DNA from: Bacteroidetes bacterium GWC2_46_850
GTDB taxonomy: Bacteria > Bacteroidota > Bacteroidia > Bacteroidales > Dysgonomonadaceae
Assembly: GCA_001768325.1 (NCBI GenBank)
Contig: MENQ01000011.1
Coordinates: forward strand, 1 to 64,000
DNA: 64,000 nt
Reading direction: 5' to 3'
Both the position numbers and the translations under genes were made by a program. Every line of letters begins with the position of its first letter. Position 1 is the first letter of the stretch. Of the stretch, positions 1-64,000 are shown piece after piece. The notes under the pieces were generated by a model, which had not been told where the DNA came from, made no database searches, and was given only the letters and a program-made list of their open reading frames with translations.

Positions 1-2
1 CC

Positions 3-272
3 GATGCGGAACAGCCCGGCTTCAAACACATCATCCTACGCCCCCACTTTGAGAAAGATCTGCAACATTTCAACGCGGAATATAAATCACCCTATGGACT
101 TATTATCTCCAAATGGCATTGGATCAATAAGGATTTTGTTAATTATGAAGTAACTATTCCTCCGAACAGTAGTGCTACTCTGTACCTCTCCCCAAGTGTG
201 AAGGGAAAAAAGAAAGCCATACTGCAACCGGGGAAGCATCTGTTCAAACTAAAAGCAAATATTAATTTGTAA
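3..272 (+). CDS. Alpha-L-rhamnosidase-like enzyme, C-terminal end only
   Basis: This is the last 89 codons of a gene that begins before the window. It is read in the frame starting at base 3 and ends in TAA at 270-272. The protein tail has the beta-sandwich pattern seen at the end of GH78 rhamnosidases: PGFKHIILRPHF, then YKSPYGLIISKW, then a hydrophobic NYEVTIPPNSSATLYL stretch. GH78 enzymes release terminal L-rhamnose from pectic or other rhamnose-containing glycans. The catalytic (alpha/alpha)6 barrel lies outside the window, so activity cannot be judged. Its position just before a SusC/SusD operon on the same strand fits a PUL enzyme. Other six-hairpin glycosidases share this C-terminal domain type, so the family is likely but not certain. 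Confidence 0.72.
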   Translation, partial: DAEQPGFKHIILRPHFEKDLQHFNAEYKSPYGLIISKWHWINKDFVNYEVTIPPNSSATLYLSPSVKGKKKAILQPGKHLFKLKANINL

Positions 273-304
273 ATTTCTCCCATAGTTAAAAAAATAAAAC
301 TGAG

Positions 305-352
305 CTTGTAATTTTACAAGCAGGGGACACCTTGTTTTATAATGTAAAGGTG
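305..352. promoter_or_regulatory. Two inverted repeats in the leader between the rhamnosidase and unit 1
   Basis: Bases 305-320 form a palindrome with 7-base arms (CTTGTAA and TTACAAG) around TT. Bases 328-333 (CACCTT) and 347-352 (AAGGTG) form a second short inverted repeat. No run of T follows either one, so they are poor terminators. They may be operator sites or a processing hairpin for the downstream SusC operon. I found no strong TAnnTTTG promoter in 273-465; the closest is TGAATTTG at 351-358. Confidence 0.35.
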
Positions 353-465
353 AATTTGCGTAATTAACTTATATTCAATTTGTTATAACGAATTAAGGTT
401 TTAATCCTCTAATTTACTAAAACAATTATTAACAATCAATTACTAATTTAAAACAACATGAAAGA

Positions 466-1947
466 ATGAAAAGATTTGGAATTATTTTTTTATGCGTTTC
501 CTTTTTCATAGGGTCTTGGGTTTCATGCACTGAAGATGAAGGTCAGACGAAATTTCAGGCATTTGATCCGTCAAAACCAATAGAAATAGGAGGATTTTAT
601 CCCGACTCGGGAGGTATTGCGACTCCCTTTATTATTGAAGGAAGTAATTTCGGTAGTGATACGACAGATTTGAAGGTTTTCTTTGAAGATACGTTAGGTG
701 TTAAGCACCTGGCAGGAATAGTGGGGTCAAACGGAAACAAAATTTATACGATGGTACCTAAACTGACTTACCTGAAGAAAATGAAAATTATTGTAGAACG
801 GACACTCTCCAACGAAGAGAAAGTGTCAGGGGTAGCGACAGATATATTTCAGTATAAAACGCAAACTACCGTAAGCACTGTGGTGGGAAGACCCGAACCG
901 GACAATAATTCATCTCGGACGATAGGAGGTGATTTTACTTCGGCTACGCTATCTGTACCTTTCACGATTGTGTTGGATGATGAAGATAATATTTTTATCG
1001 CAGAGCGGTTTACCAACAGTCCGAACGGATTCAGTAGTCAAAGGGCAAAAGACGATAAGGGTAATGATGTGAGCAGTAATCTTGTTATGGCGGATACGAA
1101 AAGTCAAACCGTAACGGTTGTACAATATAATGCCAATCTGACCAATGCGCCTACGTTTTCCGGAGAGCAAGGGAATGAGTCTGTATATATGCCTGTAGAT
1201 GACGGTTTGTATTATTATCAATTACCTAAAAGCCTGAGCTATGCCCCCAGACGACGTTCTTTGATTACCTCACCTGAAACCAAGGATATCATTGAAGGAA
1301 ACTGGAAGTATTCATTTGTTGCCAATAAAGTAGATAACATGGTATATTCGGTTATGTGGAAAGGACAACTGGTTCGCTTCAATCCTTCAACAAGAAACGT
1401 TGAACTACTGCTCGACAATGTGTTACCCAATATACCCAATTATAAAGGCCAGTCGGGCTGCAATACTTTTTGCATCTTTTCACCCATCAATCCCAATATG
1501 TTGTACTTCTGTATGGAAGATTATAATATCATCGGACGTGTGGATGTCTCCCAATTGGCTGATAAAGACAAGACGACCTATAAAGGTGAATATTATGCCG
1601 GGAAAGCAATCGTGGAAGGTCCTGTAAACGGGAGCGGATGGGAAGATGGTTTACTTGAGAATGCACGATTCTTTGGTCCCAAACAGATATGTTTTACGGA
1701 AGACGGTAAATTGTATATTGCTGATACCGGGAACCATTGCATCCGGGTAATTGACACGACTGTACCCAAAGACAAAGCCACGGTGAACACGGCAATCGGA
1801 TTACCCCAAAGCCCAGGCTATAAAGACGGAGGCCCCGAGTTGGCAAAATTCGATAATCCCTGTGGTGTAGCTGTGAACAGCGACGGCTCTATCGTCTATG
1901 TTGCCGACACCCGTAACAAAGTGATCCGGAAACTATCCATTGAATAA
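466..1947 (+). CDS. IPT/TIG and NHL-repeat surface lipoprotein of PUL unit 1
   Basis: This 493-residue lipoprotein has a signal peptide ending in a lipobox with acylated Cys21 (GSWVSC). An Ig-like IPT/TIG domain covers about residues 40-130 (IGGFYPDSGGIATPFIIEG). The rest is a beta-propeller, with clear NHL repeats near the end (LYIADTGNHCIRVID and VYVADTRNKVIRKLS). Such proteins are common in Bacteroidales PULs, where they are thought to sit on the outer face of the outer membrane and bind glycan; no enzymatic motif is visible. An ATG at 459 opens only a three-codon frame, so 466 is the start. The SusC gene begins 11 bases after the stop, so the two are almost certainly co-transcribed. Confidence 0.85.
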   Translation: MKRFGIIFLCVSFFIGSWVSCTEDEGQTKFQAFDPSKPIEIGGFYPDSGGIATPFIIEGSNFGSDTTDLKVFFEDTLGVKHLAGIVGSNGNKIYTMVPKLTYLKKMKIIVERTLSNEEKVSGVATDIFQYKTQTTVSTVVGRPEPDNNSSRTIGGDFTSATLSVPFTIVLDDEDNIFIAERFTNSPNGFSSQRAKDDKGNDVSSNLVMADTKSQTVTVVQYNANLTNAPTFSGEQGNESVYMPVDDGLYYYQLPKSLSYAPRRRSLITSPETKDIIEGNWKYSFVANKVDNMVYSVMWKGQLVRFNPSTRNVELLLDNVLPNIPNYKGQSGCNTFCIFSPINPNMLYFCMEDYNIIGRVDVSQLADKDKTTYKGEYYAGKAIVEGPVNGSGWEDGLLENARFFGPKQICFTEDGKLYIADTGNHCIRVIDTTVPKDKATVNTAIGLPQSPGYKDGGPELAKFDNPCGVAVNSDGSIVYVADTRNKVIRKLSIE

Positions 1948-1958
1948 TTGTAATAAAT

Positions 1959-4900
1959 ATGAAAAAAATAATACTTTTCACTTTACTCCTGATCTGTTCA
2001 TGTATTATAAGTGGCTACAGCCAGGAAAATGCAAATAGAAACCTGGAGATCTCCGGTATTGTATTGGATGCTACCGACGAACCCTTACCCGGAGTTTCCA
2101 TTTATATTAAAAATGTGCCTGCCGTAGGAACGACTACCGACACGAAGGGCAGATTTAACCTAAAGGTAGGATACAGAGAGACCGTTGTCTTTCAGATGAT
2201 TGGGATGACTCCGGTGGAATATTTCGTGGAAAAAAGTAACAAGGAAATAGAAATTATTCTCGAAGATGACAGCCAACAATTAGAAGAAGTCGTGGTCACC
2301 GGATTAACATCACAAAAGAAAGTGTCGGTTGTGGGTGCTATTACAAGTGTAGATGTAGATGAATTGAAAACTCCGGCAGTATCTCTCAATAACATGCTGG
2401 GTGGCAGGGTCGCGGGTATAATGACGAGTATGACATCTGGTGAGCCGGGGAAAAATATTTCCAATTTCTGGATCAGGGGTATTGGAACCTTTGGTGCAAA
2501 TTCAGGCGCGTTGGTTTTGATTGACGGACTGGAAGGACGACTTGAAGATGTGGACCCGGATGATGTGCAGTCATTTCAAATTCTGAAAGATGCAGCAGCA
2601 ACTGCGGTCTATGGGGTTCGTGGGGCAAATGGAGTTGTCATCGTAACAACGAAAAGAGGTGAAGCCGGGAGATTACAAATAACAGGCCGGGCCACGCTGC
2701 AGGTAAATCAATTGAGAAGATTACCGGAGTATCTGGGTGCATATGATTATGCCAAATTGGCCAATGAGGCGCGAGCCATGTCAGGCGATCCCGACCTGTA
2801 TACAAAGCTGGAACTGGATGTTATTCAATCCCGGCTTGACCCTGAGTTGTATCCCGATATTAACTGGATTGACGAGATCATGAAAAAAAGCTCCATGCAG
2901 CAACGCTATTACATGAGTGCAAAGGGGGGAGGTGATCTGGCCAATTATTATGTATCGGTGGGAGCACAACAGGAATATGCAGCTTATAAGCAGGAGGAAT
3001 CAAAATTTAAAAAGCCCGTAGCCTATAATAAGCTGACATATAGAGCCAACATCGATATGAATCTAACGCCGAAAACCAAACTCTATTTTGGTGTGGATGG
3101 AAACCTCACCAACCATACATTACCCGGATCCGAAAATACCAATACACTATGGAGCGCTGTTCGTCAGCTTACCCCGGTCATGTTTCCGTTAAAATATGCT
3201 GATGGGACATTGCCGACCTATGGTACTTACGATCTGTCATCACCTTATACAACACTTAATTATACGGGGTATACGCGCAACAGCGATTCACGCAACATGA
3301 TCACGCTCAGCCTCACACAGCAAGTGGGCGGGTTTCTTGAGGGGCTTACTCTCTCGGCGCAAGTGATGGCCGATTATGAAACCTATTTTTCCGAATATCG
3401 TCGTTTATGGCCTAACATGTACCGGGCTACCGGGCGTGATGCGAAAGGAATTCTTATCAAATCATTGCGTATTACTGAATCACAACTTAGTTATGGTAGT
3501 AGCAACAATATGTGGAGAAAGTACTACGGAGAAGCCAAGGCGAACTGGAATCGTTCTTTCGGCAGACACGATCTGGGAGCGCTTCTGTACTATTATATGG
3601 AAGATGCGCAAGACACCCGTTGGAGAAGAGATGGTGATAACCTCGGTATCAATTCAATTCCGGCGCGCCGTCAGAATGTGTCAGGTCGTCTTTCTTACGG
3701 ATATAATAATACCTATTTTATTGATGGAAATTTTGGTTATACCGGTTCATCTCAATTTGAGAAAGGAAAACGTTATGGATTCTTTCCCTCCCTTGCGCTC
3801 GGATGGGTGCCCACCTCCTATAAATGGATGCAGGATAACTTGCCGGTATTGTCATTCTTGAAGTTCAGGGGCTCCTATGGATTGGCAGGTAATGACCAGA
3901 TAGCCGGAGCAGCCCGTTTCCCTTATCTCACACTTATTGACAACCGTGCCGGAAGTTACTGGAGTTATCGCGGATCCGGTATTACTGAAATACAGATCGG
4001 TGCCGACAATTTGAAGTGGGAGGTTTCAAAGAAGGCTAATATTGGTGTAGAGGCCAACTTTTTCAATGACAATCTCCGGTTTGTGGTAGATCTGTTCCGT
4101 GATCAACGGGATAATATATTTATGCCACGAGTCACATTGCCCGATTTTTTAGGGCTGGTTACCACGCCGCAGTCTAATGTGGGAAGTATGCATAGTTTCG
4201 GTTCCGACGGTAATGTGTCCTATTTCCATGCACTCAATAAAGATATCGATTTTACCGTGCGTGCCAATTACACGTTCTCGCAGAATATCATTGACTATTT
4301 TGAAGAAAATAAACTCCCTTACGAATATATGAGTGTTTCGGGTAAACCCTACGGTATTATTCGCGGATACATCTCAGAAGGACTGTTTAGTGACCAGGAA
4401 GAGATAGAAACCAGTCCCGACCAGAGCGGTTTTGGTCAGGTACGCCCGGGTGACATCAGATATCGTGATGTAAATGGGGATGGCATCATCAATGATGATG
4501 ATAAAGTCCCGCTTTCATATGGCAATCAGGTGCCCCGACTTATGTATGGCGTTGGAGGGGATATCCGTTGGAAGAAACTCACCCTGGCTATATTATTCAA
4601 AGGTGCTGCCAAAGTGGAATATTATCGTGCGGGTATGAACATTGCTAACTTCGGACTCAATGCCCCGGGATGGATTCCGTTCTATAACGGTGAATTGGGT
4701 AATGTGATCAAACTGGCAAACAATCCCTCAAATCGGTGGACACCGGCATGGTATTCAGGTACCACCGAAACAGAAAACCCTAATGCTGAATTTCCACGCC
4801 TTTCGTATGGTAGCAACTCCAATAATTCCCAACTCTCCGATTTCTGGAAACGCGATGGATCCTATATTCGTCTGCAGGAAGTCAGTATGCGGTATAAAGT

Positions 4901-5078
4901 GAATAATTACCTGTGGATGAAAAGTCTGGGATTAAGTTCCATTGATTTGGAGTTTGTGGCAAATAACCTTTTCACGATCGATAAGGTAAAGTTTTTCGAT
5001 CCCGAACAGGCTACTTATAACGGAGGAGTATACCCTATTCCCACATCCTACACCTTTCAAATATACCTGAACTTTTAA
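1959..5078 (+). CDS. SusC-family TonB-dependent transporter, unit 1
   Basis: This 1039-residue outer-membrane transporter would import oligosaccharides using TonB energy. Residues 1-22 are a signal peptide. Residues about 29-104 form the carboxypeptidase-regulatory-like Ig domain typical of SusC. A TonB-box-like EEVVVTG lies at about 109-115, followed by the plug (GGRVAGIM, WIRGIGTFG, LILKDAAATAVYG-type motifs) to about 232. The rest is a 22-strand-type barrel ending in the aromatic YTFQIYLNF. Length is normal for SusC. It lies between the NHL lipoprotein and its SusD partner, which starts 12 bases downstream. The substrate cannot be read from the sequence; the neighbouring rhamnosidase-like tail hints at a rhamnose-containing glycan. 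Confidence 0.95.
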   Translation: MKKIILFTLLLICSCIISGYSQENANRNLEISGIVLDATDEPLPGVSIYIKNVPAVGTTTDTKGRFNLKVGYRETVVFQMIGMTPVEYFVEKSNKEIEIILEDDSQQLEEVVVTGLTSQKKVSVVGAITSVDVDELKTPAVSLNNMLGGRVAGIMTSMTSGEPGKNISNFWIRGIGTFGANSGALVLIDGLEGRLEDVDPDDVQSFQILKDAAATAVYGVRGANGVVIVTTKRGEAGRLQITGRATLQVNQLRRLPEYLGAYDYAKLANEARAMSGDPDLYTKLELDVIQSRLDPELYPDINWIDEIMKKSSMQQRYYMSAKGGGDLANYYVSVGAQQEYAAYKQEESKFKKPVAYNKLTYRANIDMNLTPKTKLYFGVDGNLTNHTLPGSENTNTLWSAVRQLTPVMFPLKYADGTLPTYGTYDLSSPYTTLNYTGYTRNSDSRNMITLSLTQQVGGFLEGLTLSAQVMADYETYFSEYRRLWPNMYRATGRDAKGILIKSLRITESQLSYGSSNNMWRKYYGEAKANWNRSFGRHDLGALLYYYMEDAQDTRWRRDGDNLGINSIPARRQNVSGRLSYGYNNTYFIDGNFGYTGSSQFEKGKRYGFFPSLALGWVPTSYKWMQDNLPVLSFLKFRGSYGLAGNDQIAGAARFPYLTLIDNRAGSYWSYRGSGITEIQIGADNLKWEVSKKANIGVEANFFNDNLRFVVDLFRDQRDNIFMPRVTLPDFLGLVTTPQSNVGSMHSFGSDGNVSYFHALNKDIDFTVRANYTFSQNIIDYFEENKLPYEYMSVSGKPYGIIRGYISEGLFSDQEEIETSPDQSGFGQVRPGDIRYRDVNGDGIINDDDKVPLSYGNQVPRLMYGVGGDIRWKKLTLAILFKGAAKVEYYRAGMNIANFGLNAPGWIPFYNGELGNVIKLANNPSNRWTPAWYSGTTETENPNAEFPRLSYGSNSNNSQLSDFWKRDGSYIRLQEVSMRYKVNNYLWMKSLGLSSIDLEFVANNLFTIDKVKFFDPEQATYNGGVYPIPTSYTFQIYLNF

Positions 5079-5090
5079 TGATTACTCTAT

Positions 5091-7151
5091 ATGAAGATTT
5101 TATCAAAAATAATAATAACAGTGATAGGAATTGCAAGCATGATGCTTAGTTCCTGCAATTTTCTGGATGTAGATACCTATTTTGAGGATACATTCCGGGA
5201 GGATTCTATCTTTCACAGCATGAAAAATGCAGAAGGTTACTTATGGAATACACCCAAAGATTTTCCAGATCCCGGCGCAATATGGGGTAACTCCTGGAAT
5301 CTTGGAGAGATGGCATCAGACGAAATGACTGCCAGATGGAGAACCGGTGAATTTGCAGGAATTCAATTTACGGTGGGAGAAATAAATGAGAGGAATGTGC
5401 CCGGATCCATGAATATCTGGTACAGGATGTATAAGGTAATAAGACGATGTAATACCATGCTGAATGAAGTAGACAAGGTAACAGATATGTCTACAAGAGA
5501 CAGACAAATATACAAGGGATATGTCCATTTTTTACGTGGATATGCATACTATCACTTGTTAATGAACTGGGGCCCATGTATGTTGGTGGGAGATGAAGTA
5601 TTTCCAAATTCAGAATCTGCGGAGTATTATAACCGAGAACGGGCCACTTACGATGAATCAGTGGACTATATATGCAACGAGTTTGCATTGGCTGCGCAAT
5701 CTATCCCTTCGGCGTCACAGCAGTCAATAAGTTACTTTGAGCGCCCCACCAAAGGGGCAGCTCTGGCATTGATTGCCCGGTTAAGACTTTATCAGGCTTC
5801 TCCCCTGTTCAATGGGGGAGACATCGCCCGCAGAAGTTTTGGTACATGGAAACGGAAGAGCGACGGAGCCTTTTATGTGAATCAGGAATATGATGCGCGT
5901 CGCTGGGCCGTAGCTGCAGCAGCAGCAAAAGCCGTCATAGATATGGGTCAATATCAATTATATACCGTGGATGCCGATCCTCAGAATCCATATCCCTTGG
6001 CTTCTAACGTGCCTACGGCTCCGTTTCCTGAAGGTGCTGGAGGAATTGATCCTTTACATTCTTATCACGACATGTTTAATGGAGAAGGGATTATACAGAC
6101 CAACAAAGAGTTTATCTGGGCTCATATATCCTCTAACGTGAGATATTACACCAGACATTCTTTTCCGGTTTATTTTGGCGGATGGGGAGGTATGGCCGTT
6201 CCACAACGTGTGATCGACAGCTACCTTATGGCCGATGGGCGAACAATCCATAATGCCTCTGAGGAGTATCCGTATGATCCCATATTAACGAATACAATTG
6301 GAGGAAGCGGCAAAGTGCTGGGTACCTATATATTGCGGTCCGATGTTCCGAAAATGTACAGTAATCGTGAAGCCCGTTTTTATGCATCTATCGGTTTTCC
6401 CGGATCTTTCTGGCCGATGAATTCCGCTTCTCAGGATGGTAGTTATACAAAGAAACAACTATGGTTCTCTCACGACGATGTATCGGGAATTACGGGTGCA
6501 GGGAGCAACATCAACGATTACAATGTGAGTGGCTATACTCCCACAAAATATATTCATCCAGATGATTCATGGGCAAATGGGAAAGGAAATGTAAAATCAG
6601 CCTTTATCACCGAACCAAAGCCTTTCCCGATCATTCGATATGCAGAAATATTGCTGGAATACGTGGAAGCACTCAACAATGTTGAAGGTAGCGAGATTGT
6701 GGAAACCATCGAGCCGATTGGCAATGATACGATTACCGTTACCATTACCCGGGATGTGACGGAAATGGCGAAGTACTTTAATCAAATTCGCTATCGGGCG
6801 GGATTACCAGGAGTAAGTGATGTCGAACTCACAAACAGAGGTTTGTTTCAGGAAGTGATCATGAATGAACGGCAAATTGAACTCTTTAATGAAGGATATC
6901 GTGTTTTTGATACACGGAGATGGGGAATCTTCCTGGAGGAAGATGCAAACTCATCCAATTGGAGAGGACTTAATATTGAGAGAGACCGGACAAATAATAA
7001 CAACAACGAAGGATTTTTTGAAATTGTGACCATCAACACACAAAACATACGCGATCGTATTGCGACCCCCAGGATGGTGTTTCTCCCATTACCGCACAAT
7101 GAATTACTGAAAGTACCGGCGATGGATCAAAACCCAGGTTGGGACAGATAA
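5091..7151 (+). CDS. SusD/RagB-family glycan-binding lipoprotein, unit 1
   Basis: This 686-residue lipoprotein is longer than the usual 500-600 for SusD. Its lipobox is LSSC with Cys22, followed by the typical NFLDVD start. An N-terminal SusD-like helical region includes YVHFLRGYAYYHLLMNWGP, the TPR-like helix found throughout the family. The C-terminal RagB region has the common LYEVEALN-like and NERQIELFNEGYRVFDTRRWG motifs and ends in NPGWDR. SusD lids the SusC barrel on the cell surface and captures glycan. It is 12 bases after its SusC and 35 before the next lipoprotein gene, so all are one operon. The extra length may be surface loops specific to its ligand. Confidence 0.95.
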   Translation: MKILSKIIITVIGIASMMLSSCNFLDVDTYFEDTFREDSIFHSMKNAEGYLWNTPKDFPDPGAIWGNSWNLGEMASDEMTARWRTGEFAGIQFTVGEINERNVPGSMNIWYRMYKVIRRCNTMLNEVDKVTDMSTRDRQIYKGYVHFLRGYAYYHLLMNWGPCMLVGDEVFPNSESAEYYNRERATYDESVDYICNEFALAAQSIPSASQQSISYFERPTKGAALALIARLRLYQASPLFNGGDIARRSFGTWKRKSDGAFYVNQEYDARRWAVAAAAAKAVIDMGQYQLYTVDADPQNPYPLASNVPTAPFPEGAGGIDPLHSYHDMFNGEGIIQTNKEFIWAHISSNVRYYTRHSFPVYFGGWGGMAVPQRVIDSYLMADGRTIHNASEEYPYDPILTNTIGGSGKVLGTYILRSDVPKMYSNREARFYASIGFPGSFWPMNSASQDGSYTKKQLWFSHDDVSGITGAGSNINDYNVSGYTPTKYIHPDDSWANGKGNVKSAFITEPKPFPIIRYAEILLEYVEALNNVEGSEIVETIEPIGNDTITVTITRDVTEMAKYFNQIRYRAGLPGVSDVELTNRGLFQEVIMNERQIELFNEGYRVFDTRRWGIFLEEDANSSNWRGLNIERDRTNNNNNEGFFEIVTINTQNIRDRIATPRMVFLPLPHNELLKVPAMDQNPGWDR

Positions 7152-7186
7152 ATTGATATATTATTATTCAATAAACTGATTAAAAA

Positions 7187-8182
7187 ATGAAACATAGTAT
7201 AAAAAGAGCTTGTTATATCATGATGGGAGTTGCAATGATAGCCTGTAATTCCTACGATTTTGAACAGGAACAATACAAAAACGAGGTTTATCTACTCAGC
7301 AATTCCAATTTGATATACGACCGACAAGTCGCTGAGCTTAAACAGGAAGGTGATACCATTTATCTTATGGCTGGATTGAGTGGGACATTAAATGCCGATA
7401 AACCTTTCAAGGTGGCCCTTATTGAAGCAGATTCTCTTTTTAAGGCATATAATAAATCGAACTATGATATTGAGACGGACCGCTATGCACGCCTACTTCC
7501 CGGAGAGTGTTATACAGTCCCTTCTTTGGAAGGGCAGATTTTAGTAGGTGAAACACAAGTTAAATTTCCTGTTTACCTGCATAATCTGGATAAACTTTCT
7601 CCCGATTCCATCTATTTCTTAAATTACAAAATAGATTCTTCGAGAACGGATGCGTTCAATCCTAAAAAGGACGAGGTTTTGTTGCGCATATTCAAAGAGA
7701 ACGACTACTCTACGACTCAGCGTAATGTCTATTATAATTATACTTCATCTTATGTAACACTGTTGGATAAGGATAACCCGCTTGTACGACGCCCGACAAA
7801 TGCCAACCAGGTATTCCCATTGGGTAGCAACTCGGTAAGGATGTTGGCTGGTGATGAAGAGTTTGGTGAATACAAAACTGCCCTGGATCGTATTATTGAG
7901 AAGAGTATTATCGTTACGATGGGAGAACAAACATCAAAAAATCCCTTGGCACGCCATCTAACAATTGAACCTTATAGAACAATTGATGTAGTGCAGTTGA
8001 CTCCATTTGAAATCTATGATAATACATTTTTAATCAATGTCATATCCACTCCTGATGGCCGTAGTACGTATTATAAGGAATTCAGGCTACATTATAAGTA
8101 CCGGTTAAATGGATCGGATCCCTATAAGGAGGTAAAAGCTATCTTGCGAATGGAATACAGCCCGAGAGTGGAGTTGTTGTAA
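7187..8182 (+). CDS. DUF4361-type (BT_3044-like) PUL surface lipoprotein
   Basis: This 331-residue lipoprotein has acylated Cys20 (AMIAC). The first half is an Ig-like domain of the DUF1735/BT_3987 kind. The second half, with NANQVFPLGSNSVRMLAGDE and STYYKEFRLHYKYRL, resembles the C-terminal domain called DUF4361. Such proteins follow SusD in many Bacteroidales PULs and are presumed surface glycan-binding (SGBP-like) components. No catalytic residues are recognisable. The gene lies 35 bases after susD and 38 before the BACON gene. The family assignment comes from remembered sequence patterns, not from a search. Confidence 0.72.
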   Translation: MKHSIKRACYIMMGVAMIACNSYDFEQEQYKNEVYLLSNSNLIYDRQVAELKQEGDTIYLMAGLSGTLNADKPFKVALIEADSLFKAYNKSNYDIETDRYARLLPGECYTVPSLEGQILVGETQVKFPVYLHNLDKLSPDSIYFLNYKIDSSRTDAFNPKKDEVLLRIFKENDYSTTQRNVYYNYTSSYVTLLDKDNPLVRRPTNANQVFPLGSNSVRMLAGDEEFGEYKTALDRIIEKSIIVTMGEQTSKNPLARHLTIEPYRTIDVVQLTPFEIYDNTFLINVISTPDGRSTYYKEFRLHYKYRLNGSDPYKEVKAILRMEYSPRVELL

Positions 8183-8220
8183 GATTCACCAATAGTATTA
8201 TATAATAAAAAAATAATCTT

Positions 8221-9333
8221 ATGCGAAAAAATATCATATTATGCGGATTAATCGGATTGTTGATCAGTGCACTTGGGCTAATATCCTGTGCACCCGATTA
8301 TGAGACAGAGTTTGAAATAAAATCATTGATTGTTCCGGATAAAAGTCTGGCTCCCGTATCCTTTTCTCTGGAGGGAGGGGAGGCTGTTGCAGAGGTAGAG
8401 ACCAATGTGGCATTAACCCACTGGTCGGCATCTTCTAACGCAGTTTGGCTATCAGTTGACAAAGAAGAGGGAAAAGTAATCATGTCGGCCGGGAGTAATG
8501 ACACGTATGCTCCTCGTATTGCCCGTGTCACCATTGAATACGGACATCAGACATATTATATTAATGTTTCCCAGACAGGTAAAACACCTATTCTTTTGGT
8601 TGATGGAGAAAGAAAGGGTATGGTTAAATCGGTTGGTGCGGGAGAAGCAACTATTTCAGTTCGGGTAAAGTCAAACATAGTATTGGACCATATCCTGATC
8701 CCTGATACGGTTAACTTTGTACATATCGGAACCGTCACAGACGTAGAGGGAAGTGTGGATGAAAAAACAGTGACTTTTAAAATTGATCAGAATCTTAGTA
8801 GAAATGCGCGTTATAGTGCTGTAACCTTTCAATCATCGGATAACTACAATCATACAGCTTCTTTTGTTATTTCACAGGCAGGTATGATTTTCGCTGAAAT
8901 TCCGTTGACGGAGGATATGTTATCTACAAATGCGCAAGAACCTCGTGAGGGTCCCATAAAAAATCTGATAGATGGTAACCCCGGCACCTACTTCCACTCA
9001 GCATGGTCTTACAGTATTGGTGTGCCGCACTTTTTTCAGGTCACATTAAACGATCCTATAGAAGGGTGCATTTTCTGGTATCAGAATCGAAATGCTTCCG
9101 GCGGGGAACCGATTGATGTATTAATAGAGATTAGTGCAGACGGAGAACAATGGAGAGATTTGACACATATCACAGCCGGGTTACCAACAGGTTCTTCGTC
9201 TCAATATGAGTCAGCCTACCTGGCGGCTGGTTCACCGTTTACGCACTTTAAGTTTACTGTTAACAAAACATCCTCAGGAACAGCCCCTCGTCATTTCAGT
9301 ATGGCTGAATTCAGAATGTATGCACCGGAGTAG
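8221..9333 (+). CDS. BACON-domain lipoprotein with C-terminal discoidin (F5/8 type C) domain
   Basis: This 370-residue lipoprotein has a lipobox LISC (Cys23). Residues about 40-120 are a BACON domain, with the typical WLSVDKEEGKVIMSA and the closing YYINVSQTG. A second, more divergent BACON-like unit follows to about 222, ending SFVISQAG. The last ~140 residues form a discoidin-like carbohydrate-binding domain: NLIDGNPGTYFHSAW, then FQVTLNDPIEGCIFWYQNR, and a final MAEFRMYAPE. BACON domains usually act as spacers that hold a binding or catalytic domain away from the cell surface, so this is probably a surface glycan-binding protein. It is the last gene of unit 1; a terminator-like hairpin lies about 30 bases downstream. 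Confidence 0.85.
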   Translation: MRKNIILCGLIGLLISALGLISCAPDYETEFEIKSLIVPDKSLAPVSFSLEGGEAVAEVETNVALTHWSASSNAVWLSVDKEEGKVIMSAGSNDTYAPRIARVTIEYGHQTYYINVSQTGKTPILLVDGERKGMVKSVGAGEATISVRVKSNIVLDHILIPDTVNFVHIGTVTDVEGSVDEKTVTFKIDQNLSRNARYSAVTFQSSDNYNHTASFVISQAGMIFAEIPLTEDMLSTNAQEPREGPIKNLIDGNPGTYFHSAWSYSIGVPHFFQVTLNDPIEGCIFWYQNRNASGGEPIDVLIEISADGEQWRDLTHITAGLPTGSSSQYESAYLAAGSPFTHFKFTVNKTSSGTAPRHFSMAEFRMYAPE

Positions 9334-9363
9334 GTACAGTTATCTTTACAGATAATTTTTAAG

Positions 9364-9410
9364 CGGAAGGGAGTGGAGATAAAACACCCCCTTCCGTTAT
9401 CACTCTTTTT
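9364..9410 (+). terminator. Probable terminator of PUL unit 1
   Basis: Bases 9364-9375 pair with 9385-9396 as a 12-base stem with one A-C mismatch and a 9-base loop. A T-rich tract (ending TTTTT at 9406-9410) follows after nine bases. Its position 30 bases after the BACON gene stop fits the end of the operon. Confidence 0.6.
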
Positions 9411-9913
9411 TCCAATAGATAATGCGTACGTAGTTCCATATAGCTATAGTTCGTACTAATTTACATATCAATATGAAACGAGCATCTAAATCAGTTATAC
9501 CCAAGTTAAAGATAATATGCGAGTTCCATACGACCTTAGTGTAAAGAAATAAAATATTATCGTATGAAAACGTTAGTGCTCCCCTGATGGAATCGGGGAA
9601 ATAAACATGTAGACAGTGATAGAGGAATCTTTCCGATTCCCATTTTTAACAATAAACATCACATCGCGCGGTTTTAAAATCATTTTTCACATTAAGGGGT
9701 AAATTAGGGGGTCTTACCTTTGTCCGATATTTCAATATATCTTTTTCCGGATGGACAATAGGAAAAAATGCGTGCCACTTTTTTCGGGGGCAAAAGCCAA
9801 TGTCAATGTGACTGCCATCGATTAATTCACTTAATTATATCAATATCTGGTCGACTATATCTAATCAAACAATTCAAACTAAATCTAATTATTAAACAAA
9901 GAAAAAGTGCAAG
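9411..9913 (+). promoter_or_regulatory. Long control region upstream of PUL unit 2
   Basis: No gene is visible in this stretch of about 500 bases. It holds AT-rich sequence with small inverted repeats: CCCCTGATGGAATCGGGG near 9580-9600, and GGAATC/GATTCC arms at 9624-9640. It also holds the 80-base promoter module described separately at 9643-9722. The start codon lies about 190 bases past the -7 element, so a long leader is transcribed. The nonamer AGTTCCATA occurs twice, near 9430 and near 9520; I can give it no role. Confidence 0.5.
9643..9722 (+). promoter_or_regulatory. Conserved 80-base promoter module, copy A (unit 2 susC)
   Basis: The module starts with TTTTTAACAATAAACATCA at 9643 and includes AAATCATTTTTCAC at 9677-9690. 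It ends with a Bacteroidota -7 element TACCTTTG at 9715-9722. A second copy sits upstream of the unit 3 susC at 20267-20346. The first 48 bases agree at 43 positions by hand count, and the spacing to the -7 element is exactly the same. No good TTG/TTTG lies in the -33 position, so transcription probably needs an activator bound to the conserved block. Confidence 0.72.
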
Positions 9914-12900
9914 ATGAAAAAAAAGTTAATTTTTCTATTTTTGATTTCTCTCTTACTTCCTCTTTATTTATCTGCACAAGAGAAACAGGTAAGCGGGAAG
10001 GTGATAGATGCGGAAACAGGGGAACCTTTGCCGGGTGCCACAATTCAGATTGAAAATTCAACGCGGGGAGTTACGACAGACATAGACGGGTCCTTCGAAA
10101 TCAGGGCCACTCCTACCGACAAGCTGGTAGTCTCTTTTCTCGGACTGGAGTCGCAAACGATCACGGTAGGGGCCCAGACATATCTTGAAATAATCATGAG
10201 GTTGGCAGCCAGTGAATTAGACGAAGTGACCGTCGTTGCCTTCGGGAAGCAAAAGAAAGAGAGTGTCGTAGCTTCTATATCAACGGTGAATCCCGAAGAA
10301 TTGAAAGTCCCTTCAAGTAACTTAACCACTGCGTTGGCCGGGCGGATGTCCGGACTGATCGCTTATCAGCGAAGTGGTGAACCGGGCAGGGATAACGCAG
10401 AGTTCTTCATTCGTGGTGTAACCACTTTTGGATATAAGAAAGACCCGCTTATCCTTATTGACAATAATGAATCATCCAGCACGGAACTAGCCAGAATGCA
10501 ACCGGATGACATTGCGAGTTTTTCTATTTTGAAAGATGCGACAGCGACAGCCCTTTATGGTTCGAGAGGAGCCAATGGTGTTATCCTCGTTTCGACCAAG
10601 GAGGGACGTGAAGGAAAGGCCAGGATAAATATCAGGTATGAGGAAGCCCTCTCGCAGCCGACAAAAATGGTGCATATGGCAGATCCGGTCACCTATATGC
10701 GGTTGCATAACGAGGCCATCCGGACAAGGGATCCGCTTGGTAAATTAATGTATTCGGAACACAAGATTCAAAACACGATAAACGGAACCAACCCTTATGT
10801 ATATCCGGCTACTGATTGGTATGACATGTTATTCAAAGATTATTCCAACAACCATCGGTTGAATTTTAACCTGTCGGGCGGGGGTAAGGTCACCCGTTAT
10901 TACCTTGCCGGAAGTGTAATAAACGATAACGGTGTATTGAATGTTGACAATAAAAACAATTTTAATAACAATGTTCAATTGAATCGGTATATGTTGCGCT
11001 CGAACGTGAATATTAACCTTACTCCGACAACGGAAGCAATTGTGCGTCTATCGGGAGCATTCGACGATTATAAGGGGCCCCCTCAAGGAGGCCAAAGGAT
11101 TTTTCAAATGGTGATGCATACAAATCCGGTATTGTTTCCCCCTTATTATGCACCTGATGCAGCAAATGAACATACGGAACATATATTATTCGGCAATTAC
11201 GACAACATGCAATATTATAACCCGTATGCAGAAATGGTAAGAGGATATAAAGAATATTCAGAGAGCCAAATGGGAGCCCAGTTTGAATTAAAACAGGATC
11301 TTGAATTCATCATGGAAGGTCTCTCTTTTCGTGCCATGTTCAATACAAACCGGTATTCATATTTTGACGTGGTAAGGCAATATGATCCATTTTACTATAA
11401 CATAGGAAGTTACAACAAAGAAAAAGACACTTATACACTTTCTCCGCTCAACGAAGAACAGGGGACGGACTATCTTTCTTATAGTGAAGGACCTAAAAAT
11501 GTAAATGCGGTAACCTATTTTGAGAGTGCGTTAAACTGGGCCCGTAGTGTTAATGAAAAGCATGACTTGGGAGCGCTTCTGGTCTATACCATGCGCAATG
11601 AATTAAAAGGAAACGCGGGAGATCTGCAAAGATCTTTACCATACAGGAACCTTAACTTGGCAGGACGTATCACGTATGCTTATGATTCGCGATATATGTT
11701 TGAAGGAAATTTCGGATATAACGGGTCGGAGCGTTTTTCAAAAGCGGAACGTTTTGGATTTTTCCCTTCGGCCGGTATCGGATGGAATATTTCAAACGAA
11801 AGTTTTTACGGGGAAGGATTGCGTAAGATTGTGAGCAGTCTGAAATTAAAATCCACATACGGATTATCGGGGAACGATGCCATCGGTGATGCCAACGATA
11901 GGTTCTTTTATCTTTCCAATGTGAACATGAACAGCGCGAACCACCGCTCTTCCTTCGGCACATTTGGAAATAGGGGCGGCCTGACCAAAGATGGTGTTTC
12001 TATTAGCCGGTATGCGAATGACCAAATTACCTGGGAAACTTCAAAGAAATTTAATATTACCGCCGAGATGGGATTATTTGAAAAGATTGATATTCAAGCT
12101 GAATATTTTCAGGAAGAGAGGAGCAATATTCTGATGGACAGGGCATTCATTCCTTCAACCATGGGACTGCAAGCTGCTACCCGTTCCAATGTGGGTAAAG
12201 CCGCTGCCCATGGAGTTGATGTTTCCGTAAATATGAACCATTCCTTTAACAAAGATGCCTGGATAAGCGGTATAGCCAATTTCACTTATGCAACCAGTGA
12301 ATTTAAAGTATACGAAGAACCTGATTATCCCGATGCTCCCTGGAGATCGAGAATTGGATATCCATTGACTCAAACCTGGGGATATATTGCTGAACGCTTA
12401 TTTGTAGACGACGAAGAGGTACGCAATTCTCCGACACAGTTCGGCAATTATAAAGCCGGGGATATCAAATATAAGGATTTGAACGGGGACGGGAAAATTA
12501 CAGAATTGGATATGGCTCCCATCGGATATCCTACAACTCCTGAAATTACCTACGGATTCGGATTATCATCCGGCTATCAGGACTTTGACCTCTCTTTCTT
12601 TTTCCAGGGAAATGCAAGAACTTCCTTCTGGCTTACAACATATAATGACTTTGGTCGTGGAATTGTAGATGTAACCCCGTTTATCGGAGGGCAACAAGGG
12701 TTGATGGAGGCTATCGCCGACAGTCATTGGTCGGAGGCAAACAGGAATGTATATGCCATGTGGCCGCGTCTGTCGACCACCCATATAGAAAATAATAGCA
12801 GGACGTCTACATGGTTGATGCGAGATGGCACCTTCCTTCGTCTAAAGTCCGTCGAGTTAGGATATACTTTACCTGTACATATCGCGACGAAAGCCCATAT

Positions 12901-13042
12901 GTCTAATTTACGCATTTATTTTAGCGGTACAAACTTGCTCACATTCAGCAAATTCAAGTTATGGGACCCTGAAATGGGAGGGAACGGGCTAGGATATCCT
13001 GTCCAAAGAGTATTTAATATGGGTATACAGTTGGGCTTTTGA
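9914..13042 (+). CDS. SusC-family TonB-dependent transporter, unit 2
   Basis: This 1042-residue transporter has a signal peptide at 1-22 (LYLSAQ). The carboxypeptidase-regulatory-like domain covers about 27-96 and carries the GEPLPGATIQIE and TTDIDGSFEI signatures. A TonB-box region DEVTVVAFG lies at about 103-111, then the plug (AGRMSGLIAYQRSGEPG, FFIRGVTTFGYKK, ILKDATATALYGSRGANG). The barrel ends in VFNMGIQLGF. The AFGKQKKESVVASISTV stretch is typical of a SusC subgroup common in Bacteroidales PULs. Its susD partner starts 21 bases downstream. It is probably regulated through the conserved module at 9643-9722. Confidence 0.95.
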   Translation: MKKKLIFLFLISLLLPLYLSAQEKQVSGKVIDAETGEPLPGATIQIENSTRGVTTDIDGSFEIRATPTDKLVVSFLGLESQTITVGAQTYLEIIMRLAASELDEVTVVAFGKQKKESVVASISTVNPEELKVPSSNLTTALAGRMSGLIAYQRSGEPGRDNAEFFIRGVTTFGYKKDPLILIDNNESSSTELARMQPDDIASFSILKDATATALYGSRGANGVILVSTKEGREGKARINIRYEEALSQPTKMVHMADPVTYMRLHNEAIRTRDPLGKLMYSEHKIQNTINGTNPYVYPATDWYDMLFKDYSNNHRLNFNLSGGGKVTRYYLAGSVINDNGVLNVDNKNNFNNNVQLNRYMLRSNVNINLTPTTEAIVRLSGAFDDYKGPPQGGQRIFQMVMHTNPVLFPPYYAPDAANEHTEHILFGNYDNMQYYNPYAEMVRGYKEYSESQMGAQFELKQDLEFIMEGLSFRAMFNTNRYSYFDVVRQYDPFYYNIGSYNKEKDTYTLSPLNEEQGTDYLSYSEGPKNVNAVTYFESALNWARSVNEKHDLGALLVYTMRNELKGNAGDLQRSLPYRNLNLAGRITYAYDSRYMFEGNFGYNGSERFSKAERFGFFPSAGIGWNISNESFYGEGLRKIVSSLKLKSTYGLSGNDAIGDANDRFFYLSNVNMNSANHRSSFGTFGNRGGLTKDGVSISRYANDQITWETSKKFNITAEMGLFEKIDIQAEYFQEERSNILMDRAFIPSTMGLQAATRSNVGKAAAHGVDVSVNMNHSFNKDAWISGIANFTYATSEFKVYEEPDYPDAPWRSRIGYPLTQTWGYIAERLFVDDEEVRNSPTQFGNYKAGDIKYKDLNGDGKITELDMAPIGYPTTPEITYGFGLSSGYQDFDLSFFFQGNARTSFWLTTYNDFGRGIVDVTPFIGGQQGLMEAIADSHWSEANRNVYAMWPRLSTTHIENNSRTSTWLMRDGTFLRLKSVELGYTLPVHIATKAHMSNLRIYFSGTNLLTFSKFKLWDPEMGGNGLGYPVQRVFNMGIQLGF

Positions 13043-13063
13043 AGGTTTTAAAACAGAATTAAG

Positions 13064-14998
13064 ATGAAAACAAGAACAATAAAAGAGATAATACTTTTTG
13101 TATGTGTATTATATATCACATCATCCTGTGATTATTTAGATGTTGTCCCGGATAATGTGGCTACAATCGATTACGCATTTAAAAACAGTATTGCTGCCGA
13201 AAAATACTTATATGGTTGTTATAGCTACAGGCCGGCAATCGGGGACATACAAAATGATCCGGCGATGACCGGTTCGGACGAAACGACACAGAGGTACGTG
13301 CAGATGGAGTTAGGAACAAGATTTGTCACCTGGGGAGGAACAAAGATAACACGGGGATTACAAAATGCCAATGAACCGATCATGAATACATGGGATGGGA
13401 ACCATTCATTGTGGGTAGGTATTCGTGATTGTAATATTTTCCTGGAAAATATAGATAACGTGAAGGGACTGATGGAGCATAACCGAAGAAGATGGGTCGC
13501 TGAAGTTAAATTTTTAAAAGCTTATTATCATTATACCCTAATGAAGCGGTACGGCCCGGTTCCTATCGTAGACGTGAATCTGCCTATATCAGCCGATGTG
13601 ACGGCAGTTCAGGTTTATCGGGAACCCATTGACGATGTAGTGAATTACGTGATTGGCCTGATTGAAGAAGCGATACCGGATTTACCGGAAGCAAAAGAAA
13701 TTGTAGAAGGGACAGAAGCCGGCAGGGTCGATAAACTGATCGCCATGACGTTAAAAGCTGAAGTCCTACTTTTTGCTGCAAGCCCTTTGTTTAACGGGAA
13801 CACCGATTATTCGGGAATAAAAGATAACAAAGGCAGACAGCTATTTCCACAGAATTACGATCCCAATAAATGGCAAATAGCCGCTGATGCTTGCCTCGAA
13901 GCCATTAACGCTGCCCATGAACAAGGAAAAAGGCTGTATAATCAGTTGGATCCGTTATTAATTAATGAGCATGAAATATTGCAATTGGAGATCAATTACA
14001 GGCAGGCTGTTTGTGACAAATGGAATTCTGAATTGATATGGGGGGGGACAAATAATGACTGCGGAATTCTTGCACGTGACGCTTCTACAAGAATAATCCG
14101 AATGAGTCCAACCACCTTAACTTCCGTGACAAGTGAATGGTCTCCAACGCTGGGATTAGTAAACAAATACTATTCCAAGAACGGTGTTCCTATCGAGGAA
14201 GATAAATACTGGCAATCAGAAGGTTGGTACCAGAATAGATATTCCATTCGTCCCGAACCCTCTGGCAATGAAGAGATCTATCATGTGAAAGAAGGAGAAA
14301 AAACAATATATCTGCATTATAACCGTGAACCTCGTTTTTATGCAAGCATCGCTTTTGACAAAGGAATTTATTTTGGTACAGGCTATAATACGTTCAAAGA
14401 TGCCAAACATTGCGAATTTATGAATACCCAAATTTCAGGTTTCCAAGCCGGAGAAGCAAATAGTATTACTGGCTATGGAGCTAAAAAAATGAGCCACTAT
14501 AAAAATACACAGCAATATGACAGGACAACTTGGGAATATTTTCCATTTCCAGTTTATCGGCTGGCAGATTTATATTTGATGTATTCCGAAGCATTAAATG
14601 AAGCGGGAGGACCGGAGGATGACATATTCAGATACTTGGATAAGATCCGGGAACGAGCTGGATTGGAAGGAATTGCCGACTCATGGACAAAATATTCTAC
14701 AAACCCGGAAAAGATTAACACCAAAGAGGGCAGAAGAAATATCATCCGCAGAGAGCGAGCGATAGAATTGGCTTTTGAAGGTAAGCGCTTTTGGGATATC
14801 CGGAGATGGAAAGAAATAGAGATTTACAATGCAGACCCGCAAGGATGGAACATCATGGGGGAATCGCCGGAAGATTTCTATACTGTCCTTCCCTTGAGGA
14901 ACGAATCGGTGAGATTTACCGTAAAGGATTATTTCTGGCCAATACGGGAGTCTAATTTGTTTGTGAACAAAAACCTTGTTCAAAACTATGGTTGGTAA
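13064..14998 (+). CDS. SusD/RagB-family glycan-binding lipoprotein, unit 2
   Basis: This 644-residue lipoprotein has lipobox TSSC (Cys22) followed by DYLDVVPDN. Typical SusD features are the helix WVAEVKFLKAYYHYTLMKRYG and the C-terminal RRERAIELAFEGKRFWDIRRW, which sits in the RagB/SusD C-terminal domain. It would work as the surface lid of the SusC encoded just before it. Thirty bases separate it from the next lipoprotein gene. The long middle section with many aromatic residues is usual for SusD proteins that bind large branched glycans, but the ligand cannot be named. Confidence 0.95.
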   Translation: MKTRTIKEIILFVCVLYITSSCDYLDVVPDNVATIDYAFKNSIAAEKYLYGCYSYRPAIGDIQNDPAMTGSDETTQRYVQMELGTRFVTWGGTKITRGLQNANEPIMNTWDGNHSLWVGIRDCNIFLENIDNVKGLMEHNRRRWVAEVKFLKAYYHYTLMKRYGPVPIVDVNLPISADVTAVQVYREPIDDVVNYVIGLIEEAIPDLPEAKEIVEGTEAGRVDKLIAMTLKAEVLLFAASPLFNGNTDYSGIKDNKGRQLFPQNYDPNKWQIAADACLEAINAAHEQGKRLYNQLDPLLINEHEILQLEINYRQAVCDKWNSELIWGGTNNDCGILARDASTRIIRMSPTTLTSVTSEWSPTLGLVNKYYSKNGVPIEEDKYWQSEGWYQNRYSIRPEPSGNEEIYHVKEGEKTIYLHYNREPRFYASIAFDKGIYFGTGYNTFKDAKHCEFMNTQISGFQAGEANSITGYGAKKMSHYKNTQQYDRTTWEYFPFPVYRLADLYLMYSEALNEAGGPEDDIFRYLDKIRERAGLEGIADSWTKYSTNPEKINTKEGRRNIIRRERAIELAFEGKRFWDIRRWKEIEIYNADPQGWNIMGESPEDFYTVLPLRNESVRFTVKDYFWPIRESNLFVNKNLVQNYGW

Positions 14999-15028
14999 AT
15001 TATCAAGCATTTGTAACTATAATATAAT

Positions 15029-16237
15029 ATGAAACTAAAAAAGAATTGTTTTTTTCGGTTAGTTTTGGGGATGATATTTCTTTATTCATGTGGGAATGAA
15101 GAGCCTGTAGGGCAACAACCTTTGGACAATATCCCGCCCGGAATTATAACAAATGTACGTGTGAAGAATATTGCGGGAGGTGCTGTTTTCCACTATACAC
15201 TTCCTTCCGATGAAGACCTGTTATATGTAAAAGCTGTTTACTCCATTGACGGGGAAACGGAAGTGGAGAGCAAAGCTTCGGCTTTTGTCGATTCACTGTT
15301 GGTGTTGGGCTTTGGTGATACCATACAGTATCAGGTGAAGTTGATCACGGTGGACAAAAGCCGTAATGAGGCCGAACCACATGTTGAAACCATAAGACCG
15401 CTCATTCCGGATGTCCTTTCTATTTCGAAAACCCTTTCAATTGTTTCAGACTTCGGAGGATTACTGGCCACATGGGAAAATCCAAACAAGGCAGATATTT
15501 CGGTTAATATTGAAATAGAGGATCATAACAGGGAGTACGTGCCCAAAGAAATATTTTATAGTTCCTCGATAAACGGAAAAGGTACCGTACGGGGTATGGA
15601 TACGATCCCTTTTCATTTCCGGACTTACCTGCAAGACCACTGGGGAAACAAGAGCCCTTTTAAATATGACACGATCATCCCGATTTATGAAACGAAATTC
15701 GACAAATTAAAATTTGCCAAAGTGACAACATCAGGAGATATCCCCCCGTATAATTCAGACTACGATATACATCGGATATGGGACGGAAACAATGGCGGCG
15801 ACCCGTGTTACAGTTCCCCTGCAGGAACTGGTATATGGCCCCAAACTGTCTCTTTTGATCTGGGTGTTATAGGCAAGATCAGTCGGTTGCGGTTATTCCA
15901 GAGAACTTCAAGTACGAATTATATTTTTCACGAAGGGAATTTGAGAAACTTCGAAGTATGGGGATGCTTAAATTACAATCCTGCTCAATCGGGGTGGGAG
16001 CAATGGACTAAGTTAATGGATTGTGAATCTATTAAACCATCCGGATTACCTCTTGGTCAGCTTTCTATTGAAGATGAAGAACAAGCACGAAATGGGGAGG
16101 ATTTTACAAATAACCCGAATAACCCGCCGGTACGCTATATAAGAATATTAGCAAAACGAACCTGGGCCAATGGAGCCAATTTTCAAATCGGGGAGGTGGA
16201 AATCTATGGCGACAACAGGCCATCAGTAATGCAATAG
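15029..16237 (+). CDS. DUF4959/DUF5126/DUF5000-type PUL surface lipoprotein
   Basis: This 402-residue lipoprotein has lipobox LYSC (Cys21). The order looks like a fibronectin-like DUF4959 (about 35-130, starting IPPGIITNVRVKNIAGGAV), a DUF5126-like middle domain, and a C-terminal DUF5000/discoidin-like domain. That last domain has HRIWDGNNGGDPCYSS, VSFDLGVIGKISRLRLFQR and the final FQIGEVEIYGD. The C-terminal fold suggests carbohydrate binding on the cell surface. It lies between susD and a related lipoprotein gene, both within about 35 bases, so it belongs to the same transcript. Domain names are from remembered patterns. Confidence 0.78.
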   Translation: MKLKKNCFFRLVLGMIFLYSCGNEEPVGQQPLDNIPPGIITNVRVKNIAGGAVFHYTLPSDEDLLYVKAVYSIDGETEVESKASAFVDSLLVLGFGDTIQYQVKLITVDKSRNEAEPHVETIRPLIPDVLSISKTLSIVSDFGGLLATWENPNKADISVNIEIEDHNREYVPKEIFYSSSINGKGTVRGMDTIPFHFRTYLQDHWGNKSPFKYDTIIPIYETKFDKLKFAKVTTSGDIPPYNSDYDIHRIWDGNNGGDPCYSSPAGTGIWPQTVSFDLGVIGKISRLRLFQRTSSTNYIFHEGNLRNFEVWGCLNYNPAQSGWEQWTKLMDCESIKPSGLPLGQLSIEDEEQARNGEDFTNNPNNPPVRYIRILAKRTWANGANFQIGEVEIYGDNRPSVMQ

Positions 16238-16269
16238 AAAATATTAGTAATTTAAATGAATGATTATTT

Positions 16270-17436
16270 ATGAATAATTTGATGAAAATAATTTATATAA
16301 CGGCAATAACGGTTTGCCTGCTGTTCGTATCATGTTCCGACATGAACGAATTGAGCGATCGTTTTCTGAAAAAGGGTGAAACTACTTATGCCGCATTGCC
16401 TGATTCTGTAACTGTTGGAGCCGGGAAAGAGCGCGTACAATTTGAAATATTCATAACAACAAACAGAGTAAAAACAACGCGTATCTATTGGAATAACCGT
16501 ACCGATTCGGTGGATATTGAAATAGGGAATCAAGCGGGAGTATTCTATAAGACCATAGAGAATTTGCCGGAACAAAGCTATCTGTTTGATTTAGTGAACC
16601 TAGATCAATATGGGAATCGGTCTCTTCTCTATGAAGTGTCCGGGCGATCTCTCGGAGAGAAATATGAAAGTACAATGATAAACAGGCGCCTTGTCTCTTT
16701 GAGTGCGAATAACGCCGGGAATAAAGTATTGGTATGGGGTGGTATGGATGAGTCTCTGGATGCCGGGTACACAGAGATATCATATACGAATACCGAAGAT
16801 GAGAATGTATTGATGGAGGTTCCTTTATCTGAAACTAGTACGATTATCACAGATCTTAAACCCGGTAGTTTACCCAAATATCGCACCGTGTATATTCCGG
16901 ATGAAATGGTGGTTGATGTTTTTTACACCGACTTCACAAACGCTTCTCTTACTTACGATGGGGATTTTTTGTTAATTAAATCTGAAATTTCAATTATAGG
17001 GTATTCAAATCAACATGATTCGGGGGACAATGCAGCTAAACACGCCCTTGATAATAATTATACCAACAGATGGCATACCCGTGTTGGCGAAAATTTTCCC
17101 CATTGGATGGTTTTTGATATCGGCGGAGAAGTTCTTGTGAGTAGATTTTCCATATGGCCTTCGGTATTTGGTTTAGAAACAGGAAAATTATTTGATAATA
17201 GATTGCCTGCTACATTCTCTCTTTGGGGAAGAAATGATGAACCTCCCCGTGATCATTTGTCTGGAGAAGAAGGGTGGACACAATTGGGAAACTATTCAAT
17301 TGAAGAAAGAGGCGGAGAACAAACCTTTACGATAGACAATCCAATTCCGGTAAGATATCTCAAGATGAGTTCACCTAATGGGTTAAATGGTACAACAATG
17401 ATGGTTATCGGAGAGTTTGATATTTACTCCAGATAA
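16270..17436 (+). CDS. DUF4998 lipoprotein with C-terminal discoidin-like domain
   Basis: This 388-residue lipoprotein has lipobox LFVSC (Cys22). The N-terminal ~200 residues match the DUF4998 pattern, with a start MNELSDRFLKKGETTYAALPDSV and repeated Ig-like strands. The last ~150 residues look like an F5/8 type C domain: AKHALDNNYTNRWHTRVG, WMVFDIGGEVLVSRFSIWP, and VRYLKMSSPNGLNG near the end. Such proteins regularly follow the DUF4959/DUF5000 lipoprotein in Bacteroidales PULs, giving two different surface binding proteins per SusC/D. An internal ATG at residue 5 is an alternative start. A strong hairpin lies 22 bases after the stop. Confidence 0.78.
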   Translation: MNNLMKIIYITAITVCLLFVSCSDMNELSDRFLKKGETTYAALPDSVTVGAGKERVQFEIFITTNRVKTTRIYWNNRTDSVDIEIGNQAGVFYKTIENLPEQSYLFDLVNLDQYGNRSLLYEVSGRSLGEKYESTMINRRLVSLSANNAGNKVLVWGGMDESLDAGYTEISYTNTEDENVLMEVPLSETSTIITDLKPGSLPKYRTVYIPDEMVVDVFYTDFTNASLTYDGDFLLIKSEISIIGYSNQHDSGDNAAKHALDNNYTNRWHTRVGENFPHWMVFDIGGEVLVSRFSIWPSVFGLETGKLFDNRLPATFSLWGRNDEPPRDHLSGEEGWTQLGNYSIEERGGEQTFTIDNPIPVRYLKMSSPNGLNGTTMMVIGEFDIYSR

Positions 17437-17457
17437 TTCATTTATTTTCTGGATATA

Positions 17458-17500
17458 AGGGTGTATTAAAACGGTTATCTCAACGTATTTAATACACCCT
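17458..17500 (+). terminator. Strong intercistronic hairpin between the DUF4998 gene and the glycosidase gene
   Basis: Bases 17458-17470 (AGGGTGTATTAAA) pair perfectly with 17488-17500, a 13-base stem with a 17-base loop. No T run follows, so it may be a partial terminator or an RNA-stabilising hairpin that lowers expression of the glycosidase relative to the transporter genes. Confidence 0.5.
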
Positions 17501-17601
17501 ATACCACCATCAATGGGTTTTGTTGATTTTTTATACTCCTATTACAATATTTTTTTACGGGTATCCGTTGTAAGATATCTTCTCAATTAACAATAGAAAA
17601 A

Positions 17602-20148
17602 ATGTCAAAAATAAATACGCTATCATTTCTTACTGCAATAGCATTGCTTCTTCCTGGGAAAATTTTCGCAGTAAATAAGATTCCGGATCGAAGTAATCTA
17701 TCTCAGTTTAATTCAATCGTTCACGATCCTTCAACAAGAAAAATTACGCTTTCAGATCCAAACAGGAATCTCCTTTTACAAATAGACTATACAAAGGGTT
17801 GCCGGATAACCGAATTAAGCATAAAAGGGCAGAATACATTATCACCTGCTGGTGTTTATACCGGATTCAGGACTAAGGGCGGAGCGTTCACCTCTTTGAC
17901 CGATATCGACGAAATCGATGTGGAAGAGCAAATGGGAATCATTACTATAAGAAATATTATTTATGGTGATCATTCAATTCAGGTGAATGAGTCTTGGATT
18001 TTTGAAACAATTGGTGATAAGATTATTTGGCATATAGACCGGGAATACAGCGGGTTGGCAAAACTGGAGGAAACCTCTTTCCCTCAATGGAACTTTAGTG
18101 ATTTATCCGTCTGGAAAGGTGGGATACTGGATAATGGCGGGGTTATCTGGTGTAAATATCTTGATAAAGTGAATAATACATACGGCGTACACACGGGTGG
18201 TGTTACTTTTTGGAAGCCCGACAATGGAAATGCTTTCCGAATAGATGCAAAAGCAGATGGTAAAAATATTGCAGCTAAATATTCACTAAATGAAAATCAA
18301 GAATTTGTATGTACGCATTTTGTGACAGACACCGAATTGGAACCACGTTACAATTTGAACCGTTTTGTGCACGGACAATCGGATGTGTTTGGTTCATTTG
18401 ACGTACAGCGTGGAATGACTTCGATAACGTTGGAAATGGAATATATTGATTATGATATGGCATATTCTCGTGGTGTACTTCCGGGTATCGACGAAAAAGC
18501 AGTTCGGGAATTGATGAATACAACCGGACGTTATGGTGTTGTAGATAATGGCATTGTGGGTGCCAATGGTTGGCTTACAAACTGGAAATGCTTGCATGAA
18601 CCATTTTTCGCACAAATAGGCATGGCTTTAGGGGATGACAATTATACTCTGAATATGGGAACTACTCTGGATAGAGAAAGAGACCATGCATTAACCTCTG
18701 AAGGACGCGTCTTGTCGCGCTGGCATAATGAAGACGAAGACCAGATGCCTGGCACATTTAATTATAAGACAGGATACTACGAGGCCCGTTGGGGATATAC
18801 TGTCGATTCACAAACCGGATATATTATTAATACGGCTGAACAATTCGACTTATGTGGCGATGTTAATTGGTTACTTTCGCATAAAGCCAGTTGTGAGAAA
18901 GCATTGGACTGGCTAATCAGACGGGATACAAATGATAATGGAATTTTCGAGATGATGAATAATTCGATTGCGGAAAAAACGGCAAGCGATTGGTTGGATA
19001 TTGTCTGGGCCTCTTTCGAAAATGCTTTTGTAAATGCCCAAATGTATGAAGCCTTGAACCTATGGGTAGAATGTGAACGGATTCTAGGTGATATGGAAAA
19101 AGCGGATTACTACCATAAAATAGCCAAACGACTCAAAGAAAATTTCAATAAGTCGGTTGATGAAGGCGGTTTTTGGTCACCAGAACAAAAGCAATATATT
19201 TACTGGCGCGATAAAGATGGCTCTGTGCATGGAGATAATCTGGTTACTCCCGTCAACTTTGCCGTTATTGCATTTAATCTTTGCGATGACAAAAAACGCA
19301 TCGCACAAATCCTTGATCAGATAGAGAAGAGAAGTACCGCTGAAAATCTTTTCCATTGGCCTTTATGCTTCGATTCTTTCAAAAGGGAAGAAGTGGAATC
19401 GGGCAATTGGCCCTTCCCGAGATATGAAAACGGGGATATATTCCCCACCTGGGGATATCTGGGTGTCAGGGCTTATGCTGGATATAACAAGGAAATAGCA
19501 TTGAAGTATATACGTAATCTTTTGGCACAATATAAGAAGGATGGCCTTTCGTCGCAGCGTTATAGTCGAGAGACTCAATTGGGTTTGGGTTCGGATATAC
19601 TGGCTGGGATATGTACAAGCGTTACGGCTCTCTACCGGGATATCTATGGCATTCGTCCCAGATGGAACCGGATGGGATTGGAGCCCAATATGCTTAAGAA
19701 CCTGAATGGAACAGTCTTTAATTACACCTTGCGCAATATGGTTTATCAAGTTATATTGAATACGAATGACTATGAATTGCGCAATGAAAACTTTTCCGTG
19801 AAAAGCAAAGAGGCCTTTGGCGCGTCATTCAAGAATAAGGAACTGGCAATCTTCCCTCATAACAAAGAACAAGTGATCCTGAAACTAAAAGGAGATTCGA
19901 GCCTGCCGATATCTGTCGAAGTTAACAGTTATACCGGACAAAACCTCTCCTGGAAGGTAACTTCTGCAGGCAATTACCACATTGCCGTCACAGGATTAGA
20001 TCCCGCAGAGAAATATGCAATATCAATCAATGGAAAGAGCGTCAATATCGGAGTAAACAAGGATGGAGAAGCCTCATTTTCTTATTCTTGCATAAAGCCA
20101 ACGCTCTTTAGTCTGAATGGAAAATTAGAAAAGTACAGGAGCAATTAA
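17602..20148 (+). CDS. Secreted six-hairpin (alpha/alpha)6-type glycoside hydrolase, family uncertain
   Basis: This 848-residue protein has a type I signal peptide (cleavage likely near FA/VNK, residue 24). The N-terminal ~290 residues are beta-rich, like the super-sandwich domain that precedes (alpha/alpha)6 barrels. Residues about 320-720 look like a six-hairpin barrel of the debranching-enzyme/GH78-like type: DTNDNGIFEMMNNS, TASDWLDIVWASFENAF, NGDIFPTWGYLGVRAYAGY and YRDIYGIRPRWNRMGLEP. A small beta domain closes the protein. It probably hydrolyses an oligosaccharide in the periplasm after SusC import. I cannot fix the CAZy family or the catalytic acids. It is the only complete enzyme in the first three units. 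Confidence 0.75.
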   Translation: MSKINTLSFLTAIALLLPGKIFAVNKIPDRSNLSQFNSIVHDPSTRKITLSDPNRNLLLQIDYTKGCRITELSIKGQNTLSPAGVYTGFRTKGGAFTSLTDIDEIDVEEQMGIITIRNIIYGDHSIQVNESWIFETIGDKIIWHIDREYSGLAKLEETSFPQWNFSDLSVWKGGILDNGGVIWCKYLDKVNNTYGVHTGGVTFWKPDNGNAFRIDAKADGKNIAAKYSLNENQEFVCTHFVTDTELEPRYNLNRFVHGQSDVFGSFDVQRGMTSITLEMEYIDYDMAYSRGVLPGIDEKAVRELMNTTGRYGVVDNGIVGANGWLTNWKCLHEPFFAQIGMALGDDNYTLNMGTTLDRERDHALTSEGRVLSRWHNEDEDQMPGTFNYKTGYYEARWGYTVDSQTGYIINTAEQFDLCGDVNWLLSHKASCEKALDWLIRRDTNDNGIFEMMNNSIAEKTASDWLDIVWASFENAFVNAQMYEALNLWVECERILGDMEKADYYHKIAKRLKENFNKSVDEGGFWSPEQKQYIYWRDKDGSVHGDNLVTPVNFAVIAFNLCDDKKRIAQILDQIEKRSTAENLFHWPLCFDSFKREEVESGNWPFPRYENGDIFPTWGYLGVRAYAGYNKEIALKYIRNLLAQYKKDGLSSQRYSRETQLGLGSDILAGICTSVTALYRDIYGIRPRWNRMGLEPNMLKNLNGTVFNYTLRNMVYQVILNTNDYELRNENFSVKSKEAFGASFKNKELAIFPHNKEQVILKLKGDSSLPISVEVNSYTGQNLSWKVTSAGNYHIAVTGLDPAEKYAISINGKSVNIGVNKDGEASFSYSCIKPTLFSLNGKLEKYRSN

Positions 20149-20189
20149 AAGCTGCTAAACCTCTTAAAAGCGTATTGAATGTTAATTGA

Positions 20190-20226
20190 CTGCATGGGAA
20201 AGGCTTGAGCCAATCATCTCATGCAG
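20190..20226 (+). terminator. Hairpin after the six-hairpin glycosidase gene
   Basis: CTGCATGGGA at 20190-20199 pairs with TCTCATGCAG at 20217-20226 (10 base pairs, one of them G-T). Only a weak T-rich tract (AATTTCTTT) follows. It probably ends the unit 2 transcript. Confidence 0.45.
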
Positions 20227-20266
20227 CCAATTTCTTTGTAGTAATATAGGAATCATTCCATGCTAT

Positions 20267-20346
20267 TTTTTAACAATAAACATCATATTGCACTGTTTTT
20301 AAATCATTTTTCACGCCTTTACGGAATAACGCTACTTTTATCTTTG
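20267..20346 (+). promoter_or_regulatory. Conserved 80-base promoter module, copy B (unit 3 susC)
   Basis: It starts with TTTTTAACAATAAACATCA at 20267, has AAATCATTTTTCAC at 20301-20314, and ends in the -7 element TATCTTTG at 20339-20346. Every landmark has the same offset as in copy A at 9643-9722. A GGAATC lies 18 bases upstream of the block here and 19 bases upstream in copy A. The susC start codon follows about 100 bases downstream. Confidence 0.72.
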
Positions 20347-20447
20347 TTATGCTTAAGTTTTTTAATTAAAAGTCTTATTATTAGTACAATTATAGTAGGA
20401 CACAACAGCTTCAGAGGCTGTTTCGGATATTTAAAGTATTAACATAA

Positions 20448-23400
20448 ATGAAAGTGAAAATGAAAAAGTTACCTTCTTTACTGTGTATTTTACTATTCAT
20501 CTCTTTCTGTTTGTCTGCCAAACAAGTGCTCCCAAACAAAGATGCAATGGTAATAGTGTTAGGAGCATCCTTGTCCGAGGCAACGATTTGGTTTGAGAAC
20601 TTATTTTCTGAAACTATCCCGGGCATTGACCGAACCTTTGAAATTTCTTCATTAACCGACAAGAGGCAGAGAATAGGGTCTGAAGAACTCCAGATGGAAA
20701 CTGAGATGTTTCAGCAAAAGAAACAAATTTCTGGAATAATTACGACAGAACAGGGAGAACCTATTATCGGGGCGAATGTCATTGAAGAGGGTACCAACAA
20801 CGGTACTGTCACCGATCTAGATGGAAACTTCACCTTGAATGTGGTAGAAGGAGTCATACTGCATATCTCCTATATAGGCTACTTGCCTCAGAAGATTAAC
20901 ACAGCAGATGGATTCACATTCAATATTGTTTTATTGGAAGATACACGAGCGTTAGATGAACTCGTGGTTGTGGGATACGGAACCCAGAATAAACGCGAAG
21001 TAACAGGTGCCTTATCACAAATTAATGCTGAAAAGCTAACTGAAATACCAGTCTCAAGCGTCGCCCAACAGTTACAAGGAAAGTTAGTAGGAGTACAGAT
21101 CAATGAGAATACAGGCGAGCCTGGTGGAGCAATGTCCTTTCGTGTCAGAGGAGCAGCTTCGATCAATGCTGGAAACTCCCCGTTAATTGTCGTTGATGGG
21201 TTTCCCACAACCAGTGGGCTTGAAACCTTTAATCCCGATGCTATTGAATCAATTTCTGTTTTAAAAGATGCATCTGCCTCCGCCCTCTATGGCTCAAGGG
21301 CAGCCAACGGAGTTATACTGATTACCACGAAGCAAGCCAAAGAGGAACAGAGATTGATAGAGTTTTCTTCCTATTTCGGTGTTCAGTCCGTCCCCCAGCG
21401 TGGAAGACCTGATCTGATGAATGCAAGGGAATTCGCGCAGTTCAAAAAGGAGTATTATGAGGATGCTGCCATTTATGAGGGATATACGGGAGGAGTCCCT
21501 GAAGAATATGCAAACCCGGAACAATATGGCCCCTATGATGGCACGGATTGGTTTGATGTTTTGTTGAGGGATGCCATTACTCAAAAATATAACTTAAGTA
21601 TATATACCGGAACAAAAAATCTACGATCCGTTATAAATTTGAGCTACAACAACGAAGAAGGAGTAATTTTGAACTCCTACTCTAATCGATACACTGCTCG
21701 TACCAATAACATATATGATGCTTCTGACAAGTTAACGTTTGGAATCAATCTAGCTACTTCTCATATACGAAGTAATATCCTTCCTGGACTTGGAAATGGT
21801 CGAAATATTCTTGCCAATGCTTTTAATATGGATCCTACCATTGAATACAAAAATGAAGATGGTACTTATCCCATTTCCTTTTCCCGGCCCGGAATGTTCG
21901 CCAACCCAAATTATTACCTTGTTGTAACCCAAAGGAAATATCCTAAGAAGGAAACAACCGTGCTGGCCAACCTGTTTGGTGAATATGAGTTTATGACTGA
22001 TCTTAAATATAAACTCAGTGTGAATGCCAATACAGGCAATACTATTACCATGTCATTCACTCCTTCAACAGCACAAGGAGGCTTGGGTAGCGCCCCTCCA
22101 CAACCGGCCACCGGAAGTTACGGGACAAATAATTTCGAAAACTGGTTGATTGAAAATACACTCAATTACCACACGTCAATCAATAAAAAACATAATCTGG
22201 AAATTTTGGCAGGGTATACCTCTCAGAAATTCTCATTTGAAAATAGCAATATTGAAGCCCGGGAGTTCCCTGATGATGAAGTGGAATGGATCAATGTAGC
22301 CACTACACGTATAGGAACAGCTGATAAAAGAGAATCTTCTCTATTATCCTATTTGGGGCGTTTTAATTATAATTATAACGACAAATACTTACTGTCTCTT
22401 GCTTTTCGAAGAGATGGCTCATCGAGATTCGGCTCTGATACCAAATGGGGAGATTTCCCATCAGTCTCGGTCGGATGGGTCGTGTCAGATGAAGAATTTA
22501 TGAAAAACATGAAGGATATACGACTTCTTAAACTCAGAGCTAGTTTTGGTAAGGTAGGGAACAATAATATCGGAGATTACACTTATCTGGCATCACTTGA
22601 TACCGATAACTATGTTTTTGGGGGACAGGTGGTCCCCGGTAGATCCTTGAACGGAATCGGGAACTCACAGCTTACTTGGGAAACGACGACCAGCTATAAT
22701 TTAGGACTTGATCTCGATCTTTTCCGAGGACGCGTATCATTCACCTATGATTACTATTGGAAAAAGACAGATGGATTGTTATACGGCATTGATATTCCAA
22801 TACAATCCGGATTTAACAATATCACTTCCAATATTGGAGAGTTTAATTTTTGGGGACATGAATTTTCGCTGATAACCCGAAACCTGACCGGGGAGTTTAA
22901 GTGGGACACCAACTTGAATATCTCTTTTGATCGAAACAAGGTAATTAAACTCGGTACAAATGATGCCCCAATAGGCGGTTACAACCTGTTCTGGGATGAT
23001 AACAGAACGGCAGTAGGATATCCTATCGGGTTATTCTATGGTTATATAAATACAGGGGTATATATGACCCAGGAAGAGTTTGAAACCCAACCCCACGGAG
23101 CAACGTCTATGATAGGAACCGCGAGGTTCGCCGATATAAGTGGTCCCGACGGCATACCAGATGGAATCATCGACTCCCACGACAGAACATTTATAGGTGA
23201 CCCTAACCCTGACTTTATTTACGGGATAACCAACAGTTTTAGCTATAAAGATTTTGATCTGAGCGTTGTAATGGCCGGTACCGTGGGCAATGACATCGCG
23301 AACGATCATTACCAGTCATCAGAGAATTTTGATGGTGTTTTTAATATTCGCAAAGGATACGCAGATCGATGGAGATCGCCGGAAAACCCAGGGAGCGGAT

Positions 23401-23708
23401 ATTACCCCCGAACACGATCGGGGACAACGGCCGATTATAGAAATTTTACTGATAGACAGATTTTTAAGGGGACTTATCTTGCCGTTAAAAACATTACACT
23501 CGGATATAATATTGAGGTACCTAAAAAATTATTTATAGAAAAAGTGCGAGTAAACTTCAGTGCCCAGAACCTGTTTATATTCACGAAATACCCGGGAATG
23601 AACCCGGAAGTTGGAATGTCTGGACTGAATGGGTTAAATCAAGGAAGGGATTTCACTTCCTATCCTATTTCAAAAATATACACGATAGGTCTAAACGTAA
23701 CTTTCTAA
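20448..23708 (+). CDS. SusC-family TonB-dependent transporter with extra N-terminal segment, unit 3
   Basis: This 1086-residue transporter has a signal peptide ending near residue 24. An ATG four codons in (20460) is an equally good start. Between the signal peptide and the carboxypeptidase-regulatory-like domain (about 93-166) lies an extra stretch of about 65 residues with no clear match; it could be a degenerate STN-type signalling domain. The TonB-box region DELVVVGYGTQ is at about 170-180. The plug has GKLVGVQINENTGEPGG, FRVRGAASINAG and VLKDASASALYGSRAANG. The barrel ends in YTIGLNVTF. Its susD partner starts 48 bases downstream. The module at 20267-20346 is its likely promoter. Confidence 0.93.
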   Translation: MKVKMKKLPSLLCILLFISFCLSAKQVLPNKDAMVIVLGASLSEATIWFENLFSETIPGIDRTFEISSLTDKRQRIGSEELQMETEMFQQKKQISGIITTEQGEPIIGANVIEEGTNNGTVTDLDGNFTLNVVEGVILHISYIGYLPQKINTADGFTFNIVLLEDTRALDELVVVGYGTQNKREVTGALSQINAEKLTEIPVSSVAQQLQGKLVGVQINENTGEPGGAMSFRVRGAASINAGNSPLIVVDGFPTTSGLETFNPDAIESISVLKDASASALYGSRAANGVILITTKQAKEEQRLIEFSSYFGVQSVPQRGRPDLMNAREFAQFKKEYYEDAAIYEGYTGGVPEEYANPEQYGPYDGTDWFDVLLRDAITQKYNLSIYTGTKNLRSVINLSYNNEEGVILNSYSNRYTARTNNIYDASDKLTFGINLATSHIRSNILPGLGNGRNILANAFNMDPTIEYKNEDGTYPISFSRPGMFANPNYYLVVTQRKYPKKETTVLANLFGEYEFMTDLKYKLSVNANTGNTITMSFTPSTAQGGLGSAPPQPATGSYGTNNFENWLIENTLNYHTSINKKHNLEILAGYTSQKFSFENSNIEAREFPDDEVEWINVATTRIGTADKRESSLLSYLGRFNYNYNDKYLLSLAFRRDGSSRFGSDTKWGDFPSVSVGWVVSDEEFMKNMKDIRLLKLRASFGKVGNNNIGDYTYLASLDTDNYVFGGQVVPGRSLNGIGNSQLTWETTTSYNLGLDLDLFRGRVSFTYDYYWKKTDGLLYGIDIPIQSGFNNITSNIGEFNFWGHEFSLITRNLTGEFKWDTNLNISFDRNKVIKLGTNDAPIGGYNLFWDDNRTAVGYPIGLFYGYINTGVYMTQEEFETQPHGATSMIGTARFADISGPDGIPDGIIDSHDRTFIGDPNPDFIYGITNSFSYKDFDLSVVMAGTVGNDIANDHYQSSENFDGVFNIRKGYADRWRSPENPGSGYYPRTRSGTTADYRNFTDRQIFKGTYLAVKNITLGYNIEVPKKLFIEKVRVNFSAQNLFIFTKYPGMNPEVGMSGLNGLNQGRDFTSYPISKIYTIGLNVTF

Positions 23709-23756
23709 AGACCAAATAATAGTATTAAAAAAAGTTTTTACAAGAGAAAAATCAAA

Positions 23757-25310
23757 ATGAAAACAAAATTAATTTATATCATTGCAACTTTTCTGTGCAT
23801 ATATGCTTGTAGCGATGACTTTCTCAGATTGTTTCCTGAAACTTCGATAAGTTCGGCATCGTTTTTCAAAAATGAAAATCAATTTAATCAGGCATTAGTT
23901 GGGGCTTATTCAAACCTCCGTGGTGTTGCCGTCATGGGTATTTTCATGGATGAAATGAGGTCCGACAATACTTTTTTTACACGATATGCAGCCGATAGGG
24001 GCACTGAGGCAAGTGTTGAGGCCATAGCCTCATTTCTGGATGATGCCTTTACAAGTTCCCAACCAAACAGTGCAGGGAACAGGTACGGGAATGCATATCA
24101 AGGAATTGCCAAGGCAAATACAGTGCTGACACAGTTGGAGATATCCGGTGTGAAATTGAGTCAGTCGAGCGTGGATGTCCTGTCGGGAGAGGCCTTGTTT
24201 CTCAGGGCGTTTTACTACTTTGATCTGGTGCAACATTTTGGCGGGGTGCCCTTGCATCTTGAAGAAGTGAGATCTGAAGCAGACGCTTTTCTCCAGAGAA
24301 ATTCCGTTGCGGAGGTATATGACCAAATTATCGCCGATTTGATCAATGCTATCCCCAAACTCCCGGTAGCTATTTCATTTCCACAGTCCGGCAGGGCAAC
24401 AAAAGGTGCTGCAAAAATGCTTCTGGCCTATGCATACATGTCAAAACCAATAAGGGATTATGCTTCTGCCGAGACACAGCTTCACGACATCACGAATATG
24501 AACTATGCACTATTGGATAATTACGAAGATGTATTTGATCCGACCAAAAAGAATCACCGGGAATCCATTTTCGAAGTCCAATATAAAACCGGTAATGAAG
24601 GGCAGCATAGTGATTTTATCTGGAGGTTTATTCCCAAGACCTCTAATACCGAGGCTATATTGGGACTCGCCGGAACGAATCTGAGAGGAAGTCTTAACAG
24701 CGGAGGCTGGAATGTTCCTACCCAGGAATTGGTGGACTCATATGAACCCGGAGATCTCAGGCTGGCTGCCTCCATAGCCATTGCAGAAGGCACACAGGAA
24801 GGAGATATATTTACAACCGAGTCGGTGATCAGTCCGGTGGATTATGCCCCTTCGCCGGGTAAAGTCTATTATTACTTTATTAAAAAATTTCTTCATCCAC
24901 CTTATTCAGTGGAGTGGAACACGGATGACAACTGGCCGGTATACAGATATTCTGGTGCATTGCTCCTGTTGGCAGAATCTCTCGTGCAACAGGGCAAATC
25001 TTCGGAAGCACTTCCTTATATAAACCAAGTGAGGACAAGAGCAGGACTCGCCCCACTTTCCAGTGTAACCCTCGAAGATATTGCAAATGAAATGCGACAT
25101 GAATTGGCTTTTGAAAATCATCGATGGACCGATCTGATCCGTCATGGTAAGGCTATTGAAGTATTAAACGCAAAAGGTGTCAGATTGAAAGAACTTTACG
25201 GATGGCTGCTACCGGTCTCGTTTAACGTTACGGAAGAGCGGTTGATCTATGCGATACCCGATAGAGAGATTCTTATAAACAATAATCTGACACAAAATCC
25301 AGGATATTAA
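23757..25310 (+). CDS. SusD/RagB-family glycan-binding lipoprotein, unit 3
   Basis: This 517-residue lipoprotein, of ordinary SusD length, has lipobox IYAC (Cys18) followed by SDDFLRLFPET. SusD landmarks are SSASFFKNENQFNQALVGAY, the helix LSGEALFLRAFYYFDLVQHFGGVPL, RATKGAAKMLLAYAYM, and the C-terminal LLLAESLVQQGKSSEALPYINQVRTRAGL with a terminal NPGY. It would act with the SusC encoded before it. No enzyme or extra lipoprotein follows, so this pair relies on enzymes encoded elsewhere or shares those of unit 2. Confidence 0.95.
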   Translation: MKTKLIYIIATFLCIYACSDDFLRLFPETSISSASFFKNENQFNQALVGAYSNLRGVAVMGIFMDEMRSDNTFFTRYAADRGTEASVEAIASFLDDAFTSSQPNSAGNRYGNAYQGIAKANTVLTQLEISGVKLSQSSVDVLSGEALFLRAFYYFDLVQHFGGVPLHLEEVRSEADAFLQRNSVAEVYDQIIADLINAIPKLPVAISFPQSGRATKGAAKMLLAYAYMSKPIRDYASAETQLHDITNMNYALLDNYEDVFDPTKKNHRESIFEVQYKTGNEGQHSDFIWRFIPKTSNTEAILGLAGTNLRGSLNSGGWNVPTQELVDSYEPGDLRLAASIAIAEGTQEGDIFTTESVISPVDYAPSPGKVYYYFIKKFLHPPYSVEWNTDDNWPVYRYSGALLLLAESLVQQGKSSEALPYINQVRTRAGLAPLSSVTLEDIANEMRHELAFENHRWTDLIRHGKAIEVLNAKGVRLKELYGWLLPVSFNVTEERLIYAIPDREILINNNLTQNPGY

Positions 25311-25366
25311 AGAAAAACAAATGAGAGGATGCTTAATACAGCTCCCTCTCTATGATGACTTCGAGT

Positions 25367-25422
25367 TAAGGCACATCTCGATTATTGAAATTGATCAACT
25401 GTTGAGATATGCCTTACTTTTG
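25367..25422 (+). promoter_or_regulatory. Inverted repeat overlapping a candidate promoter between susD and the AraC gene
   Basis: TAAGGCACATCTC at 25367-25379 pairs with GAGATATGCCTTA at 25404-25416, 13 bases with one mismatch. The second arm overlaps a Bacteroidota-type promoter: TTG at 25391-25393, 21 bases, then TACTTTTG at 25415-25422. It could be an operator for the regulator gene or a weak terminator of unit 3. If this promoter is used, the AraC mRNA has a leader of about 300 bases. Confidence 0.4.
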
Positions 25423-25740
25423 TTCGGACATGAAAATCCACTCGCTTCCACCGGGATTTCTTAAACCGGATAACGTAATAATCTCACAGAACTTAATACG
25501 CCAATACGATTCCATCGTTGGTCGTGAGTCCAGCGCTGACCAACCTCATTATCTACTGAAGACTTCAAGTAGTTTCCTACGTACCCCCTTATACCTAATT
25601 TTTCGCCTCAGATGTTTACCTCCGAAATGCCCATGACAAGTCCCGGATCGATTGTTAAAAGAAGCGTTATCTTTTGCAAGGATAAAAAGTTTTTGTTTTT
25701 TTGTATGTACTCGAAACGTAGATCTAGGGGACTCAAAATT
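25423..25740 (+). other. Leader stretch before the AraC gene, no gene seen
   Basis: This segment of about 318 bases lies between the candidate promoter and the preferred start of the AraC gene. The regulator frame stays open back to an ATG at 25612, but the extra 43 residues are basic and unlike the family. I see no convincing small gene or RNA structure. The last part before 25741 is T- and A-rich and could hold a second promoter. Confidence 0.4.
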
Positions 25741-26643
25741 ATGTCCAAATATATTGAAACGCTGATAAGCAATAATTCCCGCACTGATTTTAGATACTTG
25801 CTGGTCAATGAAAGGGATAAGAAATTCGGGCTGACAGTCGATTCGGTTGGTTTTCAAACTATCCCTCTGAATACCTTCTATCCCCCCATGAAACACCCGA
25901 AAAGCCATTTTTTCAGGCCTGACAAAGGTCGTATTTTATCCTCGTATCATATTGTGTACATCAGTAAAGGTAAAGGTGTGTTTTCTTCCGAATCAACATC
26001 AAAAACAGATATTACAAAGGGCCAGGTTATTCTTTTGTTCCCTGGCCAGTGGCATACCTATAATCCGTTGAAAGAGAGTGGTTGGGACGAGTATTATATC
26101 GGTTTTAAAGGAGAAATCATTAATGATATTGTCGCACATGGTTTTATTTCGCCCGAGAATCAAGTTCTTGATGTAGGTGCGAGTGGAGATTTGGTAAACT
26201 TGTATTCCACTGCCATACGAATTGCAAAAGAAGATAAAGGAGGCAGTCAACAATATCTGGCCGGAATAGCGCTCAATATATTGGGAACCGTTTTGTCACT
26301 GACTCAAAATAAGAAGTTCGACTCTCAAGATTCATCTCAAAAGATCGAACTTGCGAAAATCCTCATGATTGAGCATATTAACGATAACATTAACATGAAG
26401 AGAGTCGCAGAAAGCTTGGGCATTAGTTACACGGTATTCCGCAAGGAGTTTAAGGAATTCACCGGATATGCCCCCTTGCAGTTTTTTCATGAGTTGAAAG
26501 TGGAAAGAGCCAAGAAGTTGCTAACAGAGACCTCCAAACCCCTCAAAGAGATCGCTCATGAACTGGGTTTTGGCACATATGACTATTTCTTGTCTTTTTT
26601 TGAAAAAAGAACAGGTCAATCACCATCAAATTACCGGAAATAA
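25741..26643 (+). CDS. AraC/XylS-family transcriptional regulator
   Basis: The preferred start gives a 300-residue protein beginning MSKYIETLISNNSRTDFRYL, the usual size for this group; an in-frame ATG at 25612 would add 43 unlikely residues. Residues about 30-180 form a cupin-like sensing domain (HIVYISKGKGVFSSES, ILLFPGQWHTYNP). The C-terminal ~100 residues are the double helix-turn-helix AraC domain (MKRVAESLGISYTVFRKEFKEFTG, then ELKVERAKKLL, ending RTGQSPSNYRK). It probably senses a sugar released by the PUL enzymes and activates nearby promoters. The two matching modules upstream of units 2 and 3 are attractive targets. This link is inference. Confidence 0.9.
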   Translation: MSKYIETLISNNSRTDFRYLLVNERDKKFGLTVDSVGFQTIPLNTFYPPMKHPKSHFFRPDKGRILSSYHIVYISKGKGVFSSESTSKTDITKGQVILLFPGQWHTYNPLKESGWDEYYIGFKGEIINDIVAHGFISPENQVLDVGASGDLVNLYSTAIRIAKEDKGGSQQYLAGIALNILGTVLSLTQNKKFDSQDSSQKIELAKILMIEHINDNINMKRVAESLGISYTVFRKEFKEFTGYAPLQFFHELKVERAKKLLTETSKPLKEIAHELGFGTYDYFLSFFEKRTGQSPSNYRK

Positions 26644-26786
26644 ATGGTAAAAAAATCAATATCACCCTGAAGAGTTTTCTGAAGTAAAATAATGAGATTT
26701 CCCTTATGTCGGGGAAAACCATCTCTTGTTTCTCCTATTTTCGATATGCCACGTGAAAAAGCCGGGATGATTCATGTGAACCGCTA

Positions 26787-28580
26787 CTACATCCTCTCCG
26801 GCACGTCGATGCCGAAGAGCGACATCCCCTTTTTGATTGTGAGGGCAACATTTTTTGACAGCAACAAACGGAAGTTGCGCAGGTCTCCATTCTCCTCACG
26901 CAGCATGGGAAAGTCGTGATAGAACTGGTTGTACTCCTTCGCCAGGTCATAGACATAGTTGGCGATCAACGAGACATTGTATTCCGCTCCGGCCTGTTTT
27001 ACCACCGTCTCAAACTCGGCCAGCAACTGCACCAGACTTTCCTCTTTCTCTGAAAGAGGGAGGGTTCGTTCCAGTTGCTCCGGGATTGTGATGCCCTGTT
27101 CTCCTGCTTTCCGTAGGATCGACTGAATGCGGGCATGGGTGTACTGGATAAAAGGACCGGTGTTGCCATTGAAGTCGATAGACTCCTTGGGGTTGAAGGT
27201 CATATTTTTCTTCGGATCCACCTTCAGGATAAAATATTTGAGCGCACCCAGACCCACCATGCGGGAGATTGCCCCCGCCTCTTCTTCAGAGACACCTTCC
27301 AGCTTACCCAGTTCCTGTGATGTTTCATGGGCGGTATTGATCATTTCCGCCATCAGGTCGTCGGCGTCTACCACCGTTCCCTCACGCGATTTCATCTTTC
27401 CCTCGGGCAGCTCCACCATGCCGTAGGAGAAATGGACCAGTCCCTTTCCAAACTCGAATCCCAGCATGTCGAGCAGGATGGAGAGCACCTGGAAGTGGTA
27501 ATTTTGTTCATTACCCACCACGTAGATCATCGTATGGATGGGATAATCGTCGAAACGGAGCTTCGCTGTGCCAATGTCCTGCGTCATGTAGACCGAGGTG
27601 CCGTCGGCGCGCAGCAACAGCTTTTGATCAAGCCCTTGTGAAGTAAGGTCGGCCCATACCGAGCCATCTTCTTTTTGGAAGAACAGCCCCTCTTTGAGGC
27701 CACGGAGCACTTCCTCTTTCCCGGCAAGGTAGGTCTGTGATTCGTAATAAATCTTATCGAAGGAGACGCCCATCTGCCGGTAAGTCTCATCGAAACCGGC
27801 ATAGACCCAGTCGTTCATCATCTTCCAGAGGTTCACGGTGGCGGCATCGTGTGCTTCCCACTTGCGCAGCATCTCACGGGCCTCCTCCATCAGCTGCGAT
27901 TGCGTCTCGGCCTCCTCTTTGGTGAGTCCCTTCTCCTGCAATGCAGCGAGTTCTTCCTTATATTTTTTGTCGAACAACACGTAATAATCGCCAATCAGGT
28001 GATCACCCTTCTTGCCGGTGGAGAACGGTGTCTCCTCACTGCCCCATTTCTGCCAGGCCAGCATCGACTTGCAGATATGGATGCCGCGGTCGTTCACGAT
28101 GTTGGTCTTTACCACCCGTTTTCCGTTGGCTTTTAGTACTTCGCTCAACGCATGCCCCAGCAGGTTGTTGCGTACGTGCCCCAGATGCAGCGGCTTGTTG
28201 GTGTTGGGCGAGGAGTACTCGACCATGTAAAGTGGTGCATCATCGGCTACCGGTGTGAAACCGTAATCAGGCCTTGAATCGATCTCTTCGAGGAGTTTTA
28301 CCCATACCTGTGCAGCGATGGTGAGGTTCAGAAATCCCTTGATCACGTTGTACTCCGACACAATGGGTGAGCTTTGCGCCAGCTGTGTGCCGATCTCCTC
28401 TGCTGTCTGCTCGGGATTCTTGCGGGATATTTTCAGCAAGGGGAAAGTGACCAGGGTGTAGTGTCCCCTGAACTCTTTTTTGGTTTTCTGCAGCGTAATT
28501 TGCGACGGATCCACCTCGGTTGTGTAAAGCTCTTTGATTGCCGCGATAATGGCATCCTGAAGAATATGTTCGATGTGCAT
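26787..28580 (-). CDS. argS: Arginyl-tRNA synthetase
   Basis: This 597-residue class I synthetase charges tRNA-Arg in the cytoplasm. An N-terminal Add1 domain covers about 1-110. The HIGH-type motif is in SSPNTNKPLHLGHVRNN (about 128-144). A KMSKS-like stretch is seen in PEGKMKSREGTVV. The C-terminal DALR anticodon-binding domain ends in GIDVPERM. Length is normal. The start ATG is 74 bases upstream of the end of tcdA, and a TAnnTTTG promoter lies in that gap, so it can be transcribed alone. The gene converges with the AraC gene across a 143-base gap. Confidence 0.97.
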   Translation of the reverse strand: MHIEHILQDAIIAAIKELYTTEVDPSQITLQKTKKEFRGHYTLVTFPLLKISRKNPEQTAEEIGTQLAQSSPIVSEYNVIKGFLNLTIAAQVWVKLLEEIDSRPDYGFTPVADDAPLYMVEYSSPNTNKPLHLGHVRNNLLGHALSEVLKANGKRVVKTNIVNDRGIHICKSMLAWQKWGSEETPFSTGKKGDHLIGDYYVLFDKKYKEELAALQEKGLTKEEAETQSQLMEEAREMLRKWEAHDAATVNLWKMMNDWVYAGFDETYRQMGVSFDKIYYESQTYLAGKEEVLRGLKEGLFFQKEDGSVWADLTSQGLDQKLLLRADGTSVYMTQDIGTAKLRFDDYPIHTMIYVVGNEQNYHFQVLSILLDMLGFEFGKGLVHFSYGMVELPEGKMKSREGTVVDADDLMAEMINTAHETSQELGKLEGVSEEEAGAISRMVGLGALKYFILKVDPKKNMTFNPKESIDFNGNTGPFIQYTHARIQSILRKAGEQGITIPEQLERTLPLSEKEESLVQLLAEFETVVKQAGAEYNVSLIANYVYDLAKEYNQFYHDFPMLREENGDLRNFRLLLSKNVALTIKKGMSLFGIDVPERM

Positions 28581-28634
28581 GCTATATTTTCCTAATCAGT
28601 TTAGATACAGTATTGTTTTTACTGTTTGAAAGCG

Positions 28635-28642
28635 CAAAGGTA
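28635..28642 (-). promoter_or_regulatory. Candidate argS promoter -7 element
   Basis: The minus strand reads TACCTTTG here, about 55 bases before the argS start. No clear -33 TTG was found, so the call rests on the -7 match and position. Confidence 0.5.
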
Positions 28643-28654
28643 AGAAAAATGTAT

Positions 28655-29395
28655 TTAATGACGTACGATATCCTGAATTACAAGACTGGAGAGGGTGAAT
28701 CCAAAGACGGCGGTGACCTGTACCATGGTGCCGTTGGTTTGTGCTTTCCGGAAGCTGCCATGTTCATCTGCATCGGGCAAAGCCTCCTCACCCCGATTGG
28801 AAAGCAATTCCTCGCTGTAGACGCAGAGAAATGGTTTTTCCGGTTTTTCATTCTTTTTCATTCGCTGACGGAGTGCTGATGCCAGCTTGCAGCCCCGCAC
28901 CTTCCAGAACTCGGCTACCCGTATCTGTTGCGGGTCTATTTTGAGTGCTGCTCCCATGGAAGAGAAGAGAGTCGCCCTGGTACGGGAAGCGGCAACCAGC
29001 AGATGTACCTTATGGGAAAGGGAGTCGATGGCGTCGATGATGTAATCGTACTGTTCCAGCTGAAACGACGCCGATGTCTCGGCGCTATAGATGATGGGCA
29101 ATATGGTGATTTGTGCTTCGGGATTGATCTCCAGCAGCCGCCTTCTCATTACCTCCACTTTCAATTCACCCACCGTCAGGGTGGTGGCCGGCAACTGCCG
29201 GTTGATATTGGCTGTTGCCACCCGGTCGGAGTCTACCAGCGTCAGGTGCATGATCCCGCTGCGGATCAATGCCTCTGCACACCAGCTGCCCACTCCTCCC
29301 ACACCAAAAAGGATCACCTTACTCGAGGCAATTCGTTCCATCGCGGCTGGTCCGACCAGCAGTTCCGTACGGGCAAAAAGTTCGTTGTACAACAT
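28655..29395 (-). CDS. tcdA: tRNA threonylcarbamoyladenosine dehydratase (TcdA/CsdL, ThiF superfamily)
   Basis: This 246-residue E1-like ATPase converts t6A at position 37 of ANN-decoding tRNAs to its cyclic form. The nucleotide-binding loop GVGGVGSWCAEALIRSG lies at about 31-47. The TcdA-type motifs DSDRVATANINRQLPA and DAIDSLSHKVHLL follow, and MGAALKIDPQQIRVAEF is in the C-terminal part. Length fits the family. It lies between argS and the rubrerythrin terminator, all on the same strand. tsaE, which acts earlier in t6A synthesis, is also in this window (51461) but not adjacent. Confidence 0.93.
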   Translation of the reverse strand: MLYNELFARTELLVGPAAMERIASSKVILFGVGGVGSWCAEALIRSGIMHLTLVDSDRVATANINRQLPATTLTVGELKVEVMRRRLLEINPEAQITILPIIYSAETSASFQLEQYDYIIDAIDSLSHKVHLLVAASRTRATLFSSMGAALKIDPQQIRVAEFWKVRGCKLASALRQRMKKNEKPEKPFLCVYSEELLSNRGEEALPDADEHGSFRKAQTNGTMVQVTAVFGFTLSSLVIQDIVRH

Positions 29396-29417
29396 GCGTT
29401 ATAATGATGTTTTCTTT

Positions 29418-29453
29418 AAAAAAGCCGATCCCTTTTGCCGGGATCAGCTTTTT
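29418..29453 (-). terminator. Rho-independent terminator downstream of rubrerythrin
   Basis: Bases 29419-29432 pair with 29440-29453 as a 14-base stem with one mismatch and a 7-base loop. On the minus strand it ends in a T run. It separates rubrerythrin from tcdA, and also has a T run on the + strand, so it may work both ways. Confidence 0.65.
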
Positions 29454-29487
29454 AATTCTCACGAAAATTCCATTTATTCAAGTCTCA

Positions 29488-29684
29488 CAAGTTGTTTGGA
29501 ATGTATGTGATTAAAAAGGAGACATTGAGATGTTTTGTGGGGACCCATCGCTTACAAGGAACGTAAAAAAGAGTAGCTGTCCGAAGCGAAGCAAGTTCTA
29601 CTCTTTTAGCTCATGTAAGCGATGATGGGTCGCAAAACATCGGCAGTCGATTTTTTAATCACAACATACTGCATACAAAACTTG
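29488..29684. repeat. 197-base imperfect palindrome between tcdA and rubrerythrin
   Basis: Matching arm segments are nested in order. CAAGTT 29488-29493 pairs with 29679-29684. TGTGATTAAAAA 29506-29517 pairs with 29652-29663. GATGTTTTG 29529-29537 pairs with 29633-29641. ACCCAT 29543-29548 pairs with 29625-29630. CGCTTACA 29549-29556 pairs with 29614-29621. AAAAGAGTAG 29567-29576 pairs with 29598-29607. The loop is 21 bases. No protein is encoded. It ends two bases from the rubrerythrin stop. It could be a MITE-like mobile repeat, an RNA-forming element or an elaborate 3' end. Confidence 0.75.
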
Positions 29685-29686
29685 AG

Positions 29687-30265
29687 TTAATAAAAAGCTT
29701 CGTTTTTGGGTTCGAAGTAAGCTTGCGGATGCAGGCAGGTGGGACAGTTTTTCGGCGGCTTCTTGCCGGTAAATACATATCCGCAGTGACGGCAGATCCA
29801 GTCGATCTCCTCTTCACGTACAAATACAGTGCCATTTACAACTCGCTCCAGCAGCTTCAGATAACGCTCTTCGTGTATTGCTTCTGCTTTGGCAACCATG
29901 CGGTACATGGTGGCAATCTCTTTGAATCCTTCCTGCTCGGCCACCTCGGCGAAGTGGGGGTAGAGGTCGGTCCATTCCTCATTTTCTCCTTCGGCTGCTG
30001 CCTTCAGGTTTTCGGCGGTGGTGCCGATCACGCCTGCAGGAAAAGATGCTGTAATCTCCACCATCCCTCCTTCAAGGTATCTGAACATCCGCTTGGCGTG
30101 ACTCATTTCCTGGTCGGCCGTTTCCTGAAAGATGGCGGCAATCTGCTCATAACCTTCCTTTTTTGCTTCCTTTGCGAAAAAAGTATAGCGCATGCGTGCC
30201 TGTGATTCACCTGCAAAGGATTTCATCAGATTTAGTTCGGTTTGGGTTCCTTTTACACTTTTCAT
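29687..30265 (-). CDS. rbr: Rubrerythrin
   Basis: This 192-residue cytoplasmic non-haem iron protein reduces hydrogen peroxide in anaerobes. The ferritin-like four-helix domain (1-145) carries di-iron ligand motifs: GESQARMRY with its Glu, the [12 protein letters not shown] ExxH, and AEAIHEERY. The C-terminal rubredoxin-like domain has two Cys pairs (CRHCGYVF and [11 protein letters not shown]) that bind one iron. Length and order fit classical rubrerythrin. A possible -7 element (TATTTTTG on the minus strand, 30373-30380) lies about 110 bases upstream, suggesting a separate transcript. Confidence 0.97.
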
Positions 30266-30372
30266 AAGATTTTTCGTTTATTTGAATTGTTAGTCTTCAA
30301 TTGTGTGGTGCTCCATCGCCTTGTAATGATGCAGGCAAAGCTGGTCCTACATATGCCGGAGCGTCTTACCAA

Positions 30373-30380
30373 CAAAAATA
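30373..30380 (-). promoter_or_regulatory. Candidate rubrerythrin promoter -7 element
   Basis: The minus strand reads TATTTTTG here, in the 178-base gap between the ABC-F stop and the rubrerythrin start. No convincing -33 partner is seen. Confidence 0.35.
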
Positions 30381-30443
30381 AACAATTTTTAGTTTGAAAA
30401 AAAATAAACAGGTGCAGATAAGTTATTTAAAATCTTTCCAAAC

Positions 30444-32318
30444 TCAGGCCAGCTCACTCAGCTCGAGCCAGCGCATTGTTTTTTCATCGATCAATTCCAT
30501 GATTTCGGACAACTGCGAAGATTTTTTCATTAATTCTTCAGCAGACAGATTCCCGGATGAGAGTTCTTTGGTAAGCGTATTTTTCTCCGCTTCCAGTTGT
30601 TCAATCTCCGCTTCGAGCGATTCAAACTCTCTTTTTTCCTTGAATGAGAGTTTCTTTTTTTCTTCAGACGGCCTGTTTTTTCGGGTATCGTTTTCCTGTT
30701 TGCTGTTTTTTTGCTCCTCTGCCTCTTTTTTCTGTTCCTCAGTTTTCCATTCACGGTACTGGGTGTAATTCCCGGGAAAGTCCTGAATACGGGCGTCTCC
30801 ATGGAATACCAGCAGGTGATCCACCACCTTGTCCATAAAATAGCGGTCGTGCGATACCACGATAAGACATCCTTTAAATCCGGCCAGGTACTCTTCCAGG
30901 ATGTTCAACGTAATGATGTCCAGGTCGTTTGTCGGCTCATCCAGTACCAGAAAGTTGGGGTTGGTAATGAGCACGGTGCAGAGGTAAAGTCGCCTTTTCT
31001 CACCACCGCTGAGCTTGTAGACATAGTTGTGTTGTTTTTCCGGGGAGAAGAGAAAATGTTGCAGAAACTGCGAGGCGGTCAGTTTGCTGCCATTGCCCAG
31101 GTCGATCACTTCCGCGATGTTTTGCACCACATCAATCACTTTCATCTGCTCGTCGAACAGCAGTCCCTCCTGGCTGTAATAACCGAAGTTCACCGTTTCT
31201 CCGATCTCGAAGCCGCCGCTGTCGGGCATTTCTTTGCCGAGGAGCATCTTTACGAAGGTCGATTTTCCTGTCCCGTTGTTTCCCACAATACCCATTTTTT
31301 CATACCGCGAGAAGATATAATTGAAATCGTTGGTGATTCGGATATCGCCGAACCGCTTGGTCACATGTTTCGCTTCAAAGATCTTTTTCCCGATGTAAGA
31401 ACCGCGGGCAGCCAGGCGCACGCCTTCCTCCTCGCGGCGCCGTTGCGCCTTCTGTTCCAGCGAATAAAAGGCGTCGATGCGTGATTTTGCCTTGGTACCC
31501 CGCGCCTGGGGCTGACGGCGCATCCAATCCAGTTCTTTCCGCATCAGATTACGGGCACGATCCACCTCGGTATTTTGTGTGGCAACCCGCTCCTCCCTTT
31601 TCTCCAGGTAGTAGGAAAAATTCCCTTTGTAGGAGAAAAGCTGTTTTTCATCGATCTCCAGAATCTGGGTACAGATGCGGTCGAGGAAATAACGGTCGTG
31701 CGTCACCATCAGCAGGCTCATCCTGTTGCGGTTGAGGTGCTCTTCAAGCCATTCCACCATTTCCAGGTCGAGGTGGTTTGTGGGCTCATCCATGATGATG
31801 AGCTCCGGTTCGCTGATCAGCACATTGGCCAGTGCCACCCGTTTCACCTGACCACCGGAAAGCTCGCCCATCTTCTGGTGAAAATCGGTGATCTTGAGTT
31901 GGGAGAGTATCTGCTTGATGCGTTGTTCGTAATCCCATGCCTTGAGCAGGTCCATCTGGAGCAACAACTCGTCGAGTCCGGTCTGATCGTGTGAAGAGAG
32001 CATCTCCTCATAACGTGCAATCAGCTTCACCGTTTCGTTATCGGCGCTGAAGCATGCTTCGAGCACTGTCAGCTCCGGATCGTACTGTGGCGACTGTTCC
32101 AGATAGGCAAACCGGACATCGTTGCGAAATACCACCCTTCCATCGTCGTGGCTCTCCTTTCCTGCGATGATGTTCAGCAGGGTTGTCTTGCCGGATCCGT
32201 TGCGGGCAACCAGGCCTATCTTGTCTCCCTCGGCAATGCCGAATGAAATGTCGCGAAAGAGCAGCAGTTCGCCGAAGCTTTTGGTAAGTGAGTCGATTTG
32301 CAGGAGGGGGTGGGACAT
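30444..32318 (-). CDS. ABC-F family ATPase (Uup/EttA-like ribosome-associated)
   Basis: This 624-residue protein has two ABC ATPase domains and no membrane segment. The first has Walker A GLVARNGSGKTTLLN and signature LSGGQVKR. The linker region after it includes MRRQPQARGTKAKSRIDAF. The second has Walker A GIVGNNGTGKSTFVK and signature LSGGEKRR. The last ~70 residues are a charged coiled coil (KEKREFESLEAEIEQLEAE), as in Uup. ABC-F proteins act on the ribosome, relieving stalls or ejecting antibiotics. Nothing here marks it as a resistance determinant; the coiled-coil end favours a Uup-like role. A TAnnTTTG element (TACTTTTG) lies 20 bases upstream. Confidence 0.93.
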   Translation of the reverse strand: MSHPLLQIDSLTKSFGELLLFRDISFGIAEGDKIGLVARNGSGKTTLLNIIAGKESHDDGRVVFRNDVRFAYLEQSPQYDPELTVLEACFSADNETVKLIARYEEMLSSHDQTGLDELLLQMDLLKAWDYEQRIKQILSQLKITDFHQKMGELSGGQVKRVALANVLISEPELIIMDEPTNHLDLEMVEWLEEHLNRNRMSLLMVTHDRYFLDRICTQILEIDEKQLFSYKGNFSYYLEKREERVATQNTEVDRARNLMRKELDWMRRQPQARGTKAKSRIDAFYSLEQKAQRRREEEGVRLAARGSYIGKKIFEAKHVTKRFGDIRITNDFNYIFSRYEKMGIVGNNGTGKSTFVKMLLGKEMPDSGGFEIGETVNFGYYSQEGLLFDEQMKVIDVVQNIAEVIDLGNGSKLTASQFLQHFLFSPEKQHNYVYKLSGGEKRRLYLCTVLITNPNFLVLDEPTNDLDIITLNILEEYLAGFKGCLIVVSHDRYFMDKVVDHLLVFHGDARIQDFPGNYTQYREWKTEEQKKEAEEQKNSKQENDTRKNRPSEEKKKLSFKEKREFESLEAEIEQLEAEKNTLTKELSSGNLSAEELMKKSSQLSEIMELIDEKTMRWLELSELA

Positions 32319-32337
32319 ATATATCTGGATTTGGCCT

Positions 32338-32345
32338 CAAAAGTA
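32338..32345 (-). promoter_or_regulatory. Candidate ABC-F gene promoter -7 element
   Basis: The minus strand reads TACTTTTG, 20 bases before the ABC-F start and in the 42-base gap after the helix-hairpin-helix gene. The -33 partner is not clear. Confidence 0.45.
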
Positions 32346-32360
32346 CAAAAAACAATCGAC

Positions 32361-34412
32361 TCAGAACTTCCATCTCAGATAGAAATAGAGATCGGTCCTC
32401 CGGTTACCCTCTATCAGCTCGGTGCCACTGCCGATGGTGTCCCGGTCGAAGTATCGGGTGTGGCCGGCTTTCAGTGAGAGGGTGAGTGCAGCGGTGGCCT
32501 CATATTTAACCGAAATTGCTGTCCTGTAACCCTGTCCGTAAAAGGAAGGCATGTAGAAAGAGTTGAGCAGATTCTTTTCGTAGGAGTAGAGGCGCACATC
32601 GTAACTCTCTGCATTAAAAAAAGCCAGATAGAGATCACCTGTAAAAGGACCCTTCCCACGATAGCCGATATTTTGTGAAAACATGTAGCCGATTTGCGAG
32701 GGGAAATGTTTTTCGGTGTAACGGGCTATGTCGGCAGTGGTGCGTGATTCCCATCCGCTCCTGAACGTGTGGGTGTACCGAATCCTGGTTTTATGTGTCG
32801 CATAAGGCAACACGGAAGTGGAGTACTCATCGGGCCAGGTCATGTTCTTCTCTTTTTGCTTGTACTTATACCGAAGATCGAAAGAGGACTGTCGGGAGAG
32901 GGTATAGGTGGCCAGGAGATAGAAATCCAGCGCTTTTGAGGGAGTATCAACGCCAAATTTAAGCCAGGGATATCGCACGATATCCAGGTAGCTGTTCACG
33001 GTAAATCTTCTGAAGGGTGTGAATTGTGTGCTGATAAACAGGCCTCTTTCATTGCGTAAAGCGCTCCCCTCCGAAAAAGCCTGTGCGTAGTGAGCATTGT
33101 AGGAGATCGGGTAATATCGGTGCAGGAGTGAAAAGGAAAGGCTCGAAGAGGGTCTGTACTGCAAGGTATGCAGTGTTGCTACCGATCCGTTCTTCGCGAT
33201 TGCGGTCTCGCCTGCGACGATGAATCCCGGCAGTTGATAGGAATAGTCGATGCTTGCATTCAGGTTTGATCTGTCGCGCAAATAATAAATATTGTAATCC
33301 TGCAGGGTGGGGTTGTACATTCTGCTATAGGTATGGTAGAGCCCGCTGATTCCTGTCTGGAACCGATTTTTGCGGTAATTGATATTTGCTCCGGTCACCT
33401 GCTCACGCGTGTTCTTTTTCTTTTCTATTTCCGAGGGTGTGCGATGGAGTCCGTCGGTCTTGAAGGAGGTGATCATCCCTTCATCCGACAGGTTGGCGTC
33501 GATCCGCCTGTTGGAGTAGAAGGTGGTGACGGCGAAATCTCCCAATCCGACTACGACAGCGGCACCCCTGAAAAAACCGCTTTCAGCAGTTGAAAAATGG
33601 CGCTTTGGCTGCTGTGTGCGACGGACGATGCTTTCGGAGCTCCACGCCTTGCTGACCATGAAGTCGTTGTTCAGGATGAGTCCCTGTCCGAATGAAAGAC
33701 GGTAGTCACCCAGCGCCACGGTTTTCAGTAAACCTATATCACGAATGATCAGGTGCACGCCATAGTGGTCGTATCCCCTGGGATATCCATCCTTGAAAAA
33801 TGGTTCCCCCGCGTCCTTCTCTGCCGTGATACCCATTTGTACCTTATCGCGGTAGCGAAATGCATAACGCAGCGAGTTGTAAAAATCTTCACCCCTGTAT
33901 TTACGGTTGGGGTAACGGGTAAGGATGCTGTCGGAAAAATCTCCGTACCCTGCGCGTGGGGTGACGGTCTTGTCGAGACGAAACTGCACCTCATGCTGTC
34001 CATTTTGCAGGATACCAGGACGGAGCCCTGCCGTTTCAGGGCCTTTGCTGTCTCCGGCATAAAAGAAAGGGATGATCCGTTCCACCGTCTCCAGATCGAG
34101 GTGGGGCACGTTGCGCAGTTCAAAAACGGTATACACTGGTTTGTTTTTCTCCAGAAATCCGACAATGGCAGCCACTTCATCCAATGAAAGCAAAGGGATT
34201 CTCTCCAATTGTTCCCGGGTGACTCTGTTCAGATCCAATGGATTATTTTCCAGCTGAAGCAATTCCTGGTACATGTTCTCGATGACAGCTTCATTCATTC
34301 CCTCTTCTTCGGCCAACTGTTCCACATATTCACGCCAGTTAACATGTTGTGCATGGATTTCACCGATAAAACCAAGAGAGAAAAAGCAGAAAATGGTAAG
34401 AATATTTTTCAT
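32361..34412 (-). CDS. Helix-hairpin-helix (ComEA-like) protein with predicted outer-membrane beta-barrel
   Basis: From ATG at 34412 this is 683 residues with a signal peptide (FFSLGFIGEIHAQ). Starting at 34499 would add 29 residues and place the start upstream of the TATTTTTG element at 34429-34436, so the shorter form is preferred. Residues about 40-125 hold two helix-hairpin-helix motifs like ComEA (NPLDLNRVTREQLERIPLLS, then PVYTVFELRNVPHLDLETVE). The rest is rich in alternating aromatic strands and ends in YFYLRWKF, typical of an outer-membrane barrel. Proteins of this build are common in Bacteroidota, and their function is unknown to me. DNA contact by the HhH part is possible. Confidence 0.8.
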   Translation of the reverse strand: MKNILTIFCFFSLGFIGEIHAQHVNWREYVEQLAEEEGMNEAVIENMYQELLQLENNPLDLNRVTREQLERIPLLSLDEVAAIVGFLEKNKPVYTVFELRNVPHLDLETVERIIPFFYAGDSKGPETAGLRPGILQNGQHEVQFRLDKTVTPRAGYGDFSDSILTRYPNRKYRGEDFYNSLRYAFRYRDKVQMGITAEKDAGEPFFKDGYPRGYDHYGVHLIIRDIGLLKTVALGDYRLSFGQGLILNNDFMVSKAWSSESIVRRTQQPKRHFSTAESGFFRGAAVVVGLGDFAVTTFYSNRRIDANLSDEGMITSFKTDGLHRTPSEIEKKKNTREQVTGANINYRKNRFQTGISGLYHTYSRMYNPTLQDYNIYYLRDRSNLNASIDYSYQLPGFIVAGETAIAKNGSVATLHTLQYRPSSSLSFSLLHRYYPISYNAHYAQAFSEGSALRNERGLFISTQFTPFRRFTVNSYLDIVRYPWLKFGVDTPSKALDFYLLATYTLSRQSSFDLRYKYKQKEKNMTWPDEYSTSVLPYATHKTRIRYTHTFRSGWESRTTADIARYTEKHFPSQIGYMFSQNIGYRGKGPFTGDLYLAFFNAESYDVRLYSYEKNLLNSFYMPSFYGQGYRTAISVKYEATAALTLSLKAGHTRYFDRDTIGSGTELIEGNRRTDLYFYLRWKF

Positions 34413-34428
34413 CACGCATCGATTTTTA

Positions 34429-34436
34429 CAAAAATA
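34429..34436 (-). promoter_or_regulatory. Candidate promoter -7 element of the helix-hairpin-helix gene
   Basis: The minus strand reads TATTTTTG 17 bases before the preferred ATG at 34412. This supports the shorter start and implies a very short leader. Confidence 0.45.
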
Positions 34437-34567
34437 GTGATATTTTTTTTGTTTCCTAAATATTTGATTATGAATTAACGAAGTCTCCGCTTTGAGCAAA
34501 TCAGAAGCGGTTTTTTATCGCAATGATATTTTATTTATAATTTTTTAGTCAAAATGTCATTGATTTA

Positions 34568-34652
34568 TTTGTTTTATAATCTTTTTGACTATCTTTGTCG
34601 TACAAAACAATCAAAAAGATTTTAAATATGCGCATTTGATTTCAAAAAGATT
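34568..34652 (+). promoter_or_regulatory. Promoter and repeated 11-base motif controlling the ammonium operon
   Basis: A TTTG at 34568-34571 and TATCTTTG at 34590-34597 form a good promoter with 18 bases between. The 11-mer TCAAAAAGATT occurs at 34611-34621 and 34642-34652. Its exact reverse complement is at 34578-34588, directly before the -7 element. A shorter AAAAAAGATT lies at about 34681-34690. The inverted pair brackets the -7 element, as a repressor or activator site might. Confidence 0.65.
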
Positions 34653-34718
34653 GTATTCTTTGTTTTAGTTATCAATTAGAAAAAAAGATTGGGGTTATTC
34701 ATTTAAAATGTAAAAAGT

Positions 34719-35390
34719 ATGAAAAGAATTAAATCATTTGTAGTTCTGTTTGTGATGTTTGTTTCGGCTGGTAGCATCAGAGCACAGGAGGTATCGGTGT
34801 CGGCAGGAGCCGATATTGTGAGTTCTTACATCTGGCGGGGTTTGTATGTTGGTCCTGCTTCCGCACAACCTGGTGTTTCGCTTTCTGCCGGTGACTTCTC
34901 ATTGGGGATTTGGGGATCCTCCAGTTTTGAGGGTACCTGGCGGGAATTTGATCTTTATGCCGGCTATTCCATTGCTAACTTTTCGGTGCTGGTCACCGAC
35001 TACTTTTTTCCCCGGGATCTTCCCGATGGGGAGGGCAGCAGTTACTTTAAATTATCGGAGCATCTATTTGAAGCAACATTAGGTTATTCATTCTGTGAAT
35101 CATTGCCGCTGTCATTGGCCTGGAATACCAATTTCGCAGGCGACGACGATCATTCCAGCTATATGGAAGCGTCGTACTCCATTCCTGCAGGTGAGGTCAC
35201 CATCGACCTGATACTCGGGGCCACGCCCTGGGCCGGTATGTACTCCGACGGATTCGCCTTAATCAATGCTTCCATAAAAGCAAGCAAGGAGATTGCCATC
35301 ACCGACTCCTTTTCACTTCCGGCATTCAGCCAGGCAGTGCTGAATCCCGACACAAAAGATGTTTTTCTGGTTTTTGGCGTCAGTTTTTAA
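34719..35390 (+). CDS. TorF-like putative outer-membrane porin linked to ammonium uptake
   Basis: This 223-residue protein has a signal peptide (SAGSIRAQ, cleavage near residue 23). The mature part is made of short amphipathic strands and begins VSVSAGADIVSSYIWRGLY, the typical opening of the TorF/Gcw_chp family. It ends in the aromatic DVFLVFGVSF, as expected for an outer-membrane barrel. It may let ammonium or small nitrogen compounds into the periplasm. The same gene order, porin then P-II then Amt, is known in other Bacteroidales. The P-II gene follows after about 100 bases. Confidence 0.82.
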   Translation: MKRIKSFVVLFVMFVSAGSIRAQEVSVSAGADIVSSYIWRGLYVGPASAQPGVSLSAGDFSLGIWGSSSFEGTWREFDLYAGYSIANFSVLVTDYFFPRDLPDGEGSSYFKLSEHLFEATLGYSFCESLPLSLAWNTNFAGDDDHSSYMEASYSIPAGEVTIDLILGATPWAGMYSDGFALINASIKASKEIAITDSFSLPAFSQAVLNPDTKDVFLVFGVSF

Positions 35391-35492
35391 TCATCATAAC
35401 CGCTTGTGAGATGCAAGATGCAAAGATAGGGCGATGATGAAAAGTCCTGTGTCATGTCATCTTGCTTCCAGGGCACAATTTTTTTTATTCAT

Positions 35493-35852
35493 ATGAAGAA
35501 AATAGAAGCAATTATCCGCAAGACAAAGTTCGACGAAGTACGGGCAGCGTTGCATGAAGCCGATATCGACTTCCTCTCCTGGTGGGGAGTGAAAGGTCAG
35601 GGTACGGCCAAACAGGGACTTATTTTCAGGGGCATCGCCTATGATGTGAATGCCATTGAACGGGTCTATCTCTCTTTTGTAGTAAGGGAAGTGAATGTAC
35701 AAAAGTCGATTGACGCCATCCTGCGCGCAGCCTTCACAGGCGAAAGCGGCGATGGTCGGATTTTCGTGTCTGCTATTGAGCAATCCATTCGGATCCGCAC
35801 CGGGGACCGGGGTGACGAATCGCTTTATGACAAAGAACAGACAACAGTTTAG
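35493..35852 (+). CDS. glnK: P-II family nitrogen regulator (GlnK/GlnB type)
   Basis: From ATG at 35493 this is 119 residues beginning MKKIEAIIRKTKFDEV, the standard P-II start; an upstream ATG at 35454 adds 13 unlikely residues. P-II proteins sense 2-oxoglutarate and ATP/ADP and control Amt by plugging its pore through the T-loop. The T-loop here (about 37-53) is one residue shorter than in E. coli GlnB. By alignment, Tyr50 corresponds to the uridylylated Tyr51, while Tyr46 is replaced by Phe45. The gene is immediately before amt, which strongly supports a GlnK role. Whether it is uridylylated is not shown. Confidence 0.93.
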   Translation: MKKIEAIIRKTKFDEVRAALHEADIDFLSWWGVKGQGTAKQGLIFRGIAYDVNAIERVYLSFVVREVNVQKSIDAILRAAFTGESGDGRIFVSAIEQSIRIRTGDRGDESLYDKEQTTV

Positions 35853-35893
35853 TGTTTTGAAACAGGATTAATAAGACAATAACGTATAAAAAT

Positions 35894-37225
35894 ATGAGAC
35901 ATAAAATACTGAAATATATCGTGATGCTGACTGCACTGTTCTTCCTGCCTGCTATAGCATTTGCACAGGAGGGAGCGGAGCCTGCCCTGAGTGGTGGAGA
36001 TACCGCCTGGATTATCGTGGCTACCATCCTGGTGATGATGATGACCATCCCGGGTCTGGCCCTGTTTTACGGGGGGCTGGTGCGCCGGAAGAACGTACTG
36101 AGTGTATTGATGCAGTGCCTGATTCTCACCGCTGTGATCATCATCGAGTGGGTGGTGATTGGTTACAGTCTGGCTTTTACTTCGTCGGAAGGAGGGTTGA
36201 ATACCGTTATCGGCGGTTTTGATAAAATATTCCTGCAAGGTATTGCCATCAACGACCTGCTTGAAGGATACACGATCCCCGAACTGTTGTTCGTCTCGTT
36301 CCAGGGGATGTTTGCCGTAATTACGCCCGCGCTGATCGTCGGTGCTTTTGCCGAGAGGATCAAATTCAGCGGCTTCCTACTCTTCTCGGTATTGTGGGCG
36401 CTGGTGGTTTACAACCCGCTTGCCCACTGGGTATGGGGTGGCGGATGGATTGGTGCGATGGGTGCCATCGATTTTGCAGGAGGTACTGTGGTACACATCA
36501 ACGCCGGTGTCTCGGCTTTGGTGATGGCCATCCTGCTTGGAAGAAGACAGGGATGGAATGTGAAAGATGCCGCACCCATTACGCCGCACAACGTGCCATT
36601 CGTGGTGATTGGCACGGCCCTGCTCTGGCTGGGGTGGCTCGGTTTTAACGGCGGAAGCGGCCTGGCAGCAGACGGTTTGTCCGCAAGCGCGATACTGGTT
36701 ACAAATATTGCTGCGGCAGCTGCGGCACTGACATGGGCTGTGCTCGACTGGATCATTAACAAGAAGCCCACGGTGATCGGTTTTTGTACGGGTGTGGTAG
36801 CCGGTCTGGTCGCCATTACCCCTGCTGCAGGCTCTTCCGGCGTGCTGGGTGCTTTTGTGATTGGTTTGGTGGCCGGGTTGATCTGCTTCTTTATGGTTGC
36901 TCATGTGAAACCCAGGTTTGGCTACGACGACTCACTCGATGCCTTCGGTGTGCATGGCATAGGCGGGATTATCGGCTCACTGCTGATTGGTATTTTTGCC
37001 ACGCAAACGATCACAGGTGAGGGAGGAGCACAAGGCGCACTTTATGGCGACTGGAATCAGCTCTGGATACAGATTGTGGCGACTGCTGCCACCATCGCAT
37101 TCAGCGCAGTCATGACCTGGATTCTATTCAGGATTGTGGATGCACTGGTCGGTATCAGGGCCAGTAGCGAAAGTGAATCTGTGGGTCTCGATATCTCCGA
37201 ACACGGAGAGATTGCATACGATTAG
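35894..37225 (+). CDS. amtB: Ammonium transporter Amt
   Basis: This 443-residue inner-membrane channel has a signal-peptide-like first segment (residues 1-24, AIAFAQ) and about eleven further membrane segments. The conserved pore signatures are present: DFAGGTVVHINAGVSAL with the first His of the twin-His pair, and DDSLDAFGVHGIGGIIGSL with the second. The N-terminal TAWIIVATILVMMMTIPGLALFYGG is also typical. The C-terminal tail (about 30 residues, charged) is the part that usually contacts P-II. It begins 41 bases after glnK, so the two are co-transcribed. A long perfect hairpin follows. Confidence 0.97.
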   Translation: MRHKILKYIVMLTALFFLPAIAFAQEGAEPALSGGDTAWIIVATILVMMMTIPGLALFYGGLVRRKNVLSVLMQCLILTAVIIIEWVVIGYSLAFTSSEGGLNTVIGGFDKIFLQGIAINDLLEGYTIPELLFVSFQGMFAVITPALIVGAFAERIKFSGFLLFSVLWALVVYNPLAHWVWGGGWIGAMGAIDFAGGTVVHINAGVSALVMAILLGRRQGWNVKDAAPITPHNVPFVVIGTALLWLGWLGFNGGSGLAADGLSASAILVTNIAAAAAALTWAVLDWIINKKPTVIGFCTGVVAGLVAITPAAGSSGVLGAFVIGLVAGLICFFMVAHVKPRFGYDDSLDAFGVHGIGGIIGSLLIGIFATQTITGEGGAQGALYGDWNQLWIQIVATAATIAFSAVMTWILFRIVDALVGIRASSESESVGLDISEHGEIAYD

Positions 37226-37247
37226 CACCCTTTTTTTACACTCTTTT

Positions 37248-37285
37248 ATCAGGCAGGTTGTTCCAATCGGAACAACCTGCCTGAT
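37248..37285 (+). terminator. Perfect 17-base-pair hairpin after amtB
   Basis: Bases 37248-37264 pair with 37269-37285 without mismatch around a 4-base loop. No T run follows on either strand; a TTTTTTT tract precedes it at about 37231. It most likely ends or protects the amt transcript. Confidence 0.6.
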
Positions 37286-37369
37286 GATGATTTATCGGAT
37301 GAGCTCAAACATGTTTGGCTTATCTCTCAGCTTTCACTATATTTACCCCCGTTTTAACTTTACAAGGGT

Positions 37370-38758
37370 ATGAACAAAGTCTCTTTGTGGTCATTCATGC
37401 TGATCATCTGCTGCCTTTCCTGTGGAAAAGAGGGCAAAAGGAAGGTTGTATACGATTTTCCGCAGATTTCACAAGCTGATACGTTGCGCGTGCTCACGTT
37501 GAACACCTCCACCTCTTACTTTCTTTACCGTGATCAACCCATGGGTTATCACTACGATATGATCCGCGATTTTTGCAGACAGCAGGGTCTTGTACCTGAA
37601 ATCATTGTAGCAGAAAATACCCGGGACATGATCAGCATGCTGCAACTGGGCGTGGGAGATCTAATAGCTTACAATATCCCTATAACCAATTCATTGAAAG
37701 ATTCAGTTCTTTTCGCCGGTCTGCAACATATCTCTCATCAGGTATTGGTGCAACGCGCGTTGCGCGACGATACACTCATCACCGATGTGACCGGCCTGAT
37801 TGGAAAGAAAGTGACCGTGATCGGGTCATCCAAATACCGTGATCGCCTTATGAACCTGAATAACGAGCTGGGTGGGGGTATTCAGCTTGAGACGGCCTAT
37901 GGCGACACGCTGGTGGTGGAGGATCTTATCCGGTCTGTATCACGCGGCGAGATCGCATATACCATAGCCGATGATGATCTTGCCCGGCTCAATCAGACCT
38001 ATTTCAGGAATCTGAATGTGGATCTGCCCGTCAGCTTTGAGCAGCGCTCGTCGTGGGTGGTCAGGAAAGATGCACCCATCCTGGCCGATTCGCTGGACAG
38101 CTGGTTCCGAAAGAAAACAACAGCTCCCGTGTTTTTGCGGATTGAAAAACGCTACTTTGAAGAGACAAAAGGATATCCCGACAGCGACAGGCTCTCTTAT
38201 GGTGAGATCCTGGGCCATGGATCGATCTCTCCTTTTGATGACTGGTTCAGGCAGGAGGGGAAACGACAACAGATCGACTGGCGGTTGCTCGCATCCGTCG
38301 CATGGCAGGAGTCATCCTTTGAGACTGAAGGGGAGTCCTGGGCTGGTGCCGTAGGTTTGATGGGACTGATGCCCGCGACGGCGGCTTCGCTCGGAATAAC
38401 CAGTGACGACCTGTACGATCCCGAAGCGAATATCCGTGCAGGGGCAGAATATCTGCGCCGGCTACTCAACACCTTCAATTCGGTGGCAGATCCCGATGAA
38501 CGGCTCCATATCTCACTGGCAGCCTACAACGGTGGAATGGGGCATGTGTTTGATGCCCGGGCGCTGGCTGAAAAATATGGTGCCGACAAAAATGTGTGGA
38601 AAGGCAACGTGGAGAAATACATTCAGTTAAAGCGTCTGGAACAGTATTACACGGACCCGGTATGCAAGAACGGATACTTCAGGGCAGACGAGACAATTAA
38701 CTATGTCAGAAACGTCATTGACAGATGGAAATACTATCAGGAGGCAGTATCCAAATAA
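37370..38758 (+). CDS. MltF-like membrane-bound lytic transglycosylase lipoprotein
   Basis: This 462-residue lipoprotein has lipobox CCLSC (Cys18). Residues about 40-270 form a type 3 periplasmic solute-binding domain (LRVLTLNTSTSYFLYRDQPMGY). Residues about 295-450 form a lytic transglycosylase SLT domain, with catalytic Glu in VAWQESSFE and the family motifs GLMGLMPATAASLGI and AAYNGGMGH. This two-domain order is that of MltF, which cleaves peptidoglycan with formation of anhydro-muropeptides; the binding domain tunes activity. It should sit in the periplasm on the inner leaflet of the outer membrane. It is transcribed apart from amt. Confidence 0.92.
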   Translation: MNKVSLWSFMLIICCLSCGKEGKRKVVYDFPQISQADTLRVLTLNTSTSYFLYRDQPMGYHYDMIRDFCRQQGLVPEIIVAENTRDMISMLQLGVGDLIAYNIPITNSLKDSVLFAGLQHISHQVLVQRALRDDTLITDVTGLIGKKVTVIGSSKYRDRLMNLNNELGGGIQLETAYGDTLVVEDLIRSVSRGEIAYTIADDDLARLNQTYFRNLNVDLPVSFEQRSSWVVRKDAPILADSLDSWFRKKTTAPVFLRIEKRYFEETKGYPDSDRLSYGEILGHGSISPFDDWFRQEGKRQQIDWRLLASVAWQESSFETEGESWAGAVGLMGLMPATAASLGITSDDLYDPEANIRAGAEYLRRLLNTFNSVADPDERLHISLAAYNGGMGHVFDARALAEKYGADKNVWKGNVEKYIQLKRLEQYYTDPVCKNGYFRADETINYVRNVIDRWKYYQEAVSK

Positions 38759-38797
38759 ATTTATCTACTGCTCATTTAGCTTATCAAAAAAGATGAC

Positions 38798-38805
38798 TAT
38801 CTTTG
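38798..38805 (+). promoter_or_regulatory. Candidate promoter for the GNAT-parE operon
   Basis: TATCTTTG lies 64 bases before the GNAT start, within GACTATCTTTGT, a 12-mer also present at the amt promoter. The -33 region has only TTTA. Confidence 0.55.
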
Positions 38806-38869
38806 TGTTTCCGTCAAAATGAGAGGGAAACATCAACAGCACAAAGGAAATCAATAGAAGTCTATCAAA

Positions 38870-40000
38870 ATGTCAGTAATTATTCATAAAGTCACCACGA
38901 AAGATGATCTTAGAAAGTTCATCCAGTTTGGTATCGATCTGTATGAGGGCAATGAATATTTTGTTCCCCCGTTGATTTACGATGAAAGAGCCACGCTCAG
39001 CAGAGACAAGAATCCCGCATTCGAACATTGCGATGCCACCTATTTTCTGGCCTATCGCGATGGAGAGATTGTCGGGAGAATCGGCGCGATCATCAACTAT
39101 AAAGCCAATGAGATCTGGAATGAGAAGAATGCCCGCTTTGGATTTGTCGATTTTATTGATGACGACGAGGTGGTAGATGCCCTTTTTGGCGCTGCCGAAA
39201 GTTGGGCCCGTTCGCGGGGAATGGAGAAGATTCACGGTCCGCTGGGATTTACCGATCTCGATCATGAAGGGATGCTGGTAGAAGGATTCGACCAGATGGG
39301 CACCCTCTCCACCATCTACAACTACCCCTACTACGTGGATCACATGGAGCGTGTAGGTTATGAAAAGGACCAGGACTGGGTGGAGTTTCTCATCACCATA
39401 CCCAGGGAGATGCCCGAACGGTTCCTGCGTGCATCGGAGATCGTGAGGAAACGCTCCGGTCTGGTCGTCAAGCATGTACAAAATAAGAACGACGTGTATC
39501 CTTATGCCCGGGATATTTTTAAACTGATCAACCGCTCATACAAAGATTTATATGGCTACGTGGAACTCTCGGAGAAGCAGATCGATTATTACGTGGAAAT
39601 GTACATACCGCTGTTACGCCTGGAGTTTCTTACATTGGTGATCAGGCAGGAAGACAACAAGCTGGTGGGTGTGGGGATTGGTTTGCCCAGCATTGCCAAA
39701 GCACTTCAGAAGGCAAAAGGACGCTTTCTTCCCACGGGTTGGTATCACCTCTACAGGGCACTGAAAGGGAAAGGGAATAATGTGCTGGACCTCTTGCTGG
39801 TCGCTGTAGACCCGGAATATCAGGGTAAAGGGATCAATGCATTGTTATTCAATGAATTTATACCTGCCGCCATCCGTCTGGGTTTTGAGTATGCAGAGAG
39901 CAACCCCGAGCTGGACCTGAACCACAAGGTGAAATCAATGTGGAACGACCTGGACGCCAAACAGACAAAGAGACGCAGAGCCTTCATCAAACAACTATAG
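38870..40000 (+). CDS. GNAT-superfamily N-acetyltransferase-like protein
   Basis: This 376-residue cytoplasmic protein is longer than a simple GNAT. An N-terminal region contains [19 protein letters not shown], and a glycine-containing stretch [22 protein letters not shown] resembles the acetyl-CoA-binding motif A (Q/R-x-x-G-x-G/A). Similar proteins occur across Bacteroidota and are usually annotated as N-acetyltransferase with no substrate. It is placed directly before parE, whose start lies 18 bases after its stop, so the two share a transcript. The substrate is unknown. Confidence 0.78.
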
Positions 40001-40017
40001 AGGAGAGAAAAATAAAG

Positions 40018-41886
40018 GTGAACGAAACAGAAAGAGAATTACAGATACTGCAGGACAACTATCAGGAAGAAAATATCGTCACCCTGGAGTGGCAGGAGCA
40101 TATCCGTCGCCGCCCGGGCATGTACATCGGTAAACTGGGCGACGGCTCCTCCTACGACGACGGTATTTATGTGCTGTTGAAGGAGGTGCTCGATAACTCC
40201 ATCGACGAATACATGATGGGATTTGGAAAGACCATCGAGATCACCATCGAGAACCACTATGTTACGGTGCGTGACCATGGACGGGGTGTGCCACTGGGAA
40301 AGGTGAAGGATGTCTGTTCCAAGATGAATACCGGAGCCAAGTATGACTCCAAGGCTTTTAAAAAGTCTGTTGGATTAAACGGTGTCGGTATCAAGGCGGT
40401 GAACGCACTCTCATCGGATTTCTACATGGAAAGTTCCCGTGACGGACTATCCAAGACCGTGACCTTCAAACAGGGCATTGTGTTGAATGAAAGTGACACA
40501 GTGCCTTCGGCCAATTCAAACGGGACAAAGGTGGGGTTCATCCCCGATGTCGAGATATTCGGAGAGTATCATTACCGGGATGAATATATTGAACCGCTGC
40601 TCAAAAACTACGTCTTTCTGAATACCGGTCTGACCATTTTATTCAATGGGAAAAAATTCTACTCTAAAAACGGACTCGAAGACCTGTTGAATGAAAATCT
40701 TACTTCAGAGCAGCTTTATCCCATCATTCATCTCTTCGGGGAAGATATTGAGGTAGCAATTACCCATACCACCCAGTATGGGGAAGAATATTATTCATTT
40801 GTCAACGGACAGCATACCACCCAGGGAGGTACGCATCTGACTGCCTTTCGCGAGGCTACGGCGCGTGTAATCAAAGAGTTTTATAACCGTAACTTCGAAT
40901 ATTCCGATATTCGAAACGGCATTGTGGCTGCCATCAGCATCAAGGTGGAAGAGCCTGTCTTTGAATCGCAGACCAAAACGAAGCTCGGCTCAAAAGAAAT
41001 GGGTCCGAACGGGATATCGGTGAACAAGTATATCAACGATTTCCTGAAAAAGGAACTGGACAACTATCTCCATAAAAACTCCGAAACGGTAGAGGCACTG
41101 CAGAAGAAAATACTCGACTCCGAGAAAGAACGCAAAGCCATTGCCGGTGTGACCAAGCTGGCACGGGAGCGTGCCAAGAAAGCCAATCTGCACAACAAGA
41201 AGCTGCGTGATTGCCGCATTCACTATAACGATACAAAAGGAGATGATCGGGAAAGGTCCAGTATTTTCATCACCGAGGGTGATTCCGCCAGCGGCTCCAT
41301 CACCAAGAGCCGCGACCCGAACCTGCAGGCCGTATTCAGCCTGCGTGGAAAGCCATTGAACAGCTTCGGGCTCACCAAGAAGATCGTCTATGAGAATGAG
41401 GAGTTCAACCTGTTGCAGGCAGCTCTCAACATTGAGGAAAACATGGATGGGCTGCGTTACAACAAGGTGATCATCGCGACCGATGCCGATACCGACGGAA
41501 TGCATATCCGTCTGTTGCTGCTCACCTTCTTTCTACAGTTTTTTCCCGACCTCATTAAGAAAGGGCATGTCTATATCCTTCAGACTCCTCTTTTCAGGGT
41601 GCGCAACAAGAAGAAAACAATGTATTGCTATACCGAAGAAGAGCGGCTCACTGCCATCGAAGAACTATCTCCCAACCCGGAGATAACCCGTTTTAAGGGA
41701 CTTGGAGAGATATCCCCCGATGAGTTCCGCAATTTTATCGGCGAAGATATCCGACTCGACAGGGTGACCATGCGCAAGGAAGACCTCCTGAAAGAACTGC
41801 TGGAGTTTTATATGGGAAAAAATACGCCGGAAAGGCAGACTTTCATCATCGATAATCTGGTGGTGGAAGATGAAGAAGTAGCATAA
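40018..41886 (+). CDS. parE: DNA topoisomerase IV subunit B
   Basis: The preferred start is GTG at 40018, preceded by AGGAGAG at 40001-40007 just after the GNAT stop; this gives 622 residues. An ATG at 39940 would overlap the GNAT gene by 61 bases and add an unrelated basic leader. The GHKL ATPase is seen in [22 protein letters not shown] and [14 protein letters not shown]. The TOPRIM domain follows ([13 protein letters not shown] and [15 protein letters not shown]). Topoisomerase IV unlinks daughter chromosomes. The ParC partner is not next to it; the order parE-coaD-S41 peptidase is conserved in Bacteroidales. A GyrB-type role cannot be fully excluded from sequence alone. Confidence 0.9.
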
Positions 41887-41887
41887 C

Positions 41888-42361
41888 ATGAAACCTGACG
41901 ACCCCGAAAAACGAATCGCCCTGTTTCCGGGCACCTTCGACCCTTTCACCATCGGCCATGAATCGCTGGTACGTCGAGGACTGGCACTGATGGACGAAAT
42001 TGTGATCGCCATTGGGGTCAATGAAGCAAAGAAGTCATACTTTACACTGGAGAAAAGGATCGGGATGATCCGCGACTTTTACCGGGAGGAGCCACGCGTA
42101 AGGGTTGAGAGTTATGACTCGCTCACAATCAGTTTTGCACAGAAGGTTGGTGCCCGCTATATTCTGCGTGGCATCCGTTCGGTGATCGACTTTGAATATG
42201 AAAAGACAATTGCCGACATGAACCGAACTATTTCGGGAATAGAGACGTTTGTATTATTTACTGAACCGGCTCTTACACACATCAGTTCCACCCATGTGCG
42301 GGAATTGCTGCGTTATGGGCACGATGTCAGTCACTTTATTCCCCGGGGAATGAAGATATAA
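41888..42361 (+). CDS. coaD: Phosphopantetheine adenylyltransferase
   Basis: This 157-residue enzyme transfers AMP from ATP to 4'-phosphopantetheine, the fourth step of coenzyme A synthesis. The nucleotidyltransferase motif is [12 protein letters not shown] (residues 12-23), and the second signature is [10 protein letters not shown] near the C-terminus. The [16 protein letters not shown] stretch is also typical. Length fits the family. Its ATG starts one base after the parE stop, so translation is probably coupled. The S41 peptidase gene follows after 18 bases. Confidence 0.97.
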
Positions 42362-42379
42362 TCCCCTAACAAAAAAGTA

Positions 42380-44002
42380 ATGCAAAAAAGAATAATGGCC
42401 ATGGCCGTGGGAGTACTCCTGTTATCGGGGAGCACGCTGGCACAGTTCAGGCCTTCACCCGATGGCGTGAAGCTGGAAAGAACCCTGCAGTTAATCAATG
42501 GATTGTATGTGGATGATGTGGATTCAAAAGAACTCACCGAGGCTGCCATTCGGGCAATGCTGGCGGAGCTTGATCCCCATTCCTCCTATTTGAATGAAGA
42601 GGAGGTGCGCGCCATGAACGAACCGCTGCAAGGTAATTTCGACGGAATAGGCATCTCCTTTAACATGCTCACCGACACCCTCTACGTGATGGAAGTAATC
42701 TCCGGTGGGCCGTCGCAAAAGGTGGGTATCATGCCGGGCGACAAGATCATCCTGGTAAACGATACACTGATTGCCGGTGTGAAGATGAACAACCAGGACG
42801 TGATCAAACGTCTTCGGGGTCCCAAGGGTACCGTCGTGAATGTGGAGGTGCTGCGGCGCGGTGTTCCGCAACTGATGGTGTTTCGCATCGTACGCGATAA
42901 GATACCCATCACCAGCATCGACGCAGCCTATATGGTGACAAGCAATATCGGCTATATCCGTCTGAGCCGGTTCGGTATTTCTTCCGCCGATGAGTTTAAA
43001 CAAGCGGAAAAAGGACTGAAAGCGAAGGGGATGAAACATCTTATTTTTGACCTGACCGACAATGGCGGGGGCATTCTGCAGACAGCCAATGAGATCGCCG
43101 ACGAGTTTCTGGGTGATTCCAGGGTGATCGTTTATACAGAAGGAAAAAATCAACCACGATTCACGATGAATGCCACCGAAGGAGGTGAGCTGCAGGAAGG
43201 CAGGCTGGTGGTGCTGGTCAACGGCGCTTCGGCATCGGCCAGTGAAATCCTTGCCGGTGCCCTACAAGACTGGGACCGGGGCGTTGTGGTGGGCAGAAGA
43301 ACATTCGGAAAGGGATTGGTACAACGTCAGCTTCCCCTGCCCGACGGTACCATGATCCGGCTGACTGTAGCACGTTATTATACCCCCTCGGGGAGAAGCA
43401 TCCAGAAACCCTACGAGGTGGGAAACAAGGATGCTTATGACCAGGATTTTATGAACCGCTATACACACGGTGAATTGTTTGCTGCCGACAGCATTCACTT
43501 CCCTGATTCATTGAAATACAAGACACTGGTGAATAAACGCACTGTCTATGGCGGAGGAGGAATCATGCCCGATTATTTCGTGCCGATGGATACCACCTCG
43601 GGGACGATGCTTCATGCTAACCTGAACGCAAGAGGGGTGATCAACCGCGTGGCAATTTCGGAAGTGGATAACCGGAGAAAAAGCTTATTGCAGCAATATC
43701 CCGATGTTCTTCGGTTTATGGAGAACTTTCGGGTACCGGAGGAGATGGAACAGCGCTTGCGAACCATAGCGGAAACAGAACAGGTGACATGGAACGATGA
43801 AGAGTATGGCCGGTCGAAGGATCTTATTTTTGTGCAACTGAAGGCATTGATAGGACGTGACCTCTACGACTCATCGGCATTCTTCCGGATTATCAACGAA
43901 GAGAATGATATCTTCGACGAAGGGTTGCGGATCATCTCAGATGATCTGCGATACGAAGGTCTGCTAAAAGGCATTGGAAGCAATGTGGCACAGCAAAAGT
44001 AA
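42380..44002 (+). CDS. S41-family carboxy-terminal processing peptidase
   Basis: This 540-residue periplasmic serine protease has a signal peptide (LLLSGSTLAQ, about 1-22). A PDZ domain covers about 85-165 (GGPSQKVGIMPGDKIILVND). The catalytic domain has the S41 pattern NGASASASE, with the likely nucleophile Ser286, and Lys311 in GKGLVQ as the dyad partner. Such Ctp proteases cut proteins from their C-terminal ends and help with envelope protein turnover. It sits 18 bases after coaD and 6 bases before the PPK2 gene. The C-terminal ~200 residues are an extension seen in Bacteroidota members. Confidence 0.95.
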   Translation: MQKRIMAMAVGVLLLSGSTLAQFRPSPDGVKLERTLQLINGLYVDDVDSKELTEAAIRAMLAELDPHSSYLNEEEVRAMNEPLQGNFDGIGISFNMLTDTLYVMEVISGGPSQKVGIMPGDKIILVNDTLIAGVKMNNQDVIKRLRGPKGTVVNVEVLRRGVPQLMVFRIVRDKIPITSIDAAYMVTSNIGYIRLSRFGISSADEFKQAEKGLKAKGMKHLIFDLTDNGGGILQTANEIADEFLGDSRVIVYTEGKNQPRFTMNATEGGELQEGRLVVLVNGASASASEILAGALQDWDRGVVVGRRTFGKGLVQRQLPLPDGTMIRLTVARYYTPSGRSIQKPYEVGNKDAYDQDFMNRYTHGELFAADSIHFPDSLKYKTLVNKRTVYGGGGIMPDYFVPMDTTSGTMLHANLNARGVINRVAISEVDNRRKSLLQQYPDVLRFMENFRVPEEMEQRLRTIAETEQVTWNDEEYGRSKDLIFVQLKALIGRDLYDSSAFFRIINEENDIFDEGLRIISDDLRYEGLLKGIGSNVAQQK

Positions 44003-44008
44003 GGAACC

Positions 44009-44881
44009 ATGAATTTCGATTACAACAAATTTCTTGTGAAAGAGGGCACAAAGGTCAGCCTGAAGAATTATCCCACCCGCGAAGATGGTGGTTTTACAAA
44101 AAAGACAGCGAAAGAAGAGATCAAAGAGAACATCCGGGAGCTGAATAAGCTGCAGGAGATGTTTTATGCCGACGATCGTTATTCACTGCTGATTATCCTG
44201 CAGGCAAGGGATGCGGCCGGCAAAGATGGTGTGATCAGGCATGTGATGTCGGGGATCAATCCACAGGGCTGCCGGGTACACAGCTTCAAGACACCTACAC
44301 GTAACGAACTGGAACACGATTATTTCTGGCGACATTATACTGCGCTGCCCCAACGTGGAATGATTGAGATCTTCAATCGATCCCACTACGAAAATGTACT
44401 GGCCACCAGGGTGAACCCGCAATGGATTCTCAACGAACGCATTCCCGGATACGAGACGGTTGATAAGATCGATCACCATTTCTGGGAGAAGCGTTACGAA
44501 AGCATCAATGCCATTGAACACCACCTACATCAAAACGGGATGCGCATTCTCAAGTTCTTTCTGCATGTCTCCAAAGAGGAACAGAAAGAACGATTCCTGT
44601 CGAGGATCGATGAACCGGATAAAAACTGGAAGTTCAGCTCTGCCGACCTGCATGCCCGTTCTCAGTGGGAAGCTTATGATCAGGCATTTGAAGAGATGCT
44701 GGAAAAAACATCGAAACCGCATGCACCCTGGTTTGTGATTCCTGCCGATAAGAAGTTTTTTACCCGTGTGGCGGTAGGAGATATTATTCTGGATCTGTTC
44801 AGGTCACTCGATTTGCGTTATCCGCCTGCCGAATCACCTGAAATGCTGGCAAAAGCAAAGATAGAGCTGGCCGGAGAGTAA
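44009..44881 (+). CDS. Polyphosphate kinase 2 family protein
   Basis: This 290-residue cytoplasmic kinase moves phosphate between polyphosphate and nucleotides. The Walker A motif is ARDAAGKDG (66-74). The lid and Walker B region show RGMIEIFNRSHYENVL, and HVSKEEQKERFLSR is typical of PPK2. A single domain of about 290 residues fits class I or III enzymes that phosphorylate ADP or AMP; the class cannot be settled by eye. Its ATG lies 6 bases after the S41 peptidase stop, suggesting translation as part of that operon. It converges with the ECF sigma operon. Confidence 0.9.
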   Translation: MNFDYNKFLVKEGTKVSLKNYPTREDGGFTKKTAKEEIKENIRELNKLQEMFYADDRYSLLIILQARDAAGKDGVIRHVMSGINPQGCRVHSFKTPTRNELEHDYFWRHYTALPQRGMIEIFNRSHYENVLATRVNPQWILNERIPGYETVDKIDHHFWEKRYESINAIEHHLHQNGMRILKFFLHVSKEEQKERFLSRIDEPDKNWKFSSADLHARSQWEAYDQAFEEMLEKTSKPHAPWFVIPADKKFFTRVAVGDIILDLFRSLDLRYPPAESPEMLAKAKIELAGE

Positions 44882-44896
44882 CCGGACAGCCTTAAA

Positions 44897-45280
44897 TCAA
44901 CGGATTCGTTTTTTTTCCCTCAGATGCGAGTCCAGGCGCGAAATCAGCCACAACAAACTGAATATGGAGGCCACCAGTATCACCGCACCCACAAATTGTG
45001 GAGTGAACAGAAACTCCTTGCCATACAGAAAATAGACCCCTGCAATCATGACCGCCAACACGGCGTACATAATGCCAAAAATAGAACCCATCTCCTTCAA
45101 CAGATTACCCGATTCTTTTATTCGCTTTCCATTTCTGGGAACGAGCGCATTTTCTGCTTCAATCTGTCGCATGATGCGATGCTCCAGGTTCTCCGGGGCA
45201 TTTATCTTCGTGGAAGACAAAATCTGACGTAATTTATCTTCTTCTTTTTGCTGATTGTATTTATCTATCATGATGATCAT
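44897..45280 (-). CDS. Small two-span membrane protein paired with an ECF sigma factor
   Basis: This 127-residue protein has a charged cytoplasmic N-terminus (about 1-68) with APENLEHRIMRQIEAE, a pattern seen at the start of zinc-free anti-sigma domains. Two membrane segments follow (about 69-87 and 92-112) and a basic tail. It has no recognised family. Its start is one base after the sigma factor stop, so translation is coupled, which makes an anti-sigma role the best guess. No periplasmic sensor domain is present. Nothing beyond context supports the function. Confidence 0.7.
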   Translation of the reverse strand: MIIMIDKYNQQKEEDKLRQILSSTKINAPENLEHRIMRQIEAENALVPRNGKRIKESGNLLKEMGSIFGIMYAVLAVMIAGVYFLYGKEFLFTPQFVGAVILVASIFSLLWLISRLDSHLREKKRIR

Positions 45281-45281
45281 T

Positions 45282-45842
45282 TTATGAACCTGTTATCTGT
45301 ACCCCCCAATTTGAAACAACCATTTCCCTGAAAAGTTTCCTCGCCCTGAATAGCTTCACCTTCACATTGGGCTCATTCAGACCGGTGATCTTTGCAATCT
45401 CTTTAACCGGATTATCTTCCAGATAATAGAGTGTGAGAAGCAATGCATCTCCGGCAGGCATCTTCTGCATGACATCTGTCACAATCTCTTTCCGTTCATT
45501 CTCATCCATATTCAGCTCGGGCGTGTTGTCGGCCAGATGTGACACTTCTTCGGCTGCTACCGCCCCCCTGTTCCCAATCCATATCTGCGTCTTTGTGAGG
45601 GTGACGGCCGTGTTGTATACAATGCGATAGAGCCAGGTAGAAAATTTGCTGTCGGAGCGAAAACTACGAAGATTCCGGAATGCCTTTACATAACTTTCCT
45701 GTACGACATCTTCCGCATCCTGCATGTTGCCGCAAATCCGGTAGGCGATGGTGATGGCCATGTCCTGATATGTTTCGACAAAATATGCAAACGCGGAAGT
45801 GTTACCAGAAAGCACCTGTTGCACACGTTGGTTTTCGTTCAT
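45282..45842 (-). CDS. ECF-type RNA polymerase sigma factor
   Basis: This 186-residue sigma factor has region 2 at about 10-85 (FAYFVETYQDMAITIAYRICGNMQDAEDVVQESYVKAF, in the usual pattern) with the region 2.4 SDSKFSTWLYRIVYN. Region 4 covers about 125-175 and ends VKEIAKITGLNEPNVKVKLFRARKLFRE, with the helix-turn-helix. There is no extra domain. It would direct RNA polymerase to a small set of promoters, probably under envelope stress. It lies between a DUF6249 membrane protein (10 bases upstream) and the small membrane protein downstream. No FecR-type anti-sigma or TonB receptor is adjacent, so it is not a typical iron or glycan ECF system. Confidence 0.94.
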   Translation of the reverse strand: MNENQRVQQVLSGNTSAFAYFVETYQDMAITIAYRICGNMQDAEDVVQESYVKAFRNLRSFRSDSKFSTWLYRIVYNTAVTLTKTQIWIGNRGAVAAEEVSHLADNTPELNMDENERKEIVTDVMQKMPAGDALLLTLYYLEDNPVKEIAKITGLNEPNVKVKLFRARKLFREMVVSNWGVQITGS

Positions 45843-45851
45843 GGCAAGGGG

Positions 45852-46259
45852 TTATTCCTGTTCCGACTCCTCCCTGAACCGGTTGAACGGCATCTTTTGA
45901 ACGATCAGGAAATAGGCCAGATAGCCCACGCCTAGGAAAAAGACCACGCTGGCACCCGTCATCCAGAATTCATTGCCCTGTCCAATCACGAGGTACTCTG
46001 AACAGAGAAATCCCACCATAATCCCAATACCTAGGGCGATCAGTACAATTCCATTTCTGAGCGATACCAGCCGGTTGGGGTCTGATTTCCTTTTTGGCGT
46101 GCGATCCGGAGGAATAATCCCCTGGTTGATGAGTCCCATTCTTTCGGCATTGCGGCTCTTGATCCATTGTGATCCCAATATCCATCCTGCGACAATTGGC
46201 AGGCCGATGGTGCAAATAATTGCGAGTAACGGTATCAAATCATTCATAACTGAATACAT
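45852..46259 (-). CDS. DUF6249-type membrane protein, first gene of the sigma operon
   Basis: This 135-residue protein has three to four hydrophobic segments: about 6-28 (IPLLAIICTIGLPIVAGWIL), 70-92 and 100-118. A basic cytoplasmic loop between them includes PPDRTPKRKSDPNRL. An internal Met at residue 5 is an alternative start. The pattern resembles DUF6249 proteins, which occur next to ECF sigma genes in Bacteroidota; its role is unknown. It may take part in sigma factor control as a membrane sensor. No clear TAnnTTTG promoter was found upstream. Confidence 0.72.
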   Translation of the reverse strand: MYSVMNDLIPLLAIICTIGLPIVAGWILGSQWIKSRNAERMGLINQGIIPPDRTPKRKSDPNRLVSLRNGIVLIALGIGIMVGFLCSEYLVIGQGNEFWMTGASVVFFLGVGYLAYFLIVQKMPFNRFREESEQE

Positions 46260-46346
46260 TTAAAAGTGAATAATTATTTTGTTTACATTCATGAGACTAC
46301 ACCTTCAACGGAACGGTTACAAAAACAGTGAAATATTTTTATCACG

Positions 46347-46378
46347 AAAAAAACGTCCGATCAGATGCTGACCGGACG
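46347..46378 (-). terminator. Rho-independent terminator of mscL
   Basis: CGTCCG-A-TCAG at 46354-46364 pairs with CTGA-C-CGGACG at 46368-46378, an 11-base stem with one internal mismatch and a 3-base loop. On the minus strand it is followed by seven T at 46353-46347. It lies 21 bases after the mscL stop. Confidence 0.88.
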
Positions 46379-46398
46379 AAATAATTATTGCTGATAAA

Positions 46399-46815
46399 TT
46401 ATTTGTTTTTCAACAAATCCCGGATCTCGGTCAGCAGCGTTTCTTCCTTGGTGGGCTCTGGAGCCGGTGCCGGAGCTTCCTCTTTCTTGCGTTTCATCGA
46501 GTTCATTCCCTTGATCACCAGGAATATGGCAGTGCCAATGATCAAGAAGTCAACGATAGCCTGAATAAAGGTGCCATAGTTCCATGTTACGGCGGGAGAA
46601 GCTATTTCCGTGCCCTCCATCACTGCCTGTCTTAAGACAATTTTCAGGTCGGTGAATTGCCCCTGGTTTGAGATCAACGCAATGGGCGGCATCAGGATGT
46701 CGTTCACAAATGAGGTGACGATTTTTCCGAAGGCGCCACCAATTACAATACCTACTGCCATGTCTACGACACTGCCTCGCATTAAAAATTCTTTCAGTTC
46801 TGATCTAAATGACAT
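46399..46815 (-). CDS. mscL: Large-conductance mechanosensitive channel
   Basis: From ATG at 46815 this is 138 residues starting MSFRSELKEFLMRGSVVDMA, the standard MscL opening; an upstream ATG at 46902 would overlap ctlX. Two membrane segments (about 14-40 and 78-100) surround a periplasmic loop. AVGIVIGGAFGKIVTSFVND is the pore-lining helix. The C-terminal helix ends TKEETLLTEIRDLLKNK. MscL opens under high membrane tension to release solutes after osmotic downshock. It starts 31 bases after the ctlX stop and ends in a strong terminator. Confidence 0.97.
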   Translation of the reverse strand: MSFRSELKEFLMRGSVVDMAVGIVIGGAFGKIVTSFVNDILMPPIALISNQGQFTDLKIVLRQAVMEGTEIASPAVTWNYGTFIQAIVDFLIIGTAIFLVIKGMNSMKRKKEEAPAPAPEPTKEETLLTEIRDLLKNK

Positions 46816-46846
46816 AATTGTTTGATTAAGGAGTTGAATAATAGGG

Positions 46847-47749
46847 TTAATAAAATATTTCCGCCAGCATACAACGGGCCGATCCCCCACCCACAGTCTC
46901 AATGGTTTGCAAATCGGGAGCTAAAATCCTGTTGAAGGTGGCGATGGTTGATTCCTGTGCCGGTGTCAAAGCATTGCGTGCCGAGGCCGACATCACCATC
47001 AAGGGTGTACCGTTACGGCTTTTTATTTCCAGCATGTTGCCGGCAAAATGTGCGACCTGTTCCAGCGATATATCCACAATAATCTTACCGGCTGCGGTTA
47101 GCCCAGAGATTACCTTCTGACGGTCACCCGGTTCACTGATCGACGCGAGGCAGACGACGGCAACCTGCAATCCCACAGCCATCATCACGTTGGTGTGGTA
47201 AATGGGATGTCCTTCTTTATCGAGTGCGTCAAAAACAATCGCGTCATAGCTCATGCGGGAGCAAAAATCCGTCAATACCTTCTCGGAAGTGCGTGCGGAG
47301 CGACAGCAATAGGCTATGCGTCTGCGGCGATCGAGAACCATGCTGCCGGTACCTTCCAAGAACTCACCTTCTTTCTCCCAGTGGGTCAGATCGACCAGTT
47401 TCCGGTGATTCATCTTTCTGCGAAGCAGGTCAACTACGTCCTGTTTTCTTTCCAGACGGCGGTTTTCGGCAAACATGGGATATAACACCAGTTCCCCGGT
47501 GAAGTGAGAGGAGAACCAGTTGTTGGGAAAGAGGGCATCGGGTGTGTAAGGTTCCTTCGTGTCCTGCACGACCGTTACATCAACATCATTTCTCCGCAGT
47601 AGCTGTACAAAGGCATCGAACTCTTCCACTGCCTTTTCAGCCACAGAACTACGCTCCACCTTCTGCTGAAAGAAGTTGTTTTGTGCCGTCTCTGCGTTGA
47701 ATGCAAAACGGGCCGGGCGGATCATCAGTATTTTTGAAGTCGTTTGCAT
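46847..47749 (-). CDS. ctlX: Citrulline utilisation hydrolase-like (CtlX) protein of the amidinotransferase fold
   Basis: This 300-residue enzyme belongs to the guanidino-group-modifying superfamily, together with arginine deiminase. The likely nucleophile is Cys293 in GGGSARCMLAE at the very end. Other core motifs are the N-terminal MIRPARFAFNAETAQNN, DALFPNNWFSSH, and EGTGSMVLDRRRR. CtlX is reported to act in citrulline breakdown to ornithine. It is downstream of rocD, which consumes ornithine, and the two are separated by 49 bases on the same strand. This context supports a citrulline to ornithine to glutamate-semialdehyde route. Confidence 0.88.
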   Translation of the reverse strand: MQTTSKILMIRPARFAFNAETAQNNFFQQKVERSSVAEKAVEEFDAFVQLLRRNDVDVTVVQDTKEPYTPDALFPNNWFSSHFTGELVLYPMFAENRRLERKQDVVDLLRRKMNHRKLVDLTHWEKEGEFLEGTGSMVLDRRRRIAYCCRSARTSEKVLTDFCSRMSYDAIVFDALDKEGHPIYHTNVMMAVGLQVAVVCLASISEPGDRQKVISGLTAAGKIIVDISLEQVAHFAGNMLEIKSRNGTPLMVMSASARNALTPAQESTIATFNRILAPDLQTIETVGGGSARCMLAEIFY

Positions 47750-47798
47750 GCAATCAGATTATTAGAATCCTAAATTATGATTATTCCATATCATCTTC

Positions 47799-49037
47799 CT
47801 ATTCAGCTATTTCCAAGGACTTGATCGATTTTTTGATAATACCAATTGCCTCCAACAGTTCCTCTTCCGTGATCACCAGCGGCGGTGCAAAACGGATGAT
47901 GTCACCGTGGGTTGGCTTGGCAAGCAATCCATTCTCTGCCATTTTCAGGCAAAGGTTCCATGCATCTTTCCCTTTGCGGGGAGCAATCACAATGGCGTTG
48001 AGCAAACCTTTTCCCCTGACCAGCCGGATGAGGGGACTTTTTATGGCGAGCATTTCGTTGCGGAAAATTTTACCCAGTTGCTCGGCCCTCTCCGCCAGTT
48101 TTTCCTCTTTCACCACTTCCAGGGCGGCCATGGCTACTTTGCAGGCAAGCGGAAATCCGCCAAAGGTAGAACCATGCTGGCCTGGCTTGATTGTCAGCAT
48201 GATCTCATCGTCGGCCAACACCGCTGAAACAGGCAGCACACCTCCCGAAAGCGCTTTTCCCAAAATCACGATATCGGGGCGTACGCTTTCGTGATCACAA
48301 CAGAGCATCCGGCCGGTGCGTCCGATGCCCGTTTGTATTTCATCGGCTATAAACAGGACGTTATGCGCCTTGCACAGCGCATAGCATTTTCTCAGGTAAC
48401 CTTCATCCGGCACAATGACACCCGCCTCACCCTGAATGGGCTCCACCAGAAATCCGGCAATGGAGGCTGCTTTTTTTTCAAAAATCGATGACAAGGCTTC
48501 CACATCATTGTATGGAATCACGTCAATACCAGGAGTGTAGGGCCCGTAGTCGGCCCTTGCATCGGGATCGGTTGAGAGAGAGACGATGCTGATGGTACGT
48601 CCATGAAAATTACCTTCGCAGGCTACAATGGTCGCTTCGTTTTGAGGGATTCCCTTCTTCAGGTAACCCCACTTTCGTGCCAGCTTGAGTGCTGTTTCCA
48701 CCGCCTCGGCTCCGCTGTTCATCGGGAGGATCTTGTCATAACCGAAATAATCGTGCATAAACCGTTCGTAAGGTCCCAGCGCATCATTGTAAAAAGCACG
48801 GGACGTAAGGCAAAGCCGTTCTGCCTGTTCCCGGAGGGCTGCCACAATTTTGGGATGACAATGTCCCTGGTTTACTGCTGAGTAGGCCGATAGAAAGTCG
48901 AAATACTTTTTGTCGGCTACATCCCACACATAGCATCCCTTTCCCTTCGACAATACTACAGGCAGCGGATGATAGTTGTGTGCCCCATATTTCTCCTCCA
49001 GGTCAATATATTGCCAGGCTTGTGATGTTGATGTCAT
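47799..49037 (-). CDS. rocD: Ornithine aminotransferase
   Basis: This 412-residue class III PLP-dependent aminotransferase converts ornithine and 2-oxoglutarate to glutamate 5-semialdehyde and glutamate. The cofactor Lys is in [20 protein letters not shown]. Other markers are [34 protein letters not shown], and [19 protein letters not shown]. The N-terminal [18 protein letters not shown] is typical of RocD and separates it from ArgD. Its pairing with ctlX indicates arginine/citrulline catabolism. The DUF1080 gene stop is 28 bases upstream, so read-through from that gene is possible. Confidence 0.95.
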
Positions 49038-49064
49038 GTCCTTGGTTTACAGATTTTACAAATT

Positions 49065-49703
49065 CTACAATTTTTCAAGCATAAGATTCCGGAACTGAAT
49101 TTCCTTTCCTTCGCTTTGCAGACCTATATACCCCTCTTTTACCTCGCTGGTGGCGCTGTTTTGTAATACATCGTTGATATAGACATCGACAACACCTTGC
49201 TGTACCCTTATTTTTACCTTATTCCATTCACCAACCGGCTTCTCACTCGATAATTCTTTTTTTTCTATTACCGGGAATCGGGGACGTTCTGTGACGCCTT
49301 CGGGAAGGATATATTCTTTCAGGTCAGCTCCCGCCAGCAAGACAAGATCGCCGGCTTTGCCGGCTTTGAGTTGACATTCAATGCCTTTTGGAAATGGGTT
49401 TGAAGGTTCTTCTATCAAAAAGAATACGCCACTGTTGCTTTCTTCGCCTGCCCATCTGTATTCCATCACCAATGTGAAGTTGCTGTATTTCTGTTGGGTG
49501 TACATGTAGCCCAGCGGCTCACCCTTTACAATGATCATGCCTTCCTGAACTGTGTAAACCTGATCTGCCGGAACTGCATCGTTCTCAACAACGAAATTCC
49601 AGTTCGAAAGATCTTTCCCGTTGAAAATATTTGCTGAGGGTTTGCTACAACCTGTGATGAACAGTATCGATAGAAAGATTGTGGAGAGAATCGTTTTTTG
49701 CAT
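49065..49703 (-). CDS. DUF1080 (3-keto-disaccharide hydrolase-like) lipoprotein
   Basis: This 212-residue lipoprotein has lipobox FITGC (Cys19). The rest is a single concanavalin-like jelly roll of the DUF1080 type: IFNGKDLSNWNFV, FTLVMEYRWAGEESNSGVFF, and the closing EVKEGYIGLQSEGKEIQFRNL. Members of this family are found in sugar degradation gene sets, and some hydrolyse 3-keto-glycosides; others may only bind sugar. It has its own promoter (TATATTTG on the minus strand at 49741-49748) and is divergent from porX. No other sugar genes are near. Confidence 0.88.
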   Translation of the reverse strand: MQKTILSTIFLSILFITGCSKPSANIFNGKDLSNWNFVVENDAVPADQVYTVQEGMIIVKGEPLGYMYTQQKYSNFTLVMEYRWAGEESNSGVFFLIEEPSNPFPKGIECQLKAGKAGDLVLLAGADLKEYILPEGVTERPRFPVIEKKELSSEKPVGEWNKVKIRVQQGVVDVYINDVLQNSATSEVKEGYIGLQSEGKEIQFRNLMLEKL

Positions 49704-49740
49704 GATTGTGTTTACATTCGTTAAGTGATTATCTTTCGCA

Positions 49741-49748
49741 CAAATATA
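49741..49748 (-). promoter_or_regulatory. Candidate promoter of the DUF1080 gene
   Basis: The minus strand reads TATATTTG about 38 bases before the start codon. A possible TTG lies 23 bases further upstream (49772-49774), a little far. Confidence 0.55.
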
Positions 49749-49839
49749 ATCTTTTTAAGTATAATCCGAAACAATTCACGGCAAAATTATCGTGTAAGGA
49801 TACCGACAGCCGGGAAGTCTCCTAAAAAAGTAAAAAAGA

Positions 49840-49870
49840 TTGTCAGATACAACGGAAATAGATACATTTG
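49840..49870 (+). promoter_or_regulatory. porX promoter
   Basis: TTG at 49840-49842, 20 bases, then TACATTTG at 49863-49870 is a near-ideal Bacteroidota promoter. It overlaps the upstream in-frame ATG at 49868, which supports using the ATG at 49910 instead. Confidence 0.75.
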
Positions 49871-49909
49871 CCCAATTTCTTTCAGCAACGAAACCGGGTG
49901 GTAACCAAG

Positions 49910-51454
49910 ATGAACAAAGCACATTTCCTTTGGGTGGACGACGAAATCGATCTGCTGAAACCCTATATGCTCTTTCTGGAGGAAAAAGGTTACAGCATGG
50001 AGTGTACCAACAACGGACGGGATGCCATCGCGCGAACAAGAGAAACATTCTTCGATATCATTTTTCTCGATGAACATATGCCGGGCTTGTCCGGCCTGGA
50101 GACACTGAACGGGTTGCATGATACCGCACCCGACGTACCTGTGGTGATGGTCACAAAAAGTGAAGATGAGGGAATCATGAACCGTGCCATTGGCAGGAAA
50201 ATTGCCGATTACCTCATTAAGCCGGTACATCCCAGTCAGGTGTTACTGACCATTAAGAAAATACTCGACAAGAAAGCACTGATATCGGAAGCCGCAACAA
50301 TAGACTACCGTCAGGTATTCAATCAGCTAAGCGAAGAGATAAATAATTGCCGTTTTGCTGACGACTGGACCACTCTTTACCCAAAGCTGGTTTACTGGGA
50401 ACTGGAACTGGAGCAAACCGATCATCCGATGAAGGAACTACCTGCCTTGCAGAAGGCAGAAGCAAACAGCGCGTTCGCCAAATTTATCCGGAAGAACTAT
50501 CCGCAATGGATGAGACAGGAAGCAGACCCTCCGCCGATGAGCCCCACATTGTTTGAAAAAATGGTCTTCCCTGTAATCGAACGGGGAGAAAAGCTTTTTT
50601 TTATCCTCATTGACAACTTCCGGCTCGATCAGTGGTATGCGGTAAAGAGTCTATTTGCAGACCTCTTCATTTGCGATGAGGAGCTTTATTTTAGCATCCT
50701 TCCTACAGCTACTCCGTATGCAAGAAACAGCATTTTTTCCGGACTGATGCCACGGCAACTGGCAACGCAGTTCCCCGATTATTGGGTCGATGACCGTGCG
50801 GAGGAAGGTAAGAATATGCAGGAGGAACTCCTCATTCAGACACAACTGGAAAGAAAACATTTGTCCCCCCTTTTGTCTTACCAGAAGATCAATACCCACC
50901 AGGAGGCTGCAGAGCTCAACAAACACTTTTCTGAACTTGAAAGAAACGATCTCCACGTGTGGGTATTTAACTTCATCGATATGCTTTCCCATACGAGAAC
51001 AGATTCGAAAATGATTCGGGAGCTCTCTGCCGATGAACCGGCATACCGTTCACTCACCAGGTCCTGGCTTTTGCATTCACCCCTGCATGATTTGCTGAAA
51101 AAAATTGCCGCCAAAGGATACCGGGCCGTGCTGACCACCGACCACGGCTCCATCAGGGTAAAAAACGGGATGAAAATACTGGCTGACAGAGAGACCAATA
51201 CAAATCTTCGTTATAAGGCAGGGCGAAATCTGGGATACGAACCAAGGAAACTCTTCGAGATGCTACATCCCGAAGAGTTCGGTTTGCCAACCTCACACAT
51301 GAGTACCCGATACATCTTCGCCACACAGAACGACTTCTTTGTCTATCCCAACAACTATAATCATCATCTATCCTATTATGCACAGAGTTTTCAACATGGA
51401 GGCATCTCCATGGAGGAGATGATGATCCCGCTCATCACATTAAACCCGAAATAA
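49910..51454 (+). CDS. porX: PorX: response regulator fused to a PglZ phosphatase-type domain
   Basis: From ATG at 49910 this is 514 residues starting MNKAHFLWVDDE. Residues 1-120 are a receiver domain with acidic pocket Asp10/Asp11 and phospho-acceptor Asp54 in IIFLDEHMPG. A helical linker follows, then a PglZ/alkaline-phosphatase-like domain to the end; VLTTDHGSIRV carries likely metal ligands, with FILIDNFRLDQW earlier. PorX regulates type IX secretion with PorY and the sigma factor SigP in Porphyromonas; the PglZ part is reported to act on signalling oligonucleotides. The window has no PorY or T9SS component. tsaE follows after 6 bases. Confidence 0.95.
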   Translation: MNKAHFLWVDDEIDLLKPYMLFLEEKGYSMECTNNGRDAIARTRETFFDIIFLDEHMPGLSGLETLNGLHDTAPDVPVVMVTKSEDEGIMNRAIGRKIADYLIKPVHPSQVLLTIKKILDKKALISEAATIDYRQVFNQLSEEINNCRFADDWTTLYPKLVYWELELEQTDHPMKELPALQKAEANSAFAKFIRKNYPQWMRQEADPPPMSPTLFEKMVFPVIERGEKLFFILIDNFRLDQWYAVKSLFADLFICDEELYFSILPTATPYARNSIFSGLMPRQLATQFPDYWVDDRAEEGKNMQEELLIQTQLERKHLSPLLSYQKINTHQEAAELNKHFSELERNDLHVWVFNFIDMLSHTRTDSKMIRELSADEPAYRSLTRSWLLHSPLHDLLKKIAAKGYRAVLTTDHGSIRVKNGMKILADRETNTNLRYKAGRNLGYEPRKLFEMLHPEEFGLPTSHMSTRYIFATQNDFFVYPNNYNHHLSYYAQSFQHGGISMEEMMIPLITLNPK

Positions 51455-51460
51455 AAAAAT

Positions 51461-51880
51461 ATGCAAATTGAGATCACAGATTTGAAGAATATCAGAAAGG
51501 CGGCAGGCACCTTTCTAACAGAAATGGGCAACAACAAGGTATTTGCATTCTACGGTAGCATGGGTGCCGGGAAGACCACCTTCATCAAAGCACTCTGTGA
51601 AGAGATGGGAGTGACGGAAACCGTGTCCAGTCCGACTTTTGCCATCATCAATGAATATAGGGACAAAACGGGAACACCCCTGTTCCATTTTGATTTTTAT
51701 CGCATCAACAAACTTGAAGAAGCCTTTGATTTTGGGTATGAAGATTATTTCTACAGCGGAAACCTTTGTTTCATCGAGTGGCCGGAGCTGGTAGAATCTA
51801 TCCTGCCCGAGAATGCAGTGAAAATAACCATCCGGGTGACAGATGAAGGGCACAGAATCCTGGAACGTGTAGAAAGTTAA
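51461..51880 (+). CDS. tsaE: tRNA threonylcarbamoyladenosine biosynthesis ATPase TsaE
   Basis: This 139-residue P-loop ATPase works with TsaB, TsaD and TsaC to make t6A37 in tRNA. Walker A is GSMGAGKTT (about 32-40). The TsaE-specific motifs VSSPTFAIINEY and LFHFDFYRI follow, then FIEWPELVESILPENAV. Length is normal. It is placed 6 bases after porX, so they are co-transcribed. The later-acting tcdA is at 28655, far away. Confidence 0.96.
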   Translation: MQIEITDLKNIRKAAGTFLTEMGNNKVFAFYGSMGAGKTTFIKALCEEMGVTETVSSPTFAIINEYRDKTGTPLFHFDFYRINKLEEAFDFGYEDYFYSGNLCFIEWPELVESILPENAVKITIRVTDEGHRILERVES

Positions 51881-51929
51881 CAGACCTCTTTTAAACGTTC
51901 CGACCGGGAAACACTCTAACAGAAAAGGT

Positions 51930-51963
51930 TTTGACATAAAATGCGAAAAAATCCCTATATTCG
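51930..51963 (+). promoter_or_regulatory. Candidate promoter of the TPR-protein gene
   Basis: TTTG at 51930-51933 and TATATTCG at 51956-51963 are separated by 22 bases; the -7 has one deviation. It covers the upstream in-frame ATG at 51941, so the ATG at 51983 is the better start. Confidence 0.5.
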
Positions 51964-51982
51964 CACAACCAAAGATTCAAAA

Positions 51983-54043
51983 ATGAAACAATTTATACTG
52001 GCTGTTTGTATCATGCTCACCACCTTGTCGTCTTCGGCACAGGTTAATACCGACCGGGTGATGATGATCGGCAAAAATGCACTTTATTTCGAGGATTATG
52101 TACTCGCGATTCAGTATTTTAACCAGGTCATCACCGCGAAGCCTTATCTGGCCGACCCCTACTATTTCAGGGCGATGGCCAAGTTTATGCTCGACGACTT
52201 CCAGGGTGCAGAAGAAGATGCTTCCGAGTGTCTGTTGCGTAATCCGTATTATACGGCTGCTTACCAGCTGCGTGGTGCGGCACGTCAAAACCAGGATAAA
52301 TATGAGTTGGCTGCAACCGATTATCAGCGAAGTCTGGAATTTTTTCCCGAAGATCGCATTACCCTTGTAAACATGGGCATCGTCAATGTGGAAATGGAAC
52401 AGTATGAGGTGGCATCAAAGTTTTTTGAAGTACTGCTGCGTCGCTTCCCCGATTACACGCCCGGTTATCTTACACGATCGCAGATGTATCTGGAGATGAA
52501 GGATACCACAAATGCCATGGGCGACCTGAATAAGGCCATTGAAATGGATCCCTACACTGCCCAGTCGTTTGCTGCACGGGGTGTGCTTTATCTGCAACAG
52601 AAAGCATACAACAACGCCCTGGCCGATCTGGATGAAGCCATTCGCCTGGATCCCTACTTCGAAGGAAACTATATCAACCGGGGACTGGTGAAGTACCACC
52701 TGAACGATCTTCGTGGTGCCATGGCCGACTACGACAGGGTGATCGAGATGGATGAAAATAACCTGATAGCCCGATTCAACCGGGGGCTGTTGCGCGCGCA
52801 GGTGGCCGATAACAACCGTGCCATACGTGATTTCGACAAGGTGATTGAGCTGGAGCCAGATAACACAATTGCTTATTTAAACAGGGGCATGCTTCACAAC
52901 GAGACGGGAAACAGAGCGGCGGCACTGGCCGATCTCAACGTGGTCATTGAGGCTCATCCCGACTTTTTCAGTGGTTATTATATGCGTTCGCAACTGAAGC
53001 GGGAAATGAACGACCTGCGAGGTGCCGAGAATGATTATATGCTTGCCCGTGCCGAAGAGGCGAAAGCCCGTAAGGTGGCCACTGCGAATCCAGAGCCTTT
53101 TAAGCAGGTGCGTGAGCAGGGTGAGACAAAAGATACCCGCGAACAGGCCGACCAGGACATTGATAAGTTCAACATGCTGGTGGTGGCCGACAGCGAACAT
53201 GAACAAAAAACAAAGTACCAGCGTCAGAGTCGCGGTAAGGTGCAGAATATAAACACACCGGTAGATCCGGAGCCCATGTTTGTCCTCACTTATTATGAGC
53301 GAGCCTATGAGGTGAACCGACCGGTTTATTATTCCGAGATCATTGACAAGGCCAACAGCGATCTGAACCTTACCTGGGTATTGAAGGCGACCAACAACGA
53401 GGCAGCCTTGAATGAGCTGCAGATACAGACTCATTTTCGTTCCATCGACAACTATTCCATGCGGATTGAGGGTAATCCCGCGAACCCATCCCTCTTTTTC
53501 GGAAGAGCCATGGATTTTATGCTTGTGCAGGATTACGAAAATGCACTAAAAGATCTGGAAAAGGTGATCTCGCTCAAGCCGGACATGCTGCTTGCTCATT
53601 TTGCCCGTGCTACGGTGCGCTCCAAGCAGATGGAATATGAACGTTTACAGAATGATCCCCGGGCAATGTCCACCGACACAGGTGTAAACCTGACCGAATT
53701 GAGCAATATAGCAGGTAAGCCCAGGTTGCCCGAGATTTCTACACGGTCGATCGACTATGATGAGATTTTAAAAGAATATGAAAAGATCATCCGCATCAAT
53801 CCCGATTTTATTTACGCATACTATAACCGGGCTGAGATCTTCAGCCTGGAGAAGGATTACCGCGCGGCCATTGCCGACTATTCAAGAGCCATAGAACTGG
53901 AACCCCAGTTTGCAGAAGCTTATTTCAACCGCGGCATCTCACGTCTCGCCATCGGTGAAACAGCACAGGGAATCGATGACCTGCGCAAAGCGGGTGAATT
54001 GGGTATTGTTCAGTCATACAGTATCATCAAGCGGATGCAATAA
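51983..54043 (+). CDS. Exported tetratricopeptide-repeat protein
   Basis: From ATG at 51983 this is 686 residues with a type I signal peptide (MKQFILAVCIMLTTLSSSAQ). At least ten TPR units follow in two blocks, about 25-345 and 500-680, such as YLQQKAYNNALADLDEAIRL and YYNRAEIFSLEKDYRAAIAD. Between them is a charged, repeat-free stretch (about 345-470, rich in Glu, Lys and Gln) that may be disordered. The protein is periplasmic or outer-membrane attached and likely serves as a scaffold. No catalytic domain is seen. It has its own promoter and lies between tsaE and thrS. Confidence 0.9.
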   Translation: MKQFILAVCIMLTTLSSSAQVNTDRVMMIGKNALYFEDYVLAIQYFNQVITAKPYLADPYYFRAMAKFMLDDFQGAEEDASECLLRNPYYTAAYQLRGAARQNQDKYELAATDYQRSLEFFPEDRITLVNMGIVNVEMEQYEVASKFFEVLLRRFPDYTPGYLTRSQMYLEMKDTTNAMGDLNKAIEMDPYTAQSFAARGVLYLQQKAYNNALADLDEAIRLDPYFEGNYINRGLVKYHLNDLRGAMADYDRVIEMDENNLIARFNRGLLRAQVADNNRAIRDFDKVIELEPDNTIAYLNRGMLHNETGNRAAALADLNVVIEAHPDFFSGYYMRSQLKREMNDLRGAENDYMLARAEEAKARKVATANPEPFKQVREQGETKDTREQADQDIDKFNMLVVADSEHEQKTKYQRQSRGKVQNINTPVDPEPMFVLTYYERAYEVNRPVYYSEIIDKANSDLNLTWVLKATNNEAALNELQIQTHFRSIDNYSMRIEGNPANPSLFFGRAMDFMLVQDYENALKDLEKVISLKPDMLLAHFARATVRSKQMEYERLQNDPRAMSTDTGVNLTELSNIAGKPRLPEISTRSIDYDEILKEYEKIIRINPDFIYAYYNRAEIFSLEKDYRAAIADYSRAIELEPQFAEAYFNRGISRLAIGETAQGIDDLRKAGELGIVQSYSIIKRMQ

Positions 54044-54165
54044 TTGTGTTGTTGGGCAGGTATATTTGATTGATATGGAAATTTTCATGCTGCCAGGAAA
54101 GTTTTTTCAACTACGCAGGGTGCAATTTTCTTGCAGTTTTGCTGTTTCATCAATCACAAAATCAC

Positions 54166-54173
54166 TACATTTG
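54166..54173 (+). promoter_or_regulatory. Candidate thrS promoter -7 element
   Basis: TACATTTG lies 41 bases before the thrS start. A TTTG at 54138-54141 is a rather distant -33 candidate. The element lies downstream of the ATG at 54131, supporting the later start. Confidence 0.55.
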
Positions 54174-54214
54174 CAGTCGAATTACAAAGAAGATATACAA
54201 AGCACAAACAGAGC

Positions 54215-56170
54215 ATGATAAAAATTACATTTCCCGACGCCTCTGTGAGGGAATTTGAAAAAGGAGTCACCGGATTAGAGATCGCACAAAGCATCAGTCA
54301 ACGATTGGCACAGGAGGTGCTTGCCGTAAGTGTGAACGGTGAAACATGGGATCTCACACGTTCCATTGAGGAGGACGCTGCCGTGAACCTGCTCAAGTGG
54401 GAAGATGAAGAGGGGAAGCATGCCTATTGGCACTCATCGGCACACCTCATGGCTGAAGCCCTGCAGGATCTTTATCCGGGCATCAAATTCGGTATCGGAC
54501 CGGCCATTGAAAACGGATTCTACTACGATGTGGATCCCGGTGAAGGTGTCACCATCAAGGAGAGTGACTTCCCTGATATTGAAAAGAAGATGATGGAGCT
54601 GATTGCTGCCCGCGAAGAGATTCAACGGAAAAGCATCGCCAAAAGTGATGCCCTCAGTATGTTTGGTGCACGCGATGAGCACTACAAGGTGGAGCTGATC
54701 AACGAGCTGGAGGATGGCACCATCACGACCTATACACAGGGAAACTTTACCGATTTGTGCCGCGGACCCCATCTGCCCAACACCTCCTACATCAAGGCAG
54801 TGAAGGTGCTGTCGGCTGCCGGTGCCTACTGGCGAGGAGATGAGAAACGTCCCCAGCTGACAAGATTATATGGTATCACCTTCCCAAAAAAGAAGATGCT
54901 TGATGAGTATCTGGTCATGCTCGAAGAGGCCAAGAAGCGGGATCACCGGAAAATAGGCAAGGAGCTCCAGCTGTTTCATTTCTCACAGACCGTGGGAGCA
55001 GGCCTCCCGCTGTGGTTGCCCAAGGGTACACAGTTGCGGCTACGCCTGGAAGATTTCCTGAAAAAAATACAGCGCGAGTTTGATTACGATCAGGTAATCA
55101 CTCCCCACATTGGTCACAAACAGTTGTATGTGACCTCCGGCCATTACGCCAAATACGGAAAAGATTCGTTCCAACCGATCCATACACCGGAGGAGGGAGA
55201 GGAGTTTCTGCTGAAACCGATGAACTGTCCCCACCACTGCGAGATCTACAAGGCATTTCCCCGTTCCTATAAAGAGTTGCCCCTCCGTTTGGCAGAGTTT
55301 GGTACGGTCTATCGTTACGAGCAAAGCGGCGAGCTACACGGGTTGACACGCGTGCGCGGCTTCACGCAGGACGATGCCCACATCTTCTGTACGCCCGACC
55401 AGGTGAAGGAGGAATTCCTGAAAGTGATGGACATCATCTTTATCATCTTCAAGGCGCTCGATTTTGAAAATTTTGAAGCACAGATATCGCTGCGTGATCC
55501 GGACAATAAGGAGAAGTATATCGGTACCGACGAGAACTGGGAGAAGGCTGAAAGTGCTATCGTGGAGGCCTGCCGGGAGAAAGGACTGAAAGCAAAAGTG
55601 GAACTGGGCGAGGCTGCCTTCTACGGGCCTAAGCTCGATTTTATGGTGAAAGATGCACTGGGACGACGCTGGCAGTTGGGCACCATCCAGGTAGATTACA
55701 ACCTGCCCGACCGTTTTGAACTGGAATATACCGGTGCCGACAACCAGAAACACCGCCCTGTAATGATTCACCGTGCACCGTTTGGGTCCATGGAGCGTTT
55801 CGTGGCTGTCCTTATCGAGCATACGGCCGGTAAGTTCCCTTTGTGGCTGGCACCTACACAGGCCGTTATCCTGCCGGTCAGCGAGAAATTCAACGAGTAC
55901 GCCCATCACATCGTGAAAGAATTAAAGCGATTTGATATCCGTGCCGAGGTGGATGACCGCAACGAAAAAGTGGGACGCAAGATTCGTGACAACGAGTTGA
56001 AACGCATTCCCTACCTGTTGATTGTGGGTGAGAAAGAGGCAGAAAATGAAGAGGTTTCGGTAAGAAAACAGGGTGGAGTTGATCAGGGTTCCACAAAATT
56101 GATTACATTTGCAGAAACGATTGCACGGGAAGTAGATCAAATGATGAACCCCGCCATGCCATCAAATTAA
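54215..56170 (+). CDS. thrS: Threonyl-tRNA synthetase
   Basis: From ATG at 54215 this is 651 residues, starting [24 protein letters not shown] domain covers about 1-62, then the editing domain with [11 protein letters not shown]. The class II core has motif 2 ([20 protein letters not shown]) and the zinc-binding [10 protein letters not shown]. The anticodon-binding domain is at the end ([12 protein letters not shown]). A longer form from 54131 would add 28 residues and start upstream of the promoter. It charges tRNA-Thr. infC starts 67 bases downstream; this order thrS-infC-rpmI-rplT is widely conserved. Confidence 0.97.
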
Positions 56171-56237
56171 ATATTTGTAAAACAAAGAATTTATAAAACA
56201 ACAACCAATTAAACAGCGCAAACATTAACATCACCGA

Positions 56238-56792
56238 ATGAGAAAAGACTCAAAAGACCAGCACCGGATCAATGAACGCATCCGGGTACCGGAAGTCCGG
56301 TTAGTAGGCGATAACGTGACGGAGGGCATTTATTCCACGAGAGAAGCTTTGAAGATAGCAGAAGAACAGGAATTAGACCTCGTTGAAATTGCACCCACGG
56401 CGAAACCTCCTGTCTGCAGGATCATCGATTACAAGAAATTTGTTTATCAGCAGAAGAAAAAACTGAAGGAGCAGAAAGCAAAATCGGTCAAGGTGACAGT
56501 AAAAGAGATACGGTTTGGCCCGCAGACAGACGATCACGACTATAACTTTAAACTGAAACATGCGATAAACTTTCTGGGTGAGGGCTCAAAAGTGAAAGCG
56601 TACGTGTTCTTCAGAGGTCGTTCCATCCTCTTCAAGGAACAGGGAGAAGTGTTGTTGCTGCGTTTTGCCAACGACCTGGAAGATTATGCCAAAGTGGAAC
56701 ATATGCCCATCATGGAAGGAAAAAGGATGTCCATCATGCTGACGCCAAAAAAGGGAACTCCTGCTCCCAAAAAGGAATCAAAGGAAGAATAA
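56238..56792 (+). CDS. infC: Translation initiation factor IF-3
   Basis: This 184-residue factor binds the 30S subunit and checks start codon pairing. The N-terminal domain has [18 protein letters not shown] and [20 protein letters not shown]. The basic linker [20 protein letters not shown] joins it to the C-terminal domain ending [16 protein letters not shown]-like. A short charged tail follows. It starts with ATG, unlike the AUU of E. coli infC, so that form of autoregulation is not evident. A strong terminator lies about 30 bases after the stop. Confidence 0.97.
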
Positions 56793-56822
56793 AAAGAAAT
56801 CTCCTTCGCATCGACGAACAGG

Positions 56823-56854
56823 GTCGGCTAAAATCATTTGGCCGGCTTTTTTTT
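56823..56854 (+). terminator. Rho-independent terminator after infC
   Basis: CGGCTAAA at 56825-56832 pairs with TTTGGCCG at 56837-56844 around ATCA, extended by outer G-C and T-G pairs. Eight T follow at 56847-56854. It separates infC from rpmI, which has its own promoter. Confidence 0.85.
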
Positions 56855-56988
56855 ATCTCATCCCATTTTAAATCACGGGATTCCGAATGATTGTTCAACC
56901 CTTCAGGTCCTGCAGGAAGTGTTTTGTGCTCCGACGATATGCATATTGTACTACAATTGAAATCAGCAAAAAAATAAAGGCGTAATGT

Positions 56989-57019
56989 TTTGATTGTTCG
57001 GATAAAATCATTACTTTTG
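56989..57019 (+). promoter_or_regulatory. rpmI-rplT promoter
   Basis: TTTG at 56989-56992, 19 bases, then TACTTTTG at 57012-57019 matches the Bacteroidota housekeeping consensus. The L35 start is 64 bases downstream. Confidence 0.8.
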
Positions 57020-57083
57020 CACACTTTTTCGCCTGACCGCGGAGAAACGGAGAAAATAATATTCACAAATCGAAGACAGCAAA

Positions 57084-57281
57084 ATGCCAAAAATGAAGAC
57101 TAATTCCGGTGCAAAAAAGAGGTTCGCCCTTACCGGAACAGGAAAAATCAAGCGGAAACATGCGTACAAAAGTCACATCTTGACGAAGAAGACCAAGAAA
57201 CAGAAGAGAAATCTTACCCATATGGGTCTTGTTCACAAATCTGACGTAAACAGCATCAAGACACTGCTGGCAATGAAGTAA
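57084..57281 (+). CDS. rpmI: 50S ribosomal protein L35
   Basis: This 65-residue basic protein matches L35, with [20 protein letters not shown] at the start and a Lys-rich middle ([15 protein letters not shown]). It belongs to the large ribosomal subunit. rplT follows after 100 bases. That gap has only weak hairpin potential (CCCT/AGGG near 57340), so I see no clear L20-type leader control. Confidence 0.97.
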
Positions 57282-57381
57282 TTCATGCCGGGTGGTTTCC
57301 AGTAAAGAGATTTAGTAACAGGATGTATGCTCCAAAGAGCCCTGCACGATAGGGACGCTATCATTCAAAACAAGTAACATT

Positions 57382-57726
57382 ATGCCAAGATCAGTCAATC
57401 ATGTTGCCTCGCGCAACCGCAGAAAAAAAGTTCTGAAACTTACAAGAGGCTATATCGGTGCCCGCAAGAATGTGTGGACCGTAGCCAAAAACACGTGGGA
57501 GAAAGGTTTGACCTACGCCTATCGTGACCGCAAAAACAAAAAGCGCAATTTCCGTGCACTCTGGATCCAGCGTATCAATGCTGCGGCCCGCGAAAACGGA
57601 ATGTCTTATTCCCGCCTGATGGGTGCGTTGCACAAAAATGAAATTGAAATCAACCGCAAGGTGCTTGCCGACCTGGCAATGAACCATCCCGAAGCTTTTA
57701 AGGCCATTGTGGACAAGGTGAAGTGA
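57382..57726 (+). CDS. rplT: 50S ribosomal protein L20
   Basis: This 114-residue basic protein matches L20 ([59 protein letters not shown]). L20 binds 23S rRNA early in 50S assembly. It is the last gene of the thrS-infC-rpmI-rplT group. A weak hairpin with a T run (57754-57790) lies downstream. Confidence 0.97.
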
Positions 57727-57753
57727 AATCAGCTTCCCGTTGATTGAACATAG

Positions 57754-57789
57754 AAAGGAAGAATCTGACAATGGTTTTTCCTTTTTTTA
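57754..57789 (+). terminator. Weak terminator after rplT
   Basis: AAAGGAA at 57754-57760 pairs with TTCCTTT at 57778-57784 over a 17-base loop, and a T run continues to 57789. The stem is short, so partial read-through is likely. Confidence 0.4.
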
Positions 57790-57791
57790 TT

Positions 57792-57799
57792 TATCTTTG
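57792..57799 (+). promoter_or_regulatory. Candidate promoter of the GH43 gene
   Basis: TATCTTTG lies 28 bases before the preferred ATG at 57828 and downstream of the in-frame ATG at 57744, so it argues for the shorter protein. No clear -33 was found. Confidence 0.5.
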
Positions 57800-57827
57800 T
57801 GCTGAAGGCACACTTCAAATCAATTAT

Positions 57828-58949
57828 ATGATCACAAGAAAAATATACCGATCCTTGTTGTTTCTTCTAATGGGCATTATTTTTGCAGGATGTACGAACC
57901 GCTCGGAAAAGAGTGTATCCAATCCCATTACATATTCCAATCCCTTATCCATTGCCTTTGGCGATCCGTTCATCCTTTCCGCTGCCGACGGCAAATATTA
58001 CATGTATGGTACTGGAGGAACAGCGAAGGGTTTTGTTGCTTACAGCTCCGATAATCTGGTGGACTGGCAACCCGAAGGAGAGGTTTACTCCGGAAATCAA
58101 CCGGATTCCTGGACCGTGAAGAATTACTGGGCACCCGAAGTGTATGAAACAAACGGGAAATACTACATGTTTTTCAGTGCCGACTGGAAAGAAAATCCCA
58201 CCGGAGAACTGGAAAACTTTCGCATTGGCGTGGCAGTTGCCGACAAGCCTACCGGCCCCTTCCTGGAGATATCCGATAAGCCGCTGTTGGACCCGGGTTA
58301 TCCCATCATCGATGCAAACATCCTGCAGCATGGCGGAAAGACCTACCTTTATTACTCCCGCTGTTGTTACAAGCATCCGGTAGAGAGTGAGGTCGCACAA
58401 TGGGCACGGGAACAGAATCTTTATAAAGAAATAGAAGAAAGCTGGGTATATGGGGTGGAGATATCAGACGATTTCACTGTTGTGATCGGGGAGCCTGTGT
58501 TGCTATTGCAGCCGCCCACGACGATGGATGATCCGCAAACAGAGTGGGAAAGTCGTTCCGTCACAGCCGGAGAGGTGAACCGCCGCTGGACGGAAGGTTC
58601 TTTTGCCTTCCCGTACGAGGGTAAGATATACATGATGTACTCAGCCAACTTCTTTGGAGGTGAGCATTATGCCGTGGGATATGCCGTTTCCGATGACCCG
58701 CTGGGCCCTTTCGTGAAAGCCGCGAATAATCCCGTGTTGGAAAAGAACACAGGCAAGGGGGGCGAAGTGACCGGAACCGGGCACAACATGATCTTTTGGT
58801 CGAAGAACGATCAGAAAATGTATGCTGTTTATCATGGGCGCACCCGGCAAACGGGTGATGAACGGGTCGTTTTTATCGATGAGGTGCAGATCGATGATCA
58901 GGGTTTACTTACCGTCGACGGTCCCACAACTACCGAGAAAGAACTGTAA
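57828..58949 (+). CDS. GH43-family glycosidase lipoprotein
   Basis: From ATG at 57828 this is 373 residues with lipobox FAGC (Cys22). A five-bladed propeller of the GH43 type follows. The three expected acids are visible: Asp46 in AFGDPFIL (base), Asp162 in IIDANILQHGG (pKa modulator), and Glu256 in RRWTEGSFAF (acid). The clan usually cleaves arabinose or xylose side chains or arabinan; the exact activity cannot be inferred. It has no accessory domain. It is isolated from any SusC/SusD pair, with a flavoprotein gene 38 bases downstream. Confidence 0.9.
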   Translation: MITRKIYRSLLFLLMGIIFAGCTNRSEKSVSNPITYSNPLSIAFGDPFILSAADGKYYMYGTGGTAKGFVAYSSDNLVDWQPEGEVYSGNQPDSWTVKNYWAPEVYETNGKYYMFFSADWKENPTGELENFRIGVAVADKPTGPFLEISDKPLLDPGYPIIDANILQHGGKTYLYYSRCCYKHPVESEVAQWAREQNLYKEIEESWVYGVEISDDFTVVIGEPVLLLQPPTTMDDPQTEWESRSVTAGEVNRRWTEGSFAFPYEGKIYMMYSANFFGGEHYAVGYAVSDDPLGPFVKAANNPVLEKNTGKGGEVTGTGHNMIFWSKNDQKMYAVYHGRTRQTGDERVVFIDEVQIDDQGLLTVDGPTTTEKEL

Positions 58950-58987
58950 GATACTGGAAAATAGTGTTTAATATACTTGTTTGTGTT

Positions 58988-59491
58988 ATGAGAACTGTTT
59001 CTGTGGAGGAGTTACATCGCATCGAAGCATTGATTCGTACCTGTCCTCTCTGCTATGTTGGCATGGCCGATGAGCAGGGTATTCCCTATGTGTTGCCAAT
59101 GAATTTCGGATACGAGGATGAGATCATCTATCTCCATTCCGCACAGGAGGGTCGCTCCATTTCCATCCTGGAGAATAACCCGCAGGTCTGCATCACCTTC
59201 TGTACCGATCCGAAGCTGGTATGGCAGGATGAGGAGGTAGCCTGCAGCTACCGGATGCGGGCAGAGAGTGTGATTTGTCACGGGAAAGTGGCTTTCGAGG
59301 AAGAGTATGACCAAAAGGTGGAGGCATTGCATATCATTATGCGGCAGTATTCCGACAGGGAGTTTAATTACTCGACACCCTCGGTGAAGAATGTAAAGAT
59401 ATGGAAAGTTGCCCTTGAAAATGTTTCGGCAAGAGAGTTCGGTGTGCCAGGCACCAAAGCGATTAAGTACAAAGACCGGAAGGTGTTTTAA
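58988..59491 (+). CDS. Pyridoxamine 5'-phosphate oxidase-like FMN-binding protein
   Basis: From ATG at 58988 this is 167 residues starting MRTVSVEELHRIEALIRTCP; an in-frame ATG at 58964 adds eight poor residues. The split-barrel flavin-binding fold is seen in CYVGMADEQGIPYVLPMNFG and YLHSAQEGRSISIL. This subgroup resembles the NimA-type proteins, most of which have no role in nitroimidazole resistance. The substrate is unknown and a role in redox protection is only a guess. It lies 38 bases after GH43, likely in the same transcript. Confidence 0.88.
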   Translation: MRTVSVEELHRIEALIRTCPLCYVGMADEQGIPYVLPMNFGYEDEIIYLHSAQEGRSISILENNPQVCITFCTDPKLVWQDEEVACSYRMRAESVICHGKVAFEEEYDQKVEALHIIMRQYSDREFNYSTPSVKNVKIWKVALENVSAREFGVPGTKAIKYKDRKVF

Positions 59492-59598
59492 ACGATACCG
59501 TAGAACTTTCGTCCATACATTGTTGTTGTAATATTCGCGATTAAATAACAGGATATTTATCCGGCAAATTAAAAATCACACTGTAAAGATTACCCACA

Positions 59599-60060
59599 AT
59601 GAGAATTTCTACGATACTGTTTATTGCACTGATCACATGCTTCAGCGTATCAGCTTCAGAACCGCAAAGTAAGAACAGCGTAAAACCGATTGAGTTGACC
59701 AAAGCAACCTTTCTGGAGAAGGTGTTCAATTATGAAAACAATCCGGAAGCCTGGAAGTATAACGGTGACAAGCCGGCCATTGTAGACTTTTATGCCACCT
59801 GGTGCGGACCCTGCAGAATCACGTCCCCCATTTTGTCAGATCTGGCTGCAGAATATGGTGATGACATCTATGTCTATAAGATTGATGTGGACAAAGAACC
59901 TGAACTGGCACGCATGTTTGGAGTACAGAGCATTCCCATGTTTCTTTTTATTCCGATGAACGAACAACCGCAGGTGGCGATGGGTGCCCTGCCGAAAAAA
60001 TCCTTCAAGGAGGCAATCGACAACTTTCTGTTGAAAAAAGATAATCAAACCGAACTCTGA
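59599..60060 (+). CDS. Exported thioredoxin-like protein
   Basis: This 153-residue protein has a signal peptide (residues 1-20, CFSVSAS) and one thioredoxin domain. The active site is WCGPC (Cys69 and Cys72), and the cis-Pro loop is in SIPMFLFIP. It probably acts in the periplasm on disulfides, as a reductase or isomerase; its redox partner is not in the window. The extra ~35 residues before the domain are Lys- and Glu-rich. The methyltransferase gene starts 6 bases after its stop. Confidence 0.92.
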   Translation: MRISTILFIALITCFSVSASEPQSKNSVKPIELTKATFLEKVFNYENNPEAWKYNGDKPAIVDFYATWCGPCRITSPILSDLAAEYGDDIYVYKIDVDKEPELARMFGVQSIPMFLFIPMNEQPQVAMGALPKKSFKEAIDNFLLKKDNQTEL

Positions 60061-60066
60061 AAAGAG

Positions 60067-60852
60067 ATGATCACCAGTCTGCAAAATCCGGCCGTCAAGC
60101 ATATCATGAAACTCTCGAAAAGTAAAGAGAGGAAGGAGCAGCAGCTTTTCGTGAGCGAGGGTGCCCGTGAACTTTCCTTGGCTTTGCAGAGTGGCTACCA
60201 CGTGGAAGCTGTTTATGTATGTAGGGAAATGTTCAACAAAACGAAATATCCGGATGTGTTGGACTCTATTCCCGAAGAGGCTCACTTTCCGGTATCTCAA
60301 GGTGTGTTCGCAAAGATTGCTTACCGGGAAAACTCTGACGGGATCGTGGCATTGCTGAAACCCAAATCGCACAAGCTGACAGACATTCAACTTTCGAAAA
60401 ATCCTTTCCTGATTCTTCTCGAATCGGTGGAGAAACCGGGTAACCTGGGTGCCGTACTGCGTACCGCCGATGCGGCGGCAGTCGATGCCGTGATAGTCTG
60501 CGATCCGCAGACCGACCTGTATAACCCCAATGTGATCCGTTCAGGCGTGGGTGGATTGTTCACCATGCAGACTGCTGTCTGTACCTCAGAAGAGGCATTT
60601 AACTGGCTGCAGGAACACGGGATTGCCATTTATGCCGCGGAGTTGCAAGCTGCGGAATTTTACCAAAACATTAATTTCAGTAGTCCCTCTGCCATTGTGA
60701 TGGGTACCGAAGCGGAAGGGTTGACCAGTTTCTGGCTAAATCATGCGACAAAGCGAATCAAGATTCCCATGCGTGGAAAAATCGATTCGCTCAATGTCTC
60801 GGTGTCTACTGCCGTGCTTACCTTTGAAGCGATGCGGCAACGTGGATTTTAA
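60067..60852 (+). CDS. TrmH/SpoU-family RNA 2'-O-methyltransferase
   Basis: This 261-residue enzyme has an N-terminal substrate-binding domain (1-95; MITSLQNPAVKHIMKLSKSK) and a SPOUT knot domain. The AdoMet-binding motifs are ILLESVEKPGNLGAVLRTADA, AIVMGTEAEGL and IKIPMRGKIDSLNVSVSTAV. The target may be rRNA or tRNA ribose, which sequence alone does not show. It starts 6 bases after the thioredoxin gene and overlaps the end of the GH16 gene on the opposite strand by 4 bases. Confidence 0.93.
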   Translation: MITSLQNPAVKHIMKLSKSKERKEQQLFVSEGARELSLALQSGYHVEAVYVCREMFNKTKYPDVLDSIPEEAHFPVSQGVFAKIAYRENSDGIVALLKPKSHKLTDIQLSKNPFLILLESVEKPGNLGAVLRTADAAAVDAVIVCDPQTDLYNPNVIRSGVGGLFTMQTAVCTSEEAFNWLQEHGIAIYAAELQAAEFYQNINFSSPSAIVMGTEAEGLTSFWLNHATKRIKIPMRGKIDSLNVSVSTAVLTFEAMRQRGF

Positions 60853-61685
60853 TACGGCGATTCCACTTTCTCATAGACTCTCACATAGTCAATCTGGAAA
60901 TGATGCGGGAATAATGTATCATCTATTCCTTTCTGTCCGCCCCAGTTCCCTCCAATGGCCAGGTTTAATAAGAGATGGAATCTTTTGTCGAAAGGCCACG
61001 CTGCAAATCCGGTACCTTCGTTTTTGAAAGTGAAATATAGGCTTTCATCTACATAAACCCTGTACTCGTCCGCCTCCCACTCGAGAACATAGACATGGAA
61101 GTCGTTGTAAGAGGTGGGAACGTATATCTTTGCATTTTTATGCGTACCCTTCACATGGTTATAACTCTGGGTGTGCGCCGATCCCACAATGGTATCGGGA
61201 TCGTAGCCCACATTCTCCATGATGTCAATTTCACCGCTAGCCGGCCAGCCGCCGTATTCCCAGTCGGTGGAAAGCATCCAGATGGCAGGCCAGGTACCCA
61301 ATCCCGTGGGGAGTTTCGCCCTGATTTCGAAACGTCCGTAGAGCCAGTCACCTTTCTCCTTGGTGATCAACCGTGCCGAGGTATACCTCTTTCCGCCCAT
61401 GCTGTCGATCCGGGCGGTGATGGTCAGCACTCCCTCTTTCACATAGGCGTTGGCGGTATCACTGGCTGTGTAATGCTGGGCTTCGTTGTTTCCCCAACCC
61501 CAGCTGTTTCCTTCGGTATCGTAGCTCCATTTTGTGGAGTCGGGGAGTCCGGTGTAATCAAACTCGTCATTCCAGATGAGTTGCCACTCTCCTGTGGGGG
61601 TGGTAACTGTCTCGTAGGAGGGACTGTTTTTGCAACTGCTGAGCAGAAGTGCCAACAGAATGAAAAGGTTTATTTTGATAGTCAT
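60849..61685 (-). CDS. GH16-family endo-beta-glucanase lipoprotein (laminarinase-like)
   Basis: From ATG at 61685 this is 278 residues with lipobox LLSSC (Cys18); an ATG at 61715 adds ten residues. A single jelly-roll GH16 domain follows. The catalytic stretch is GEIDIMENVG, with nucleophile Glu152, Asp154 and acid/base Glu157. Nearby are WPAIWMLSTDWEYGGWPASG and VGSAHTQSYNHVKGTHK. The extra Met in EIDIME is the beta-bulge form typical of beta-1,3-glucanases. It would cut laminarin-like glucans at the cell surface. It lies 60 bases after its susD in the PUL at the window edge. Confidence 0.93.
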   Translation of the reverse strand: MTIKINLFILLALLLSSCKNSPSYETVTTPTGEWQLIWNDEFDYTGLPDSTKWSYDTEGNSWGWGNNEAQHYTASDTANAYVKEGVLTITARIDSMGGKRYTSARLITKEKGDWLYGRFEIRAKLPTGLGTWPAIWMLSTDWEYGGWPASGEIDIMENVGYDPDTIVGSAHTQSYNHVKGTHKNAKIYVPTSYNDFHVYVLEWEADEYRVYVDESLYFTFKNEGTGFAAWPFDKRFHLLLNLAIGGNWGGQKGIDDTLFPHHFQIDYVRVYEKVESPY

Positions 61686-61744
61686 ATTGTAGCAGATTAG
61701 ATCGCTTGTTACCAACTGGATAACAAGCGATCCGGGTCAATAGT

Positions 61745-63280
61745 TTATTTTAAAATCCACATTATCTTATTGATCTCGTCGTAACCGTCGTACTGACGGT
61801 TCAGTGCCTCTTCCAGATTCTCCCTGTTGTAATTGGTCTCTGCTGCGGGGTATAGCCAGCGCATCGGGATGCCGTTCTTGTTATTTTCGTTGAGGCTTGT
61901 TGCCGGATTAATGGGAAACTCCGGATATTTGTTCCTCCTGTATTCGAAAAAACTTGTTTCAGCATCCTGCATAAACTGCAGTATATAACGCTGTATCCAT
62001 ATCTGTTTTAACTGCTCACTGGCAGTAGTCTTAAAAGCAGCTTCACCCGTGAAATAGCCCGCAATATAACCAGCAGTAATGGGCATCTCATGTGCATAGC
62101 TGGCTGTTGTCTGCGTCATGACATCTGTCAGTGCGGCTTTCACCCCCGACTCATAATAAGCCTTGGCGTCGCCCGAAATCCATCCTTTCAGTACAGCTTC
62201 TGCCAAAATCAGTTGCTGCTCGGCAAAAGAAACCACTCTCAACGGTTCACACGCCTCCTGCTGCAAATATCTTTTGTTCAGTAATGAATAGAGATTGTTG
62301 CTATGCCCGGTGTTCATCACAGCATATTCAATTTCCACATCCACACCTTCATAAGCATCCGGATCAGAGGGTGTTTTGCCGGCTGCTATTTTTGCACCTG
62401 CCGGTTCGCCATAATAGAAGAGCCGCCGGTCATTGAGCGATTTTAATTGGTTGACGAGAAGAGAGCTGAGAATTGTACGACTTGTAAACAGGTCATTCGT
62501 GCCCGAAAGCGGATGACGGTTCTTGGAGGAGTACATCAGCCCGTAATAGCCGGTAGAGGCGTCCATGATATTTCCGGCCGAAACGATCTCTGCAAACCGG
62601 GTTTTCAGATTGATCCCGCCAATGGTCTCTTTCTTGCTGACCGTCATCAATACTTTCAGTGCAAAAGCGTTGACTGCTTTTCTCCATTTCACCGGATCTC
62701 CTTTGTAGGGTGTGGGATCGCCATCGAAAGTACGTCCTTTTGCAAAGTACTGATCTGCTGCCTGTAGTTCATCCAATACACTCTTTAAGACCTGTTCCTG
62801 GGTGTCGTACTTCACTTTGTAAACCCCTTCTGCCCCTAAACCGGCTTCACTGTAGGGTATATCTCCCATTTTCACGGTGAGCGTGTAAAAGGTGTATGCT
62901 TTGGCAAACGCTCCTACCCCGCGATAGGAATCTTCCATGACACTGCCTCCCGCATATTCAATCATTTTTTGAATGTTGGGAAGAATTGTCATTGCATCAA
63001 AATAACCACTACCGATTTTGTTATATTGCTGGTCCATCTGCCCCTCATTGGCATATCCCACATATTTGGGAAGGGCATTGTCGGCAATCAGTGATTTGCC
63101 ATCCCTTCCTGCAAACTTGGTATAATGCAGGATCACATTGGTTGCCAGAAGCGATGCACTGACACTCGTTGTGTCATCGGGATTGGTGTTTATATCTTCG
63201 AAATTATTGCATCCAAAAAGAATTAGTACAGATAAAACAGCCAAGCCTGTGTAGCGTATGTATTTATTGATTCGTTTCAT
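61745..63280 (-). CDS. SusD-like lipoprotein of the SusD-like_2 type
   Basis: This 511-residue lipoprotein has lipobox LFGC (Cys24) and the opening NNFEDINTNPDDTTSVSASLLATNVIL, which fits the SusD/RagB group often labelled SusD-like_2. The TPR-like region includes GVGAFAKAYTFYTLTVKMGDIPYSEA. Its C-terminal end has IPMRWLYPAAETNYNRENLEEAL. It pairs with the SusC encoded 34 bases upstream. Together with GH16 it forms a compact beta-glucan PUL. Confidence 0.94.
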   Translation of the reverse strand: MKRINKYIRYTGLAVLSVLILFGCNNFEDINTNPDDTTSVSASLLATNVILHYTKFAGRDGKSLIADNALPKYVGYANEGQMDQQYNKIGSGYFDAMTILPNIQKMIEYAGGSVMEDSYRGVGAFAKAYTFYTLTVKMGDIPYSEAGLGAEGVYKVKYDTQEQVLKSVLDELQAADQYFAKGRTFDGDPTPYKGDPVKWRKAVNAFALKVLMTVSKKETIGGINLKTRFAEIVSAGNIMDASTGYYGLMYSSKNRHPLSGTNDLFTSRTILSSLLVNQLKSLNDRRLFYYGEPAGAKIAAGKTPSDPDAYEGVDVEIEYAVMNTGHSNNLYSLLNKRYLQQEACEPLRVVSFAEQQLILAEAVLKGWISGDAKAYYESGVKAALTDVMTQTTASYAHEMPITAGYIAGYFTGEAAFKTTASEQLKQIWIQRYILQFMQDAETSFFEYRRNKYPEFPINPATSLNENNKNGIPMRWLYPAAETNYNRENLEEALNRQYDGYDEINKIMWILK

Positions 63281-63314
63281 ATCTGATATTTTTATATATA
63301 TGATAAACTGTTAG

Positions 63315-64000
63315 TTAAAATACAACCTTCAGATTGAATCCCAGATATCGGATGGATGGGTCACTGAAGTTTTCATACCCACCATCCGGGTCAGAGTACT
63401 TAAATTGTTTGGCCCATAAAAATACATTCTGCCCTACTGCCGATATCGATGCACTTTTGGCTTTAAACCTGTTGCTCAAGGCTGCCGGCAGGTTATAAGT
63501 GAGTGAAATTTCCCTTATCTTGAAGAATGTGGTTGAATAGGCGTCGAGTGTGGAAGGAGAGCCTCCCCATGCGGTCCCTCTATGGAGGTTATTTATATAG
63601 GTTTGATAGGTCACCGCCACATCATTCGGTGCATAGGTTCTTGTATCGCTCGTGATGTTGCCGTACGTATCATAGGTGGCTTCACCGGAGACTACCTTGA
63701 CCCCTTCACCGGTATAATTTCGTGTACCGGGATTGTTGGCATCGAGGAATCTTTCAGGCACGACCGAATTCGGATGCGAGCCGGCTCTCCACATATACAT
63801 TTCGGTGGTGGTCTGTGCAATTCCACCTACCCTGCCATCGAGTGAAATCCCAAAAGTAAAGTCCCTGAATCTTAAAGAACTGTTTATTCCCCACAACCAG
63901 TCGGGATCGGCATAGCCAAACAAGGAGGGATATTTGGAGTAGATCGGCAATCCATTATTGTGGATGATATTCCCTTCCGGATCTTTCTGATAATCACTCA
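63315..64000 (-). CDS. SusC-family TonB-dependent transporter, C-terminal part only
   Basis: This is the C-terminal end of a SusC barrel on the minus strand. The frame is open to the window edge, so at least 228 residues are present and the start lies beyond 64000. The segment has strands typical of the SusC barrel (LFGYADPDWLWGINSSLRFR, TTFFKIREISLTYNLPAAL) and ends YLGFNLKVVF. Plug and TonB box are outside the window. It is the transporter partner of the SusD encoded next. Confidence 0.9.
   Translation of the reverse strand, partial: SDYQKDPEGNIIHNNGLPIYSKYPSLFGYADPDWLWGINSSLRFRDFTFGISLDGRVGGIAQTTTEMYMWRAGSHPNSVVPERFLDANNPGTRNYTGEGVKVVSGEATYDTYGNITSDTRTYAPNDVAVTYQTYINNLHRGTAWGGSPSTLDAYSTTFFKIREISLTYNLPAALSNRFKAKSASISAVGQNVFLWAKQFKYSDPDGGYENFSDPSIRYLGFNLKVVF

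Follow-up and report, generated by a model that had tools for sequence, protein, structure and literature searches.

The window, i.e. the whole 64 kb stretch of DNA analysed here, carries on its plus strand two susC/susD units, designated unit 2 and unit 3, and a gene for an AraC-family regulator. Unit 2 begins with susC (9914-13042), which was assigned by Pfam, encodes a 1042 aa protein and is the first gene under a predicted operator. Orthologs at 88-97% are present in four other genomes (G001, G007, G010 and G038). The remainder of unit 2 (13064-20148) comprises susD and genes for a DUF4959/DUF5126/DUF5000 protein, a DUF4998 protein and a possible rhamnosidase-like protein. The latter has a weak match to the rhamnosidase six-hairpin domain (22.2 bits, below the Pfam cut-off of 24.5), and its G007 ortholog scores just over the cut-off (25.2 bits). 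Unit 3 consists of susC and susD (20448-25310). The regulator gene (25741-26643) encodes a protein with a cupin-type AraC_binding domain and two HTH domains (HTH_18/HTH_AraC in Pfam). Its open reading frame was listed from 25612, and the orthologs align from about 25741.

Two related blocks upstream of units 2 and 3

Each of the two susC genes is preceded by a 48-base block predicted to be an operator (9643-9690 for unit 2 and 20267-20314 for unit 3, both on the plus strand). The blocks agree at 43 of 48 positions and have an identical start of 19 bases. When the bases of 400-bp upstream regions were shuffled, the best 48-base match in 500 pairs was 32. The -7 elements, TACCTTTG at 9715-9722 and TATCTTTG at 20339-20346 (plus strand), start 24 nt past their blocks, and the bases between block and -7 element are unlike in the two units. 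The initial annotation had noticed the block, its identical start and its equal distance to TAnnTTTG, and a recount gave the same values. Its wording of near-identical 80-base modules is correct for 48 bases and does not hold for 80, as only 50 of 71 bases are alike once the comparison is widened to 9620-9690.

A scan of both strands of the window, using a matrix built with the susC and rhaB sites included, yielded 40.4 and 36.7 bits at the two copies and 11.2 bits at the next position. The latter is within the range of the best positions in 10 shuffled windows (8.4-13.8 bits), in line with the earlier observation that unit 1 lacks the pattern.

Within each operator, a TTTAACA extension (9645-9651 and 20269-20275) is followed by a distal and a proximal half-site 21 bp apart, all on the plus strand. 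In unit 2, these are ATCACATCGCGC at 9658-9669 and ATCATTTTTCAC at 9679-9690; in unit 3, ATCATATTGCAC at 20282-20293 and again ATCATTTTTCAC at 20303-20314, with 10 of 12 bases alike between the two unit 3 half-sites. Each operator may be read as an imperfect direct repeat of two ATCA-N7-C half-sites, which at this distance of two helical turns would be located on the same face of the DNA. The self-match at lag 21 had a p of 0.0145 in a column permutation of five susC sites, with lag 33 scoring equally, and a p of 0.109 for 26 sites upstream of rhaB, with lags 35 and 12 scoring higher. The proximal half-site ends 24 nt before TAnnTTTG and would thus abut the -33 region, the usual place of a class II activator. 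This would explain why a good TTG at -33 is not needed.

The predicted operator in this genome and in relatives

The genome-wide motif scan proposed in the initial annotation found three full operator copies in 3.75 Mb and none with a reversed control pattern. The exact 19-mer occurs at the same three places. Two copies precede susC in the window. The third, almost perfect one (G000:C18:59313-59360) is located before a susC remnant and is part of an incomplete duplicate that comprises the promoter of unit 2 and the beginning of its susC. A scan for the proximal half-site combined with the -7 element found 8 places compared to 1 for the reversed control. Three of the 8 (two on C3 and C18:22773) were by eye devoid of a distal half-site and were set aside as chance matches.

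Copying of promoter DNA has occurred in this genome. Furthermore, GGAATC, pointed out in the initial annotation, is indeed present upstream of both window copies, 19 bases before the block at 9624 and 18 bases at 20249, so that it is one base out of register. However, it was not found in the 100 bases before the core of the C18 copy or of G001, G007 and G010, and was dropped as an operator part. Both observations would suit a promoter fragment that was merely copied and has no common regulator, its similarity reflecting descent and being kept by chance. This explanation is extremely unlikely: The spacer bases differ while the distance between operator and -7 element stays, and the core is kept across species before orthologous susC genes and, in a related form, before rhaB. 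For the same reasons, simple recent duplication was rejected as a full explanation. The initial annotation had likewise suggested conserved spacing, which is 23-24 nt in the sites compared.

Orthologs of the AraC protein are encoded in five Proteiniphilum genomes, our own and four others at 75-81% identity. In all four others, they are located near orthologs of the unit 2 susC/susD genes, and a GH106 alpha-L-rhamnosidase gene is found near AraC orthologs in relatives. Three of the four (G001, G007 and G010) have the operator before their unit 2 susC, in G001 and G010 between araC and susC. In the fourth, G038, the contig ends too early; its visible 192 bp of upstream DNA resemble those of a second unit 2-like susC of G001, which has no such site upstream. 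Among 101 genomes of the family, 29 match the core with at most 3 mismatches. A match without mismatch is confined to G000 (our genome), G001, G007 and G010, four of the five genomes that encode this AraC protein. In 295 genomes sampled across the order, a match was found in one other genome only, with 2 mismatches.

In a scan of eight loci with unit 3 susC homologs, such a site with susC as the next gene was present in two, those of G077 and G052 (48-55%), and was not found directly before susC in six. When 39 genomes of the genus were searched strictly for a 43-base pattern, allowing 3 mismatches, our own genome was the only one to match, because the distance from TTTAACA to the core is longer by one base in the relatives. 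A looser pattern with 2 mismatches gave 99 matches versus 16 for the reversed control and is, therefore, too loose for counting operators unless the -7 element is included. Other susC and GH88 genes are preceded by similar sites whose distal half is TCATTT, so that the half-site alone does not name a single regulator.

The AraC protein and its relation to RhaR

The closest paralog of the AraC protein is RhaR, encoded in rhaB-rhaA-rhaT-rhaR. As the window gene is located outside the rhaB-rhaA-rhaT operon, whose regulator copy is on G000:C23, it is a paralog and not RhaR itself. Both paralogs are also present in P. acetatigenes DSM 18083. Contigs C18 and C23 each terminate within a GH78 gene, at an identical residue, and either may precede C11; in the case of C23, the rha operon and this PUL would be neighbours. 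In a tree of 80 rows (78 of 80 loci plus two rows from our genome; L140, the G038 ortholog, and L177 are not included), the clade of the window protein (100/100) falls within a mostly Proteiniphilum RhaR clade of 26 rows (100/99), in which the branching order is not fixed; the bootstrap had not settled.

The rha operon itself is preceded by a related site. The 81 RhaR-type loci studied comprise the best 80 of 144 relatives and L063; 49 of them contain a rhaB more than 50% alike with at least 250 bp of upstream DNA. A related site was found upstream of rhaB in 27 of these 49, at -94 to -114. With a matrix from the susC sites alone, the top-scoring position of the entire locus was upstream of rhaB in 18 of 49. 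For 22 of the 49 loci, whose rhaB is in each case no more than 54-62% alike, the matrix was unsuccessful, with the exception of B. luti, the only one of the 22 to rank a site first. These loci belong to Bacteroidaceae, Dysgonomonas and others, and we do not claim that they carry the same operator. Sites with at least 21 of 31 consensus matches were aligned (26 rhaB sites); that of L160 was lost as its upstream DNA is shorter than 320 bp.

The sites near rhaB and before susC have a related core and an equal distance to the -7 element. TAnnTTTG is located at 23-24 nt in all six susC-type and all 26 aligned rhaB sites. In 1.8 Mb of loci, it occurs 88 times at 23 or 24 nt and 6 times elsewhere between 0 and 40 nt. 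In 1.62 Mb of shuffled sequence, none of 113 sites over 8 bits has a -7 element at 23-24 nt. The matrices behind these two counts and the unit 3 homolog scan include the susC and rhaB sites found again, and some loci overlap in the 88-versus-6 and unit 3 counts, with identical sites entered once.

The susC and rhaB operators have the core, the apparent repeat spacing and the -7 distance in common, and either of the two paralogs might act at the susC promoters. The main RhaR (G000:C23:4135-5028) is encoded in the same genome, and its group is on average 62% identical to that of the duplicate in the DNA-binding half. It could bind the operators instead of, or as much as, the duplicate, which would then be a helper or a decoy. 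We consider this unlikely. Of the 101 genomes of the family, only 4 contain the susC core without mismatch, and each of them encodes the duplicate, whereas a RhaR-like match at E 1e-40 is present in 74. Moreover, the distal half-sites differ consistently (CACATCGCGC in the susC type versus CAAAAARYAY in the rhaB type), and 11 C-terminal residues separate both protein groups without exception (5 sequences each).

Hybrid two-component systems (HTCS) have been described as one of the major classes of regulators of Bacteroides PULs (PMC11253607) and, with an AraC-type DNA-binding domain and a membrane sensor, might likewise bind these sites. The HTCS motifs predicted in B. thetaiotaomicron likewise consist of direct repeats before susC, the sites being on average 21 bp apart (PMC3878776). 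Among solved chains, matches to the window AraC protein at E 1e-8 were confined to the DNA-binding portions of a response regulator and an HTCS. However, none of the 11 genome hits for Y_Y_Y, a hybrid two-component marker that does not cover every sensor type, is on C11 (261 kb) or C18. The conserved neighbour is instead the one-component RhaR duplicate with its AraC_binding domain, and a like architecture is found before rhaB. Binding by an HTCS is, therefore, very unlikely.

A candidate rhamnose regulon and its known counterparts

The two blocks are probably AraC-family operators, and the RhaR duplicate encoded at 25741-26643 most likely activates both susC units (estimated probability about 75%). 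According to the initial annotation, units 2 and 3, but not 1, might be controlled together through an activator site, with this AraC protein as candidate; the comparison with relatives favours both suggestions, through the site kept before the unit 2 susC in three relatives and the related site before the rha operon, whose regulator is the closest paralog. The duplicate may have specialised on the susC locus. Its derivation from RhaR makes rhamnose or a rhamnoside the probable inducer. Such a ligand in the cytoplasm would bind the cupin domain, and an activator dimer would fill both half-sites and recruit RNA polymerase at both susC promoters. The predicted outcome is a feed-forward rise of uptake with co-expression of units 2 and 3. 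Together, the RhaR duplicate, the conserved operator, the rhaB-like spacing and the lack of a hybrid marker on the contig suggest that units 2 and 3, but not unit 1, most likely form one rhamnose/rhamnoside regulon under a cytoplasmic RhaR paralog. For unit 2, whose own enzyme match is below the Pfam cut-off, the putative link to rhamnose is provided by the neighbours (GH106, GH78) and the regulator.

In Bacteroides, the AraC-family regulator RhaR (BT3768) is described as controlling rhamnose genes (PMC3870299, PMC3878776), with a predicted operator that is a direct repeat with a 21-bp period (PMC3870299) and a regulon given as a single target operon (PMC3878776). Judged from other Bacteroides RhaR-type loci, BT3768 is presumably homologous to those studied here. 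The AraC-type regulator, the predicted 21-bp repeat and the adjoining rha kinase, isomerase and transporter genes are alike; here, however, a RhaR duplicate and a changed distal half-site are found before two susC/susD units. The arabinan PUL of B. thetaiotaomicron also involves a cytoplasmic monosaccharide sensor, AraR, in polysaccharide control, but there, an HTCS activates and AraR represses (PMC5061871), whereas in the present scheme the susC promoters would be direct targets of the cytoplasmic activator. Erwinia chrysanthemi RhaS-rhiTN likewise combines a rhamnose-responsive AraC-family activator with oligosaccharide uptake genes; it is enterobacterial, uses another uptake system, and the account in PMC3870299, in the part concerned, mentions no duplicate regulator.

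A broader scenario is conceivable, albeit tentative. A RhaR duplicate and its operator could have jointly acquired a new specificity, so that glycan import is run directly from the cytoplasm without a hybrid sensor. The rhamnose regulon of Dysgonomonadaceae might then be wide and rigidly spaced (23 or 24 nt), comprising rha catabolism, a divergent 2-oxoacid (pyruvate-type) dehydrogenase operon and several susC/rhamnosidase units. If this is true, import of a glycan and burning of its sugar would follow one operator grammar, and duplication of a one-component regulator would be a route to new PUL control. Cytoplasmic monosaccharide regulators have been predicted to bind promoters beyond their own pathway (PMC5061871), a notion that can be tested directly at this locus, where two sites and a single regulator gene are defined and the candidate inducer is simple. 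For locating rhamnose-regulated genes in the family, the spacing of 23-24 nt provides a sharp pattern.

Two susC operators and their copies in the genome

The putative operators of susC/susD units 2 (9643-9690) and 3 (20267-20314) are identical at 43 of 48 positions, including the whole of their first 19 bases, as the initial annotation had counted. When the two 400-bp upstream regions were base-shuffled as pairs 500 times, no 48-base match exceeded 32. The -7 elements, TACCTTTG in unit 2 and TATCTTTG in unit 3, each start 24 nt past the block, and GGAATC starts 19 and 18 bases ahead of it; the equal -7 spacing and the GGAATC offsets had been described previously. Near-identity had been claimed across 80 bases; it is limited to the 48. 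A matrix scan of the window yielded 40.4 and 36.7 bits for the two copies and 11.2 bits for the next-best position, which falls within the range of the best positions in 10 shuffled windows (8.4-13.8 bits). Therefore, unit 1 has no copy, as the annotation had held. The operator pair is real and conserved. The GGAATC element of unit 2 (9624-9640) forms a small hairpin with the five-base loop TTTCC.

A third copy of the block was found in the own genome (3.75 Mb, 32 contigs; the window is the beginning of contig C11) at C18:59313-59360 (locus L010:14314-14361). BLAST resolves it into window segments 9635-9801, 9881-10014 and 10801-10852 in series, an incomplete duplicate of the unit 2 promoter and the beginning of susC. 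Downstream are a 567-aa gene that matches nothing in Pfam and a gene for a GH78 rhamnosidase, and the promoter copy, located ahead of a susC remnant, may now drive both. Its GGAATC counterpart (L010:14296-14311) has the hairpin loop GGAAA, by eye the reverse complement of the unit 2 loop. C18 and C23 each break off within a GH78 gene, and the two genes (L010:16382-18196 and L063:1-1782; 89% identity) are cut at the same residue. The start of C11 (window 3-269), which either contig may precede, falls within a Bac_rhamnosid_C domain.

The proximal half-site combined with the -7 element occurs at eight places in the whole genome (reversed control: one). Five of these are unit 2, unit 3, the C18 copy and the promoters of rhaB on C23 and of a GH88 gene on C30; the remaining three lack a distal half-site by eye. 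The architecture recurs with TCATTT as the distal half at C30:100545 (= L222:8546), L229:5675 and L258:6334, where it precedes GH88 or susC genes, with a divergent lipoate-protein ligase gene in 3/3.

The window AraC protein and RhaR

Of the 101 family genomes searched, four besides the own genome encode orthologs of the window AraC protein (25741-26643), at 75-81% identity. In all four, orthologs of the unit-2 susC, susD (both 85-97%), DUF4959 and DUF4998 genes and a GH106 gene are located nearby. The operator precedes the unit-2 susC ortholog in G001, G007 and G010, with TAnnTTTG at 23 nt, and lies between araC and susC in G001 and G010. This conserved arrangement upholds the proposal that the AraC protein is the closest candidate regulator. 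Copying alone, which would make the blocks functionless, is disfavoured because the site is conserved across species. The fourth genome, G038, offers just 192 bp upstream of susC before the contig end, and these resemble the promoter of G001's second susC, which lacks the site. Upstream of this unit-2-like gene is a run of 16 C (L059:18665-18680, G001:C15) that may be a variable tract or have arisen in assembly.

The next nearest homologs (56-67%), RhaR among them, are encoded after the genes for rhamnulokinase, rhamnose isomerase and RhaT in most loci with enough flank (NCBIfam and Pfam labels; context of the best 80 of 144 relatives' loci). In a maximum-likelihood tree of 80 rows, the window protein and those of G001, G010 and G007 form a clade with support 100/100. 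It is nested in a 26-row clade (100/99) of otherwise mostly Proteiniphilum RhaR-type rows, whose internal branching order is not settled by the tree; the bootstrap had not fully stabilised. This nesting and the rha-operon context of the homologs make the window AraC a RhaR duplicate, which originated at or near the base of the 26-row group.

Between five sequences of the window AraC group and five of the RhaR group, two of the latter nearly alike, 24 fixed differences were counted, 11 within the DNA-binding half. The distal half-site reads CACATCGCGC in the susC type versus CAAAAARYAY in the rhaB type. Both changes are compatible with, rather than proof of, re-specified binding. Within the family, 29/101 genomes contain the susC-type core at ≤3 mismatches and only four at 0, all with the duplicate; across the order, 2/295 sampled genomes have it at ≤2, the own genome and G297 (2 mismatches). 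The strongest rival explanation is that the main RhaR binds the susC-unit sites, which is not exclusive of binding by the duplicate.

Relation to the rhamnose operator

A matrix built from five distinct susC sites only was used to scan each rhaB locus on both strands. Its top position lay upstream of rhaB in 18/49 loci; in 27/49, a site was present between -94 and -114. In the other 22, rhaB is always diverged (54-62%), and only B. luti ranks the site first. TAnnTTTG follows 23-24 nt past the core in 26/26 aligned rhaB sites and 6/6 susC-type sites. Judged by these comparisons, the rhamnose operator before rhaB is related to the susC operators.

In 1.83 Mb of partly overlapping fetched loci, 245 distinct sites exceeded 8 bits, a non-independent set including matrix-building sites and those of related genomes. 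TAnnTTTG was found at 23 nt (46) or 24 nt (42) in 88 cases and at other distances from 0 to 40 nt in six; 152 sites had none. Shuffled sequence (1.62 Mb) contained 113 sites above 8 bits, none with a -7 element at 22-25 nt. Filtering the fetched DNA for a -7 element at 22-25 nt leaves 86 matches, every one at 23 or 24 nt. For most of them the nearest gene downstream is rhaB, a susC-like gene or part of a divergent dihydrolipoyl-acyltransferase operon; about a dozen matches precede other or unlabelled genes. On C23 (L063:9397-19322), rhaB stands opposite a divergent operon for a pyruvate-type 2-oxoacid dehydrogenase (E2, E3 and a fused E1) and a bifunctional aldolase/dehydrogenase-like protein. 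Comparable operons occur at other Dysgonomonadaceae rhaB loci, and 18/86 matches precede such an E2 start (by-eye labels; E2 confirmed in L063 and L104).

At E 1e-200, the unit 3 susC has a single genus match besides itself (G013, 39%); homologs in other genera share 39-56%. The G052 homolog, together with its susD, adjoins a RhaR-like AraC gene and rhaBAT. Among eight homolog loci scanned, two have a correctly spaced site with susC as next gene (G077, 115 nt; G052, 545 nt). The site lies further upstream in G045 with a small ORF intervening, ahead of another gene about 3.7 kb upstream of susC in G087 and G088, and on the opposite strand in G063; G068 and a second G087 locus have no correctly spaced site. 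Tentatively, the link of this susC type to rhamnose control may be older than the genus. The unit 3 susC product carries about 65 extra residues (window 20448-20720) ahead of its CarbopepD domain, which starts at residue 94 versus 26 in unit 2; most homologs do not align there.

Proposed mechanism and precedents

Sequence, spacing, conservation, paralogy and synteny are the established part of the model. An AraC-family dimer would occupy half-sites 21 bp apart and cause class II-type activation, with rhamnose or a rhamnoside as probable inducer. Class II placement is typical of AraC-family activators. The repeat symmetry of the half-sites itself has modest support (p 0.0145 for susC sites, 0.109 for rhaB sites). 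The -7/-33 promoter grammar has been described (PMC7366714), and a 21-bp direct repeat was predicted for Bacteroides RhaR (PMC3870299). Control by a hybrid two-component system (HTCS), whose DNA binding is the subject of PMC11253607, would be consistent with this geometry, as HTCS motifs are likewise repeats about 21 bp apart (PMC3878776), but neither C11 nor C18 has a match to the HTCS marker domain Y_Y_Y, and this alternative is disfavoured.

For Bacteroides RhaR, one target operon has been listed (PMC3878776). In other phyla, rhamnose regulators also govern oligosaccharide uptake (PMC3870299), and arabinan/AraR offers a precedent (PMC5061871). Among the titles and abstract openings listed, with subscription journals thinly covered, no report of a RhaR paralog controlling susC units was found. 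PFOR is lowered in a RhaR-dependent way by a route not known (PMC11669328), and the divergent dehydrogenase operon may bear on this effect. On this reading, a RhaR-type regulator together with its operator would have been recruited to glycan import.
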